64,000 nt of DNA, taken from NCBI GenBank assembly GCA_036874045.1, contig CM072336.1, positions 12,085,001 to 12,149,000 of the forward strand, read 5' to 3'. The stretch's first letter is position 1. The number at the start of each line of letters is the position of its first letter. Below the pieces are notes generated by a model, which saw only the letters and a program-made list of their open reading frames with translations, was not told the DNA's origin and did not search any database. Shown here piece after piece: positions 1 through 64,000 of the stretch. This stretch comes from Cymodocea nodosa (lineage: Eukaryota > Streptophyta > Magnoliopsida > Alismatales > Cymodoceaceae). The position numbers were made by a program, and so were the translations under genes.

Positions 1-57
1 AAAACAACACTCACAATTGCTTAACTTCGCAATCCCTAGCAACGTCACTAGAAAACT
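1..57 (-). other. PBS and leader of a minus-strand Athila-like element leaving the window
   Basis: Read on the minus strand, an LTR end is followed by a tRNA-Asp-type primer-binding site at 33-50 with substitutions relative to the best PBS in the window (13910-13927). A leader homologous to that after 8834 follows. The rest of the element lies left of the window. Confidence 0.8.
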
Positions 58-545
58 TGTTCAGTGTGAAAATCTGTTTGATTTGTTTTTATGCTTATAT
101 TAATAAATTCTTTTAGAAGTAAACAAACAACTTTTCACAAAAATTAGATATTAAGTCTAATTTGTATTTTAATTACAAGTACACAGTGTATATTTTATTT
201 GTGTGTAAGTATAGGTCAATCCCACAGAGATTGAGTAATAATTATGTACTATTCCAATTTTTATATTAGAGTTTATATGTGTTTAGTTAAGCACTCTGTT
301 GAGTTACAGTTAACTCAACAGACTTAGTTCGTGGAGTTACAGCTAACTCAATAGACTAACCTCGTGGACTTAAGTTAACTCCACGAGCCTACCTTTCCAA
401 TTAAATACTGTTATTCATAGAGGAATTCGGCCAACCATTGGGCAGTTCCATAGAATGTAACTAACATCAATTAAGTTCTTTAATATTAGTTAATTTGAGA
501 TTTGTCATTAAGCAACATTAACATTCAGATATTTCAAACAGTAAC

Positions 546-2078
546 TGTTCAAGCTTTAATTTTGCCCATTTTTAATGAATTTTATAAGTAATTTTGCATG
601 ATATTATATATCTATGGTGGATAAATGATATTAATTATGGGTAATATAAGTCTTGAAATATAGTGCAATATAGAAATTTAATTAACATGTGCATCCCCCA
701 TTGGATATAATTTTACATGAAACACATTGATTTATTTTGCATGTCCTATGTTGGCTAACATCTCTTGGAGTTCAACTTCCATTAATTGTAGGTAACATAT
801 ATATGGGAGGAGCTTAATGCAAAAGACCAAAGAAGATGTAAAGAATCAAAAGTTGGTGGACTAAACTTTAAAGAAGAGGACATGCCAACAGCTTATTGGC
901 CCTCCTAGATCTATGGCATCTTATTGGCTTGGTGATAAAACCAAGGTGCCACATCAAAGAGAGAGAAGACAAAACAACATAAATACAAGGGGAGAGGAAT
1001 TTCGGCCAACACCTTGGTGCTTCCAACAAGAGAAAGAAGGAGGAGAAGAAGCTTGGAGGTGAGGCTTGTGCTTCCAAAGAGAGACCATCCATTCATGCTA
1101 TTCACCATTCCAAGGGCTAAGGAGAAGACGTCCAAGCTTGGAGATGGATTTGCTGCCAAGTTCCATTGAATTCAAAGCTCTAGAGAAGAAGATAAGAAGC
1201 TCCTAAGGTAGTGACAACTCTTAGAGTTTATTATTTTCTTGTATAGAAGGAAGAATTGATGAGAAATGGTGGTGAACATCTCAATTATATGTCTTCTTAG
1301 CTAGATAGAGTTCAATGAATGTATATGAATGTTTAATTCTTCTTTTCAACTTCTATTTTGCATCCTCTATTCACGTGTATTGTTGGGGCTGTTGGTGAGG
1401 CTTTCACACGAGTGAATGACACTCATCAATGGTGGCTTGGCGCATTTGAGAAGAAGGTGTGAATTGAAAGAAGAAGAAAATAAGTGTTGATGTTCATTTG
1501 AATGAAGAACCTATCACTTATATCTAGTTGTTAATTTTAATTTCAGTAGTTAATTGAGTTTGTTATATCTTATATTGATCACATTTTGTCCTAATCAATC
1601 TCGAAAAAGAATTTCTAATGCAAGTAGTATAGTATAGTTTAGCTAGATTAGCAAATAGCATAGTTGCATGCATTTAGTATAAATTAGAATAGAGTAGTAT
1701 AGTCTATTGAACCTTGTTTTATTTTTCTTTCCTTAATATTGATGCATTGATATCACTTCTGAAATCACGTGGAACTTGTGTGCATGTTATAATTGAATGA
1801 GTTGATAGATTTACAAGTAAAGAAATTGTTCACATCACCATTTTCCACTACAAATTGCCTTGAAATTGCATGATTTGTGAGCTTGTGTTAACTTTGATTA
1901 TTCTACATTCACATGTCATTAATTTACTGAAGTATACCTAAGAGCTTGAAGAACAAGTTGAGTAATAGTTGATTAAGTCATAAACACAATCCTTGTGGAA
2001 GAATGACCTGTATTTGCCATGTACACCAAAAGAACTGTGCACTTGCAGTAAAGCTTGAGCTAAAAATATAGCTCAACA
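546..2078 (+). mobile_element. Solo LTR-D (unclassified LTR retrotransposon)
   Basis: A 1533-bp insertion inside LTR-A, bounded by TGTTCAAGC...CTCAACA and flanked by a perfect 5-bp duplication GTAAC (541-545 and 2079-2083). No PBS, PPT or coding region is present, as expected when LTR-LTR recombination removes the body. An ATAAATA stretch near 980 could be the core promoter. Short reading frames on the minus strand near 868-1159 are low-complexity and not genes. The superfamily cannot be assigned without an internal region. Confidence 0.85.
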
Positions 2079-2743
2079 GTAACCATTAAGATTTTTAGTA
2101 TTCTGTACGAATCAAGTTCAGTAAACAATAAAACTATTTTCTTTTCTCTAAATCAAACAAACATAAAACAATTACAATACTGATAATGATAACATTAATC
2201 ACGATACAAAACAAACAATACAACACTTTAATACTAAATGTAAACATAGATAATTAGTTATTTTTAGTATTTTTTAATTTTGATATGTTCCTGAAGATGA
2301 ACGAAAGGTGAAATGTAAAAATCTCTATCGACAATAAAAACTTCTGTCACTACATGTGATGCAATTACACCACTGAAAACTTAATTACTTACAATCTTGC
2401 CTCCTCTCCCTATAGAATCGTGAACCAAGACTTGTAAGTTGATCTCCTCTTCAGTATACTGGCATCAACCCAAAACCAAGGCTAGAAGCTTTACGATCTC
2501 TTGAGATATGAGTCGGTGCTTGGTGAAAATGGCTTCCCTTCTTGTGACGCGATCACTCCTCATAGTGGTTGTCAATTACTGTGTTTGGCTCGGAATCAAT
2601 TCGACATCCAGAAAGTATCCTCACAAACCTCTGATGGTTGGTGATTTTGGTGGTGGTGTGGAGCTTTAGGGAACTTCCGACGCTTCCTACAGTTAGCGCG
2701 GTTCTCCACCTCTCTCCCCAAACTTTTTGTCTTTCTCCTCTTC

Positions 2744-2750
2744 TTTTATA
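2744..2750 (-). promoter_or_regulatory. Putative TATA box of LTR-A (copy 1)
   Basis: TATAAAA on the minus strand, at the same place relative to the LTR end as in every LTR-A copy. It lies just upstream of the best conserved part of the LTR, consistent with the R region. Confidence 0.5.
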
Positions 2751-3592
2751 TTTCTTTCAATAGTAACTACTTCTGCTTAAATGATCGGTTGGATTTCCTT
2801 CATTCATATCAATGATGGTGATTTCCTCTTCATTTCATAAGTGAATTCCTACGTGATACGTGTAATCATGGTTTTCCTTCGAATTTCCTCTTTCTTCAAC
2901 TACTACAATGGCATGTTAGAAAATAAATGGTCTGTGGAGTTAGTATAACTCAACAAACTTATTTTGTTGATTTAATTATAAAACATGTGCAATAAAGAAA
3001 TAACTTATAAGCTTATAACCCTAACACAATGTGTTACCTTAGTGTATATTCAAGTAACTCAACGCGTATAGTTATGCTAATTTAACGAGTTATACATGTG
3101 TAGCTCACGTGACATAATAAAACATTTAAATTCAACACGTGCATAATTATAACTTAACGAGTTCAGATATACAACTTATATTTTTTACTCGCTAACTCAA
3201 CGAGTTCTCACGTGATCTTTTTACACCTTTAAACCTGTAACTTAATGAGTTGGCACATGATCTTTCAATAAAAGGAATAGTAACTCAATGAGTTGTTACT
3301 GTGTATCTAAATATTCTTTTAGCATTTACAACATAACTATCTAGTAAATGCAATATAACTCTCCAAAATAACAAACAATTCAGATACTTAGGAATTAAAA
3401 AGCCTGTAACTCACCGATAGTTTAAAAATATACTTAATTAACGCTAATTCCTTGAAATTATGTAGATTCTTTCATTAATGCATATAATAGTGCAATTATG
3501 ACATAATGGCTTAACTCTCATATGATAAGCTAAATATTATGCAATTAACCATCATTTAACCGTTAATATTATGCATTTTTTCATTCTAAACA

Positions 3593-3676
3593 TAGACAAC
3601 AATAGTTGAAGTCAATTGGCAAATTTTTGGGACATTAATCGAAGCATTTTGGAGTTTTCACTTGAAAGTTGACTCT
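3593..3676. other. 84-bp unassigned spacer between two divergent LTR-A copies
   Basis: Short sequence between the outer ends of the minus-strand LTR at its left and the plus-strand LTR at its right. It matches none of the retroelement families recognised here and may be a remnant of older target DNA. Confidence 0.4.
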
Positions 3677-4484
3677 TGTTTAGAATGAAAAAGTGCATAA
3701 TATTAACGGTTAAATAATGGTTAATTGCATAATATTTAGCTTATCATATGAGAATTAATCCATTATATTATAATTGCACTATTATATGTTTTAATGAAAG
3801 AATCTGCATAATTTTAGGGAATTAGTATTAATTAAGTACATTTCTAAACTATTGGTAAGTTACAGGCTTTGGAATTCTTAAGTGTCCGAATTATCTATTA
3901 TTTTGGAGAGTTACATTTCATGTACCGGACAGTTATGTTTTTAAACGTTTAAAGAATACTTTATTATTTCCTAGAGTACACGTGTTGTAACTTTAATACA
4001 TGACTTAAGTAGATTTTCAGTAAGTTAGATGCTAACTATCTGAAATGTGTCTGAGCATTGGATAGTAAGGTTTGCAAGTATCCAAAACATCTTTTTATCA
4101 TAAAACTTACTAAGGACATGTGTTGTGATCTGGAGATTTGACTTAAGTTATCTTTCAGAAGTTTAGGTGCTAACTATTTAAAATGCATGTTAGTTTTAGA
4201 TACTTATAGTTTGTAACTATCTGAAACATTTAAACTCGTTAAGTTAGCATAACTATATGCATGGAGTTACTTGAATATATACTAAGGTAAGGCGTTGTGT
4301 TAGTGTTATGAAGAAATAGGAAATGTAAACTTTCAAATAGTTAATGTTTCGATATAGTCAAAGAGTTATGTTAAAAACTTGTATAGTTAAGTTATCTGCA
4401 CATGTGTTTTTAATGTTTTAAGTTTTCACGTATTTTCTATGTGCGTTCGGTAAGGAAAAATCGAAGAGATGGATAACTGTTTGA

Positions 4485-4560
4485 GTTTTTATATGCATGG
4501 ATGGATAACTATTCAAGTTTTTATACACATGGATGGATAGTTGTTCTAGTTTTATAAAAT
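4485..4560 (+). repeat. Short tandem repeat in LTR-A U3 (about 37-bp unit)
   Basis: Two and a half imperfect units containing ATGGATGGATAACT followed by AGTTTTTATA. A single related block is seen in reverse orientation near 49780-49830, so repeat number varies between LTR-A copies. Confidence 0.6.
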
Positions 4561-5276
4561 GACTAACAAATAGATAACTTTTCTTGTTTAGTCATGTGTT
4601 TTGCAAGTGTAAGAACTAAAAGAGTTATAAGAAGACAAAGTTTCGGTGGATCTACGATATGAAGGAAAACCACGATTACATGTATCACGTAAGAATTCAC
4701 TTGTGAAATGAAGAAGAAATCATCATCGTAGATACGAATGAAGGAAATTCAACTAATCATTTAACTAGAAGTAGTTATTACTGAAAGAAATATAAAAAGA
4801 AGAGGAGAAAAGATGTATGTGTGTGGGTGGAGGACCACGCTAACTGTAGGAAGCGTTGGAAGTTCCCTAAAGCTCCACAACACCACCAAAATCACCAATC
4901 ATCGAAGGTCTGTGAAGATACTTTCTAGATGTTGGGTTGATTTTGAGCCAAACACAGTGACTGACAACCACTGTGAGGAGTGATCAAGTCGCAGGAAGGA
5001 GGCCATTTTCACCAAGCATTGACTCATATCTCAAGAGATTGTAAAACTTCTAGCCTTGGTTTTGGGTTGATGTTAGTATACTGAAGAGGAGATCAACTTA
5101 AAAGTCTTGGTTCACAATTCTATCAGGAGAGGAGGGAATATTGTAAGTGATTAAATTTTCAGTGGTGTAATTACATTGCATGTAGTGACGAAAGTTCTTA
5201 CTATCAATAGAGATTTTTACATTTCACCTTTCACTCATCTTCAAGAACATATCAAAACAAAAATATCAAAAACAAC

Positions 5277-6893
5277 TATTGAGTATTTTGTTTTGATGAT
5301 GTGTGCTGAATGAAAAATAATCATATTTGCTCAATTACTATTGCTTGTGAAAAGAAATTAAAATCATCAATTAATATAGAAAAAGCTTACTGATATAAAT
5401 ATTTGTCTGTATTGGATCTGAAATTATACTAAGTTGATAATTAGTCGTTTCATTGCATTAATTTCTCATTTAACTAAACGTTAAGTTAACGTGTGTTTTT
5501 ATTGAAAAGCATGATATGTTTTAAAGTTATATTTTCTGTATAATGAATAGTGCACGTTTAGACAACTCATTAAGTTAGAGTTTTGTTCGTATAGAGATCA
5601 CATGAGAACTCGTTAAGTTAGAGGCTTAAAGGTTAAAATAGGTCACGTGAGAACTCGTTGAGTTAGTGAGTAAAAGAAGAGACGAACTCGTTAAGTTAGT
5701 GTTGTACACGTGGTGAAATTATAAGTTACGAATGTTATATTGTATCACGTGAGGTGCACAGGTTTAACTCATTAAGTTAACATAACTAAATGCATTGAGT
5801 TGCTATATTGAACACTAAGGCAACGCGTTAGGAGAGCGTTATAAACTTAAGTTGTTATTTTTGCACGTGGTAAAATACTTATTATAAAAACATTTGTTTA
5901 TTACTAGTTCGTTGAGTTATCGTAACATAACGGAGATAGTTCGTTGAGTTATCTGTAGCACAACAGAGATAGTTCGTTGAGTTAGCTACGGTACTTGTCA
6001 CGTGAGTTGGCACATGAGGAACTCGTTAAGTTAGAAACGTTAAGTTATATATATATACTTGTATTACTCGTTTAGTTAACATTAAAGTAACGACTTCTTA
6101 TTATACTTATGAAAAATTTTGGAAGAGAAAGTTTATTTTGCAGGAAATTTTTCAGAGATCCAGGATTGATAACTAAAGAAAATTCGAAATGTAAACGTGG
6201 GTCAGAACATGTGTATTTTGTGAAGGAAAAAGAAAAGACGTGAAGAAGTGGAAGACTAATAGTGATTAAACATGGAGGATATGCATGAAATGAAGATACA
6301 GTATAAAAGGCATAGAATTCTCGTTGATCAGTTATCCCTACACACCAAAAGAAAAATCTTTTTAGAGATCAAAAACACATCTTTGGGGAAAAGCTCTTAG
6401 GTGAAAGAAAATTCAGTGAAGCATAAAAAGATAAGATATATGTCATTGAAGATTTGAAGTATCAGATATCAAAAAATTCAGTGAAGTAGAAAAGGTTAGA
6501 TTTACGTCATTGAAGATTTAAAGTATCAGAAGAAAGTAAATTCGGTGAAGCATAGAAAGACAAGATATTCGTCACTAAAGAATTGTTGAAGAAGAAAGAG
6601 AAGAAGAAGAAGAAGAATGATCTCAAACAGGGAGAAATGTTTTAAATTCCGCAAATTAGTTTTCTCTATCTATAGTTATGAAATTGTATAGATGAAACAT
6701 GGTATCGATATATATAATTGCATCTACAATTTTTGAGGAGAATTGAATTGTATATTGTAATTGAAACCTTGAATAAAAATGATTTTATGAAAACAATGTC
6801 TTGACTTGTTTTTGAGTCTTAAAGTTTCAATTATATTCGAAAATATTGAAAAACTCAATTCACCCCCCTCTTGTGTAGCCATACGATCCTACA
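5277..6893 (+). mobile_element. Solo LTR-B (copia-like)
   Basis: A 1617-bp insertion in LTR-A with a perfect 5-bp duplication ACAAC (5272-5276 and 6894-6898). It starts TATTGAGT, where the sister copy at 54266 starts TGTTGAGT, so the first dinucleotide is mutated. It ends ...GATCCTACA. It is collinear with 54266-55840. U3 carries repeated AACTCGTTAAGTTAG and CACGTG motifs, and the end carries the C-rich run seen in many copia LTRs. No internal region remains. Confidence 0.9.
6302..6308 (+). promoter_or_regulatory. Putative TATA box of LTR-B
   Basis: TATAAAAG is conserved between both LTR-B copies (here and at 55320) and followed by the same initiator-like stretch. It is probably the LTR-B core promoter. 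Confidence 0.5.
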
Positions 6894-6962
6894 ACAACTA
6901 ATTATCTGTGTTTGCAGTTAGCATTAATGTGTTGTATTGTTTGTTTGTATCATGATTAATGT

Positions 6963-8809
6963 TGTTTAGAATGAAAAAGTGCATAATATTAACGGTTAAA
7001 TGATGGATAATTGCATAATATTTAGCTTATCATGTGAGAATTAAGCCATTATGTTATAATTGCACTGTTATATGCTTTAATGAAGGAATCTGCATAATTT
7101 CAAGGAATTAACGTTAATTAAGTATATTTTTGAAATGTCGATGAATTATAGGCTTTGAAATTCCTAAGTATCCAAATTTTATGTTATTTCAGAGAGTTAT
7201 ATTGAATGTACTGGACAATTATGTTTTTAACGATAGAAGAATATTTTATTATTTCCTAGAGTACATGTGTTGAAACTGTAATGCATGACTTAAGTGGATT
7301 TTCAGTAAGTTATCTGGTAACTATCTGAAATGCATCGAATAGTTAGGTTTGTAAGTATTCGAAACATCTGAACTAGTTATTTCTTTATTGCACATGTTTT
7401 ATAATTAAATCAACGAAGTAAGTCTGTTAAGTTAGCTCTAACTCCACAAACCATTTATTTTCTAATATGCCATTGTAGCAGTTGTAGAAATAGGAAAGTC
7501 GAAGGAAAATCATGATTGCACATATCACGTAGGAATTCACTCATGGAATGAAGAAGAAATCACCATCGTTGACATGAATGAAGGAAATCCAACCAATCAT
7601 CTAAGCAAAAGCAGTTACTACTGAAAGAAATATAAAAGAGGAGAAAGATGAAGAAAAGGTGTGTGTGCAAAGTGGAGAACCACACTAACTACAGGAAGCA
7701 TCGAAAGTTCCCTGAAGCTCCACACCACCACCAAAATCACCAACTATCGAAGGTTTGTGAGGATACTTTTCTGATGTTGGGTTGATTCCGAGCCAAACAC
7801 GGTGACAACCATTGTGAGGAGTGATCACGTCACGGGAAGGGAAGTCATTTTCACCAGTATTGTAAAGCCAAGCACCGACTCATATCTCAGGAGATCGTAA
7901 AGCTTCTAGCCTTGGTTTCGGGTTGATGCCAATATGCTGAAGAGGAGATCATCTTACAATTTTGGATTTGCGATTTTATAGGGAGAGGAGGCAAGATTGT
8001 AAGTGATTATGTTTTCAGTGGTGTAATCGCGTCGCATGTAATGACGGAAGTTTTTACTGTCGCTAGAGATTCTTACATTTCACCTTTCATTCATCTTCAG
8101 GAACATATCAAAACAAAAATACCAAAAACAACAAATTATCTATGTTTACATTTAGTATTAAAGTGTTGTATTGTTTGTTTTGTATCGTGATTAATGTTAT
8201 CATTATCAGTATTGTGAATGTTTTATGTTTGTTTGATTCAAAAAATAGAAAATAGTTTTATTGTTTACTGAAATTGAATCGTTCTAGATACTTAAAGATT
8301 TTAATGGTTACTGTGTGAACTATTTGAATGTTAGTGTTGCTTCATGATAAATCTAATATTAACTTACATTAAAGAGCTTAATTGATGTTATTTACATTCT
8401 ATGGAACCGCCCAATGGTTGGCCAAATTCCTCTGTAAATAGTAGTATTTAACTGGAAAGGTAGGCTCGTGGAGTTAACTTAAGTCTACAAGGTCAGTCCA
8501 TTGAGTTAACCATAACTCCACAAACTAGGTCTATTGTATTAATTGTAACTCAATGAAGTGCTTAACTGAACACATATAAACTCTAGTATAAAAATCAAAA
8601 CAATACACAATTCTTACTCAATCTCTATGGTATTGACCTGTACTTGCACATAAATACAATATACACTATGCACTTACAGTTAAAATACAAATTGGAATTA
8701 ATATCTAATTTGTGTGAAAAGTTGTTTGTTTACTTCTAAAGGTAATTATTTATATAAGCATAAAAACAAATTAAACAAGTTTAAGATTTAACTTTTCACA
8801 ACCCAAACA
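6963..8809 (+). mobile_element. LTR-A copy 3: 5' LTR of plus-strand element P1
   Basis: Starts TGTTTAGAATG and ends ...CCCAAACA directly before a PBS, so it is a 5' LTR. At about 1.85 kb it is slightly shorter than the 1961-bp reference copy at 26819. The preceding bases belong to LTR-A copy 2, showing that P1 inserted into an older LTR of its own family. The matching 3' LTR is not in the window. Confidence 0.9.
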
Positions 8810-8816
8810 AATTTTC

Positions 8817-8834
8817 TAGCGCCGTTGCTAGGGA
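8817..8834 (+). other. Primer-binding site of P1 (tRNA-Asp type)
   Basis: TAGCGCCGTTGCTAGGGA lies 8 bp after the LTR end. It resembles the complement of the 3' end of plant tRNA-Asp, the primer known for Athila elements, with a few mismatches. Confidence 0.8.
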
Positions 8835-8915
8835 TTAAGAAGCTAAGCAATTGTGAGTGTTGTTTTGTTTTAATAGCAGAGGGAGTGTTGTGTATTTTAT
8901 TTTATAATTGAGAAT

Positions 8916-11900
8916 ATGGCATATGCTTATGCTCAAAGATTTCTGAAACCTGTAGTTAGCATATGTGAATTCTGCAATTTAGAAGGTCACGACATCTCTG
9001 ATTGTTTGAAACTAAGACGATTGCAGATGGTTAGATCACATGAACAACAAATGAATTATATTCAACATAATAGAGTTGAGTTTGAGGATCCTATAGTTTA
9101 CCCAACTAATGATCAGTTTAGAATTTGTAATATGTTGAGAGACAAGGAAGTTTGGGATAGGTATGACTGACTAGAGCGTAGCTTAGACCAAAACATGGAC
9201 AAACTAGAACAATACATGTGTCAGCAACAAGAAGTCAACCAATTAAACTATAGGGAAGAATATACAGAACCTAAAATTGATATCATATATGAAACTGAAA
9301 AAACCATAATGAAAATTGATCAAAAATTGAATGCAATGAGATTAGATGACTAGGAAAGAAAACCAAAAGCATTGGATGAATTTACAATGAAATTACAAGT
9401 TATGCAATAGGAAAACACAAATGAAAACTTTAATGTTACAGATTTGCATAATTTGCAAGATATACAGACAAAAGAAAATACCAATGCAATAGAATTTAAA
9501 GAATGCAATTTAAAACTAAAAACAATTGAAGATAGAAATTATGAAAATGAAATACAAGAACATCATGAAAGTAATGAAAATCTAGAAGATGTATGTATAA
9601 CATTAAGATCTGAAACTGATATACCTCCAAGAATTCAAAAAGAACGTAATATGAAGGTGGATAAGAACAAAATTCAAAATGATAATGAAAATGTAATATC
9701 TAAAAACTTTGAAATCAATGAAGAAAAATCTAAATCTGAAAATGAGACTAAAAATGATCAAACAAATAGAATGAAAGACAAAGAATCTTGTAAATCACAA
9801 TCATTAGCACCCTATCCTGAAAGATTACAACAAACATTTCTTGAAAAACAAGAAAAAATTAGAGAAATTTTTGAAAAAGTACAAGTTAACATTCCTTGGT
9901 TAGAGTTATTGTAGAAAATGCCACATTGTGCTAAATTTCTTAAGGATTGGTGTACTAAGAAAAGAGAGTGAAAAGTTTTAAGGAATGTCTTTTTAGCTGA
10001 GCAAAGTAGTTCCCTATTTCTGCCACAAATTCCTAAAAAGTTATCTAATCTTGGAATCTCTGTTATATCATGTACCATAGGAAATACCATTTTAGAAAGA
10101 ACCTTAATAGACCTAGGTGTATGTATAAATGTTATGTCGAGTGATATATTTGCATCCTTAGGATTAGAAGGCTTAATCCCTACTAGGATTGTTATTCAAT
10201 TAGTTGATAGAAGTATAAGATACCCTAGAGGAAAAATAGAGGATGTCTTAATTAAAATCAAAAACTTCATATATCCTATTGATATTGTGATTTTGGATTC
10301 CCAACAACTTAAGCATCAAAATCATGATACATCTTTAATTTTAGGAAGACCATTCTTAGCAACATCAGGGGCTATTATAAATTGTAAAACTAGAGTAATG
10401 AAGTTAGCATATGGTAATGAGGATACTCAATTAAACATTTTCAAACTAGAAAAGTTTGAAGAGTTAGAAATGTCCTTACATACTATAGACTTTTTAGAGG
10501 ATGAAGGAGATATGCTAGATGATGTGATTCAAGAAGAACTAAATAGGCAACTAAACTCTGAAACTTTAGAAGTAAGTGAAAGCATAAATGTAGAAGGAGA
10601 TCAAGAAGAGATTTACAAAGAAGATGAAAATGTTCAATTAGGAGCTCTAGCTTCTAATGGTCAACATTTAGGTTTAAAACCTTTACCTCCTGAATTAACC
10701 TATATATTTCTGGAAGAAAAAAGAACATGTCCAATCATTATTGCTTCAGATTTAAAAGAGGATCAAATTTCTAAATTAAAAGATGTAGTAAAAACTTATA
10801 AAGAGGCAATAGGATGGACTGTGATTGATATAAAAGGGTTAAGTACAACTTTATGTTGTTACCACATATATTTAGAAGAGAATGCTAAACTAGTTAGAAT
10901 TCCTGAAAGGAGATTAAATCCAAACCTTAAAGAAGTAGTCAGGAAGGAAATAGTGAAATGGTTAGATAATGACATAATTTATCTGATTTCTAATAGCTCA
11001 TGGGTTAGTCCAATCCATGTAGTTCCCAAGAAATCAGGATTAACAATTATTAGAAATGAAAGTCAGGACTTGATACCTACTAGAATTCAATTAGGCTGGA
11101 GAGTGTGTATAGATTATAGAAAGCTAAATGCTGTGACTAGGAAAGATCGTTTTCCCTTACCTTTTATAGATCAAATGCTAGAGAAATTAGCAGGGCAAGA
11201 ATATTTTTGTTTTCTAGACAGGTATTCAAGATATAACCAAGTTCCAGTAGCATTAGAGGATCAAGAGAAAACAACTTTCATATGTCCTAATGGAACTTAT
11301 GCTTTTAAGAAAATGCCATTCGAATTATGCAATGCACTAGCCACCTTTCAAAGGTGTATGCAAGGCATATTCACTAGAATGACTGAAGATTTTTTAGAAA
11401 TATTTATGGATGATTTTATTGTTTATGGAACTTCATATGAAGTGTGTTTAAACAATTTAGACCAAGTATTAAAACGTTGTGTGGAAAAAAATCTAGTTCT
11501 AAATTGGGAAAAATGTCACTTCATGGTTAAATAAGGAATAGTCTTGGGACATTTTGTTTTAAAGAAAGGGTTGGAAGTAGATAAAGCTAAAATAGAAGTA
11601 ATTTCTAATCTACGAGAACCTAAATCAGTAATAGATATTAGATCATTTCTAGGACATGCTGGATTTTATAGAAGATTTATTAAAGATTTTAGCAAAATAG
11701 CTAGACCTTTAACTAATCTATTAAAAGATGTCCCATTCAACTTTGATAAAAATTGCAAAGAAACATTTCTCAAGCTTGAGACTAGCTTAATTTCAACTCC
11801 TATAATACAAGCACCTGATTGGAGCCATCTATTTGAATTAATGTGTAATGCATCTGATTTTGTTGTAGGAGCAGTGTTGGGACAAAAGATAGAAAAATCT

Positions 11901-12735
11901 CCTAGAGTGATTCATTATGCAAGCAAAACTTTAAATGATGCTTAAGTTAATTATACAGCTTCTGAAAAAGAACTATTAACTATTGTGTTTGCCTTAGAAA
12001 AGTTTAGATCATATCTGATTGGAGCTAAAGTGATAGTATACATGGATCATTTAGCTTTAAAACACCTAATAACAAAGAAAGAGACTAAACCTAGATTAAT
12101 CCGATGGATATTATTATTACAAGAATTTGATCTAGAAATTAAAGATAAAAAAGGTTGTGAGAATGTAGTAGTAGATCATTTATCAAGATTACAAATAGAA
12201 AAATCAAATATTGAGATTAAGGATAATTTTTTTGATGAACAATTAATGACCATGAATACAATGCCTTGGTATGCAAACATAGTTAATTACTTAGTTACTG
12301 GTTTAACACCTAAGGATTGGCATAGACAGGATAAGAAATTATTCTTTTCAAGAGTAAAATATTACTATTGGGAAGACCCATACTTATTTAAGAAATGTCC
12401 TAATCTGGTTATAAGGAGGTGTGTTCTAGAAACTGAATATCAGAGCATATTATCTTTCTACCATGACTAAGCATGTGGAGGGCATTTTGGTTTAGGGAAA
12501 ACTACTGCCAAAATTCTACAATGTGGATTTTATTGGCCAACACTATTCAAAGATGCTCATGAATACTACTCAGGTTGTTTTAGATGTCAACAAATAGAAA
12601 GAATATCAAAGAGGAATATGATGCCGCTTAGTCTTATTGTTGAGGTTGAAATCTTTGATGTGTGGGGAATAGATTTTATGGGTCCATTTCCTATGTCTAA
12701 TCAATTTAATTATATATTATTGTGGGTGGATTATG
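8916..12735 (+). pseudogene. pol: P1 polyprotein remnant: zinc knuckle, protease, RT, RNase H, integrase (5' part)
   Basis: Athila-like Ty3/gypsy polyprotein, opening 81 bp after the PBS with a CCHC knuckle (CEFCNLEGHDISDC) instead of a capsid domain. A coiled, Lys/Glu-rich linker leads to VCITLRS. Next come an aspartic protease (DLGVCIN; the family form is DLGA), then LILGRPFLATSG. RT has VCIDYRKLNA, FPLPFIDQMLEKL and the catalytic FMDD. RNase H (GAVLGQ, SKTLNDA, DHLSRL) and the integrase HHCC region with the first catalytic Asp (WGIDFMGPF) follow. At least eight in-frame stops occur, including 9168, 9912, 11532 and 11943, mostly CAA/CAG/CGA turned into stops. LTR-C interrupts it at 12736 and the frame resumes at 29186. 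Confidence 0.92.
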
Positions 12736-13750
12736 TGTTAGGACTCTTGTATTTTGATAATGCAAAAACCTATGTGAGGAAATAAATTGTATTTCACAAT
12801 TTAGATAGTTCAGCAAAAGAGTAGAAGGCAAATAAGTCATTATAGATAGTTCAGAATGTGTTGCAAGAGATGAACAGAATATCGAAAGGATACCAAGCTT
12901 AACCATCTAGAAGAAATAACATTTTGGTGAGTTATCAGGCTTAAGTATCACCATCGGATGGATAGAAAGTTAACTATCCGAAAATACAAGGCCTTCGAAG
13001 GGTTGTAAAGATAGTTGGTTGAATGATCGGAGAGTTAAGGTGCTAACTATCCACAAGCTCAAGGAAAATCGAAAAGTTAAGGATGCTAACTATCTGAAAC
13101 CTAAGTTATTGAATTTCCCACGTGTAGAAATCCAGAACAGATGCTTAAAAGGATTTTTCGAAGAGTTAGAAAGTTAACTATCTGAAAAACTTGAGATTTC
13201 GGAAGGTTACAAACTTAACTATCTGAAACTTAAGTCACTCTATTTTGCATGTGTAGAAATGAGAAGAAAGTAGTCAGAAGCTTAAAAGAGGGCTCGGGAG
13301 GATACTATAGCTAACTATCCGAAAGTTAAAGAATTTTGGTGAGTTAACAATTATAACCATTCGAACTTGAGTCACCTCATGTGCATAACTTAAATTCTCA
13401 CGTGACACAGACAACAAGACTTAAGTGGATTTTCAGTGAGTTACAGATGTTCTTTGGTGAGTTACAGAAATAACCATCCAAAAATCAAAGGGAATCAGAA
13501 GGTTACTTGCTAAACAGTAGACAGAACGGTAACTTACTATTTTTGGGACTGACTACATATCTAGTACAGTAGAAAACATCCGTTGGAAGTAAATTTGATC
13601 GTTATATCTCTTGGTATAAATATGAGAAGTATAGGGAAGATTAAAAAAAAAATGATCATCATATATTGTGAGCTACTAAAAAATTCCAGACATACTCTCA
13701 AGTTTACAATATTCAAGAATACTCTCAATTCACTACAGCACAAAAGCTCC
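12736..13750 (+). mobile_element. Solo LTR-C, 5' part (interrupted by P2)
   Basis: Begins TGTTAGGACTC at a TTATG target (12731-12735) inside the P1 integrase. The partner end at 28785-29180 finishes ...GATCCTAACA and is followed by the second TTATG. Without P2 the insertion is about 1.41 kb. A reverse copy with an adjoining PPT at 59772-61280 confirms that it is an LTR. It is rich in hairpin-like AACTATCCGA / TCGGATAGTT motifs. Confidence 0.88.
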
Positions 13751-13902
13751 TGTTTAGAATGAAAATGTGCATAATATTAACGGTTAAATGATGGTTAATT
13801 GCATAATATTTAGATAATATATTGTTGACTTCTAAAAAGGAATTACTGATAAGCATATAGATAAATTAACTAAGTTACAAACGGAAGTTAACAAACCAAC
13901 CA
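13751..13902 (+). mobile_element. P2 5' LTR with a large internal deletion
   Basis: Only 152 bp remain: about 60 bp of the LTR-A start joined to about 90 bp of the LTR-A end, against 1961 bp for the 3' LTR of the same element. U3 regulatory region, TATA box and R are all missing, so this copy cannot start its own genomic RNA. The TG...CA termini and TSD are intact. Confidence 0.92.
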
Positions 13903-13909
13903 AGTTTTC

Positions 13910-13927
13910 TAGCGCCGTTGCCGGGGA
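13910..13927 (+). other. Primer-binding site of P2 (tRNA-Asp type)
   Basis: TAGCGCCGTTGCCGGGGA, 7 bp after the LTR end, is the best preserved PBS in the window. From memory, it differs at one base from the plant tRNA-Asp complement used by Athila elements. Confidence 0.88.
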
Positions 13928-13996
13928 ATTGAGTAGCTAAGCAACTGTTCATTTTAATAGCAAGAGTGTTGTGTATTTTCTTCTATGATTGAGAAT

Positions 13997-16900
13997 ATGG
14001 CATATGCTTATGCTCAAAGATTTCTAAAACCTGTAGTTAGCATATGTGAATTCTGCAATTCTGAAGGTCACGACATTTCTGATTGTTTGAAACTAAGACG
14101 TTTGTAGATGGTTAGATCACATGAACAACAAATGAATTATCTTCAATATAATAGTGCCAAGAATGAGAATCCTATAGTTTACCCAACTAATGGTCAGCTT
14201 AGAATGTGTAATATGTTGAGAGACAATGAAGTTTGGGATAGGTATGACAGATTGGAGCGTAGTTTAGAGCAAAACATGGATAAACTAGAATAATATATGT
14301 GTCAGCAACAAGAAGTCAACCAATTAAACTATAAAGAAGCATATTCAGAACCTAAAATTGATATTATATACGAAACTAAAAAAACCATAATGAAAATTGA
14401 TAAAAAATTGAATGCAATGAGATTAGATGATTTGGATAGAAAACTAAAAGCATTTGACGAGTTTACAATGAAAATACAAGTTATGCAACAAGACAACACA
14501 AATGAAAATTATAATGTTATAGATCTGCATAATTTGCAAGACATACAAACAATAGAGAATACCACTGCAAGAGAATTTAAAGAATGCAATTTAAAACTAA
14601 AAACAATTGAAGATCATAATCACGAAAATGATATACAAGAACATCATGAGAGTAACGAAAATCTAGAAGATGTATGTATAACACTAAGATCTGGAACTGA
14701 TATACCACCAAGAATTCAAAATGAAAATAATATGAAGGTGGATAAGAGCAAAAATCAAAATGATAATGAGAATGTAATATCCGAAAATATAGAAATCAAT
14801 GAAGAACAATATGAATCTGAAAATGAGACTAAAAATGATCAAACAAATCAAATGAAAGAGAAAGAATCTTTTAAATCACAATCATTAGCACCCTATCTTG
14901 AAAGATTACAACAAACAATACCTAAAAAATAAGAAAAAATTAGAGAAATTTTTGAAAGAGTACAAGTTATCATTCCTTTGTTAGATCTATTGTAGAAAAT
15001 GCCACCTTGTGCTAAATTTCTTAAGGATTGGTGTACTAAGAAAAGAGAGTGAAAAGTTCTTAGGAAGGTCTTTTTAGCTGAGCAAAGTAGTTCCCTATTT
15101 CTACCACAAATTCCTAAAAAGTTATCTAATCCTGGAATCCCTGTTATATCATGCACCATATGAAATATCATTCTAGAAAGAACCTTAATAGACTTAGGTG
15201 CAAGTATAAATGTTATGCCAAGTGATATATTTGCATCCTTAGGATTGGAAGTCTTAACTCCTACTAGGACTGTTATTCAATTAGCAGATAGAAGTATAAG
15301 ATACCCTAGAGGAAAAATAGAGGATGTCTTAAATTAAAATCAAAAATTTCATATAATAATCATATTATAATTTTGGATTCCCAACAAATTAAGCATAAAA
15401 ATAATGATACATCTTTAATTTTGGGAAGATCATTCTTAGCAACATCAGGGGCTGTTTTAAATTGTAAAACTGGAATTATGAAGTTAGCATATGGTAATGA
15501 GGATACTCAATTAAACCTTTTCAAACCAGAAAAGTTTGAAGAGTTAGAAATGTCCTTACATACTATACAATTCTTGGAGGATGAAGGAGATATGCTAGAT
15601 GATGTGATTCAAGAAGAATTAAATAGGCAACTTAATTCTAAGATTTTAGAAGAAAGTGAAAGCATAAATGTAGAAGGAGATCAAGAAGAAATTAATGATG
15701 TTCAATTCGAAGCTCTAGCTTCTGATGGGCAACAGTTAGAATTAAAACATTTACCTCCTGAATTAAACTATATATTTTTGGAAGAAAAATGAACATGTCC
15801 AATCATTATTGCTTCAGACTTAAAAGAGGATTAAATTTCTAAATTAAAAGATGTAGTAAAAACTTATAAAGAAGCAATAGGATGGACTATGACCGATATA
15901 AAAGGGTTAAGTGCAACTTTATGCTATCACCACATATATTTAGAAGAGAATGCTAAACCAGTTAGAATTCCTGAAAGGAGATTAAATCCAAACCTTAAAG
16001 TAGTCAGGAAGGAAATAGTGAAATGGTTAGATAATGACATAATTTATCCGATTTATGATAGCTCATGGGTTAGTCCAATCCATGTAGTTCCCAAGAAATC
16101 AAGATTAAGTAATTAAGAATGAAAGTCAGGACTTGATACCTACTAGAATTCAATCAAGCTGGAGAGTGTGTATAGACTATAGAAAGCTGAATGTTGTAAC
16201 TAGGAAAGATCATTTTCCTTTACCTTTAATAGATCAAATGCTAGAGAAATTAGTAGGGCAAGAATATTTTTGTATCCTATATGGGTATTCAAGATATAAC
16301 CAAGTTCTAATAGCATTAGAGGATCAAGAGAAAACAACTTTCACTAGTCCTAATGGAACTTATGCTTTTAAGAGAATGCCATTCAAATTATGCAATGCAC
16401 CAACCACCTTTCAAAGGTGTATGCAGGGCATATTCACTAGAATGATTGAAGATTTTTTAGAAATATTTATGGATGATTTTACTGTTTATGGAACTTCATA
16501 TGAAGTGTGTTTAAACAATTTAGACCAAGTATTAAAACGCTGTGTGGAAAAAAATCTGGTTCTAAATTGGGAAAAATGTCACTTCATGGTTAATCAAGGA
16601 ATCGTCTTGGGTCATTTTGTTTCAAAGAAAGGGTTGGAAGTAGATAAAGCTAAAATAGAAGTAATTTCTAATCTACTAGAACCTAAATTAGTAAAAGATA
16701 TTAGATCATTTCTAGGACATGCTGGATTTTATAGAAGATTTATTAAAGATTTTAGCAAAATAGCTAGACCTTTAACTAATCTATTAAAAGATGTCTCGTT
16801 CAACTTTAATAAAAATTGCAAAGAAGCATTTTTCAAGCTTAAAACTAGCTTAATTTCAACTCCTATAATACAAGCACCTAATTGGAGCCATCCATTTGAA

Positions 16901-18533
16901 TTAATGTGTAATGCATTTGATTTTGCTATAGGAGCAGTGTTGGGACAGAAGATAGAAAAATCTCCTAGAGTGATTCATTATGCAAGGAGCTAAAGTGACA
17001 GTGTACACGAATCATTCAGCTTTGAAACACCTAATAGCAAAGAAAGAGACTAAACCTAGATTGATCCGATGGATATTGTTATTACAAGAATTTGATCTAG
17101 AAATTAAAGATAAAAAAGGTTGTGAGAATGTAGTAGCAGATCATTTATCAAGATTACAAACAGAAAAATCAAATATTGAAATTAAGGATAATTTTCCTGA
17201 TAAACAATTAATGACCATCAAAACAATGCCTTGGTATGCTCACATAGTTAATTACTTAGTTATTGGTTTAACACCGAAGGATTGGAATAGACAGGATAAG
17301 AAATTGTTCTTTTCAAGAGTGAGATATTACTATTGGGAAGACTCATACTTATTTAAGAAATGTCCTGATCTGGTTTTAAGGTGGTGTGTTCCAGAAACTG
17401 AATATCAAAGCATATTGTCTTTCTAGCATGACCAAGCATGTGGAGGGCATTTTGGTTCAGGGAAAATTGCTGCAAAAATTTTGCAATGTGGATTTTATTG
17501 GCCAACACTATTCAAAGATGCTCATAAATACTGCTTAAGTTGTTTAAGATGTCAACAAATAGGAAGAATATCAAAGAGGAATATGATGCCTCTTAATCCT
17601 ATTATTGAGGTTGAAATCTTTGATGTATGGGGAATAGATTTTATGGGTCCATTTCCTATGTCTAATCAATTTAATTATATATTGTTGGGGTGGATTATGT
17701 ATCTAAATGGATAGAAGCTATTCCTACAATAACTAATGACAACAAAGTGGTAATACATTTTATAAGAACTAATATAATTGCCAAATTTGGAATACCTAAA
17801 GCTATTATCAGTGATAGAGGAACTCATTTCTGTAATAGAAGTTTTGAAGCCTTAATGAAGAAATATGGAGTGAACCACAAAATTGCAACATCATATCATC
17901 CGCAAACAAGTGAACAAGTAGAGAGTGCTAAGAAACAAATTAAGTTAATTTTAGAAAAAGTAGTAAATCCTACTAGAACAAATTGGGCTAATAGATTGAT
18001 AGATGCACTTTGGGCTTATAGAACTGCTTATAAGACAAGCTTAGGTATGTCACCTTTTTGGCTAGTATATGGAAAAAGTTGTCATTTACCAGCTGAAATT
18101 GAACATAAAGCTTATTAGGCATTAAGAACTCTAAACACTAATTTAAATCAAGTTGCTAAAAATAGGAAATTACAATTGATTGAATTAGAAGAATTTAGGA
18201 ATGAAGCTTATTCAAAAACTGTAAGAGAAAAAAGAGAAAATGAAGTTCTGGCATGATAAGAAAATTATTCTAAAAACCTTTGAAATAAGACAAGAAGTAT
18301 ATCTTTATATGACTAGACTCCATAACCATCCCAAAAAATTAAGATCTAGATGGGTAGGACCTTATATAGTTTGAAATATTTATCCCTATGGAGTTATTGA
18401 GATTGAAAATCCTAAAAATCAGAACATATTTAAAGTAAATGGACAAAGACTTAGACCTATTTTGAAGATACCAAAAAGTTCTTTTTGAATTATAGAAGAA
18501 GTAAGAGTAGAGGACTACTCGAGCTTTACTTAG
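13997..18533 (+). pseudogene. pol: P2 polyprotein remnant: zinc knuckle, protease, RT, RNase H, integrase
   Basis: Same architecture as P1, about 1500 codons from the conserved ATG to the stop after VEDYSSFT. The CCHC knuckle lies at residues 16-29. It is followed by the linker with CITLRSG and the protease (DLGASIN, LILGR). RT shows VCIDYRKLN, CNAPTTFQRCMQGIF and FMDD. RNase H has lost about 95 bp of its core, including the SKTLND motif, at 16980. Integrase keeps HHCC, the D-D-E residues ([26 protein letters not shown]) and a GPY/F-type C-terminus (RWVGPYIV, FKVNGQRLRP). By eye I count about 18 stops or frameshifts, for example 14105, 14291, 15330, 16115, 17424 and 18116. No capsid domain precedes the knuckle. 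Confidence 0.93.
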
Positions 18534-19134
18534 TAAGAAAGTTTCATGTTGAAAAAAAAAAAAAAAAAAAAAATCGTTGCGGTTCAACTAATAAGATCCA
18601 TCAGTCTGACCGAAACATAAAAACATAAAAAAATCTATATATTATTTAGTAAAAAAGTCGATTTTACCGAAGGATAGTATCGGTTCAACTGGTAAAAAAA
18701 AAAAAAAAGAAGTAAGAAAGAAAATATTTAATTTTGATTCAACTGAGGAATATAACAGTTTGACCGAAGAATTTTTAAAATATGGAAAAAGTAAGAGTAG
18801 TTAGACCGGAGCTCTTCGGTCTTGACCGAAGAAAAATTATTATCTTAAGTATTTTTATTAGATATAACTTTACAGGAAGTCCATTGAGTTACGCTTAACT
18901 CAACGAACTTACTCCGTTGAGTCTAGGAAAAGTTAATGTACTTACCCTGTGGAGTTAATCGTAATTCCACGGATGAGAGAGCGAGAGTTGGTGTGGGAAA
19001 TGACCCGATTACTCACCTAAACTTAGGGCTTATTTATCTTAAACTTAGGGTTTTTGGGGGCATTATCTGCAGAATCTTTTAGAACTTAGAACAATAGAGA
19101 TCAGAGCGACTTTGTGCTATTGCGTAACTCCACG
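18534..19134 (+). other. P2 integrase-ORFX spacer: poly-A and palindromes
   Basis: Holds an A-run near 18549-18573, several short inverted repeats built on CGGTT / AACCG (for example around 18806-18830), and the palindrome TTGAGTTA-N4-TAACTCAA at 18884-18903. M2 has the counterpart at 37677-38090 and 40280-40861. No reading frame of note is present. Confidence 0.6.
18884..18920. repeat. CGTTGAGTTA palindromes upstream of ORFX
   Basis: TTGAGTTA pairs with TAACTCAA across 4 nt, and the same right arm can pair with CGTTGAGT just downstream. A GTGGAGTTA / TAATTCCAC pair follows near 18950-18970. Equivalent pairs lie upstream of both ORFX copies in M2 (about 37865-37960 and 40450-40555). Confidence 0.65.
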
Positions 19135-21364
19135 ATGAGGAAGATGACACTCGAGTTCTGGGAAGATTCGGTTGACACTTCAAAATTTCTTAAAGAATCG
19201 GAAGAATGGCACACGAGGTAGAAAATCAAAAATACGACGAGAGAAAAAGAACTATAGAAGGTAGAATCTAAACTTTTCAACTTCAGAAGAGTTTTAGTAG
19301 ATTTGGGTATACAAATACCTCAAATAATGGAAACAAGAATAAAGGTTGCTACAGAAATTGCTGTAAGCAAGGAAAGAAAAATAAGGCCAAACAACGAAGT
19401 TGCCCTAGAATTGATCCAACATAAGTCCCGACTTTGGTTCAAAAGACGAATATGTAGACGAGCTAAATGGGCGATCTAGAAGTAAGAAAGGAAAGAAAAT
19501 GAAGAAGAGACAACTGAAGAACAAGAGGAGCTGACTACTGAAAGACCAGTTCTTGAGGAACAGTAGCCTGGACCTTCAAATCCACCTCCTAAACCTTTAG
19601 AAAGGGTGGTAGTTATGGGGCCTTCAAACAAAGAAGAATTAAGAGAATTTGAAAAACTGATTCGAGTTGTGAAAAACCAAGGAGAATTAGAAGATTTGGC
19701 AGTAGCTAAAGCACACCTAGTGTTCAAGGGCTGCAAAAAAGCTGAAAGCCTAATATAAAATCAAAGTGGAATAGCATCAAGATGCTACTGCCAAACCTGC
19801 TGCAAAAGGAGATGAAGCTAGTCCTTTGAGACCAGTAATTATAGAAAGAATTAAATAGGAAGAGCTAGTACCTTTGGCTCAAAGGCCTATAGAGCCTATT
19901 TTTGTGGATTTGATTTCAAACGAGGAAGAGGAAGACCAGACACAATTAATCAGAAAAAGGAAAGGAAAAGAGATAGTGTCTAAATATCACGAGGAGATCA
20001 AATCTGAAGTACAAATGTCAGTAGATCCTGTAGAGCCAAATTTTGTAAACCTGCTATCCGATTTCGAAGAGGAGCAGTAGCAGCAGCAGCAAGAGCAAAT
20101 AGAAGAAAAATAGGCTGAAACTAGTCTACAACCTGTACAAGAAGAAGAAACAAAAATTAGGGCAAAAGTTAATTTGCCTGTAACTTCATCCCAATCTGCT
20201 ACAGAATCAGAAAGAACAGTTATAATGCAGATTGGTAGTCAGGAGGAAGAAGAAAGAACAGAAAATGAATAAGAAGCTGAACAAATATATATGGAAAGAA
20301 ATGACTCTACAAATTCCACTAAAGAGCAAGAAACTCTTCAACAATTTATGGAAAGAATTCAAGACAAAGTGGAGAGTTTTACCGGCTCACCACCACAGAT
20401 AGAAGCAGAAGCAAATATTCAGGAATCTGCCGAGCATTTTCAGTCTATCCAAGTTCAGCATATGGAAGAGGAAGTTCAAGAACAAACCCCTCTAGAGCAA
20501 CAAATTCATATTCCTAACCCGGTTGAGGCAGCAGTTTTAAATGAAGTTTACTTTTGGAATCAGGAAGCTTATAATAAATACCAAGAGATTAGGGGTTATG
20601 ATATCATTTACAGTAGACCAATAAATTGGGATGGAATGCAAGAAATTAAAGATTTATTTGAGTTCCAAGGTCTACTATAGTTTATTTCTCAGCAAAGAGG
20701 GCATGCAATATATGAGAATTTAGTGCCCTGCTTTTATGCAAATTTGAGAGAAGGAGAAAGAGGATTAATTTTCAATATGGAGAAAGCTGATGTAGAGATA
20801 ACACTAGAGCTTCTCCACAATATTTTCGGACTAAGAAATGAAGGAATTGAAATTCTGGAAGAAACAACTGCAGTGGAATGGGCTGAATAGGAAATTAAAC
20901 AGTGCATAGCCATCGACCCTGGTGTGCCATTACTGAATAGACTGAAGTACTTAAATGGAAAGGCACACATGGTCGCAATCATATTGGTAAAAACTATTTA
21001 TCAAAGACAAGGCCACGGCATTGAACTTAGTCAATTTGTCAAGTGGGCTACATATGTAGTTGTAAACAGAATTCAAGTTAATTGGTACAAAGAATTTATC
21101 TCCAAGTTGAAAGTAGTAAAGAAGAAATTATTTTATGGAGATTTGATTCCACTACTAATGGTGGATAGTATTGATTTCATGAAATGGGCATCCAAGAGGA
21201 TAAGATCAAGAACCATTTTAGTGAAAGAGTACAGAAATTATGCTGCTGCAGAAATTGCTGAATTTTCTAGAGGAGTTATAGGAGCTGTAGAAAGAACTAA
21301 CCTATTAGAGCAACAAGTAGAAAGACTCTAGAAGGAAGTAGATGAACTTAGGAGAAGAGATTAA
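19135..21364 (+). pseudogene. P2 accessory ORFX (plant transposon protein-like), decayed
   Basis: About 740 codons in the ancestral frame, from an ATG shared with both M2 copies to a TAA after VDELRRRD. The N-terminal half is Glu/Gln-rich and likely disordered, with a basic stretch RKRKGKEIV that looks like a nuclear localisation signal. The C-terminal half is globular and best conserved: INWDGMQEIKDLFEFQGLL, then CFYANL, LLNRLKYLNGKAHM, SQFVKWATY and a terminal leucine-rich coiled coil. The FYANL and downstream pattern resembles, from memory, the Pfam domain called putative plant transposon protein (PF20167); I could not test this. It occupies the place of the env-like ORF of classical Athila elements. 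About ten nonsense codons (19219, 20078, 20678, 20888 among them). Biochemical function unknown. Confidence 0.8.
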
Positions 21365-22344
21365 ATTGTATTGTTCGTCTACTTGTGTATATTTGTATGA
21401 AAAATATCTGATTAATTGTAATGTAAATTATTCATATTAATGAATGTGTGTTTTTCATATGTATTTTTCATTCGTGTTTGAAAATGATGAAATGGATGAA
21501 CTATATTGAATATTATATAATGGTTTGAACAAAATGCAAGATTGTTTAAAAGATATACAAATTTGCTGAATGACAAGATTAAAGGCACAATAACTAATTA
21601 ATGCTTGAAAATTTCTGCATGCTGCAAAGAAAAATTTAAATTCTACATAACATGAAATGAACTGCAAGTTAAATATTTATATAATATTCAAATTTAAATG
21701 AGTTAAATTAGAACACTGCATTAATGACATGTATTTAACTTTAATTAAGTTAACAAAATGTAGGAGAGAAAAGAAATATAGAAGTATATACGAGGAGTAA
21801 GTTTTAGAAGTTGCTAAGTGTTAACTCAACGAAGTAAGTTCGTTGAGTTAACCTTAACTGCACGCGGTCAATAATATAATATAAGGTCACTCCGTTGAGT
21901 TATTTGTAACTCAACGAAGTTAGTCTGTTGAGTTAGCAACAGTAACTGAAGCTAGTCTGTGGAGTTAACTGTAGCTCAACGAGGTTAGTTCGTGGATTAA
22001 GCTAAATAATTATTTTATTTAGCCACGAACGAAACTTTGTGGGTTTAGTGGTTACTAAAATTTGAAATTAAAAATGGCACACGTATCCAGAAAAATAGGA
22101 ACCATACTACACGTTACAAGACACGTTCTTACACTGAGATTCATTTGCTTTATGGACGTGCATTATAAATATAGAATAGAATGTTATTTACAAGTTACCA
22201 GCATTTGAGAAAAGAAAATTCGTTGGGGAACTGGAAGGAGAAGCAACTGATTCTACTTCATCCGTTAACAACTATTTACTGAATATAAAGCTTTAGACTG
22301 GTATGTAATTAATCTTCTGCTATCTTATTTTATGTTAACAGTTT
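21365..22344 (+). other. P2 ORFX-gag spacer with palindrome array and splice-like sites
   Basis: No coding potential. It starts with an AT-rich 3' flank of ORFX, then a dense array of CGTTGAGTTA / TAACTCAACG palindromes at about 21820-21995. Just before gag there is a donor-like GGTATGTAATTAAT (GT at 22301) and an acceptor-like TTAACAG ending at 22341, three bases before the gag ATG. A 41-nt intron between these two is too short for plants, so if they are used they must pair with other sites. The donor is conserved in M2 and P3, while the acceptor AG is not kept in M2. Confidence 0.6.
21820..21852. repeat. Perfect 14-bp palindrome upstream of gag
   Basis: Arms GTTAACTCAACGAA and TTCGTTGAGTTAAC are exact complements around the 5-nt loop GTAAG. 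It is the first of several tandem, less perfect pairs running to about 21995. P3 has the same array at about 45900-46140 and M2 at about 34870-35045. Confidence 0.8.
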
Positions 22345-23693
22345 ATGAGCACATGGATTCGTTCTCCTAGTACTAAACAGTTAGTAAGAACACCTACCCA
22401 AGAGTATTCAACACAGAGGCGTACTGAAACATTTTCTGAATTGGACTTTAACGAAATCCTTAGGGGTGTAGCTAACCTTTCTTTAATAGAGAACGAAGAT
22501 ATGGCTGCTCTAGTAGAAAAACCATTAGAGGAAATTCTATATCTTGAATTAGTTGATGAACCTTTATGTATTCGATTGCCAAACTTTGAGGGAGATAGGT
22601 TTGAACTGAAATCTAATTATATTAGTCAATTGCCACATTTTCATGGATTAGAAAGAGAGGCTGCCTATTATTTCCTTAGAGAATTTAACGAAGTTTGTCA
22701 AATGATGAAAATGTCAAACATGAGTATAGTTGCTATTAAACTTAGATATATCTCTTTTGCTTTAAAAGACACAGCTAAGAGATGGTTATATACTCTATCA
22801 CCTGATTCAATTTCTACATGGACTAAATTTTGCTTTGTTTTTTAAGAAAAATATTATCCAACACATCAAACGATTAAAAAGAAAAAGGAAATATTAATGT
22901 GTAACCAAAACAGGGAGAATCATTCTAGAAATATTTTGAAAGATTTAAAGATTTACTAACTCAATGTCCACATCATGCAATGAGTAAAGCACAATTGATA
23001 GGTATAATTTATGAAGGCATAGATGTTTCAATGAAATCTTTATTAGAATCTACTTGTCAGAATGGTTTTTTAAAACTGTGTAGTGAAGAAGCATGGGCAT
23101 ACCTAGAAAACTTTGCAAAAAGAACTGCATAGTGGGAAAACTCAACTGAAGCCATTACAGATAGAAGAATATTGCCAAGGGGAATGCATGAAATAGATTC
23201 AAGCACTATGCTTGAAGTTAAATTAACTAAATTAACAAAGAAAATAGAAGAGTTATCATTAAATCAAAAACTAACAGAAAAGAATGCAAACGTTAATGAC
23301 TTAGATATTATTTATGCTAGAAACCAAAAAGATAACTTTGGAAATTCGTATAACCCTAATTGGAGAAATCACCTGAATTTATCTTGGAGAAACAACAATT
23401 TCCAGGGAGGAGAAAATATAAATGACAAGAATATAAGTTATGAAGCATTGATTGAACAAGGATCTAGAATAGAGAAGTTAGAAAGGATAATTCAACAATG
23501 AAACAATCGTCTAGATTTTGTATTTGGAAATGTTGCAATTCAAAATCAAAATATAAATAGAAATATATCACTTAGACAGAAGGAATCAATAGAAGTTAGA
23601 CCTACTAGAGGATTGCCAATGCAAGCAGTACCTAACCCTATTAACAGAACTATTAATGAAATTGATACCTCCTCTGGGAGGGTAACCGAATGA
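22345..23693 (+). pseudogene. gag: P2 gag capsid ORF located downstream of pol
   Basis: About 450 codons. The N-terminal part is a Ty3/gypsy Retrotrans_gag capsid: IRLPNFEGDRFELKSNYI, YYFLREFNEVCQMMKM, IKLRYISFALKDTAKRWLY and the helix pair around TIKKKKEIL and CPHHAMS. After a coiled coil comes the Athila-specific YNPNWRNHLNLSWRN and a second coiled coil (RIEKLERIIQQ). The CCHC knuckle usually found near this motif is absent; it sits at the start of the pol ORF. It should assemble virus-like particles. Defects: a stop at 22843, a 1-bp loss soon after, and stops near 23130 and 23499. Start chosen at the ATG after the palindrome array; M2 shares it, while P3 has GTG. Confidence 0.92.
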
Positions 23694-23916
23694 AACATCA
23701 TAACTGAAGTAACTATGTATAATATAGTAAGTAGAAAAATATAAATATATATATATATATATATAAGTTTAATTATAGTTAGTAGTATCGTAGAGTTATT
23801 ACTTAACTCAACGAACTTAGTCCGTTGAGTTATGACCTAACTCCACGAGGGTATGAAGTAGCTATGTTGATTTTATCTCTGTTAATTTTTGTTTCTGTCA
23901 TACAGAATCACAACAG
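23694..23916 (+). other. P2 gag-F-box spacer: AT microsatellite, palindrome, 3' splice-like site
   Basis: Contains a (TA)n run at about 23743-23765, the palindrome at 23804-23832, and a pyrimidine-rich stretch ending TACAG at 23905, twelve bases before the F-box ATG. M2 (TACAG) and P3 (TATAG) keep a tract and AG at the same distance. This would suit expression of the F-box protein from a spliced subgenomic RNA (inference). Confidence 0.6.
23804..23832. repeat. Palindrome between gag and the F-box gene
   Basis: TAACTCAACG and CGTTGAGTTA separated by 9 nt. The M2 equivalent lies near 33085-33120 and is nearly as good; P3 retains only a remnant near 47932-47955. Confidence 0.7.
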
Positions 23917-25053
23917 ATGGAATTGATGAAATTACCGTTGGACGCATTAAGGGAAGTATTGAGTAATTTGTTAGCTAAAGATATATGCAGATTGTGTTGT
24001 GTATCAAAAGATATTAAGGACTATGATAGAGAAAAATATTTTCATAGACTACAAGCTGCAAAAATGACTAAGATTAGAGATGGATTTTTATGGAAGTCAT
24101 TTAATCGTAGTTCAATTAGCTATGAATATCTGAATATGGAAGAAACTACTAGAATTCCACCCAATACATTAGAAGGAATAGATCATATTATGGGGATGGA
24201 TGAAAGATTAATTATATATAGAACCAAACCAAGGTATGCAATTCTATTACCTGATATTTTGATTAGAAATCCTCTCACAAGAGAAGAATAGAATATAGGA
24301 AGGCCTAATAGATATGAAGTACCAATTGAAAATTGTGGGTCAGCTTTAATATTTTCTGATAAAAATTTGACCATTCCTGAAAAATTATATTATTGGAGAC
24401 CAATTGGGAATTGGGATGAAGATTTATGCTTAAGTGTGTATAATTTTCTGAATAGATCTTGGACCGAAAATATTATGATATATTTAGGACAGAAATCATT
24501 AATTAACAATATGCATGTCATAATTGATGGATATATATATCTAGTCACAGATATATTAGTTGCATTTAGATCTGATTTATACATAGTAAGCATAGACAGT
24601 TATGAGGATTTTATAGAAATATTACCTATACCAAGTGATATAGCTAAACCACCATCTGCAGAATATGATAAAATTCAATTAGGAATGTGGTATAATGAAT
24701 ATGATGATCCTACATTATGTCTGATAAGATGGTGGGATGAATTGAAGAAATTTCAAATATGGATTATAAAAGACCTAAATGAATGGAAGTGGGAAAAGGA
24801 ATATATTGAAATAGATGTAGAAATAGAAACAACTACACTATCTTGGAACAGAAGAGGATCTCTTTCTGCATTTCATTTCATTAATGGAAATACACTTATA
24901 TTTAGTATTGATAACATACTACAAGTTTACAAATTAAAAAGGAAAATAGACTACATTGAAACAGAATTGATAGCAAGAAGAATTATGCCAAAGAAGTTTG
25001 CTTGGACTGACACGTTTATTCCATTTGTTACTACTTTTCAGTCATGTTCTTAA
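23917..25053 (+). pseudogene. F-box protein gene carried by P2 (one premature stop)
   Basis: A 378-codon frame with a single nonsense codon at 24289 (TAG where M2 and P3 encode Trp in EEWNIGRPN). Residues 1-45 form an F-box (ELMKLPLDALREVLSNLLA, CRLCCVSK), the module that binds SKP1 in SCF ubiquitin ligases. The rest resembles a plant F-box-associated domain, with WWDELKKFQIWIIKDLNEW typical of its blade-like repeats; it would choose the substrate. It lies between gag and the 3' UTR within one LTR-bounded unit, and homologues occupy the same place in M2 and P3. It is better preserved than pol, gag or ORFX in the same element. Substrate unknown. A host gene is unlikely given the repeated context. 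Confidence 0.88.
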
Positions 25054-25176
25054 AGTATGATTCTGTGTTTTTAGTGTTGTGTGTAGTCTGCATTTATTTT
25101 TAGAAAAAAAAGAAAAAAAAAAATATCAATCCAGTTTGTTGGTATCTATTCTGGGAAATCAACTAGCTTGCTTGTA

Positions 25177-25209
25177 AGCCACCAAAGGCATAGGAGCCTG
25201 GGTTCCACA
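25177..25209 (+). promoter_or_regulatory. 33-nt conserved block in the 3' UTR
   Basis: Starts AGCCACCAAAGGCATAGG and ends GGGTTCCACA. It is identical base for base to 32129-32161 of M2 (minus strand), while the flanking sequence shows substitutions. Possible RNA structure or protein-binding site; function unknown. Confidence 0.6.
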
Positions 25210-25385
25210 TAAGACACCGATTAACAAGTTATGTTTTGTTGCTATATATTTTGCTTTTAATTGTGAATGAAAAGTTTTTCAGATTCAAAAATCGAAAGAT
25301 ATTGAAGGAGATACAAAAGAACAAGGTATGTAATTAATTAATTACCCTAAATTTACATTTAAACTCAGTTCATGGAGTTATTCAT

Positions 25386-25414
25386 TAACTCAACGAATTA
25401 AGTTCGTTGAGTTA
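25386..25414. repeat. Perfect 12-bp palindrome downstream of the F-box gene
   Basis: Arms TAACTCAACGAA and TTCGTTGAGTTA around the loop TTAAG. It is the last of the palindromes placed at ORF boundaries in P2. Confidence 0.75.
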
Positions 25415-25479
25415 GGTGCTAAGTCAACGAAACAATATTCATGCCTACTGCAATTACTGTATTTATTGAAAAATCTTTT

Positions 25480-25518
25480 ACATTGAGAACAATGCAAAAT
25501 GTAGGTATAGGGGGGAAG
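25480..25518 (+). promoter_or_regulatory. Second, internal polypurine tract with CATTGAGAACAATG motif
   Basis: ACATTGAGAACAATG is followed by GTAGGTATAGGGGGGAAG, which closely resembles the terminal PPT context. M2 has the same arrangement at 31874-31914 (minus). It could be a second plus-strand priming site or a relic of an older 3' end. Confidence 0.55.
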
Positions 25519-26807
25519 TAATTAAAGTAACAGCTATGTAATTTTGATTAGTTAGAAGAATTAAAATAGTACTGCAAAAGTTCTATGGAAGTTGAAGTTG
25601 CTATATCTATCCGATAATTGAAACTGCAAAAATTTTTAAAGAACTGTAACTGCTAAAATGTTATATTTATAATCTTATATAAGATGCTACCAATTTTACT
25701 ACTCATACAAATCTAGATATAGTATCTTATGTTTTTGCTGAAATTAATGAGTTTAACAATTTCACGATTTAAAAAAAAAATCAGAATGTTTAACTGAGAC
25801 TCAGTAAATTATCTAAAATCCTAAAAGAGCTTAAATGTTGATTTTTGGATTAAAGGAAATACATATGATCAAGGATACATTTAATTTGATTGATTAAACT
25901 TGTAGAATGATTTATGTGTAGATCTTATTAAATTACATAAAAAGTATGAGCTTATTGATATGGATTCATATTTTCAGTAAATAATAAGAGTAGGAAAATA
26001 CGAGATTTGTGTTTTATTGCATCTGTATTAATGAAATACGTTCATATACTGTGTTGAAAAGAAAAAAAGAGAAAAAAAAGAGAAAAATTTTGAGAGTTTA
26101 TTGACTTGTTTGATCATGAGCCTTTTTGTACTTGAGCAGATAGGTATGTAAGGATTGTTGACCTGAAAAAGGACTCTTTAAATCTGGCAACCTAAGATTC
26201 TGATCAAATCTAGGATTGTTGACTGAAAGCTTGATACATGGGTGCACTAAAAAGCTTTTGTATGATTCAAGCTTATCAAATTAACTTTTAAAAGTACAAA
26301 TATGCATATACTGTTTTGAAAAGATACAAGTGTTTTGTGAAATACAGATATCTTCTGAATTGAGTATATGTTTTGTTATCTAAAATTGTTGAAGTATGAA
26401 TCTAGAATAGACTTTTGTAGTTGTTTATTTGAGATACAATTCTTTATTCTACTTGTCTTAATCATATTGAATTGGATTGTGTTTTGATTCGAATGTACTT
26501 GAAATTTATTCTGGAAATCATATTGGAAAATTCAGGATGACAAATGCTGAAAAGAAAAAAAATCATAATATAATTAACACCTATGTGATGCTAATATATT
26601 TTGTACGTAATTTACATATATTCTAAATATATTTGCAGGTTGAAGAGGAGAAAACAAAGTTAAAATAGATTACTAAAGCATATAGAATATATATATAGTA
26701 ATCTAATTTATTATTCTGAAGAAGAGCGAAATGAAGAATTAAATCTAGCACTTTAGAAAGACCAATTAGTTAAATCTTAGTTTGCTAAGGGACTAGCAAT
26801 ATTTAAG

Positions 26808-26818
26808 TATGGGGGAAG
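26808..26818 (+). other. Polypurine tract of P2
   Basis: TATGGGGGAAG directly before the 3' LTR start TGTTTAG, the expected plus-strand primer site. It is identical in M2. Confidence 0.9.
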
Positions 26819-28779
26819 TGTTTAGTATGAAAAAGTGCATAATATTAACGGTTAAATGATGGTTAATTGCATAATATTTAGCTTATCATATGAGAATTAA
26901 GCCATTATGTTATAATTGCACTATTATATGCTTTAATGAAAGAATCTGCATAATTTCAAGGAATTAGCGTTAATTTAATACATTTCTGAACTATCGATAA
27001 GTTGCTGGTTTTTAATTCTTTAGTATCCGATTTTTCTATTATTTCGAAGAGTTATATTGCATGTACCAGACAGTTATGTTTTAAATGCTAAAAGAATATT
27101 TAGGTGAACAGTAACAACTCGTTGAGTTACAAGTTTAAAGGTATAAAAAGATCACATGAGAACTCATTGAGTTAGCGAGTAAAAACCTTAAGTTATATAT
27201 CTGAACTCGTTAAGTTAGATTTATGCACGTGTTGAATTTAAATGCTTTATTATGTCACATGAGATGCACATGTTTAACTCGTTAAGTTAGCATAACTGTA
27301 CACGTTGAGTTACATGAATACACACTAAAGTAACACATTAGGTTAGCAGCTTATTTCTTTATTACATGTGTTTTATAGTTAAATCAACGAAGTAAGTCCG
27401 TTGAGTTATCTGTAACTCCACAGACCATTTAATTTCTAATATGCCACTGTAGTAGTTACAGAAATAGGACATTTGAAGGAAAACCACGATTGCACGTATC
27501 ACGTAGGAATTCACTCGTGGAAGGGAGAAGAAATCACCATAATTAATATGAATGAAGGAAATCCAACCAATCATATAAGCAGAAGTAGTTACCACTAAAG
27601 AAATATAAAAGAAAAGGAGAAAAGATGAAGAAGTGTATGGCCAGTGTGTGTGCAGAGGAGGACAAACCGAGCTATCTGCAAGTAGTGTCAGAAGTTCCTT
27701 GAAGTTCCACACCAACCACCATCACCAACCATTGGAGGTCTGTGAGGATACTTTCCTGATGTCAAGTCGATTCTGAGCCAAACACGGTGCCTGACAACCA
27801 TTGTGAGGAGTGATCGCGTCGCGGGAAGGGAAGCCATTTTCACCAAGCACCGACTCATATCTCAGGAGAACGTAAAGCTTCTAGCCTTGGTTTCGAGTTG
27901 ATGCCAGTATGCTAAAGAAGAGATCATCTTGCAGTTCTAGACTTGCGATTCTATAGGGAGAGGAGGCAGAATTGTAAGTAATTAAGTTTTCAGTGGTGTA
28001 ATCGCGTCGCATGTAGTGACGGAAGTATTTACTATCGATAGAGATTACTATTACATTTCACCTTTCACCCATTCTCATGATCATATCAAAACAAAAATAC
28101 CAAAAACAACTTATCTATGTTTATAGTTAGTATTTGAGTGTTGTATTATTTGTTTTGTATCGTGATTAATGTTATCATTGTTAGTGTTTTGAATGTTTCA
28201 TGTTTGTTTAATTGAGAAAATAGAAAATAGTTTTACAATTTACTGAAATTGAATCGTTCCTGATACTTAAAGATTTTAATGGTTACTGTTTGAAATATCT
28301 AAAGGTTAGTGTTGCTGAATGATAAATCCAATATTAACTAGCATTAAAGAGCTTAATTGATGTTATTTACAATCTATGGAATCGCCCAATGATTGGCCAA
28401 ATTCCTCTATAAATAGCAATATTAAATTGGAAAGATAGGCTCGTAGAGTTAACTTAAGTCCACGAGATTAATCCGTTGAGTTAGCCATAACTCCAAGAAC
28501 TAAGTCCGTTGTGTTAACTGTAACTCAACGGAGTGCGTAACTAAACACATAAACTCCATTATTAAAAACGGAACAGTACACAATTCTACCTCAATTCTCT
28601 ATGGGATCAACATGTACTTGCACCAAATACAATATACACTGTGCACTTGCAGTTAAAATACAAATTAGAATTAATATCTAATTTGTGTGAAAGAATGTTT
28701 GTTGACTTCTAAAAAGGAATTACTAATAAGCATATAGATAAATTAACTAAGTTACAAATGAAAGTTAACAAACCAACCA
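26819..28779 (+). mobile_element. LTR-A: complete 3' LTR of P2 (reference copy)
   Basis: 1961 bp, TGTTTAGTATG...AACCAACCA, between PPT and TSD. U3 holds CACGTG-like boxes and CGTTGAGTTA / CGTTAAGTTAG motifs (about 27115-27330). The TATA box lies near 27604, followed by the conserved R block containing GCACCGACTCATATCTC. A donor-like ATTGTAAGTAATTAAG occurs near 27971. The U5 end carries more CGTTGAGTTA palindromes (28440-28540). Confidence 0.93.
27604..27610 (+). promoter_or_regulatory. Putative TATA box of LTR-A
   Basis: TATAAAAGA, conserved in the LTR-A copies that keep this region, just upstream of the most conserved block. Confidence 0.55.
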
Positions 28780-28784
28780 GCTCC

Positions 28785-29180
28785 CTATGTTCAAACTCTA
28801 TGAAAAAGTTCAAAGCTGTTGGTTCGTGAGTTTCAACTTGAAAACTCACTGTTGGTTAAGAGCTTGTACCTGAAAGCTAGAAGAAAGGTTGGTTGCTGAG
28901 CTTCAACCTGAAAGCTCAAGTGTTGGTTCTTGCTTCTACCTGAAAGCAAGTGTTGTACGTATTTATACTTACTGAAGCCCAAGTGAATCTTGGGGGTGGA
29001 CTAGCCGAGTTGGTGAACCACCTAAAAATTGTCTTGTGTTCCTTTTTATTTACTGTTTAGCATTCATTTAAATTAATTCAACTCATTGATAATTAGAATC
29101 AGTCAATTAACTTAAAAAGAAGTAAAATTTACACACCTTCACCATTCACCCCCCCTCTGGTGAGCCTATCGATCCTAACA
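28785..29180 (+). mobile_element. Solo LTR-C, 3' part
   Basis: Continuation of the LTR interrupted by P2; ends ...CCTATCGATCCTAACA and is followed by the second TTATG (29181-29185). It contains three consecutive hairpin-forming units: GAGTTTC / GAAAACTC, GAGCTTC / GAAAGCTC and TTGCTTC / GAAAGCAA at about 28825-28945. Confidence 0.87.
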
Positions 29181-29185
29181 TTATG

Positions 29186-29574
29186 TATCTAAATGGATAG
29201 AGGCTATTCCTACAAAAACTAATGACAACAAAGTGGTAATATAGTTTATAAGAACTAATATAATTGCTAGATTTGGAATACCTAAAGTTATTATCAGTGA
29301 TAGAGGAACTCATTTCTGTAATAGAAGTTTTGAAGCCTTAATGAAAAAATATAGAGTAAATCACAAAATTGCAACATCATATCATCCGCAAACAAGTGGT
29401 CAAGTAGAAAGTGCAAACAAAAAAATTAAGTTAATCTTAGAAAAAGTAGTGAATCCTACTAGAAAAGATTGGGCTAATAGATTAATAGATGCACTTTGGG
29501 CTTATAGAATTGCTTATAAGACAAGCTTAGGTATGCCACCTTTTAGGCTAGTATATGGAAAAAGTTGCCATTTA
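29186..29574 (+). pseudogene. pol: P1 integrase, remainder of the catalytic core
   Basis: Resumes the integrase frame broken at 12735: the second catalytic Asp (IISDRGTHF) and the Glu (GQVESANKKIK) of the DDE triad are visible, then VYGKSCHL. One stop lies near 29240. It ends abruptly at the junction with the LTR-A fragment of M2, so the C-terminal GPY/F module and everything downstream in P1 are missing. Confidence 0.9.
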
Positions 29575-30549
29575 AATCACCAACTTTTCTTCCTATGCAA
29601 TACATGCAATCGTGGTTTCTCTTCCAACTGTCCTGTTTCTGCAACCGCTACAGTGGCATATTAGAAAATAAATAGTCTGTGGAGTTACAGATAACTCAAT
29701 GGACTTTCTTCGTTGATTTAACTATAAAACACGTGCATAAATTTAACTATCTAATGCTCAGGTGCATTTCGGATACTTACAAACTTTACTATCCGATGCT
29801 CAGATGCATTTCAGATACTTACAAACTTAACTATCCAATGCTCAAATGCATTTCAGATAGTTACAAATAACTCACCGATATATAACTTAAGTAAATCTAC
29901 CAGATCTCGACACATGTCAACAACTGTTTAATAATAAAATACACATTTTGGAGAGTTACAGGTCTAACTATCCGATACTCAGATGCATTTCGGATAGTTA
30001 TAGATAACTCACCAAAAATCCACTTAAGTCACTTTACTAGAACATGACACGTGCCCACAACTATTTTATAAATAAAAAGAGATTTCGGAGGGTTACACAT
30101 ATAACTATCTGATGCCCAGCTGCAATTTCGGATAGTTATAGATAACTCACCGAAAGTTCACTTAAGTCATGCGTTATGGTTTTGACACGTGTACTTCAGG
30201 AAATAATAAAATATTCTTTCAAAACATAACTGTTCGGTAATTTAAACATAACTATTCGACATGTTCGGTCTGTTAAACATAACTGTTCGAAATATGTTCG
30301 GTATGTTAAACATAACTGTCTGAAATATCAGAAAATTCAGATACTTAAGAATTTCATAGCCTACAACTTATCGACAGTTCAGAAATGTACTAAATTAACA
30401 TTAATTCCCCAAAATTAAGTAGCAATTCTAATTAAAGCATATAACAGTGCAATTATAACATAATGGCTTAATTCTTATATGATAAGCTAAATATTATGCA
30501 ATTAACCATCATTTAATTGTTAATAATATGCACTTTTTTATTCTAAACA
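29575..30549 (-). mobile_element. LTR-A fragment: truncated 3' LTR of minus-strand element M2
   Basis: Reverse LTR-A running from its start (TGTTTAG at 30549) through U3 to about 975 bp, then broken at the junction with the P1 integrase; TATA, R and U5 are lost. It directly follows the M2 PPT. U3 contains the hairpin-type tandem ATCCGATGCTCAGATGC units. Confidence 0.88.
29735..29880. repeat. Tandem U3 minisatellite, about 53-bp unit
   Basis: Nearly three units containing AACTATCCGATGCTCAGATGC followed by ATTTCAGATA(C/G)TTACAAA. The unit can fold because GGATAGTT/AACTATCC arms recur. It accidentally encodes a repeating reading frame, which is not a gene. The same array occurs at 63235-63372 and about 42008-42085. 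Confidence 0.75.
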
Positions 30550-30562
30550 CTTCCCCCATACC
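30550..30562 (-). other. Polypurine tract of M2
   Basis: Minus strand GGTATGGGGGAAG immediately before the LTR start, same as P2. Confidence 0.88.
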
Positions 30563-32309
30563 TAAATTTTGCTAGTCCCTTAGCAAACTAAGATCTAATT
30601 AATTGGTCTTTCAAAAAGTGTTAGAATTAATTCTTCCCCTTTCTTTTTTTCTTCTATTCAACATAAGAATATATATTCTGTATTTTTCAGTAATCAACCT
30701 GTAAATATAATTAGAATATATGCAAATTATATACGAAGTATATCATCATCACATAAGTGTTAATTATATTATCGTTTGTTCTTCTTTTCATCATTTGTCA
30801 TCCTGAATTTTCCAATAAGATTTCTAGAAGAAATTTCAACAACATACGAATCAAAGTACAATCCAATTCAATATGATTAAGACAAGTAGAATAAAGAATT
30901 GTATCTCCATTAAAACAACTTCAAAAGTCAATTCCAGATTCATAATTCAGCAATTCTAGATAACAGAAAATATACTCGATTCATAAGATATCTGTATTTC
31001 ACAAAACACTTGTATCTTTTCAGAACAGTATATGTTTTTTTTTTTTTCTTTTTTTTTTATACTTTAAAAGTTAATTTGACAAGCTTGAATCATACAGGAG
31101 CTTTTTAATATACCCATGTAACGAGCTTTCAATCAACAATCCCAGATTTGATCAAGATCTTAGGTTGCCAGATTTCAAGAGTCCTTTTTTTTTTTAGGGC
31201 AACAATCCTTACATACCTATCTGCTCAAGTACAAAAGGCTCGTGATCAAACAAGTCAATAAACTCTCAAAATTTTCTCTTTTTTTTTTTTTTTTCAATCA
31301 AAATACACACAAAACAAAGCATTAATCACATACTATATATGTACGTATTTCATTAATACAGATGTAGTAAAACACCAATCTCATATAGTCCTACTTCTAT
31401 CATTTACTAAAAATATGAATCCATAACAGTGAGCTCATACTTTTTCTGTAGTTTAATAAGATCTACACATAAATCATTCTACAAGTTCAATCAGTCAAAT
31501 TAAATGTATCTTTAATCATATGTGTTTCATTTAATCTAGAATTCACATCTCAGCTCCTTCAGGACTTCAAATAATTTACTGATTTTTCATTAAGCATTCT
31601 GATTTCATTTTAAAATTGTGAAACTATTAAACTCATGAAATTTAGAAAAAAAAACATAAGATACTATATCTAGATTTGCATAAATAGTAAATTCTATAGC
31701 ATCATATATAGCCTTCTAAATATAACATTCAAGCATTTACAGATTATAAATTTTACAGTCTCAATTATCGGATAGTTACAGCAAGTTCATAAAAATTTTC
31801 AATTTCCACAAAACTTTGTAGTACCATTTTAATTTTTTTTTAATTAACAAACTTACATGGCTATTACTTTAATTACCTCCCCCCCATACCTACATTTTGC
31901 ATTGTCCTCAATGTAAAAGATTTGGCAGTAAATACAGTAATTGTAGCAGGCATGAATACAGTTTTGTTGATTTAAAATTCAGGATAAGTAATCAGTTACA
32001 TACCTTGATTTGTTTGTATCTCTTTCTGCATATTCCAATTTTTGATTTTAGAAAACTTTTCATTCATAGATAAACACAGAATATAAAACAAAATAACATT
32101 TAACAGATATTGATAATTCAGTGTCTTGTGTGGAACCCAGGCTCCTATGCCTTTGGTGGCTCACAAGCAAGCCAGTTGGTTTCCCAAAACAGATACCAAC
32201 AAACTGGATTGATATTTTTTTTTTTTTTCTTTTATAAAATAAAATGAAAACTATATTTTTTCTAAAAATAAACGTAGAATACACAACATTAAACACACAA
32301 AATCACAAC
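30563..32309 (-). other. M2 3' untranslated region
   Basis: Collinear with the P2 3' UTR and non-coding. It includes the identical 33-nt block (32129-32161), an internal PPT-like tract with CATTGAGGACAATG (31874-31914), poly-T runs near 31033, 31188, 31280 and 32217, and splice-like ends (AAGGTATGTAACTG near 32003; TTTACAG near 30703). Confidence 0.65.
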
Positions 32310-33003
32310 TTAAGAACATGATTGAAAAATAGGAACAAATGGAATAAATGTATTAGTCCAAGCAAACTTTTTAGGCATATTTCTTGCTATTAATTCTGTT
32401 TTCATGTAGTTCTTGTTCCTTCTTAATTTGTAAACGTGTAATATATTATAAATTCCAAGATCTATTCAGAAAATTATACACACTTAAGCGTAAATCTTTA
32501 CCTCAATTTCCTGTAGGTCTCCAATAATATAATTTTTCAGGAATTGCAGAATTTTTATCAAAAAATATTAAAGCCGATCCACAATTTACAGTTGGTACTT
32601 CAAATCTATTAGGTCTTCCTATATTCCATTCTTCTCCTATTATAGGATTTCTTATCAAAATATTAGGTAATAATAAACTTGCATACCTTGGTCTCATCTT
32701 GTATATGATTAATCCTTCATCTATCCCTATAATATGATTTATTCCTTCTAATGTATTAGGTGGAATTCCAGTAGTTTCTTCCATAGCCAGATATTCATGT
32801 TTAATTGAACTACGATTAAATGACCTCCATATGAATCCATCTTTAATCTTAGTCATTTTTGCAGCTTGTAGTCCTTGAAAATATTTTTCTTCAATACAGT
32901 CTTTAATTTCCTTTGATACACAACACAGCCTACACAGATCTTTAGCTGATAAGTTACTCAGTACTTCCCTTAGTGCATCCAACGGTAATTGCATCAATTC
33001 CAT
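32310..33003 (-). pseudogene. F-box protein gene of M2, with an internal deletion
   Basis: Starts MELMQLPLDALREVLSNLSA, an intact F-box, and is open for 166 codons, keeping the Trp (GEEWNIGRPN) that is a stop in P2. At 32503 a Trp codon has become TGA (GN* where P2 has GNWDED). About 480 bp of the F-box-associated domain are then missing between NFLNRSW and the C-terminal segment, which is still recognisable up to the TAA. An AG acceptor-like site precedes the start as in P2. Confidence 0.87.
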
Positions 33004-33196
33004 TTGTTGATTCTGTATAACACAAACAAAAATTTAGCAGAGACAAAAACGTAACATAACTACTATACACCCTTGTGGAGTTATTAAGGCATAACTCAAC
33101 GGAATAAGTTCATTGAGTTAAGGACTGACTCTACGATACTATTAACTATAAATAAAAACATATATATATACAAATAGCTGCTTTAGATATGCTACT
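33004..33196 (-). other. M2 gag-F-box spacer
   Basis: Same arrangement as in P2: TA-rich run near 33158-33172, TAACTCAACGG paired with TCATTGAGTTA at about 33092-33120, and a pyrimidine tract ending in TACAG before the F-box ATG. Confidence 0.55.
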
Positions 33197-34533
33197 TCAT
33201 TTAGCTATCCTCCTAGAAGAGGTATCAATTTCATTAACCGTTCTATTGACAGGATTAGGTATTGCTTGTATTGGCAATCCTCCAATAGGTCTAACTTCCA
33301 TTGGTTCCTTCTGTCTAAGTGGTATATTTCTATTCTGATTTTGAATTGCAGCACTTCCAAATACAAAATCTAGACGATTGTTTAATTGTTGGATTATCTT
33401 TTCTAATTTCTCTATTCTAGATCCTTGTTCCAGTAATGCTTCATAACTTATATTCTTCTCATTTACATTTTCTCTTCCTTGGAAATTGTTGTTTCTCCAA
33501 GATAAATTCGGGTGATTTCTCCAATTAGGATTATAAGAATTTCCCAAGTTATCTCTCTGGTTTCTAGCATAAATAATATCTAAATCATTTATGTTTGCAT
33601 TCTTTTCTGCTAGCTTTTGATTTAATGATAACTCTTCTATTTTCTCTATTAATTCAGTTAATTTCACCTCAAGCATAGTACTTCAATCTATTTCATGCAT
33701 TCCTCTTGGCAATATTTTTTTATCTGCAATAGCTTTAGCCGAGTTTTCCCATTGTGTAGTTCTTTTTGCAAAGTTTTCTAAATATGCCCATGCTTCTTCA
33801 CTACATAACTTTAAAAATCCATTTTGACAAGTAGATTCTAATAAAGATTTCGTTGAAACATCTATGCCTTCATAAATTATACCTATTAATTGTGCTTTAC
33901 TCATTGCATGATGTGGACATTGAGTCAGTAAATCTTTAAATCTTTCAAAATATTTCCAAAATGATTCACCCTGTTTTTGGCTACACATTAAGATTTCTTT
34001 CTTCTTTTTAATCGTTTGATGTGTTGGATAATATTTTTCCAGAAAAACAGAGTAAAATTCAGTCCATGTAGAAATTGAATCAGGCAATAGAGTATATAAC
34101 CATCTCTTAGCTATGTCTTTTAAAGAAAAAGGGATATATCTAAGTTTAATAGCATCTATACTCATGTTCGGCATTTTCATCATTTGACAAACTTCATTAA
34201 ATTCTCTAAGGAAATAATAGGCATCCTCTCTTTCTAATCCATGAAAATGTGGCAATTGACTAATATAATTAGATTTCAGTTCAAGCCTATCTCCCTCAAA
34301 GTTTGGCAATCGAATACATGAAGGTTCATCAACTAATTCTGGATACAGAATTTCTCCTAATGGTTTTTCTACTGGAATAGCCATCTCTACGTTCTCTTTT
34401 AAAGAAAGGTTAGCTACACCCCAAAGAATTTCGTTAAAGTTCAGTTCAGAAAATTTTTCAGTACTCCTCTGCGATCCTAGGTAGGTGTTCTTACTAATCG
34501 TTTAGTGCTTAGAGAACGAGTCCATGTGCTCAT
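33197..34533 (-). pseudogene. gag: gag capsid ORF of M2
   Basis: Counterpart of the P2 gag with the same start (MSTW). The capsid core is fully open from 34384 to 33683 and is the best copy in the window: IRLPNFEGDRLELKSNYI, LREFNEVCQMMKMPN, KRWLYTLLPDSISTW, EKYYPTHQTIKKKKE, CPHHAMSKAQ. One in-frame stop after MHEID splits it from the part with YNPNWRNHPNLSWRN and the coiled coil RIEKLEKIIQQLNNRL. Near the start a stop and a frameshift (about 34480-34490) break the N-terminal 45 codons. No CCHC knuckle is present. Confidence 0.92.
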
Positions 34534-35473
34534 AAATAAATAGCAAAAGATTAATTACATACCAGTCTGAAGCTTTCCATTCAATAAATATTTGTTGTCC
34601 GATGAAGTCGAATCAACTGCTTCACCTTCCAGTTCCTCCAACACATTCTCCTTTCTTTTAAAAGTGTTGGTAACTCGTAAATAACATTTTGATTTATATA
34701 TATAATGTACATCCATAAAGTGAATAAATCTCGTTGCAAGAATGTGTCTTGCAACGTGCATTGTGGTTCCTATTTTTATGGGTACGTGTACCACTATTAA
34801 TTTCAAATTTTAGTAACCGCTAAGCCGACGAAGTTTCATTCGTGGTTAAAAGAATAATCGTTCTGCTTAATCCACGAACTAACCTCATTGAGTTACAAAT
34901 AACTCAACGGAACACAGTCGGTTACTGTTGCTAACTCCACGAACTAACTTCGTTGAGTTACAGATAACTCAACGGAGTGACTTTATATTATATTACTGAC
35001 CTCGTGAAGTTACAGTTAACTCAACAAACTTACTTCGTTGAGTTAACACTTAGCAACCTCTAAGTTTTACTCTCGTAAATTCCTCTTTGTCTTTTTTTCT
35101 TTTTCATTCTGCTAACTGAAATAAAGTTAAATCTATGTCATTAATGCATCATTCTAATCAAAATTCGTTTAAATTTGAACATTATATAAAGATTTAACTT
35201 GCAGGTCATTTTATGTTATGCAGAATTTACATTTTACCTTGCAACATTCAGAAATTTTTAAACATTTATCTTGTCATTTAGCAAATTGTAAATCTATTAA
35301 ACATTCATTCATAATCTTCTACAAAATATATATAACATTCAATACATTCCATTCATTTTCACATCCAAAACATGTATGAAAATTGCATTTGAAAAATTTA
35401 TATTCATTAATATGAATCAATTTATAGTACAAATACATCATACAATTTTATACAAGTAGACGAACAATACAAT
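34534..35473 (-). other. M2 ORFX-gag spacer with palindrome array
   Basis: Non-coding. Palindromes of the CGTTGAGTTA class cluster at about 34870-35045, next to the conserved donor-like GGTATGTAATTAAT near 34555. A short frame at 34555-34806 lies in this conserved non-coding segment and has no family resemblance. Confidence 0.6.
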
Positions 35474-37676
35474 TTAATCTCTATTCCTAAGTTCGTCTAC
35501 TTCCTTCTACAGTTTTTCTAATTGAAGTTCTAATTGATTAATTCTTTCTACAGCTCCTGTAATTCCTCTAGAAGGTATAGCTAGCTCTGCAGCTACAAAA
35601 TTTTTGTATTCTTTCACTGAAATGGTTCTTGATCTGATTCTTTTTGATGTCCATTTCGTGAAATCAATACAATCCACCATCAACAGTGGAATCAAATCTC
35701 CATAAAATAATTTTTTCTTTACTACTTTCAACTTGGAGATGAAAACTACAGACCAATTTATTTGAATCTTGTTTACAACTGCATATGTGGCCCATTTGAC
35801 AAATTGACTTAATTCTATGTCATGGCCTTGTCGTTGATAGACATTCTTAATTAAAATGTTAGCTATCATGTGTGCTCTACCATTTAAATGCTTCAATCTA
35901 TTTAATAAAAGCACACCAGGATTGATAGCTAAACAATCCTTAATTTGCTGTTCTGTCCACTTGACTGCAGTTGTCTTCCAAAATTTTTATTCCTTCATTC
36001 TTCAATCCAAAAATGTTGTGGAGAAGCTCTGGTGTTATCTATACATCAACTTCCTCCACGTTGGAAATTAATCCTCCTTTTAAATTTGCATAGAAACAGG
36101 GCACTAAATTCTTATATACTGCATGCCCTCTTTCTTGAGAAATGAACTGCAGTAGACCTTGGAACTCAAATAAATCTTTGATTTCTTGCATTCCATCCCA
36201 ATTTACTGGTCTACTGTAAATGATATCATAACCCCTAATCTCTTGGTATTTGATATAAGCTTCCTGACTCCAAAAATGTATTTCATTCAGAACTGTTGTT
36301 TTAGTCGGGTCAAGAATGTGACTTTGCTGTTCCAAAGGGGTTTGTTCTTGATATTCCTCTTCTATAGGCTACATTTGAACATTCTCTACAAATTCCTGAA
36401 TTTCTGTTTCTGTTTGTGTCTGTGGTGGTGAGCCAGCAGAACTCTCCACTATGTCTTGAATTCTTTCCATAAATTGCTGAAGAGTTTCTTGCTCTTCAGT
36501 GGAATTTGTGAAGTTATTTTTGTCCAAATGGCTTCTTTCAGCCTCTTCATTTTCTACTCTTTCTTCTTCCTCCTGACTACCAATCTGCTCTGTTATTGTT
36601 CTTTTTGATTCTGTAACAGATTGGGATAGAGTCACGGGCAATTTAGTTTCTGCCCTAATTTCTATTTCTTCTTCTACAGGCTGCAGATTAATTTCAGCTT
36701 GATTTTCTTCTTGTCTTTGCTCATGCTGTTGCGGCTCTTGCTCCTCCTCAGAATTGGATAGTAGATTTATAAAAATTGGCTCCACAGGACCTGTTGACAT
36801 TGGTATCTCAGATTTAATTTCTTCTTGATAGTCAGGCACTATCTCTTTTCCTTTCCTTTTTCTGATTAATTGTGCCTGTTCTTCCTCTTCTTCTTCTGAA
36901 ATTAAATCTACAAAAGTAGGCTCTGCAGGCCTTCGAGCCACAGGTACTAGCTCTTCCTGTTTAGCTTTCTCTATAATTACTAGTCTCGAAGGACCAGCCT
37001 TAGCTTCTCTTGCAACACTTGATTTAGCTGCTGCCTGATGTTGCTCAACCTTTATTTTGTATTAGGCCCTCAACTTTTCTTCGACCCTTTTTTTCTTAAT
37101 GGCATCATATAAAATATGTGCCTTAACTGTAGCTATTTCTTGAGTATCACCTTGGTCTCTTGCTATTTTGACCAAGCTAGTAAATTCTTTCTCTTCTTCT
37201 TCAGTTCTCGGCCAAACAAATGCTAATTGTGGCAATGACTCTGTTGGCTGAATTGGAGGTCCTGACTGCTGTTCCTCAGGAACAGGTCTTTCAGTAGTCA
37301 ATTCTTCCTGTTCTCTTACTCATTGCTGCTCCCATATTGCCCAGCTTCCTCAACTAGCAATGTGTTTCTTAAACCACAATCTAGCTTTATGTTGAATTAG
37401 CTCTAGGGCAACTTCATTGTTTGGCAGGATTTTTCTTTCTTTGTTAACTGCAATTTCAGTTGCCACTCTAATTCGTGTCTCCATTATCTATGGTATTTGT
37501 ATTTCTAACTCAACTAAAACTTTCCTCAAGTTAAAGAGTTCTGATTCTACCTTTTGTAGCTCTTTCTCTCTTGTTGTATTCCGGATCTTTTGCCGTGTGT
37601 GCCATTCTTCAGATTCCTTCAGAAACTGTGCGGTGTCCACTACATCTTCCTAGAATTCAGGCATCATCTTCCTCAT
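35474..37676 (-). pseudogene. M2 ORFX, copy nearest gag
   Basis: About 730 codons from the ATG shared with P2. Visible in order: an N-terminal helical region with KESEEWHTRQK; an Arg/Glu-rich stretch (TEEEEKEF); a PAEPTFVDLISEEEEEEQ acidic segment with the basic RKRKGKEIV; and the conserved C-terminal domain (NWDGMQEIKDLFEFQGLL, CFYANL, RLKHLNGRAHMIANIL, SQFVKWATYAVVNKIQ), ending in a coiled coil. Stops and a frameshift lie near 35990 and 36370, with further stops at 37063 and upstream. It belongs to a tandem duplication with 38091-40279. Likely nuclear; role unknown. Confidence 0.8.
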
Positions 37677-38090
37677 CGTGGAGTTACACAACAGCACGGA
37701 ATCACTCTAATTTCTACTCTTCTAGATTCTAAATGATTTGCTGGATAATGCCCCCAAGACCCTAGGTTTAAGATAAATAAGCCCTAAGTTTAGGCGGGTA
37801 ATCGGGTCATTTCCCGAACCAACTATTACTCTCTTATCCACGGTCTTAGCTACAGTACTCCTTTGACTTACAGTTAACTCAACGGAATAAGCTCGTTGAC
37901 TAACTCAACACTCAACGAAGTAAGCTCGTTGAGTTAAGCGTAACTCAACGGACTTCCCGTACAAACAAATATAATAATAAAAATACTACAGATAATAGTT
38001 TTTCTGTTTTTTTTTTTTTACCAGTTTAACCGATACTATGTTTCGGTCAGACCTAATTTTTTTCGGTTGAACCGATACTATGTTTCGGTT
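37677..38090 (-). other. Spacer upstream of ORFX (first unit), to duplication junction
   Basis: No gene. Contains GACTTACAGTTAACTC and several CGTTGAGTTA / TAACTCAACG pairs (about 37865-37960), a T-run near 38010 and CGGTT / AACCG inverted repeats. Confidence 0.55.
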
Positions 38091-40279
38091 CCTAAGTTCA
38101 TCTACTTCCTTCTAGAGTTTTTCTAATTGAAGTTCTAATTGATTAATTCTTTCTACTGCTCCTGTAATTCCTCTAGAAGGTATAGCTAGCTCTGCAGCTA
38201 CAAAATTTCTTTATTCTTTCACTAAAATGGTTCTTGATCTGATTCTTTTTGATGTCCATTTCGTGAAATCAATACAATCCACCATCAACAGTGGAATCAA
38301 ATCTCCATAAAACAATTTTTTCTTTACTACTTTCAACTTGGAGATGAAAACTACAGACCAATTTATTTGAATCTTGTTTACAACTGCATATGTGGCCCAT
38401 TTGACAAATTGACTTAATTCTATGTCATGGCCTTGTCGTTGATAGATATTCTTAATTAAAATGTTAGCTATCATGTGTGCTCTACCATTTAAATGCTTCA
38501 ATCTATTTAATAAAGGCACACCAGGATTGATAGCTAAACAATCCTTAATTTGCTGTTCTGTCCACTTGACTGCAGTTGTGTCTTCCAAAATTTTTATTCC
38601 TTCATTCTTCAATCCAAAAATGTTGTGGAGAAGCTCTGGTGTTATCTATATATCAACTTCCTCTACGTTGGAAATTAATCCTCCTCTTAAATTTGCATAG
38701 AAACAGGGCACTAAATTCTCATATATTGCATGCCCTCTTTCTTGAGAAATGAACTGCAATAGACCTTGGAACTCAAATAAATCTTTGATTTCTTGCATTC
38801 CATCCCAATTTACTGGTCCATTGTAAATGATATCATAACCCCTAATCTCTTGGTATTTGATATAAGCTTCCTGACTCCAAAAATGTATTTCATTCAGAAC
38901 TGTTGTTTTAGTCGGGTAAAGAATGTGACTTTGCTGTTCCAAAGGGGTTTGTTCTTGATATTCCTCTTCTATAGGCTGCATTTGAACATTCTCTACAGAT
39001 TCCTGAATTTCTGTTTCTGTTTGTGTCTGTGGTGGTGAGCCGGTAGAACTCTCCACTATGTCTTGAATTCTTTCCATAAATTGCTAAAGAGTTTCTTGCT
39101 CTTCAGTGGAATTTGTGAAGTTATTTTTGTCCAAATGGCTTCTTTCAGCCTTTTCATTTTCTACTCTTTCTTCTTCCTCCTGACTACCAATCTGCTCTGT
39201 TATTGTTCTTTTTGATTCTATAACAGATTGGGATGGAGTCACGGACAATTTAGTTTCTACCCTAATTTCTGTTTCTTCTTGTACAGGCTGCAGATTAATT
39301 TCAGCTTGATTTTCTTCTTGTCTTTGCACATGCTGTTGCGGCTCCTGCTCCTCAGAATTGGATAGTAGATTTATAAAAATTGGCTCCACAGGCCCTGTTG
39401 ACTTTGGTATCTCAGATTTAATTTCTTCTTGATAGTCAGGCACTATCTCTTTTCCTTTCCTTTTTCTGATTAATTGTGCCTGTTCTTCCTCTTCTTCTTC
39501 TGAAATTAAATCTACAAAAGTAGGCTCTGCAGGCCTTCGAGCCACAAGTACTAGCTCTTCCTGTTTAGCTTTCTCTATAATTACTAGTCTCGAAGGACCA
39601 GCCTTAGCTTCTCTTGCAACACTTGATTTAGCTGCTGCCTGATGTTGCTCAACCTTTATTCTGTATTAGGCCCTCAACTTTTCTTCAGCCCTTTTTTTCT
39701 TAATGGCATCATATAAAATATGTGCCTTAACTATAGCTATTTCTTGAGTATCACCTTGGTCTCTTGCTGTTTTGACCAAGCTAGTAAATTCTTTCTCTTC
39801 TTCTTCAGTTCTCGGCCAAACAAATGCTAATCGTGGCAATGGCTCTATTGGCTGAACTGGAGGTCCTGACTGCTGTTCCTTAGGAACAGGTCTTTCAGTA
39901 GTCGATTCTTCCTGTTCTCTTACTCGTTGCTGCTCCCATATTGCCCAGCTTCCTCAACTAGCAATGTGTTTCTTAAACCACAATCTAGCTTTACGTTGAA
40001 TTAGCTCTAGGGCAACTTCATTGTTTGGTAGGATTTTTCTTCTTTGTTAACTGCAATTTCAGTTGCCACTCTAATTCGTGTCTCCATTATCTATGGTATT
40101 TGTATTTCTAACTCAACTAAAACTTTCCTCAAGTTAAAGAGTTCTAATTCTACCTTTTGTAGCTCTTTCTCTCTTGTTGTATTCCAGATCTTTTGCCATG
40201 TGTGCCATTCTTCAGATTCCTTCAGAAATTGTGCAATGTCCACTGCATCTTCCTAGAATTCAGGCATCATCTTCCTCAT
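38091..40279 (-). pseudogene. M2 ORFX, second copy, 3'-truncated
   Basis: Same protein as the neighbouring copy; it lacks only the last few codons because the duplication junction cuts the end. Open blocks cover 38612-38211 (C-terminal domain with NRLKHLNGRAHM and SQFVKWATY), 39077-38646 (FEFQGLLQF, CFYANL) and 39545-39084 (acidic segment and RKRKGKEIV). They are separated by stops that are partly different from those in the first copy. This copy keeps the region around 38575 in frame where the other copy has a frameshift. Confidence 0.8.
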
Positions 40280-40861
40280 CGTGGAGTTACACAATAGCAC
40301 GGAATCACTCTAATTTCTACTGTTCTAGATTCTAAATGATTTGCTGGATAATGCCCCCAAGACCCTAGGTTTAAGATAAATAAGCCCTAAGTTTAGGCGG
40401 GTAATCGGGTCATTTCCCGAACCAACTATTACTCTCTTATCCGCGGTCTTAGCTACAGTACTCCGTTGACTTACAGTTAACTCAACGAAATAAGCTCGTT
40501 GACTAACTCAAGACTCAACGGAGTAAGCTCGTTGAGTTAAGCGTAACTCAACGGACTTCCCGTACAAATAAATATAATAATAAAAATACTACAGATAATA
40601 GTTTTTCTGTTTTTTTTTTTACCAGTTTAACCGATACTATGTTTCGGTCAGACCTAATTTTTTTTGGTTGAACCGATACTATGTTTCGGTAAAACCAACA
40701 TTTTTTTCTGAAAATTAATATACATATTTTTTATGTTTCGATCATACCAATGGATCCGGTCGGTTGAACCACAACGATTTTTATATTTTAAATATATATA
40801 TTTTAATGTGTGTGTGTGTGTGTTTTTTTTTATATATATAAACATAAAAATTGATTTCTTA
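40280..40861 (-). other. Integrase-ORFX spacer of M2
   Basis: Palindromes near 40455-40555, T-run near 40608, CGGTT / AACCG inverted repeats, and a (TG)n-poly(T)-(TA)n microsatellite at about 40806-40842. No coding region is supported; the short frames here follow the microsatellite. Confidence 0.55.
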
Positions 40862-41342
40862 CTAAGTAAAGCTCGAGTAGTCCTCTACTTTGACTTCTTC
40901 TATAATTCCAAAGGAGCTTTTTGGTGTTTTCAGAATAGGTCTAAGTCTTTGTCCATTTACTTTAAATATATTCTGATTTTTAGGATTTTCAATTTCAATA
41001 GTTCCATAAAGATAAATATTTCGAACTATGTAAGGTCCTGCCCATCTAGATCTTAATTTTCCTAGATGGTTATGGAGTCTAGCCATGTAAAGATATACTT
41101 CTTGTCCTATTTCAAAGCTTTTTGAAATAATTTTCCTATCATGCCAGAATTTCATTTTCTCTTTTTCTCTTACAGTCTTCGAATAAGCTTCATTTCTAAA
41201 TTCTTCTAATTCAATTAGTTGCATTTTTCTATTTTCAGAAGCTTGATTTAAATTAGTGTTCAGAGTTTTTAATGCCCAATAAGCTTTAAGTTCTATTTCA
41301 ACTGGTAAATGACAACTTTTTCCATATACTAGCCTAAAAGGT
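40862..41342 (-). pseudogene. pol: M2 integrase C-terminus (all that remains of pol)
   Basis: About 160 codons in one open frame: [20 protein letters not shown], then a charged helix, a WHDRKI motif, YLYMARLHNHLGKLRSRWAG, PYIVRNIYLYGTIEIENP and VNGQRLRPILKTP. This is the GPY/F-type C-terminal domain, thought to guide target choice. It is intact here where P2 has three stops. The upstream side joins LTR-A at 41343; a deletion of roughly 4 kb removed U5, PBS, knuckle, protease, RT, RNase H and the integrase core. Confidence 0.9.
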
Positions 41343-42771
41343 ACACCACTGAAAATTAAACCACTTACAATCCTATCTCCTCTCCCTATAGAATCGTGAG
41401 TCCAGAATTGCAAGATAATCTCCTCTTCAACATATAGGCATCAACCTGAAGTCAAGGCTAGAAGCTTTACGATCTCCTAAAATATGAGTCGGCGCTTGGT
41501 GAAAATGGCTTCCCTTCCCGTGACGTGATCACTCCTCACAGTGGTTGTCAAGCACCATGTTTTGCTCGGAATCGACCCGACATCAAGAAAGTATTCTCAT
41601 AGAGCTCCGATGGTTGGTGATTATGGTGGATATGGTGGTGGTAATGATGGTTGGTGTGGTACTTTAGAGAATTGTCGATACTGCCTGTAGAAAGCTCGGT
41701 GCTCCTCCTCTGTATACACTGGCCGTCCATCGATCATACATGCACACTTTTCTTCTTTTTCTTCTTTTCTTTTATATTTCTTCAGTAGTAACTGCTTCTG
41801 CTTGAATGGTCAATTGGATTTCCTTCATTCATATCAACGGCGATGATTTCTTCTCCCTACGCAATACATGCAATCGTTGTTTTTCTTCCAACTATCCTGT
41901 TTCTACAACCACTACAGTGGCATATTAGAAAATAAATAGTCTATGGAGTTACAGATAACTCAACGAACTTTCTTCGTTGATTTAACTATAAAACACATGC
42001 ATAAATTTAACTATCTGTTGCTCAGGTGCATTTCAGATACTTACAAACTTAACTATCCGATGCTTGGATGCATTTTGGATAGTTATAGATAACTCACCGA
42101 TATATAACTTAAGTAAATCTACCAAATCTTGACACATGTCAGCAGCAGTTTAATAATAAAATACACATTTCGGAGAGTTACAAGTTTAACTATCCGATGC
42201 TCAGATGCATTTCAGATAGTTACAACTAACTCACTGAAAGTCCACTTAAGTCACTTTACTAGAACATGACACGTGTCCTTAGCTATTTTATAAATAAAAA
42301 GAGATTTCGAAGGGTTACACATATAACTGTCTGATGCCTAGCTGCAATTTCGGATAGTTATAGATAACTCACCGAAAGTTCACTTAAGTCATGTGTTATG
42401 GTTTCGACATGTGTACTTCAGGAAATAATAAAATATTCTTTCAAAACATAACTGTTCGGCAATTTAAACATAACTATCAGACATGTTCGGTCTATTAAAC
42501 ATAACTGTTCGAAATATGTTCGGTATGTTAAACATAACTGTCTAAAATATTAGAAAATTCAGATACTTAAGAATTTCACAGCCTGCAACTTACCGACAGT
42601 TCAGAAATGTACTAAATTAACATTAATTCCCCAAAATTAAGCAATAATTCTAATTAAAGCATATAACAGTGCAATTATAACATAATGGCTTAATTCTTAT
42701 ATGATAAGCTAAATATTATGCAATTAACCATCATTTAACCATTAATAATATGCACTTTTTCATTCTAAACA
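41343..42771 (-). mobile_element. LTR-A: 5' LTR of M2, truncated in R/U5
   Basis: Reverse LTR-A from TGTTTAGAATG (42771) for 1429 bp to the deletion junction with the integrase tail. U3 minisatellite, CACGTG-like boxes and a TATA box (near 41770) are kept; U5 end and PBS are lost. It inserted in another LTR-A (flank GGAGC at 42772-42776). Confidence 0.87.
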
Positions 42772-43806
42772 GGAGCTTTAGGGAACTTCCAACACTGCCT
42801 GTAGTTAGCACGGTCCTCTACCTCTACACACACAAACTTCTTCGTCTTTCTCCTCTTCTTTTATATTTCTTTCAGTAGTAACTACTCCTGCTTAAATGAT
42901 CGGTTGGATTTCCTTCATTCATATCAACGATGGTGATTTCTTCTTCCTTCCACGAGTGAATTCTTGCGTGATACATGTGACCGTGGTTTTCCTTCGAATG
43001 TCTTGTTTTTGTAACTGCTATATTGGCATATTAGAAAATATATGGTCCGTGGAGTTATAGATAACTCAACGGACTTTGTTGATTTAACTATAAAACACGT
43101 GCAATAAAGAAATAAACTGCTAACATAACGCATTACCTTAGGTGTATATTCATGTAACTCAATGTGTACAGTTATGCTAACTTAACGAATTAAACATGTG
43201 CATCTCACGTGATATACTAAAGCATTTAAATTCAACACGTGCATAATTAAAGCATTTAAATTCAACACGTGCATAATTAAAGCATTTAAATTCAACACGT
43301 GCATAATTCTAACTTAACAAGTTCAGATATACAACTTATAGTTTTTACTCACTAACTCAACGAGTTGTTACTGTGTACCTGAATATTCTTTTGGCATTTA
43401 CTATTTCGAATACTTATAAACCTTAACTATTCAATGCTCAGATGTATTTCAGATAGTTAGCAGATAACTCACCGAAAATCCACTTAAATCATGCATTAAA
43501 GTTTCAACACGTGTACTCTAGGAAATAATAAAATATTCGTTTAAAACATAACTGTCTAGTACATGCAATATAACTCTCCGAAATGATAGAAAATTTGGAT
43601 ACTTAAGAATTTCACAGCTTGCAATTCACCGACAGTTCAGAAATGTACTTAATAAACATTAATTCCCTAAAATTATGCAGATTCTTTCATTAAAGCATGT
43701 AATAGTGCAATTATAAGATAATGGCTTAATTCTCATATGATAAGCTAAATATTATGCAATTAACCATCATTTAACCCTTAATATTATGCACTTTTCATTC
43801 TAAACA
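42772..43806 (-). mobile_element. LTR-A fragment, outer copy inserted in ORFX of P3
   Basis: Reverse LTR-A from its start TGTTTAG (43806) to a point in R where M2 begins. The other half is missing. Its right flank TGGGC (43807-43811) lies within the accessory ORF of P3. Confidence 0.85.
43219..43308. repeat. Perfect 30-bp triplication with a CACGTG core
   Basis: Three head-to-tail copies of a unit reading AAAGCATTTAAATTC followed by AACACGTGCATAATT. Other LTR-A copies have one unit (for example around 3120-3150). It triples a G-box-like motif in the promoter region. Confidence 0.9.
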
Positions 43807-45447
43807 TGGGCTAAAGAAAAGTTGAGGGCCTAGTATAAAATTAAAGTTGAACAACATCAAGAAGCAACTAGATCAATGGCTACAAGAGGAACTGAAGTTG
43901 GTCCTTCGAGACCAACAATTATAGAAAAGTAAAATAAGAAGAGCTAGTACTTGTGGCTCGAGGGCTTGTAGTGCATATTTTTATAGATTTAATCTCAGAG
44001 GAGGAAGTGGAAGACCAGACACAACTATTTAGAAGAAGGAAAGGAAAAGAGATAGTATTTGAAGCTCCTGTAGAGATTAAATCTAAGCTTAAAATATCAG
44101 AAGGGTCTGTAGAGCCCATTTTTGTTGACCTGCTATCCGAATCTGAGGAGCAGGAGCAACAATAGCAAGAGCAAAGAGAAGAAGAAAAATAGGCTGAAAT
44201 TAGTCTGCAGCCTATACAAACAGAAGAAACTGAAATTAAAGCAGAAGTTGATTTACTTGTGACTCCATCGCAATCTGCCACAGAATCAGAAAGAACAGTG
44301 ATAATGCATATTGGTAGTCAGGAGGGAGAAGAAATTGAACAAGAAGTTGAACATAAGCTTATGGAACAAGAAGGAAATATCTCGATAGATTCCACTGAAG
44401 AGGGAGAGACTCTTCAGCAAATTTTTGAGAGGATTCAAGAAAGAAGAGTGGAGAGTTCGGCCGGCTCTCCACCATAGATAGAAGTAGAAACAAGAATGCA
44501 GGAATCTCTAGATCATTTCTAGAAAATTCAAGTTCAGCATATGGAAGAAGAAATTCAAGAACAAACCCCTCTAGATCAACAAATTCAAATTCCTGACCCT
44601 ACTAAAGTAATAGTTTTGAATGAAGTACACGCTTGGAGTCAAGAAGTATACAATAAATATCAAGAGATTAGGGCTTATGATATTATATATAGTAGACCAG
44701 TAAATTGGGACGGTATGTAGGAAATTAAAGAATTATTTGAGTTCTAGGGTCTACTATAATTTATTTCTTAACAAAGAGGGCATACAGTATATGAAAATCT
44801 AGTACCCTGCTTTTATACAAACTTGAGAGAGGAAGAAGGAAAATTAATTTCTAACGTAGAGCAAGCTGATGTACAGATAACACCAAAGCTTCTCCATGAC
44901 ATTTTTGAATTAAAAAATGAAGGGATAAAAATTCTAGAGAACACAATTGTAGTCGAGTGGACAGAACAGGAAATAAAGGACTGTGCAGCTATCAATCCTG
45001 GTGTGCCATTATTAAACAGATTGAAGCACTTAAATGGTAAAGCACACATGGTAGCTAACATTTTGATTAAAAATGTCTACCAACGACAAGGCCATGATAT
45101 TGAACTAAGTCAGTTTGTTAAATGAGCCACATGCAGTTGTGAACAGAATTCAAATTAATTGGTCTATAGTTTTTATCTCCAAGTTGAGAGCAGCAAAGAA
45201 GAAATTATTTTATGGAGATATGATTCCACTACTGATGGTGGATAGTATTGACTTCACGAAATGGACATCTAAAAGGATAAGATCTAGAGCCATTTCAGTG
45301 AAAGAATACAGAAATTACAATGCTGTAGCTGTTGAGATATCTGAACTTTCTAGAGACATTATAGGAGCTGTTGAACGAATAAATCAATTAGAACAACAAC
45401 TAGAAAAGCTCTAGAAGGAAGTAGATGAACTTAGGAAAAAGGACTAA
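43807..45447 (+). pseudogene. P3 ORFX, 5'-truncated
   Basis: Begins within the KKAEKLRA-like region of ORFX and runs to the TAA after ELRKKD. The acidic segment (IDLISEEEVEDQ) with a basic RRRKGKEIV, the conserved C-terminal domain (SNVEQADVQITPKLL, LLNRLKHLNGKAHMVANIL, SQFVK) and the terminal coiled coil (INQLEQQLEKL) are visible. Interrupting stops lie near 44163, 44475, 44520 and 44720-44770, and a 1-bp shift near 45120 splits the final domain. Missing N-terminus: cut by the LTR-A insertion. Confidence 0.8.
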
Positions 45448-46495
45448 ATGTATTGTTCGTCTACTTATATTTGTATTGAAAAATATCTAACTGTATGTAA
45501 ATGTAAACTATTCATACAAATGAATGTTTGAATTTCAGATGTTTTTGAATTCGTGTTTGAGAATGAATGATATAATTGAGAACTATATTGAATATTATAT
45601 AATTGTTTAAAGATGTGCAAGGCTGTTTAAAAGATTTACAAATTTTATAAATGACATGATTAAATGCACGATAATTGGTTAATGTCGAAATATATCTACA
45701 TGCCGAAAAGTAAAATGTAAAATCTACATAACAGGAAATGAACTGTAAGTTAAATATGCATATAATGTTCAAATTTAAATGAGTTAAATTAGAACACTAC
45801 ATTAATGACATGTATTTAACTTTAATTACGTTGACAAAATGCAAAAAAAATATATATATAGAAGTTAAGACGAGGAGTAAGTTTTAGAAAATTTGTTAAG
45901 TGTTAACTCAACGAAGTAAGTCCATTGAGTTAACCTTAACTCCACGAGGTCAATAATAAAATATAATGTTACTCCGTTGAGTTAACTGTAACTCAACAAA
46001 GTTAGTCCGTGGAGTTAGCAAATTAGCAATGAAGCTAGTCCGTTGAGTTAGTTGTAACTCAATGAGATTAGTTCGTTGAGTTAGAAATAGTAACCGAAGC
46101 TAGTTCGTTGAGTTAACTATTACTTAACAAGGCTAGTTTGTGGATTAAGCTGAACGGTTATTCTTTTAGCCACGAACAAAACTTCGTGGGTTTAATGGTT
46201 TCTAAAATTTGAAATTAGAAGTGAAACATGTATCCATAAAATTAGGAACCATATTGCATGTTACAAGACACGTTCTTGCAACGAGATTCAATTGCCTTAT
46301 GGATGTGCATTATAAATATAGAACAGAATATTATTTACGAGTTACTAGCACTTGAGGAAGGAAAGAAAATTCATTGGGGAACTGGAAGGAGAAGCAACTG
46401 ATTCAACTTCATCCGTCAACAATTATTTACTGAGAACAAAGCATCAGACTGGTATGTAATTAATCTTCTGCTATTTTACTTTATGTTAAGAGTTT
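45448..46495 (+). other. P3 ORFX-gag spacer
   Basis: Non-coding and collinear with 21365-22344. CGTTGAGTTA palindromes occur at about 45900-46140, more of them than in P2, and the donor-like GGTATGTAATTAAT lies near 46451. Confidence 0.6.
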
Positions 46496-47844
46496 GTGAG
46501 CACATGGATTCGTTCTCCTAGCACTAAATGATTAGTAACAACACCTACACAGGATTATTCAACATAGAGGCATACTAAAATATTTTTTGAATTGAACTTT
46601 AACGAAATCCTTAGGGGTGTAGCTAATCTTTCTTCAAAAGAGAACGAAGATATGACTACTATAGTAGAAAAACCATTAGGGGAAATTATGTATCCTGAAC
46701 TAGTTGATGAACCTTCATGTATTCGATTGCCAAACTTTGAGGGAGATAGGTTTGAACTAAAATCTAATTATATTAGTCAATTGCCACACTTTTATGGATT
46801 AGAAAGAGAAGATGCCTATTATTTCCTTAGAGAATTTAACGAAGTTTGTCAAATGATGAAAATGTCAAACATGAGTATTGATGCTATTAAACTTAGATAT
46901 ATCCCTTTTGCTTTAAAAGACACAGATAAGAGATTGTTATATACTCTATCACCTGATTCAATTTCTGCATGGACTGAATTTTGTTATGTTTTTCTGGAAA
47001 AATATTATCCAACACATCAAACGATTAAAAAGAAAAAGGAAATACTAATGTGTAGCCAAAAACAGGGAGAATCATTCTAGAAATATTTTAAAAGATTTAA
47101 AGATTTACTAACTCAATGTCCACATTATGCAATGAGTAAAACACAATTAACAAGCATAATTTATGAAGGCATAGAAGTTTTAATGAAATTTTTATTAGAA
47201 TCTACTTGTTAGAATGGATTTTTAAAACTGTGTAGTGAAGAAGCATGGGCATATTTAGAAAACTTTGCGAAAAGAACTGCATAGTGGAAAACTCGATTGA
47301 AGCTATTACAAATAAAAGAATATTGCCAAGGAGAATGCATGAAATAGATTCAAGCACTATGCTTGAAGTTAAATTAACTGAATTAACAAAGAAAATAGAA
47401 GAGTTATCATTAAATAAAAAACTAGCAAAAAAGAATGCAAACATTAATGATTTAGATATTATTTATGCTAGAAACCAGAAAGATAACTTTGGAAATTCTT
47501 ATAACCCTAATTGGAGAAATCACCTTAACCTATCTTGGAAAAATAACAATTTCCAAGGAGGAGAAAATATAAATGATAAAAATATAAGTTATGAAACATT
47601 AATTGAATAATGATCTAGAATAGAGAAGTTAAAAAAGATAATTCAACAATTAAACAATCGTCTAGATCTTGTATTTGGAAATGCTGCCATTCAAAATCAA
47701 AATATGAATAGAAATATACCCCCTAGATAGAATGAATCAATAGAAGTTAGACCTATAGGAGGACTACCAATGCAAGCAGTACCTAACCTTGTCAACAGAA
47801 CTGTTAATGAAATTGATACCTCCTATGGGAGGGAAGCTGAATGA
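46496..47844 (+). pseudogene. gag: P3 gag capsid ORF
   Basis: Same protein as in P2 and M2, but the start ATG is GTG. The capsid core is open at 46592-47080 (IRLPNFEGDRFELKSNYI, REFNEVCQMMKM, FALKDTDKRLLY, EKYYPTHQTIKKKKE). Stops follow at 47078 and near 47210 and 47281, with a frameshift in between. YNPNWRNHLNLSWKN is present and the frame ends at the same TGA as in P2. No zinc knuckle. Confidence 0.9.
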
Positions 47845-48021
47845 AGTAGTATAATTGAGCAATTATGTATAATATAGAAAAATATAAAAAGAAAAAAATG
47901 TAAGTTTAATTATAATTAGTAATATCGTAGAGTTATGACCTAACTCCACGAGGGTATGTAAGTAGCTATGTTGATTTTATCTCTGTTAAATTTTTGTTTA
48001 TGTTATATAGAATCACAACAG

Positions 48022-48343
48022 ATGGAATTGATGAAATTACCACTAGATGCACTGCGGGAAATACTGAGTAACTTATCAGCTAAAGATCTATGTAGATTGT
48101 GTAGTGTATCAAAAGAAACTAAAGACTGTGTTAGAGAAAAATATTTTCATGGACTACAAGCTACAAAAATGACTAAGATTAGAGATGGATTTTTATGGAA
48201 GTCATTTAATCATAGTTCAATCAGCTATGAATATCTAAATATGGAAGAAAATGTTGGAATTTCACCCAATACATTAGAAGGAATAGATCATATTATGGGG
48301 ATAGATGAAGGATTAATTATTTACAGAACCAAACCAAGGTATG
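48022..48343 (+). pseudogene. P3 F-box gene, 5' part (F-box domain)
   Basis: MELMKLPLDALREILSNLSA plus CRLCSVSKETKD: an intact F-box, open for 107 codons to the point where LTR-A inserted. The last five bases (GTATG) are the target site, repeated at 50346-50350. The pyrimidine tract and AG before the start are kept. Confidence 0.88.
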
Positions 48344-50345
48344 TGTATTGGATTTGTTAACTTCTGTCTTAAACTTGTTTAAATTGTTTTTATGCTTATA
48401 TAAATAATTACTTTTAGAAGTAAATAAACAACCTTTCACACAAATTAGATATTAATTCCAATTTGTGTTTTAACTACAAGTGCACAGTATATATTGTATT
48501 TGTGTGCAAGTACAAGTCAATCCCACAAAGATTGAGTAGGAATTGTGTACTGTTCCGATTTTTATATTGGAGTTTATATGTGTTCAGTTAAGCACTCCGT
48601 TGAGTTATAGTTAATACAACAGACTTAGTTTGTGGAGTTATGGCCAACTCAACAGACTAACCTCGTGGACTTAAGTTAACTCCATGAGCCTATCTTTCTA
48701 GTTGAATACTGCTATTTAGAGAGGAATTTGGCCAACCATTGGGCGGTTCCACAGAGTGTAAATAACATCAATTAAGCTCTTTAATGTTAGTTAATATTAG
48801 ATTTGTCATTAAGCAACACTAACATTCAGATATTTCAAATAGTAACCATTAAAATCTTTAAGTATCTGTAACGAATCAATTTCAATAAACTATAAAACTA
48901 TTTTCTATTTTCTAAATCAAACAAACATAAAACATTCACAATACTGACAATGATAACATTAATCACGAAACAAAACAAACAATACAATACTTAAATGCTA
49001 AATGTAAACACAGATAATTTGTTGTTTTTGATATTTTTGTTTTGATATGTTCCTGAAGATGAATGAAAGGTGAAATGTAAAAATCTCTATCGACAGTAAA
49101 AGCTTCCATCACTACATGCGACACGATTACACCACTGAAAACTTAATCACTTACAATCTTGCCTCCTCTCCCTATAGAATCACGAATCCAAAATTGTAAG
49201 ATGATCTCCTCTTCAGCATACTGGCATCAACCCGAAACCAAGGCTAGAAGCTTTACGATCTCTAGAGATATGAGTCGGTGCTTGGTGAAAATGGCTTCCC
49301 TTCCCACGACGCGATCACTCCTCACAATGGTTGTCAGTCACCATGTTTGGCTCGTAATCAACCCAACATTAAGAAAGTATCCTCACAAACCTCCGATGGT
49401 TGGTGATTTTAGTGGTGGTGTGGAGCTTTAGGGAACTTCCAATGCTTCCTGTAGTTAGCACAGTTCTTCACCTCTACGCACACACTTTCTTCGTCTTTCT
49501 CCTCTTCTTTTATATTTCTTTCAGTAGTAACTACTTTTGCTTAATTGATCGGTTGGATTTTCTTCATTCATATCAATGATGGTGATTTCTTCTTCATTCC
49601 ATGAGTGAATTCCTACGTGATATGTGTAATCGTGGTTTTACTTCGAATGTCCTGTTTTTGCAACCGCTATAGTGGCATATTAGAAAATAAATGGTCCATG
49701 GAGTTACAGATAACTCAATAGACTTACTTTGTTGATTTAACTATAAAACACATGACTGAACATATCTGTTCATTAGTCATTTTATAAAACTAGAACAATT
49801 ATCTATCCATGCGTATAAAAACTCAAAAAGTTATCCAACTCTTCGATTTTGATTACCGAACACACATGGAAAACATGTGACAACTTAAAACATTAAAAAC
49901 ACACGTGCAGATAACTTAACTATACGAGTTCAGATATTTTGGATACTTACAACCTTCATTATCCAATGCTTAGATGCATTTCAGATAGTTACCAGATAAC
50001 TTACCGAAAATTCACTTAAGTCATACATTATGGTTACAACACGTGTACTCCAGGAAATAATAAAATAATCTTTAAGCATTTAAAACATAAATGTTTGGTA
50101 CATTCAATATAACTCTCCGAAATAACAGAAAATTTAGATACTTAGCAATTAAAAACCTGTAATTCACCGATAATTCAGAAATGTACTTAATTAATGTTAA
50201 TTCCTTGAAATTATGCAGATTCTTTCATTAAAGCATATAACAGTGCAATTATAACATAATGGCTTAATTCTCAGATGATAAGCTAAATATTATGCAATTA
50301 ACCATCATTTAACCCTTAATATTATGCACTTTTTCATTCTAAATA
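48344..50345 (-). mobile_element. Solo LTR-A inserted antisense in the P3 F-box gene
   Basis: 2002 bp, flanked by the perfect TSD GTATG (48339-48343 and 50346-50350). On the minus strand it begins TATTTAGAATG (TG mutated to TA) and ends ...CCAATACA. No internal sequence remains. It would disrupt the F-box gene and put an antisense promoter in it. Confidence 0.92.
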
Positions 50346-50350
50346 GTATG

Positions 50351-51039
50351 CAATTTTGTTATTTAATATTTTGATTAGAACTAGAGAAGAATGGAATATA
50401 GGAAGGCCTAATACATTTAAAGTGCCAACTGAAAATTGTGGGTCAGCTTTAACATTTTCTGATAAAAATTCAACCATTCCAGAAAAATTGTATTACTAGA
50501 GACCAATTGGAAATTGGGATGAGGATTTATGCTTAAGTGTGTATAATTTTCTAAATAGATCTTGGACTAAAAATACTATGATATATCTAAGACAGAAAAC
50601 ATTAATTAACAACATACATGTCATACTTGATGGATATATATATTTAGTGTCAGATATATCAGTTGCATTTAGATCTGATTTATACATAGTAAACATAGAT
50701 AGTTATGATAATGACTTTATAGAAATATTGCCTATACCGAGTGATATAGCTAAATCACCGTTTACAGAATATGATAAAATTTAATTAGGAATGTGGTATA
50801 ATGAATATGATGATCCTACTTTATGTCTGATAAGATGGTGGGATGAATTAATGAAATTTCAAATATGGATTATGAAAGACCTAAATGAATGGAAGTGGGA
50901 AGAGAAATATATTAAAATATATGTAGAAATAGAAACACCTACATTACCTTGGAACAAAAGAAGATCTCTATTTGCATTTCAATTCATTAATGGTAATACA
51001 CTTATATTTAGTATTGATAACATACTGCAAGTTTTTTAG
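50351..51039 (+). pseudogene. P3 F-box gene, 3' part (F-box-associated domain), 3'-truncated
   Basis: Continues the frame after the solo LTR: EEWNIGRPN (the Trp missing in P2 is present), WWDELMKFQIWIMKDLNEW and FSIDNILQV. Stops at about 50498 (Trp to TAG) and 50782 (Gln to TAA). At about 51027 the homology to P2 ends; the remaining C-terminus and the whole 3' UTR and 3' LTR of P3 have been replaced by the copia-like sequence. Confidence 0.87.
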
Positions 51040-51451
51040 ATTCATAAAAAGAATATTAGAATAGTTCACAATGTTCTCAAGATGATGTTATATATGTTAA
51101 GGTTTAGCTTGTGTGTTGTCTTCAGAAGGTTTCAGTTGAAAGCATTCGAAACTTGTTTTTAGTAAAGTGTACTAACTGAACGTTATGTTATGTAAGGTAA
51201 CGTGAAAAACTGCCTCTAGACAGCGTTTTACTCGTTAGGTTAGTTAACTCAACGAGTTATGCTTAAATATTTCGGGTACCTTGATTGAATAAACTATATT
51301 CAATATTCATTTAAAATCCAAACCCGACTTATATACACATTGAGTTAGTCACCTAAAACCCTATTTAAACACTTATTACACGGGCACTTCGGTTATTCAT
51401 AAACTTTGTCTAGAAAATCTTTCTCGCTTGTTGCTGTTACAACCTACGACG
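51040..51451 (+). other. Upstream region of the copia-associated ORF
   Basis: Non-coding. It contains AACTCAACGAGTT and CATTGAGTTAG motifs related to those of the LTRs. The left edge is a non-homologous junction with P3; no 5' LTR-B is present. Confidence 0.45.
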
Positions 51452-53729
51452 ATGGTCTCTAAGTTCTACAAGGGTCGTGGCAAAGGAAAAGGTAAAGGCA
51501 GAGGAGATGGAAAAGGAAAAGAAATAGACCATGATGAAGTTCCACGAGCTTGGTTTAAGAAAATACTTCAAGTGGACAAAAGGTTGGTAGAAATTTATAG
51601 TGATTACTTCTTTCCTGAAGGAATACTGAATAAAGTTAGATTAGAACTTCATAACACTAATGAAAGTATTAAATACATGGGTATTCGAAGCAAGTTTGAT
51701 AGGGAATACAGAATGAAGTGTGCTGAAATTGCATTTTTAGAACAGTATGCAAAATATTTGGAAAAATGTGTAGGTACATCAACTAGAATTCCTCAAATAC
51801 CTATAAACGGTATAAGATTACATGCATTTGAGGAAGAACATAAATCTGCTATTCCTACTCCTTTGTATTCAACAGAGAAATAAACAAATATTGTTGTGGA
51901 TAAAAGAAAAGTTGAAGGTCTTCAAAAGGCAGTAGCAATAGAAAGTGCCTTAGAAGAATTAAACCAGAAAACTTTTATGGAACAATTTCAAAAGAAAACA
52001 ACAATACTTGAAGAAGAGAGACTGACTTATTATAGAAAAAGAAAAATCAGAAAAATTATGTCTAAGGAAACAAAGTCTACTGGAAAAGAAAAATCAGATG
52101 AGCATTTATTTCCAAAGGACAATGTATGTCTAGACATTGTTCCTTATAGTGCATCTGATAAACTCATCAATTCCGAGCATACAAAAACTGATGAAGATCA
52201 TGAGACTTTATTTTCTCTTACTAGAAAACTTGAAAAGAAATCCAAGTCAAATATGAGTTCAAGTTTTTCTATTAGTTCAAGCCTTGATGATGTAGAAATT
52301 GAAAAATAAGAGCATCAGGCAACTAACATAGAACAAGTTATTGCAGATATAATTGACAATGTTGAGGTAGTAACTAGTTCACTAGCTGAATTGTCTAGAG
52401 TAGCGAATATTGAAAAAGTTAAGACTCTAGAAGAGCTTAATGTCAATCAGTCTTCTTCAGAATCTATAGAAATAGAGTTTGAGAATTCACAGCATGTATC
52501 AATGGAGATATCTGTTGAACAAAATGAACAATTACAAACAGATACACCAGCTATAGAATTTGTGGAACCATTGCACTCTAGACATTCTATAGAGACTAAA
52601 CATATGAATGTTGAGCATATTGAAGATGTTCCTTACAATGTTGGAGCTAAAAAATCAAGCTTACATAGGCAGCTTCAAGAAAATATTTTCACAGAGGAAC
52701 AACATGACATTCATTTTGAAGAAGAGGTTCTTGAAGATGAATTAAACTCTAAATCAAGGCTTCAGGTATCACCTTCTTTGTGTACAATATTACAAATTCA
52801 AGGTAATTCAATTCATTTTAGATCTGAGGAAGCATTGCAGAAATACAATAATCTGATTACATGTTAGATTTTGCATGCTCATCCAATAAAATTCATAAAT
52901 TTGATGGAAATAAGAGATCTATTTGAGTTTTAAGGCCTAATTCAGTTCTTCCCAGTTGGAACATAATGGAAACAATATAAAGAGCTTCTTGCAGCCTTTT
53001 ATAGCAATCTGGTCAAGAATGATAATCTACTGAAAACTCAAATAAATCAACAAGAGTTCTCATTGTCTCCTGAATTAATTTTTGAAGTTTTGGGATTAAA
53101 GAATGAAGGTGTTGTTATTATAAATAGATTTGACATGATCAAACAACTGAATGGGATATTCACTCACTATCAAAGATTCCAGATGTATATATTGAAATGA
53201 GGTTAATGGAAAATCTGAATGCAGAGGCTAGATTTATTGCAAATATATTGCATGCCAATTTATTTCAAAGAGTCGGACACAATATGGAAGTCAGTAGAAG
53301 CTATTTATATGCAACTTATGGTTTGTTGAATAAAATTCAAATCAATTGGTTTGATGTTTTCATTTCTCAACTACAGCATATGAGTTCAAAGTCATTTTTT
53401 TTGGTGATGCTGTATGTAGACTCCTTGCAAACCAATTGAATTTATCTAACTGGCCCTTTGAAACTAAAGGCATGAGAGCTTTTAGTGTACAAGATTTGCA
53501 AAAATTCCAAGCCATGCATCAACCTCAACCTCATCAACAACAACAACAACCAGCTGAATGTATAGAATAGATTCAACCACAACAGCCTAGTTATTTAGAT
53601 CGAGCAGAACAACAACCCCAACTACCTCCTTCCTTAGATGATGTGCTTAATGACATCAGAAATGATATTAGGCATCTAGGAGATAAAATATGTAATGCTA
53701 TAAGTGATATACTTAGGAGGAATAGATAA
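51452..53729 (+). pseudogene. Accessory ORF of the copia-like (LTR-B) element, homologous to ORFX
   Basis: About 750 codons. It starts MVSKFYKGRGKGKGKGRG, a basic Gly/Lys-rich N-terminus that could bind nucleic acid. A long charged, probably disordered region follows, then a C-terminal domain parallel to ORFX: MEIRDLFEF, AAFYSNL, LGLKNEGVVI, LMENLNAEARFIANIL, then YLYATYGLLNKIQINWFDVF. The tail is Gln/Pro-rich (QPHQQQQQP). Stops near 51881, 52307, 52865, 52931 and 53565, and frameshifts near 53190 and 53400. It stands before a PPT and LTR-B, the place of the extra 3' ORF in SIRE/Maximus copia elements. Pol is absent. Function unknown. Confidence 0.75.
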
Positions 53730-54250
53730 CTATTTGTTTGCTTGTTTCTGAATACAAAATGTAATGTTTGTATTTCTTGTTTTCTTATTTGAACAATACA
53801 TTTTTCTGTAAATGGTTCAATTTGTATTTATGTTTACAAAAAGTTGAGCTGTATACCCTTGTCTCTTGATTTATATACTATGTAATCATCTTTTTGATTA
53901 ATGACAAAAAGGGGGAGAAATGTTTATAAATTCAAAAGAAGAAGATGATTATGATTTTAAGTGCATATATTATAAAGAGAGTTGATATTTAAGTGGTTAT
54001 TGTAATCTGACAGATGATAATGTAATCTAAAAGATAATTATATGGTTATTAAAATCAAAAAGATACTTATGTACTTATTGACATCTGAAAGTTTTATCTT
54101 TGAGAGGTGAATTTTACACAAATAATAGAAATAAGTTTAAATGAACTTAAGTCAACAAACTTGTTTGTTGAATTAAAAGTTAGCCCAACGAAGGTGCTTT
54201 GTTGAGTTAAAATATATTTCATAATTGATTTAATATGGTTTTGTCATCAT
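53730..54250 (+). other. 3' UTR of the copia-like element
   Basis: AT-rich and non-coding, with a first AAAAAGGGGGAGAAAT purine tract near 53907 preceded by TTAATGAC, and a second at the LTR border. A GCCCAACGAAGG / GTTGAGTTA pair lies near 54183-54210. Confidence 0.55.
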
Positions 54251-54265
54251 CAAAAAGGGGGAGAT
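54251..54265 (+). other. Polypurine tract of the LTR-B element
   Basis: CAAAAAGGGGGAGAT after TTGTCATCAT, directly before the LTR start; a typical copia-type (SIRE-like) PPT context. Confidence 0.85.
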
Positions 54266-55840
54266 TGTTGAGTATTTTGTTTTGATGATGTGTGCTGAAT
54301 GAAAGTAATCATATTTGCTCAATTACTATTGCTTGTGAAAAGAAATTAAAAACATCAATTAATACAGAAAAAGCTTACTGATATAAATACTTGTCTATGT
54401 TGGATCTAAAATTATATTAAGTTAAATAACTAGTCGTTTCATTGCATTAATTTCTCATTTAACTAAACGTTAAGATAACGTGTGTTTTTATTGAAAAACA
54501 TGATATGTTTTAAACTTATATCTTCTATATCATGAACAATGCACGTTTAGACAACTCGTTAAGTTAGAATGTTATTTATATAGAGGTCATGTGAGAACTC
54601 GTTAAGTTAGAGGCTTAAAGGTTAAAATAGGTCACGTGAGAACTCGTTAAGTTAGTGAGTAAAAAAAGAGACGAACTCGTTAAGTTAGTGTTGTACACAT
54701 GGTGAAATTAAAGGTTACGAATGTTATATTATATCACGTGAGGTGCACATGTTTAACTCGTTAAGTTAACATAACTGCACGCGTTGAGTTGCTATATTAA
54801 ACACTAAGGCAACACGTTAGGTTAGCGTTATAAACTTAAGTTGTTATTTCTACACGTGGTAAATTCTCATTATAAAAGTATTTGTTTATTACTGGTTCGT
54901 TGAGTTATCTGTAACACAATGGAGTTGGTTCATTGAGTTATCATAACACCACAAAGCTAGTTCGTTGAGTTATCGTAACATCACAGACTTAGTTCGTTGA
55001 GTTAGCTACAGTACTTGTCACGTGAGTTGGCACATGAGGAACTCATTAAGTTAGAAACGTTAAGTTATATATCTACTTGTGTTACTCATTTAGTTAACAT
55101 TAAAGTAACGACTTCTTATTACACTTGATGAAAAATTTTGGACGAGAAAGTTTATTTTGCAGGAAATTTTTCAAAGATCCAGGATTGATAATTAAAGAAA
55201 ATTTGAAATGTAAACGTGGGTCAGAACGTGTATTTCGATGAAGGAAAAAGAGAAGACATGAAGAAGTGGAAAACTAGCAGTGATTAAACGTGGAGGATAT
55301 GCATGAAATGAAGATACAATATAAAAGGCATAGAATTCTCGTTGATCAACAATCCCTGCACACCAAACGAAAAATCTTTTCAGGGATCAAAAACACTCTT
55401 CAAGGAAAAGCTCTCAAATGAAAGAAAATTCAGTGACGTAGAAAAGGTCAGATTTATGTCACTAAAGATCTGAAGTATCAACAGAAAGCAAATTCGGTGA
55501 AGTAGAGAAAGACAAGATATTTGTCACTAAAGAATTGCTGAAGAAGAAAAAGAAGAAGAAGAAGAAAGATCGCAAATAGGGAGAAATGTTTTAAATTCTG
55601 CATATTAGTTTTCCCTATTTGTAGTTAGAGAATTGGATAGATGAAACATGGTATCGATATATAATTGCATCTACAATTTCTGAGGAGAATTGAATTGTAT
55701 ATTGTAATTGAAACCTTGAAATAAATGATTTTATAAAAACAATGTCTCGACTTGTTTTTGAGTTTTGAAGTTTCAATTATAATCGAAAAAAGTTGAAAAA
55801 CACAATTCACCCCCCTCTTGTGTAGCCATATGATCCTACA
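54266..55840 (+). mobile_element. LTR-B: 3' LTR of the copia-like element
   Basis: 1575 bp, TGTTGAGTATTTTG...GATCCTACA, following the PPT. It is collinear with the solo copy at 5277-6893. The right flank TAAGC (55841-55845) lies inside LTR-A; the matching left flank is gone. Confidence 0.9.
55320..55326 (+). promoter_or_regulatory. Putative TATA box of LTR-B (second copy)
   Basis: TATAAAAGG at the same place as in the solo LTR-B. Confidence 0.5.
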
Positions 55841-57266
55841 TAAGCTTATAAGTTATTTCTTTATTGCATGTGTTTTATAGTTAAATCAATGAAGTAAGTC
55901 CGTTGAGTTACACTAACTCCACGGACCATTTATTTTCTAACATACCACTATAGCAGTTGTAGAAATAGGAAATTCAAAGGAAAGCCATGATTGCACGTAT
56001 CATGCAAGAATTCACTCATGGAATGAAGAGGAAATCACCATCATTGATATAAATGAAGGAAATCCAACCCATCATTTAAGCAAAAGTAGTTACTATTGAA
56101 AGAAATATAAAAGAAGAGGAGAAAGATGAAGAAAAAGTGTAGGGAGAGAGGTGGAGAACCGTGCTAACTACAGGAAGCGTCGGAAGTTCCCTGAAGCTCC
56201 ACAACACCACCAAAATCACCAACCATTGGAGGTCTGTGAGGATACTTTCTGAATGTCGGGTCAATTTCGAGTCAAACACGGTGACTGACAACCACTGTGA
56301 GGAGTGATCATGTCGTAAGAAGGAAAACCATTTTCACCAAGCACCGACTCATACCTTAGGAGATCATAAAGCTACTAGCCTTGGTTTCAGGTTGATGTTA
56401 GTATACTGAAGAGGAGATCAACTTACAAGTCTTGGTTCGTGATTCTATAGGGAGAGGAGGCAAGATTGTAAGTGATTAAGTTTTCAGTGGTGTAATTGCA
56501 TCACATGTAGTGACGAAAGTTTTTAGTGTCGATAGAGATTTTAACATTCCACCTTTTAGTCATCTTTAGAAACATATCAAAACAAAAAAATACCAAAAAT
56601 AACTAATTATCTGTGTTTACATTTAGTATTAAAGTGTTGTATTGTTTGTTTTGTACTGTGTTTAATGTTATCATTGTCAGTATTGTGATTGTTTTATGTT
56701 TGTTTGATTCAGAGAAGAGAAAATAGTTTTATTGTTTACTGAACTTGATTCATACAGAATACTAAAAATTTTAATGGTTACTATTTGAAATATCTGAATG
56801 TTCGTATTGCTTAATGACAAATCTCAGATTAACTAACATTAAAGAGCTTAATTGATGTTATTTACATTCTATGGAACCGCCCAATGGTTGGCCGAATTCC
56901 TTTGTGAATAATAATATTTAACTGGAAAGGTAAGCTCATGGAGTTAACTTAAGTCCACGAAGTTAGTCTGTTGAGTTAACCATAACTCCATGAACTAAGT
57001 CCGTTGAGTTAACTATAACTGAACAAAGTACTTAACTAAACACATATAAACTCCATTATAAAAATCGGAATAGTATACAATTCTTACTCAATCTTTGTGA
57101 GATCGACCTGTACTTGCACGCAAATACAATATACACTATGCACTTGTAGTTAAAAAATACAAATTGGACTTAATATCTAATTTATGTGAAAATTTGTTTG
57201 TTTACTTCTAAAAGAATTTATTAATATAAGCATAAAAACAAATCAAACAGATTTTCACACCGAACA
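55841..57266 (+). mobile_element. LTR-A: 5' LTR of P4, 5'-truncated by the copia-like element
   Basis: Starts mid-U3 (TAAGCTTATAAGTTATTTC), contains TATA box, R and U5, and ends ...CACACCGAACA before a PBS. The first roughly 600 bp are missing, lost with the 5' half of the copia-like insertion. Confidence 0.88.
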
Positions 57267-57273
57267 AGTTTTC

Positions 57274-57291
57274 TGATGCCATTGCCAGGGA
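57274..57291 (+). other. Degenerate primer-binding site of P4
   Basis: TGATGCCATTGCCAGGGA, a tRNA-Asp-type PBS with three C/G positions changed to A/T compared with P2, in line with C-to-T and G-to-A decay. Confidence 0.75.
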
Positions 57292-57373
57292 TTGAGAAGT
57301 TAAGCAACTATGAGTGTTGTTTTATTTTAATAGCAGAGGAAGTGTTGTATGTTTTTATTATATAATTGAGAAT

Positions 57374-59771
57374 ATAGCATATGCTTATGCTCAAAGATTT
57401 TTGAAAGCTATAGTTAGCATATGTGAATTCTGCAATTTGGAAGGTCATGACATCTCTGATTGTTTGAAACTGAGATGATTGCAGATGGTTAAATCACATG
57501 AACAACAAATGAATTATATTCAATATAATAGAACTGAGTATGAGAATCCTATAGTTTACTCAACTAATGGTCAGTTTAGAACAAGTAATATGTTGAGAGA
57601 TAAGGAAGTTTGTGATAGGTATGACAAACTTGAGCGTAGTTTAGAGTGAAACATGGACAAACTGGAACAATACATGTGTCAGCAACAAGAAGTCAACCAA
57701 TTAAATTATAGGGAAGAATATTCAGAACTTAGAATTGATATCATATAGGAAACTAAAAATCCATAATGAAAATTGATCAAAAATTGAATGCAATGAGACT
57801 AGATGATCTGGAAAGAAAGCTAAAAGCACTTAATGAATTAGCAATGAAATTACAAGTTATGCAATAAGAAAATATAAATGAAAACTTTAATGTTACAGAT
57901 TTACGTAATTTGCAAGACATACAAACAAAAGAAAATACTAATGCAATAGAATTTAAAGAATGCAAGTTAAAATTAAAAACAATTGAAGATCAAATTTATG
58001 AAAATGAAATACAAGAACATCATGAAAGTAATGAAAATCTGGAAGATCTATGTATAACATTAAGATCTGGAACTGATATGCCACCAAGAACTCAAAAAGA
58101 AAGCCTTGTGAAGGTGGATAAGAACAAAATTAAAGATGATAATGAAAACTTACTATCTAAAAATTTAGAAGACAATGAAGAAAAATTTAGATTTGAAAAT
58201 GAGATGAAAAATGATCAAACAAATGAAATGACAGGAAAAGAATCTTGTAAATCACAATCATTAGCACCCTATCCTGAAAAATTACAACAAATATTTCCTG
58301 AAAAACAAGAAAAAATTAAAGAAATTTTTGAAAAAGTACAAGTTAACATTCCTTTGTTAGACTTATTGCAGAAAATGCCACCTTGTGCGGAATTTCTTAA
58401 GGATTGGTGTACTAAGAAAAGAAAGCGAAAAGTTTTAAGGAAAGTCTTTTTAGTTGAGCAAAGTAGTTCTCTATTTCTGCCACAAATTCCTAAAAAGTTA
58501 TCTGATTTAGGAATCCCTATTATATCATGCAACATAGGAAATACCATTCTAGAAAGAACCTTAATAGACCTAGGTGCATGTATAAATGTTATGCCTAGTG
58601 ATATATTTGCATCCTTAGGATTAGAAGGCTTAATCCCTACTAGGATTGTCATTCAATTAGTTGATAGAAGTATAAGATACCCTAGAGGAAAAATAGAAGA
58701 TGTCCTAATTAAAATCAAAAACTTCATATATCCTATTGATATTGTGATATTAGATTCCCAACAAATTAAGCATCATAATCATGATACATCTTTAATTTTG
58801 GGAAGGTCATTCTTAGCAACATCAGGGGCTGTTATAAATTGTAAAACTAGAGTAATGAAGTTATCATATGGTAATGAGGATAGTCAATTAAACATTTTCA
58901 AACCAGAAAAGTTTAAGGAGTTAGAAATATCCTTACATACTATAGACATTCTAGAGGATGAAGGAGATATGCTAGATGATGTGATTCAAGAAGAATTAAA
59001 TAGGCAATTAGATTTTGAAACTTTAGAAGTAAGTGAAAGCATAGATGTAGAGGGAGATTAAGTAGAGGATAATATAGAAGATGAAAATGTTAAATTAAGA
59101 GCTCTAGCTTCTGATGGTCAACATTTAGATTTAAAACTTTTACCTCCTAAATTAACCTATATATTTTTAGAAGAAAAACGAACATGTCCAATCATTATTG
59201 CTTCAGATTTAAAAGAGGATCAAATTTCTAAATTAAAAAATGTAGTAAAAACTTATAAAGAAGTAATAGGATAGACTATGACTGATATAAAAGGGTTAAG
59301 TGCAACTTTATGCTGTCACCACATATATTTAGAAGAGAATGCTAAACCAATTAAAATTCCTGAGAGGAGATTAAATCCAAACCTTAAAGAAGTAGTTAGG
59401 AAGGAAATAGTGAAATACTTAGATAATGACAATTTATCTGATTTCTGATAGCTTATGGGTTAGTCCAATCCATGTAGTTCCCAAGAAATCAGGATTAACA
59501 ATTATTAGGAATGAAAGTCAAGATTTGATACCTACTAGAATTCAATCAGGCTAAAGAGTGTGTATTGATTATAGGAAGCTGAATGCTGTGACTAGGAAAT
59601 ATCATTTTTCCTTACCTTTTATAGACCAAATGCTAGAGAAATTAGCAAGGCAAGAATATTTTTGTTTCCTAGATGGGCATTCAGGATATAACCAAGTTCC
59701 AGTAGCATTAGAGGATCAAGAGAAAACAACTTTCACATGTCCTAATGGAACTTATGCTTTTAAGAGGATGC
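57374..59771 (+). pseudogene. pol: P4 polyprotein remnant: zinc knuckle, protease, N-terminal RT
   Basis: Same start context as P1 and P2, but ATG is ATA. The CCHC knuckle (CEFCNLEGHDISDC) is intact. The stretch 57910-59061 is one open frame of 383 codons: linker, CITLRSG, AEFLKDWCTKKRKRKVLRKV, protease with DLGACIN and LILGRSFLATSG. It is the best protease copy here and shows which codons became stops in P1 and P2. Stops follow at 59059 and about 59272, with a 1-bp change near 59430. RT begins with IDYRKLNA and FIDQMLEKL and is cut within TYAFKRM by LTR-C, so the FMDD region and everything downstream are absent. Confidence 0.92.
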
Positions 59772-61280
59772 TGTTAGGACCGAATGACTTCACTAGAGGA
59801 GGGTGAATGGTGTCTATGTAATTTTTAAACTTATTTTGACTTAATTAACCAATTTGAATGAATAGTTTGCACAAGTACTAAACAAATATACAAAACATGC
59901 ATAGCGGAAATATAAATAAGAAACACAAGGGAATTTTAGGTGGTTCACCAACTCAGCTAGTCCACCCCCAAGGATCACTTGGGCTTCACTACGTGTCTCA
60001 ACACTTACATACACTTGCTTTCAGGTCGAAGTAAGAACCAACCATTCCCTTGAGCTTTCTAATCATAGCTCTAACCAACCACATAGAAGTTTTCAGGTAT
60101 GAACTTCAGTAAACCAACCTCTTGAGTTTTTAGGTAGAAACTCAAATCACAACTTGAATGAAGCTTTAAGGTTTAAGCCACAAACCAAATGATCCTTCTT
60201 GGATCAGACTTTCAGCACTTGGAGAGCTTTAAGAATCTTCTTGTAAATCCAGCTTTCAATCGATTCCTTGTTGTAGTTAATCTGGATTGTGCATTCTTCT
60301 ATGACAGTAGTTGATCTGTAATTGTATACTGTATTTCTATATGTGATTGTATATGTAATCTCACTTGTAAGCTCTACTAAATATTGAATGATTTGTCTGT
60401 ATTTATGCTTGTAAGTCCAACGATCATATTTTCTCTACAACAGATTTATTTTGCTGTACTTGTTGAGTTTGCAGGCCTAAATATGGTAAGTTACCGTTTA
60501 GAAAGGTATTTCAAGATAACCTTTCGATTTTCTCAAACTTTCGGATAGTTAGCTGTGTCACTTTCCGAAGGATGTTTGTAACTCATCGAAAATCCACTTA
60601 AGTCCTTTTGTCACGTGAGATTTAAGTCATACACGTGACGAGTCTTAAGTTCGAATGGTTATAACTGTAACTCACCAAAACTCTTCAACTTTCAAATAGT
60701 TAGCTACAGTAACCTCCTGATTCTTCTTTTAGGCTTCTGATTGCTGTCTTCTTATTTCTACACGTGGGCAATTGAGTAACTTAAGTTTCGGATAGTTAGA
60801 TCTGCAACCTTCTGAAACTTCTTATTTTTTAGATAGTTATCTTTCCTATCTTACTAAAAAATCCTTTAAGCTTCCATCTACTAATTTAATTTCTACACGT
60901 GCATATTTGAATGACTTAACTATTTGGATAGTTAACTTTTCTAACTTTCCGATATCCTTGGTCTTTTGGATAGTTAGCTCCTTAACTTTCTGATTTTCCA
61001 TACAGCCATCTTTCTTACTTTCTGAAAGAATTCCTACTACTTTAAACTACCTTCCGAATACTTAGCTGAGAACTGACCGAACTTCTTGGCTTTCTCTTTC
61101 AACTGTGAATGCATTGCTTATAATGTGATATCTTTTGAATTCCTTATGCAGCATTCGTTTAGTCTATTTGGCTGTAATTTGCTTAGACTTTTCCATTCAT
61201 ATCTATTCAACTTGCAATCTATGAAATACATACACTTCTCTCATGGATGTTTGGATTATCAAAATACAGAGGTCCTTTCA
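59772..61280 (-). mobile_element. LTR-C: 3' LTR of a minus-strand copia-like element
   Basis: 1509 bp. On the minus strand it starts TGAAAGGACC after a PPT and ends ...GGTCCTAACA at the P4 reverse transcriptase. It is collinear with the solo LTR-C split by P2. It contains many GGATAGTT / AACTATCC and CACGTG motifs. A TSD cannot be verified because the other end of the element is missing. Confidence 0.88.
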
Positions 61281-62560
61281 GTCTCCCCCTTTTTGATAAT
61301 GACAAAATCCTTTACATTAAATTACATGTATTTCACTCCCTAGATTATTTCTATACATTCAGTCACATAGAAACTAAGTAAAGCAAAGATTTACAGTGAA
61401 TACAATACAATGGAGTTAATTTCTCCCCCTGACTATGTGCTAGGAATTTCAAAACTGTAATTTCCATATTCTTCTCCCCCTTTTTGTCATTAGATAAAAG
61501 GAGTTCCACAATTTTCTTTTACTAAGGTAACTGCTATATTTCTCCCCCTTTTTTTTTTGTTGCATCAATATCTTCAAATACTGATTTTGAATTTGCATCA
61601 AATGTCAATAGTCTATGTGTTGATATCAATTGTTGAAATATTTTCATAATTGCAATCTAATTTCTTCTTTCCTTTTGATGTTGTACTACTTTTCTTCTCT
61701 CTTATTCGAGCACAGTATCAATTGAAGTGTCAATTTCCTCAATCCTTGTTTGATACCAATTGTTGACATATTAATATCTGAGAAGTTAGTAAATGCTCTC
61801 CTAGTTTGTGGTATTTCTTCCTTTGTCTCGTTTATTTACTACATCATCTGTAAAAACTGAGAAACAATGAAATGCCAATTGTTAATGTAGCAATTTATAA
61901 ATATGCAGTTAATATTTGTAGTTGCTACCACAAGCTCTCCCCTATTTGTTATGGAGGTTTTCTGATTTTTAGTAGCAAGCTATAGGCTCTCCCCCTATGC
62001 GTGCCCCTTTTATATACTTTTTTTTTTTGCACTGAAGCAGCATTCTAAATTCCCTTCATATAGTAGGTTCTCCCCCTACTTATATGCTTTTCCTTGTAGA
62101 TAAATTTGTTGCACCTGTTTTGCAAAATGACATATATGATACCAACTGAACTAGGTACCAATTGTTAGTCAAAAATATCATAAATAATTCTCAATCATTT
62201 AACTTCTGACTCCAATCCGTTTATCTTTTCTTAGATCTTTATTTCAAGAGGTTCTTTCAATTTGCAAAAGATAATTTGAAGACTGTAGTCTAGCTGCAGC
62301 TCTCTTTTCTATATACTTGTTTCTAACTACTGTAGATTTTGCTCTGGTTGAGTATCATGATTTTAGGAACGTTTTCCACTCAATCTATGTGTAGCACTTT
62401 CTACCAATTTATGGTGCCTTTAATGATACCAAATTATTACTGTCATAACTAGTTTGAAGCTATAGATCAACTGCTCCTCCTAAATAATATAATCCTACAA
62501 TTCAAACAAAAATAGATTTTGGTACCCATACTTTCTTGGGTCCATAAGTGTTAGTCCTGA
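61281..62560 (-). mobile_element. 3' internal region of the minus-strand LTR-C element
   Basis: On the minus strand the terminal PPT ATCAAAAAGGGGGAGAC abuts the LTR. At least six further GGGGGAGA-type tracts (or close variants) lie near 61425, 61473, 61543, 61938, 61990 and 62070. At the right edge a short frame reads TYGPKKVWVPKS, like the gag-pol junction of SIRE-type copia polyproteins, directly followed by a stop. So almost all of pol has been deleted. It ends where LTR-A starts at 62561. Confidence 0.7.
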
Positions 62561-62789
62561 TGTTTAGAATGAAAAAGTGCATATTATTAACGGTTAAATG
62601 ATGGTTAATTGCATCATATTTAGCTTATCATATGAGAATTAAGCCATTATGTTATAATTGCACTGTTATATGCTTTAATTAAAGAATCTGCTTAATTTTG
62701 GGGAATTAATGTTAATTTAGTACATTTCTGAACTATCGGTAAATTGTAGGCTGTGAAATTCTTAAGTATCCGAATTTTCTGTTATTTTA

Positions 62790-62900
62790 GACAGTTATGT
62801 TTAGCATACCGAACATGTATCGGATAGTTATGTTTAACATACCGAACATGTACCGGATAGCCATGTTTAAATTGCCGAACAGTTATGTTTTAAAAGAATA
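62790..62900. repeat. Tandem U3 repeat with CATACCGAACATGT units
   Basis: Two close copies of GTTATGTTTA(G/A)CATACCGAACATGTA(T/C)CGGATAG and a partial third. The reverse form is seen at about 30230-30320 and 42460-42545. Confidence 0.75.
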
Positions 62901-63234
62901 TTTTATTATTTCCTGAAGTACATGTGTCGAAACCATAATGCATGACTTAAGTAAACTTTCAGTGAGTTATCTATAACTATCCAAAATTGTAGCAAAGCTT
63001 CGGATAGTTATATGTGTAACTCTCCGAAATCTCCTTTTATTTATAAAATAGTTGTGGACACATGTCATGTTTTGGGAAAGTGACTTAAGTGGATTTTCAG
63101 TGAGTTATCTGTAACTATCTAAAATGCATCTGAGCATCGAATAGTTAGACCTGTAACTCTCTGAAATGTTTCTTTTATTATTAAATTGTTGATGACACGT
63201 GTCGTGATCTGGAAGATTGACTTAAGTTATATAT

Positions 63235-63372
63235 CGGTGAGTTATCTGTAACTATCCGAAATGCATCTGAGCATTAGATAGTTCAGTTTGTAACTATCTG
63301 AAATGCATCTAAGCATCGGATAGTTAAGTTTATAACTATCCGAAATGCACCTGAGCATTGGATAGTTAAATT
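63235..63372. repeat. Tandem U3 minisatellite, about 54-bp unit with inverted arms
   Basis: Three units of the form AACTATCCGAAATGC, ATCTGAGC, ATCGGATAGTT, then a spacer. Within each unit AACTATCCGA and TCGGATAGTT are complementary and could form a 10-bp stem. It produces a repetitive false reading frame on the minus strand. Confidence 0.8.
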
Positions 63373-64000
63373 TATGCATGTGTTTTATAGTTAAATCAAC
63401 GAAGCAAGTCTGTTGAGTTATCTGTAACTCCACAGACTATTTATTTTCTAATATGCCATTGTAGTAGTTGCAGAAACAGGACAGTTGGAAGGAAAAACCA
63501 TGATCGCACGTATCGCATAGGGAGAAGAAAGCATCGTTGTTGATATGAATGAAGGAAATCCAACCAACCATTCAAGCAAAAGCAGTTACTACTGAAGAAA
63601 TATAAAAGAAAAGAAGAAAGAGAAGTAAAGGTGTGATCGATGGGTATGGCTAGTGTGTACAGAGGAGGAGCACCGAGCTCTCTACAGGCAGCGTCGACAA
63701 TTCTCTAAAGTACCACACCAACCGTCATCACCACCACCATAATCACCAACTATCAGAGGTCTGTGAGGATACTTTCCTAATGTCAGGTCGATTCCGAGCC
63801 AAACACAGTGCCTGACAACCACTGTGAGGAGTGATCGCGTCGCGGGAAGGGAAGCCATTTTCACCAAGTGTCGACTCATATTTTAGGAGATCGTAAAGCT
63901 TCTAGCCTTAGCTTCGGGTTGATGCCTGTATGTTGAAGAGGAGATTATCTTGGAAATTCTTAACTCACGATTCTATAGGGAGAGGAGACAGAATTGTAAG

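Follow-up and report, generated by a model that had tools for sequence, protein, structure and literature searches.

Architecture of the F-box-bearing element

The stretch of DNA analyzed here ("the window") comprises 64,000 nucleotides of Cymodocea nodosa contig CM072336.1. At 23917..25053 (+) it contains an F-box ORF of 378 codons plus a stop codon (25051-25053), and this ORF lies within an Athila-like Ty3/gypsy element, P2, at 13751..28779 (+). P2 is one insertion, as seen from its TSD and its modules. The sequence GCTCC flanks it on both sides (13746-13750 and 28780-28784), and the modules follow the order LTR, primer binding site (PBS), zinc knuckle, protease (PR), RT, RNase H (RH), integrase (IN), spacer, post-IN ORF, capsid, F-box, PPT and LTR. 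Because the TSD is present on both sides, the F-box gene is truly located inside a mobile element.

The 5' LTR (13751..13902, +) has undergone an internal deletion, and the 152 bp left match the start and end of the 3' LTR (26819..28779, +; 1961 bp). The PBS, TAGCGCCGTTGCCGGGGA (13910..13927, +), begins 8 bases past the LTR end and agrees at 17 of 18 positions with the complement of the plant tRNA-Asp end; the other leaders in the window are more decayed. A zinc knuckle of the form CX2CX4HX4C (CEFCNSEGHDISDC; 14045..14086, +) is encoded in a leader ORF upstream of the protease. Remains of the protease, RT, RNase H and integrase (14482..18540, +) were delineated by DNA similarity to a sister copy, e1. 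Pfam identified rve (PF00665, E 7.9e-12) in P2 itself, and RVT_1 and RT_RNaseH in e1 (9972-12467), to which P2 was aligned by DNA. The post-integrase region (19725..21999, +) features an ORF in the env position; the pieces of this ORF in another copy, M2, gave no accepted Pfam match. The PPT, TATGGGGGAAG, was located at 26808..26818 (+). Of the hallmarks of an LTR retrotransposon, P2 thus has the LTRs, TSD, PBS and PPT, and the RT was recognized through e1. Rfam and tRNA scans found nothing.

P2 resembles the Athila lineage (OTA Ty3/gypsy elements; Athila4, Calypso, Diaspora) in its long LTR, its Retrotrans_gag capsid, the order PR-RT-RH-IN, the extra ORF after pol, and a PBS of the tRNA-Asp type shortly behind the LTR; the last is reported as a feature of the lineage (PMC1142308) and is found in P2 at the 17/18 level given above. 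It differs from that lineage in that the zinc knuckle has stayed upstream of the protease while the capsid follows pol and the post-IN ORF, and in the addition of an F-box gene. The Ty3/gypsy order GAG-PROT-RT-RH-INT is not followed, as the capsid is 3' of IN, and because of this non-standard domain order the element is called Athila-like, not standard Athila.

Displacement of the capsid

The capsid ORF of P2 (22345..23693, +) is broken and is located downstream of pol. Taken by itself, the first piece of this ORF fell below the Pfam cutoff (E 0.011), and the P2 capsid was matched by tblastn of capsid relatives. The M2 capsid (33197..34501, -), composed of two ORFs with one stop between them, was assigned to PF03732 (E 2.4e-20), and a third capsid region, that of P3, occupies 46158..47876 (+). 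Eleven related capsid proteins (46-55% identity) were available; at an E threshold of 1e-4, tblastn with all 11 located capsid sequence at three sites in the window only, each directly before an F-box. The leaders that follow LTR ends at 8782, 13882 and 57252 all (3/3) open with a CX2CX4HX4C ORF, and capsid is absent from them. These zinc-knuckle regions (8782-9400, 13882-14481 and 57252-57857) stand right after the PBS and before the protease. A scan of IMG/VR for the capsid produced three pattern matches, none of which was confirmed.

M2 has the same order as P2, i.e. integrase end, spacer, post-IN ORF (here duplicated), capsid and F-box; P3 starts only at the post-IN region. The displaced capsid is therefore joined to pol in two of the three copies, and the TSD proves a single element in one. 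In one of the capsid relatives, P0001, the capsid is followed by its own zinc knuckle in a single protein, and in Diaspora the gag core, zinc finger and protease are reported to share one ORF (PMC1142308). The split gag may be no less unusual than the F-box gene. The main plant survey is reported to have dropped elements with an unexpected domain order as likely mispredictions (PMC6317226), so split-gag elements may have been overlooked.

The F-box gene and its copies

An F-box domain (PF00646) was found at the N-terminus of the predicted protein in both M2 (residues 4-41, E 8.6e-11, 41.7 bits) and P2 (E 2.3e-6, 27.7 bits), in each case above the curated cutoff of 20.5 bits; the P2 protein was searched with X at its stop codon. 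That codon, a single in-frame TAG at 24289-24291, is codon 125 of the P2 ORF and follows 124 codons. The M2 element, as matched, spans 29590..42771 (-); its 5' LTR is fused to the integrase end, and most of pol is missing. Its F-box ORF (32310..33003, -) is open for 166 codons at the N-terminus, after which stops occur, and it has lost ca. 443 bp corresponding to P2 24464-24906. M2 also contains a 2.6-kb tandem duplication (35484-38089 and 38089-40690, -; 97.2% identical) that spans the post-IN ORF and spacer. In P3, a solo LTR (48344..50345, -) with its own TSD, GTATG (48339-48343 and 50346-50350), splits the gene into a first (48022..48343, +) and a second piece (50380..51034, +). The second piece is cut at its 3' end and has in-frame stops of its own; the P3 match ends at about 51034, inside the gene.

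No intact F-box copy is present among the three. Their lesions (a nonsense codon in P2, a deletion in M2, and a solo LTR plus shortening in P3) differ from copy to copy, a pattern that would fit insertion of each copy with an open F-box frame and later decay. A chance match to the F-box is very unlikely, given its Pfam scores, the syntenic position of three copies, and a substitution pattern specific to the frame (see below).

A preliminary description of this DNA had placed a full F-box and F-box-associated-domain gene between gag and the PPT of a retrotransposon, in three copies with the same flanks. Carriage by an LTR retrotransposon was borne out by the TSD-bounded P2, and the F-box domain and its common location stood as well. 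"Full" did not, all copies being broken, and an F-box-associated domain is at most suggested. In P2 and M2 the gene is found downstream of the capsid ORF and upstream of the PPT, with the qualification that the capsid itself has moved behind pol; in P3 it directly follows the capsid region, and that copy ends inside the gene. Likewise, the capsid-side flank is common to all three, and the 3' flank is common to P2 and M2 only.

These flanks bear on the notion that the elements repeatedly exchanged sequence with a host F-box family, or captured from it independently, in which case the constraint would be that of the feeding host genes. Plant F-box families are large and fast-evolving, as this notion would have it. 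However, P2 and M2 align in register on both sides of the gene, and P3 does so on the capsid side, which argues for one capture; in addition, no relative was found among 5.8 billion proteins, a collection in which plants are poorly covered. We regard such exchange as improbable.

Divergence among copies

The LTR pair of P2 has 7 differences in 152 aligned positions (3 of 80 in the right-hand piece), and that of M2 (from 42771 and 30549) differs at 55 of 769 positions (92.8% alike). By comparison, the LTRs of P2 and M2 are 15-16% different from each other over the first ca. 240 bp. Between P2 and P3, the divergence was 10.6% and 9.0% in the two F-box pieces, 8.1% in the capsid, 11.2% in the capsid-F-box spacer, 15.1% in the spacer between the post-IN ORF and capsid, and 19.6% in the post-IN region. 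Between P2 and M2, it was 8.9% in the capsid, 13.2% and 14.7% in the F-box, 18.1% and 19.3% in the spacers, and 15.2% in the 3' region. The copies thus differ by 9-15% in the F-box and by 11-19% in non-coding spacers, both above the LTR differences within an element, and the F-box is less diverged than every non-coding stretch measured, with a small margin in two of five.

Since the divergence between copies exceeds that between the LTRs of one element, the copies diverged before insertion, with the F-box already present. The earlier proposal that capture preceded amplification is in keeping with these values: three diverged copies share the location, and the P2 and M2 LTRs are 15-16% apart. 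The case that would have told against it, duplication of this locus alone, is contradicted by the TSD of P2 and by differences between copies that are larger than those between the LTRs within P2 or M2.

We considered whether M2 might represent the 3' half of e1 (LTR start 6963) in inverted orientation and rejected this, as the M2 LTRs are 5% apart vs. 15-16% from that of e1. An LTR at 62561 is almost as near to the M2 LTRs (6-7% vs. 5%, first ca. 240 bp), and the rejection is provisional.

Selection on the F-box frame

The F-box comparisons draw on only three copies within a single window, and the three pairs overlap in the copies they use and cannot be counted as independent. For the P2-P3 pair (318 codons), the NG86 method yielded a dS of 0.273 and a dN of 0.065. 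The ratio, 0.24 (bootstrap range 0.15-0.37), from a dN/dS comparison of the kind that the preliminary description had proposed, is consistent with a function in the element. Because base composition and methylation can mislead such estimates, randomized nulls were also used: the observed changes were randomly placed 2000 times each while keeping either the substitution spectrum or also the neighboring bases (in two ways). Codons in windows of less than 65% identity and those touching gaps were left out, and M2 was limited to its N-terminal 166 codons.

In the true frame of the F-box, the relative N/S under the three nulls was 0.43, 0.44 and 0.50 for P2-P3 (0 of 2000 under each), 0.48, 0.52 and 0.64 for M2-P2, and 0.46, 0.49 and 0.59 for M2-P3. 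The spectrum-keeping null, applied to four F-box comparisons, gave 0.43-0.48 with P from 0 of 2000 (P2-P3, M2-P3) to 0.0085; under the context-keeping nulls the range was 0.44-0.64 (P, 0 of 2000 to 0.026). For the capsid, the values were 0.48, 0.51 and 0.54 (M2-P2) and 0.49 (M2-P3, spectrum-keeping null only). Wrong frames of the F-box ranged from 0.67 to 1.64, frame 1 of P2-P3 being at 0.67 (P 0.03), 0.71 and 0.81. Counts of stop codons alone were not significantly low.

As controls, the spacer before the capsid ranged from 0.85 to 1.11, and the non-coding 3' region was at 1.01 to 1.06 in two frames and at 0.68-0.69 (P 0.0105-0.017) in one. PR-RT returned 0.74 (P 0.056) and 0.65 (P 0.0225) in its own frame and 0.61 (P 0.0065) in one wrong frame; the post-IN ORF was at 0.91 (P 0.28). 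The strays in the 3' region and in the wrong frame of PR-RT indicate that the test has false positives, and given that some controls deviate from 1, we read the weakest of the F-box values (0.64, P 0.026; M2-P2 under the trinucleotide null) as suggestive at most. The F-box signal is stronger than the stray controls and recurs in each pair. The substitution patterns show purifying selection on the F-box frame that is about as strong as that on the capsid.

These values were weighed against the idea that a host F-box gene was transduced once and has been carried functionless, like many captured plant gene fragments. Capture of host genes by LTR elements is reported to be common (PMC7264820, PMC3726574, PMC13317346), an F-box "LTR-gene" has been reported in Thlaspi arvense (PMC8764390), and all F-box copies here are broken. 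But selection that preceded the capture cannot shape differences among copies derived from one capture, and it is these differences that carry the frame-specific constraint in three of three pairs; the F-box is also less diverged than each non-coding stretch measured, narrowly so in two of five. Functionless carriage therefore seems rather unlikely to us.

Splice-like signals

A donor-like sequence, GTATGTAATTAATC (22301..22314, +), is located upstream of the P2 capsid. The donor-like GGTATGTAATTAATC precedes the capsid in all three copies; P2 has a similar sequence after its F-box as well. An acceptor-like CATACAG (23899..23905, +) after a pyrimidine-rich run ends 11 nt before the ATG of the P2 F-box. 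In general, the pyrimidine-rich stretch ends in CAG (P2, M2) or TAG (P3) at 11, 9 and 11 nt before the ATG, respectively; the equivalent AG is present in 3/3 copies, and the 42-45 nt ahead of it are free of AG. A further AG occurs immediately before the ATG in P2 and P3, and M2 is without an acceptor AG ahead of the capsid itself. Joining of donor to acceptor would remove the capsid from the message and leave the F-box as its first ORF. The signals thus suggest a spliced F-box message, and splicing of this kind is reported for the plant element Bagy2 (PMC7264820).

A donor-like (25326, +) and acceptor-like (26640, +) pair brackets most of the stretch from the F-box to the PPT, suggesting a candidate intron in the 3' UTR of the element.

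The C-terminal half and searches for relatives

Pfam returned no match, at E up to 10, for the C-terminal half of the F-box protein (including FBA and kelch), and a profile of it had no match among PDB sequences at E up to 5. The predicted C-terminal fold, with runs of four strands, has a mean pLDDT of 46, i.e. low confidence; the model of the N-terminal part is poorer (pLDDT 35). The top-ranked PDB fold matches of this low-confidence C-terminal model include DDB1 and nucleoporin chains, which we take to be beta-propellers. The F-box profile had two weak matches among PDB sequences, both to FBXO4 over its F-box (E 0.13).

A search of 5.8 billion proteins with the P2 F-box protein, again with X at the stop, returned 1152 candidates, none at E 1e-3, and the profile search returned 4500, none at E 0.1; plants are poorly covered in these collections. 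The C-terminal piece had five pattern matches in IMG/VR and the M2 N-terminus 56 in GTDB genomes, none confirmed in either case, and the gene had no match among plasmids. No relative that might represent the host donor was found in these collections, which are poor in plant proteomes. As they seem to hold little plant sequence, the lack of F-box relatives is weak evidence.

Comparison with known systems

Plant LTR elements are known to carry additional sense-oriented ORFs in the interval from pol to the 3' LTR (PMC7264820). The F-box gene resembles the env-like ORFs of such elements in position, orientation and possible expression by splicing, and is unlike them in encoding a recognizable SCF adaptor domain. 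Bs1 of maize and the LTR-captured genes of rice and sorghum likewise place a host-like gene inside an LTR element, and Bs1 is reported to carry gene segments (PMC13317346); the present case differs in that one gene is common to diverged copies and bears frame-specific constraint. The Thlaspi arvense gene TaChr6G576 is an F-box "LTR-gene" that its authors assign to an LTR element; in contrast to the gene described here, it is reported as one gene that was later tandemly duplicated within the expansion of a host gene family (PMC8764390). With that report in print, capture of an F-box gene by an LTR element has a precedent, and what may be new is that copies share the gene and that it is under selection. 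The word F-box is absent from the main text of a review (PMC7264820), a lineage survey (PMC6317226) and a study of LTR-captured genes (PMC3726574). In the open-access literature searched, a constrained F-box accessory gene common to diverged copies was unnamed; it may be described elsewhere.

Polerovirus P0 and nanovirus Clink offer a likeness of kind: each belongs to a mobile parasite of plants and has an F-box or F-box-like part that binds SKP1. P0 is described as having an F-box-like motif (PMC6593998) and Clink as a 20-kDa protein (PMC3588083); the protein considered here has a Pfam-grade F-box and a long C-terminal part. P0 is reported to act against AGO1, and Clink on pRb (PMC3588083). 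For P0 of Brassica yellows virus, contact with SKP1 reportedly helps to keep P0 itself stable, and suppression does not directly depend on it (PMC6593998), so the simple SCF model is debated even for P0.

Proposed role of the F-box protein

In SCF ligases, the F-box protein binds SKP1 and brings a target to cullin1. The F-box gene studied here is carried by a TSD-bounded element, is found at one common location in three diverged copies, and has been under frame-specific purifying selection. On balance we lean toward the view that an Athila-like element gained the gene ahead of the separation of today's subfamilies and has maintained it as an accessory gene encoding an SCF substrate adaptor. 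The F-box would be translated from a spliced message, joined from the donor just upstream of the capsid to the acceptor ca. 10 nt before the ATG, in the manner of the env-position ORF in some plant elements. The N-terminal F-box would then bind host SKP1, and the C-terminal, possibly propeller-like domain would bind the target; in this way, the element would place its own substrate adaptor in the host's SCF ubiquitin ligase.

A host restriction or silencing factor appears to be the likeliest class of target, at roughly an even chance. The element's own capsid, the immediate neighbor of the F-box, comes next as a distinctly lesser prospect, the effect then being regulatory. A related proposal is that the F-box protein turns over the element's own capsid or integrase, so as to limit copy number or to time particle disassembly and not to counter silencing. 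The F-box adjoins the capsid in three of three copies, and the splice-like signals would make the two alternative products, both of which accord with self-turnover; the reported targets of plant-virus F-box proteins, however, are host proteins, AGO1 and pRb among them (PMC3588083, PMC6593998). We consider self-turnover unlikely.

Returning to the accessory-gene view, a more far-reaching version can be offered tentatively, and we hold it to be doubtful as a whole. A retrovirus-like plant lineage would encode a selected SCF adaptor whose splicing is alternative to a capsid moved behind pol (the split gag), and this adaptor would remove a host silencing or restriction factor, which would make it the transposon analog of polerovirus P0. 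Plant LTR elements survive in the face of small-RNA silencing, and those parts of the literature examined name no LTR element with a protein that exploits the host ubiquitin system. With a conserved, element-borne F-box, such exploitation could be tested directly.

Other features of the window

ORFs at 51344-53567 (+) resemble the remains of a second, distinct element. One of them (53134-53436) shares 45% identity over 86 aa with the post-IN ORF of M2, to which it is related, and scored 17.2 bits against PF20167, well under the 45-bit cutoff. Finally, a near-palindromic 27-mer, AACTCAACGAAnTTAGTyCGTTGAGTT, has 32 matches with three or fewer mismatches at 19 places in the window, many of them on both strands, and none in 100 shuffles. 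In P2 it occurs at 18897, 21823, 21908, 23805, 25387 and 27381, i.e. in the LTR and at sites that separate one ORF from the next; it is possibly an RNA hairpin or a protein-binding site.
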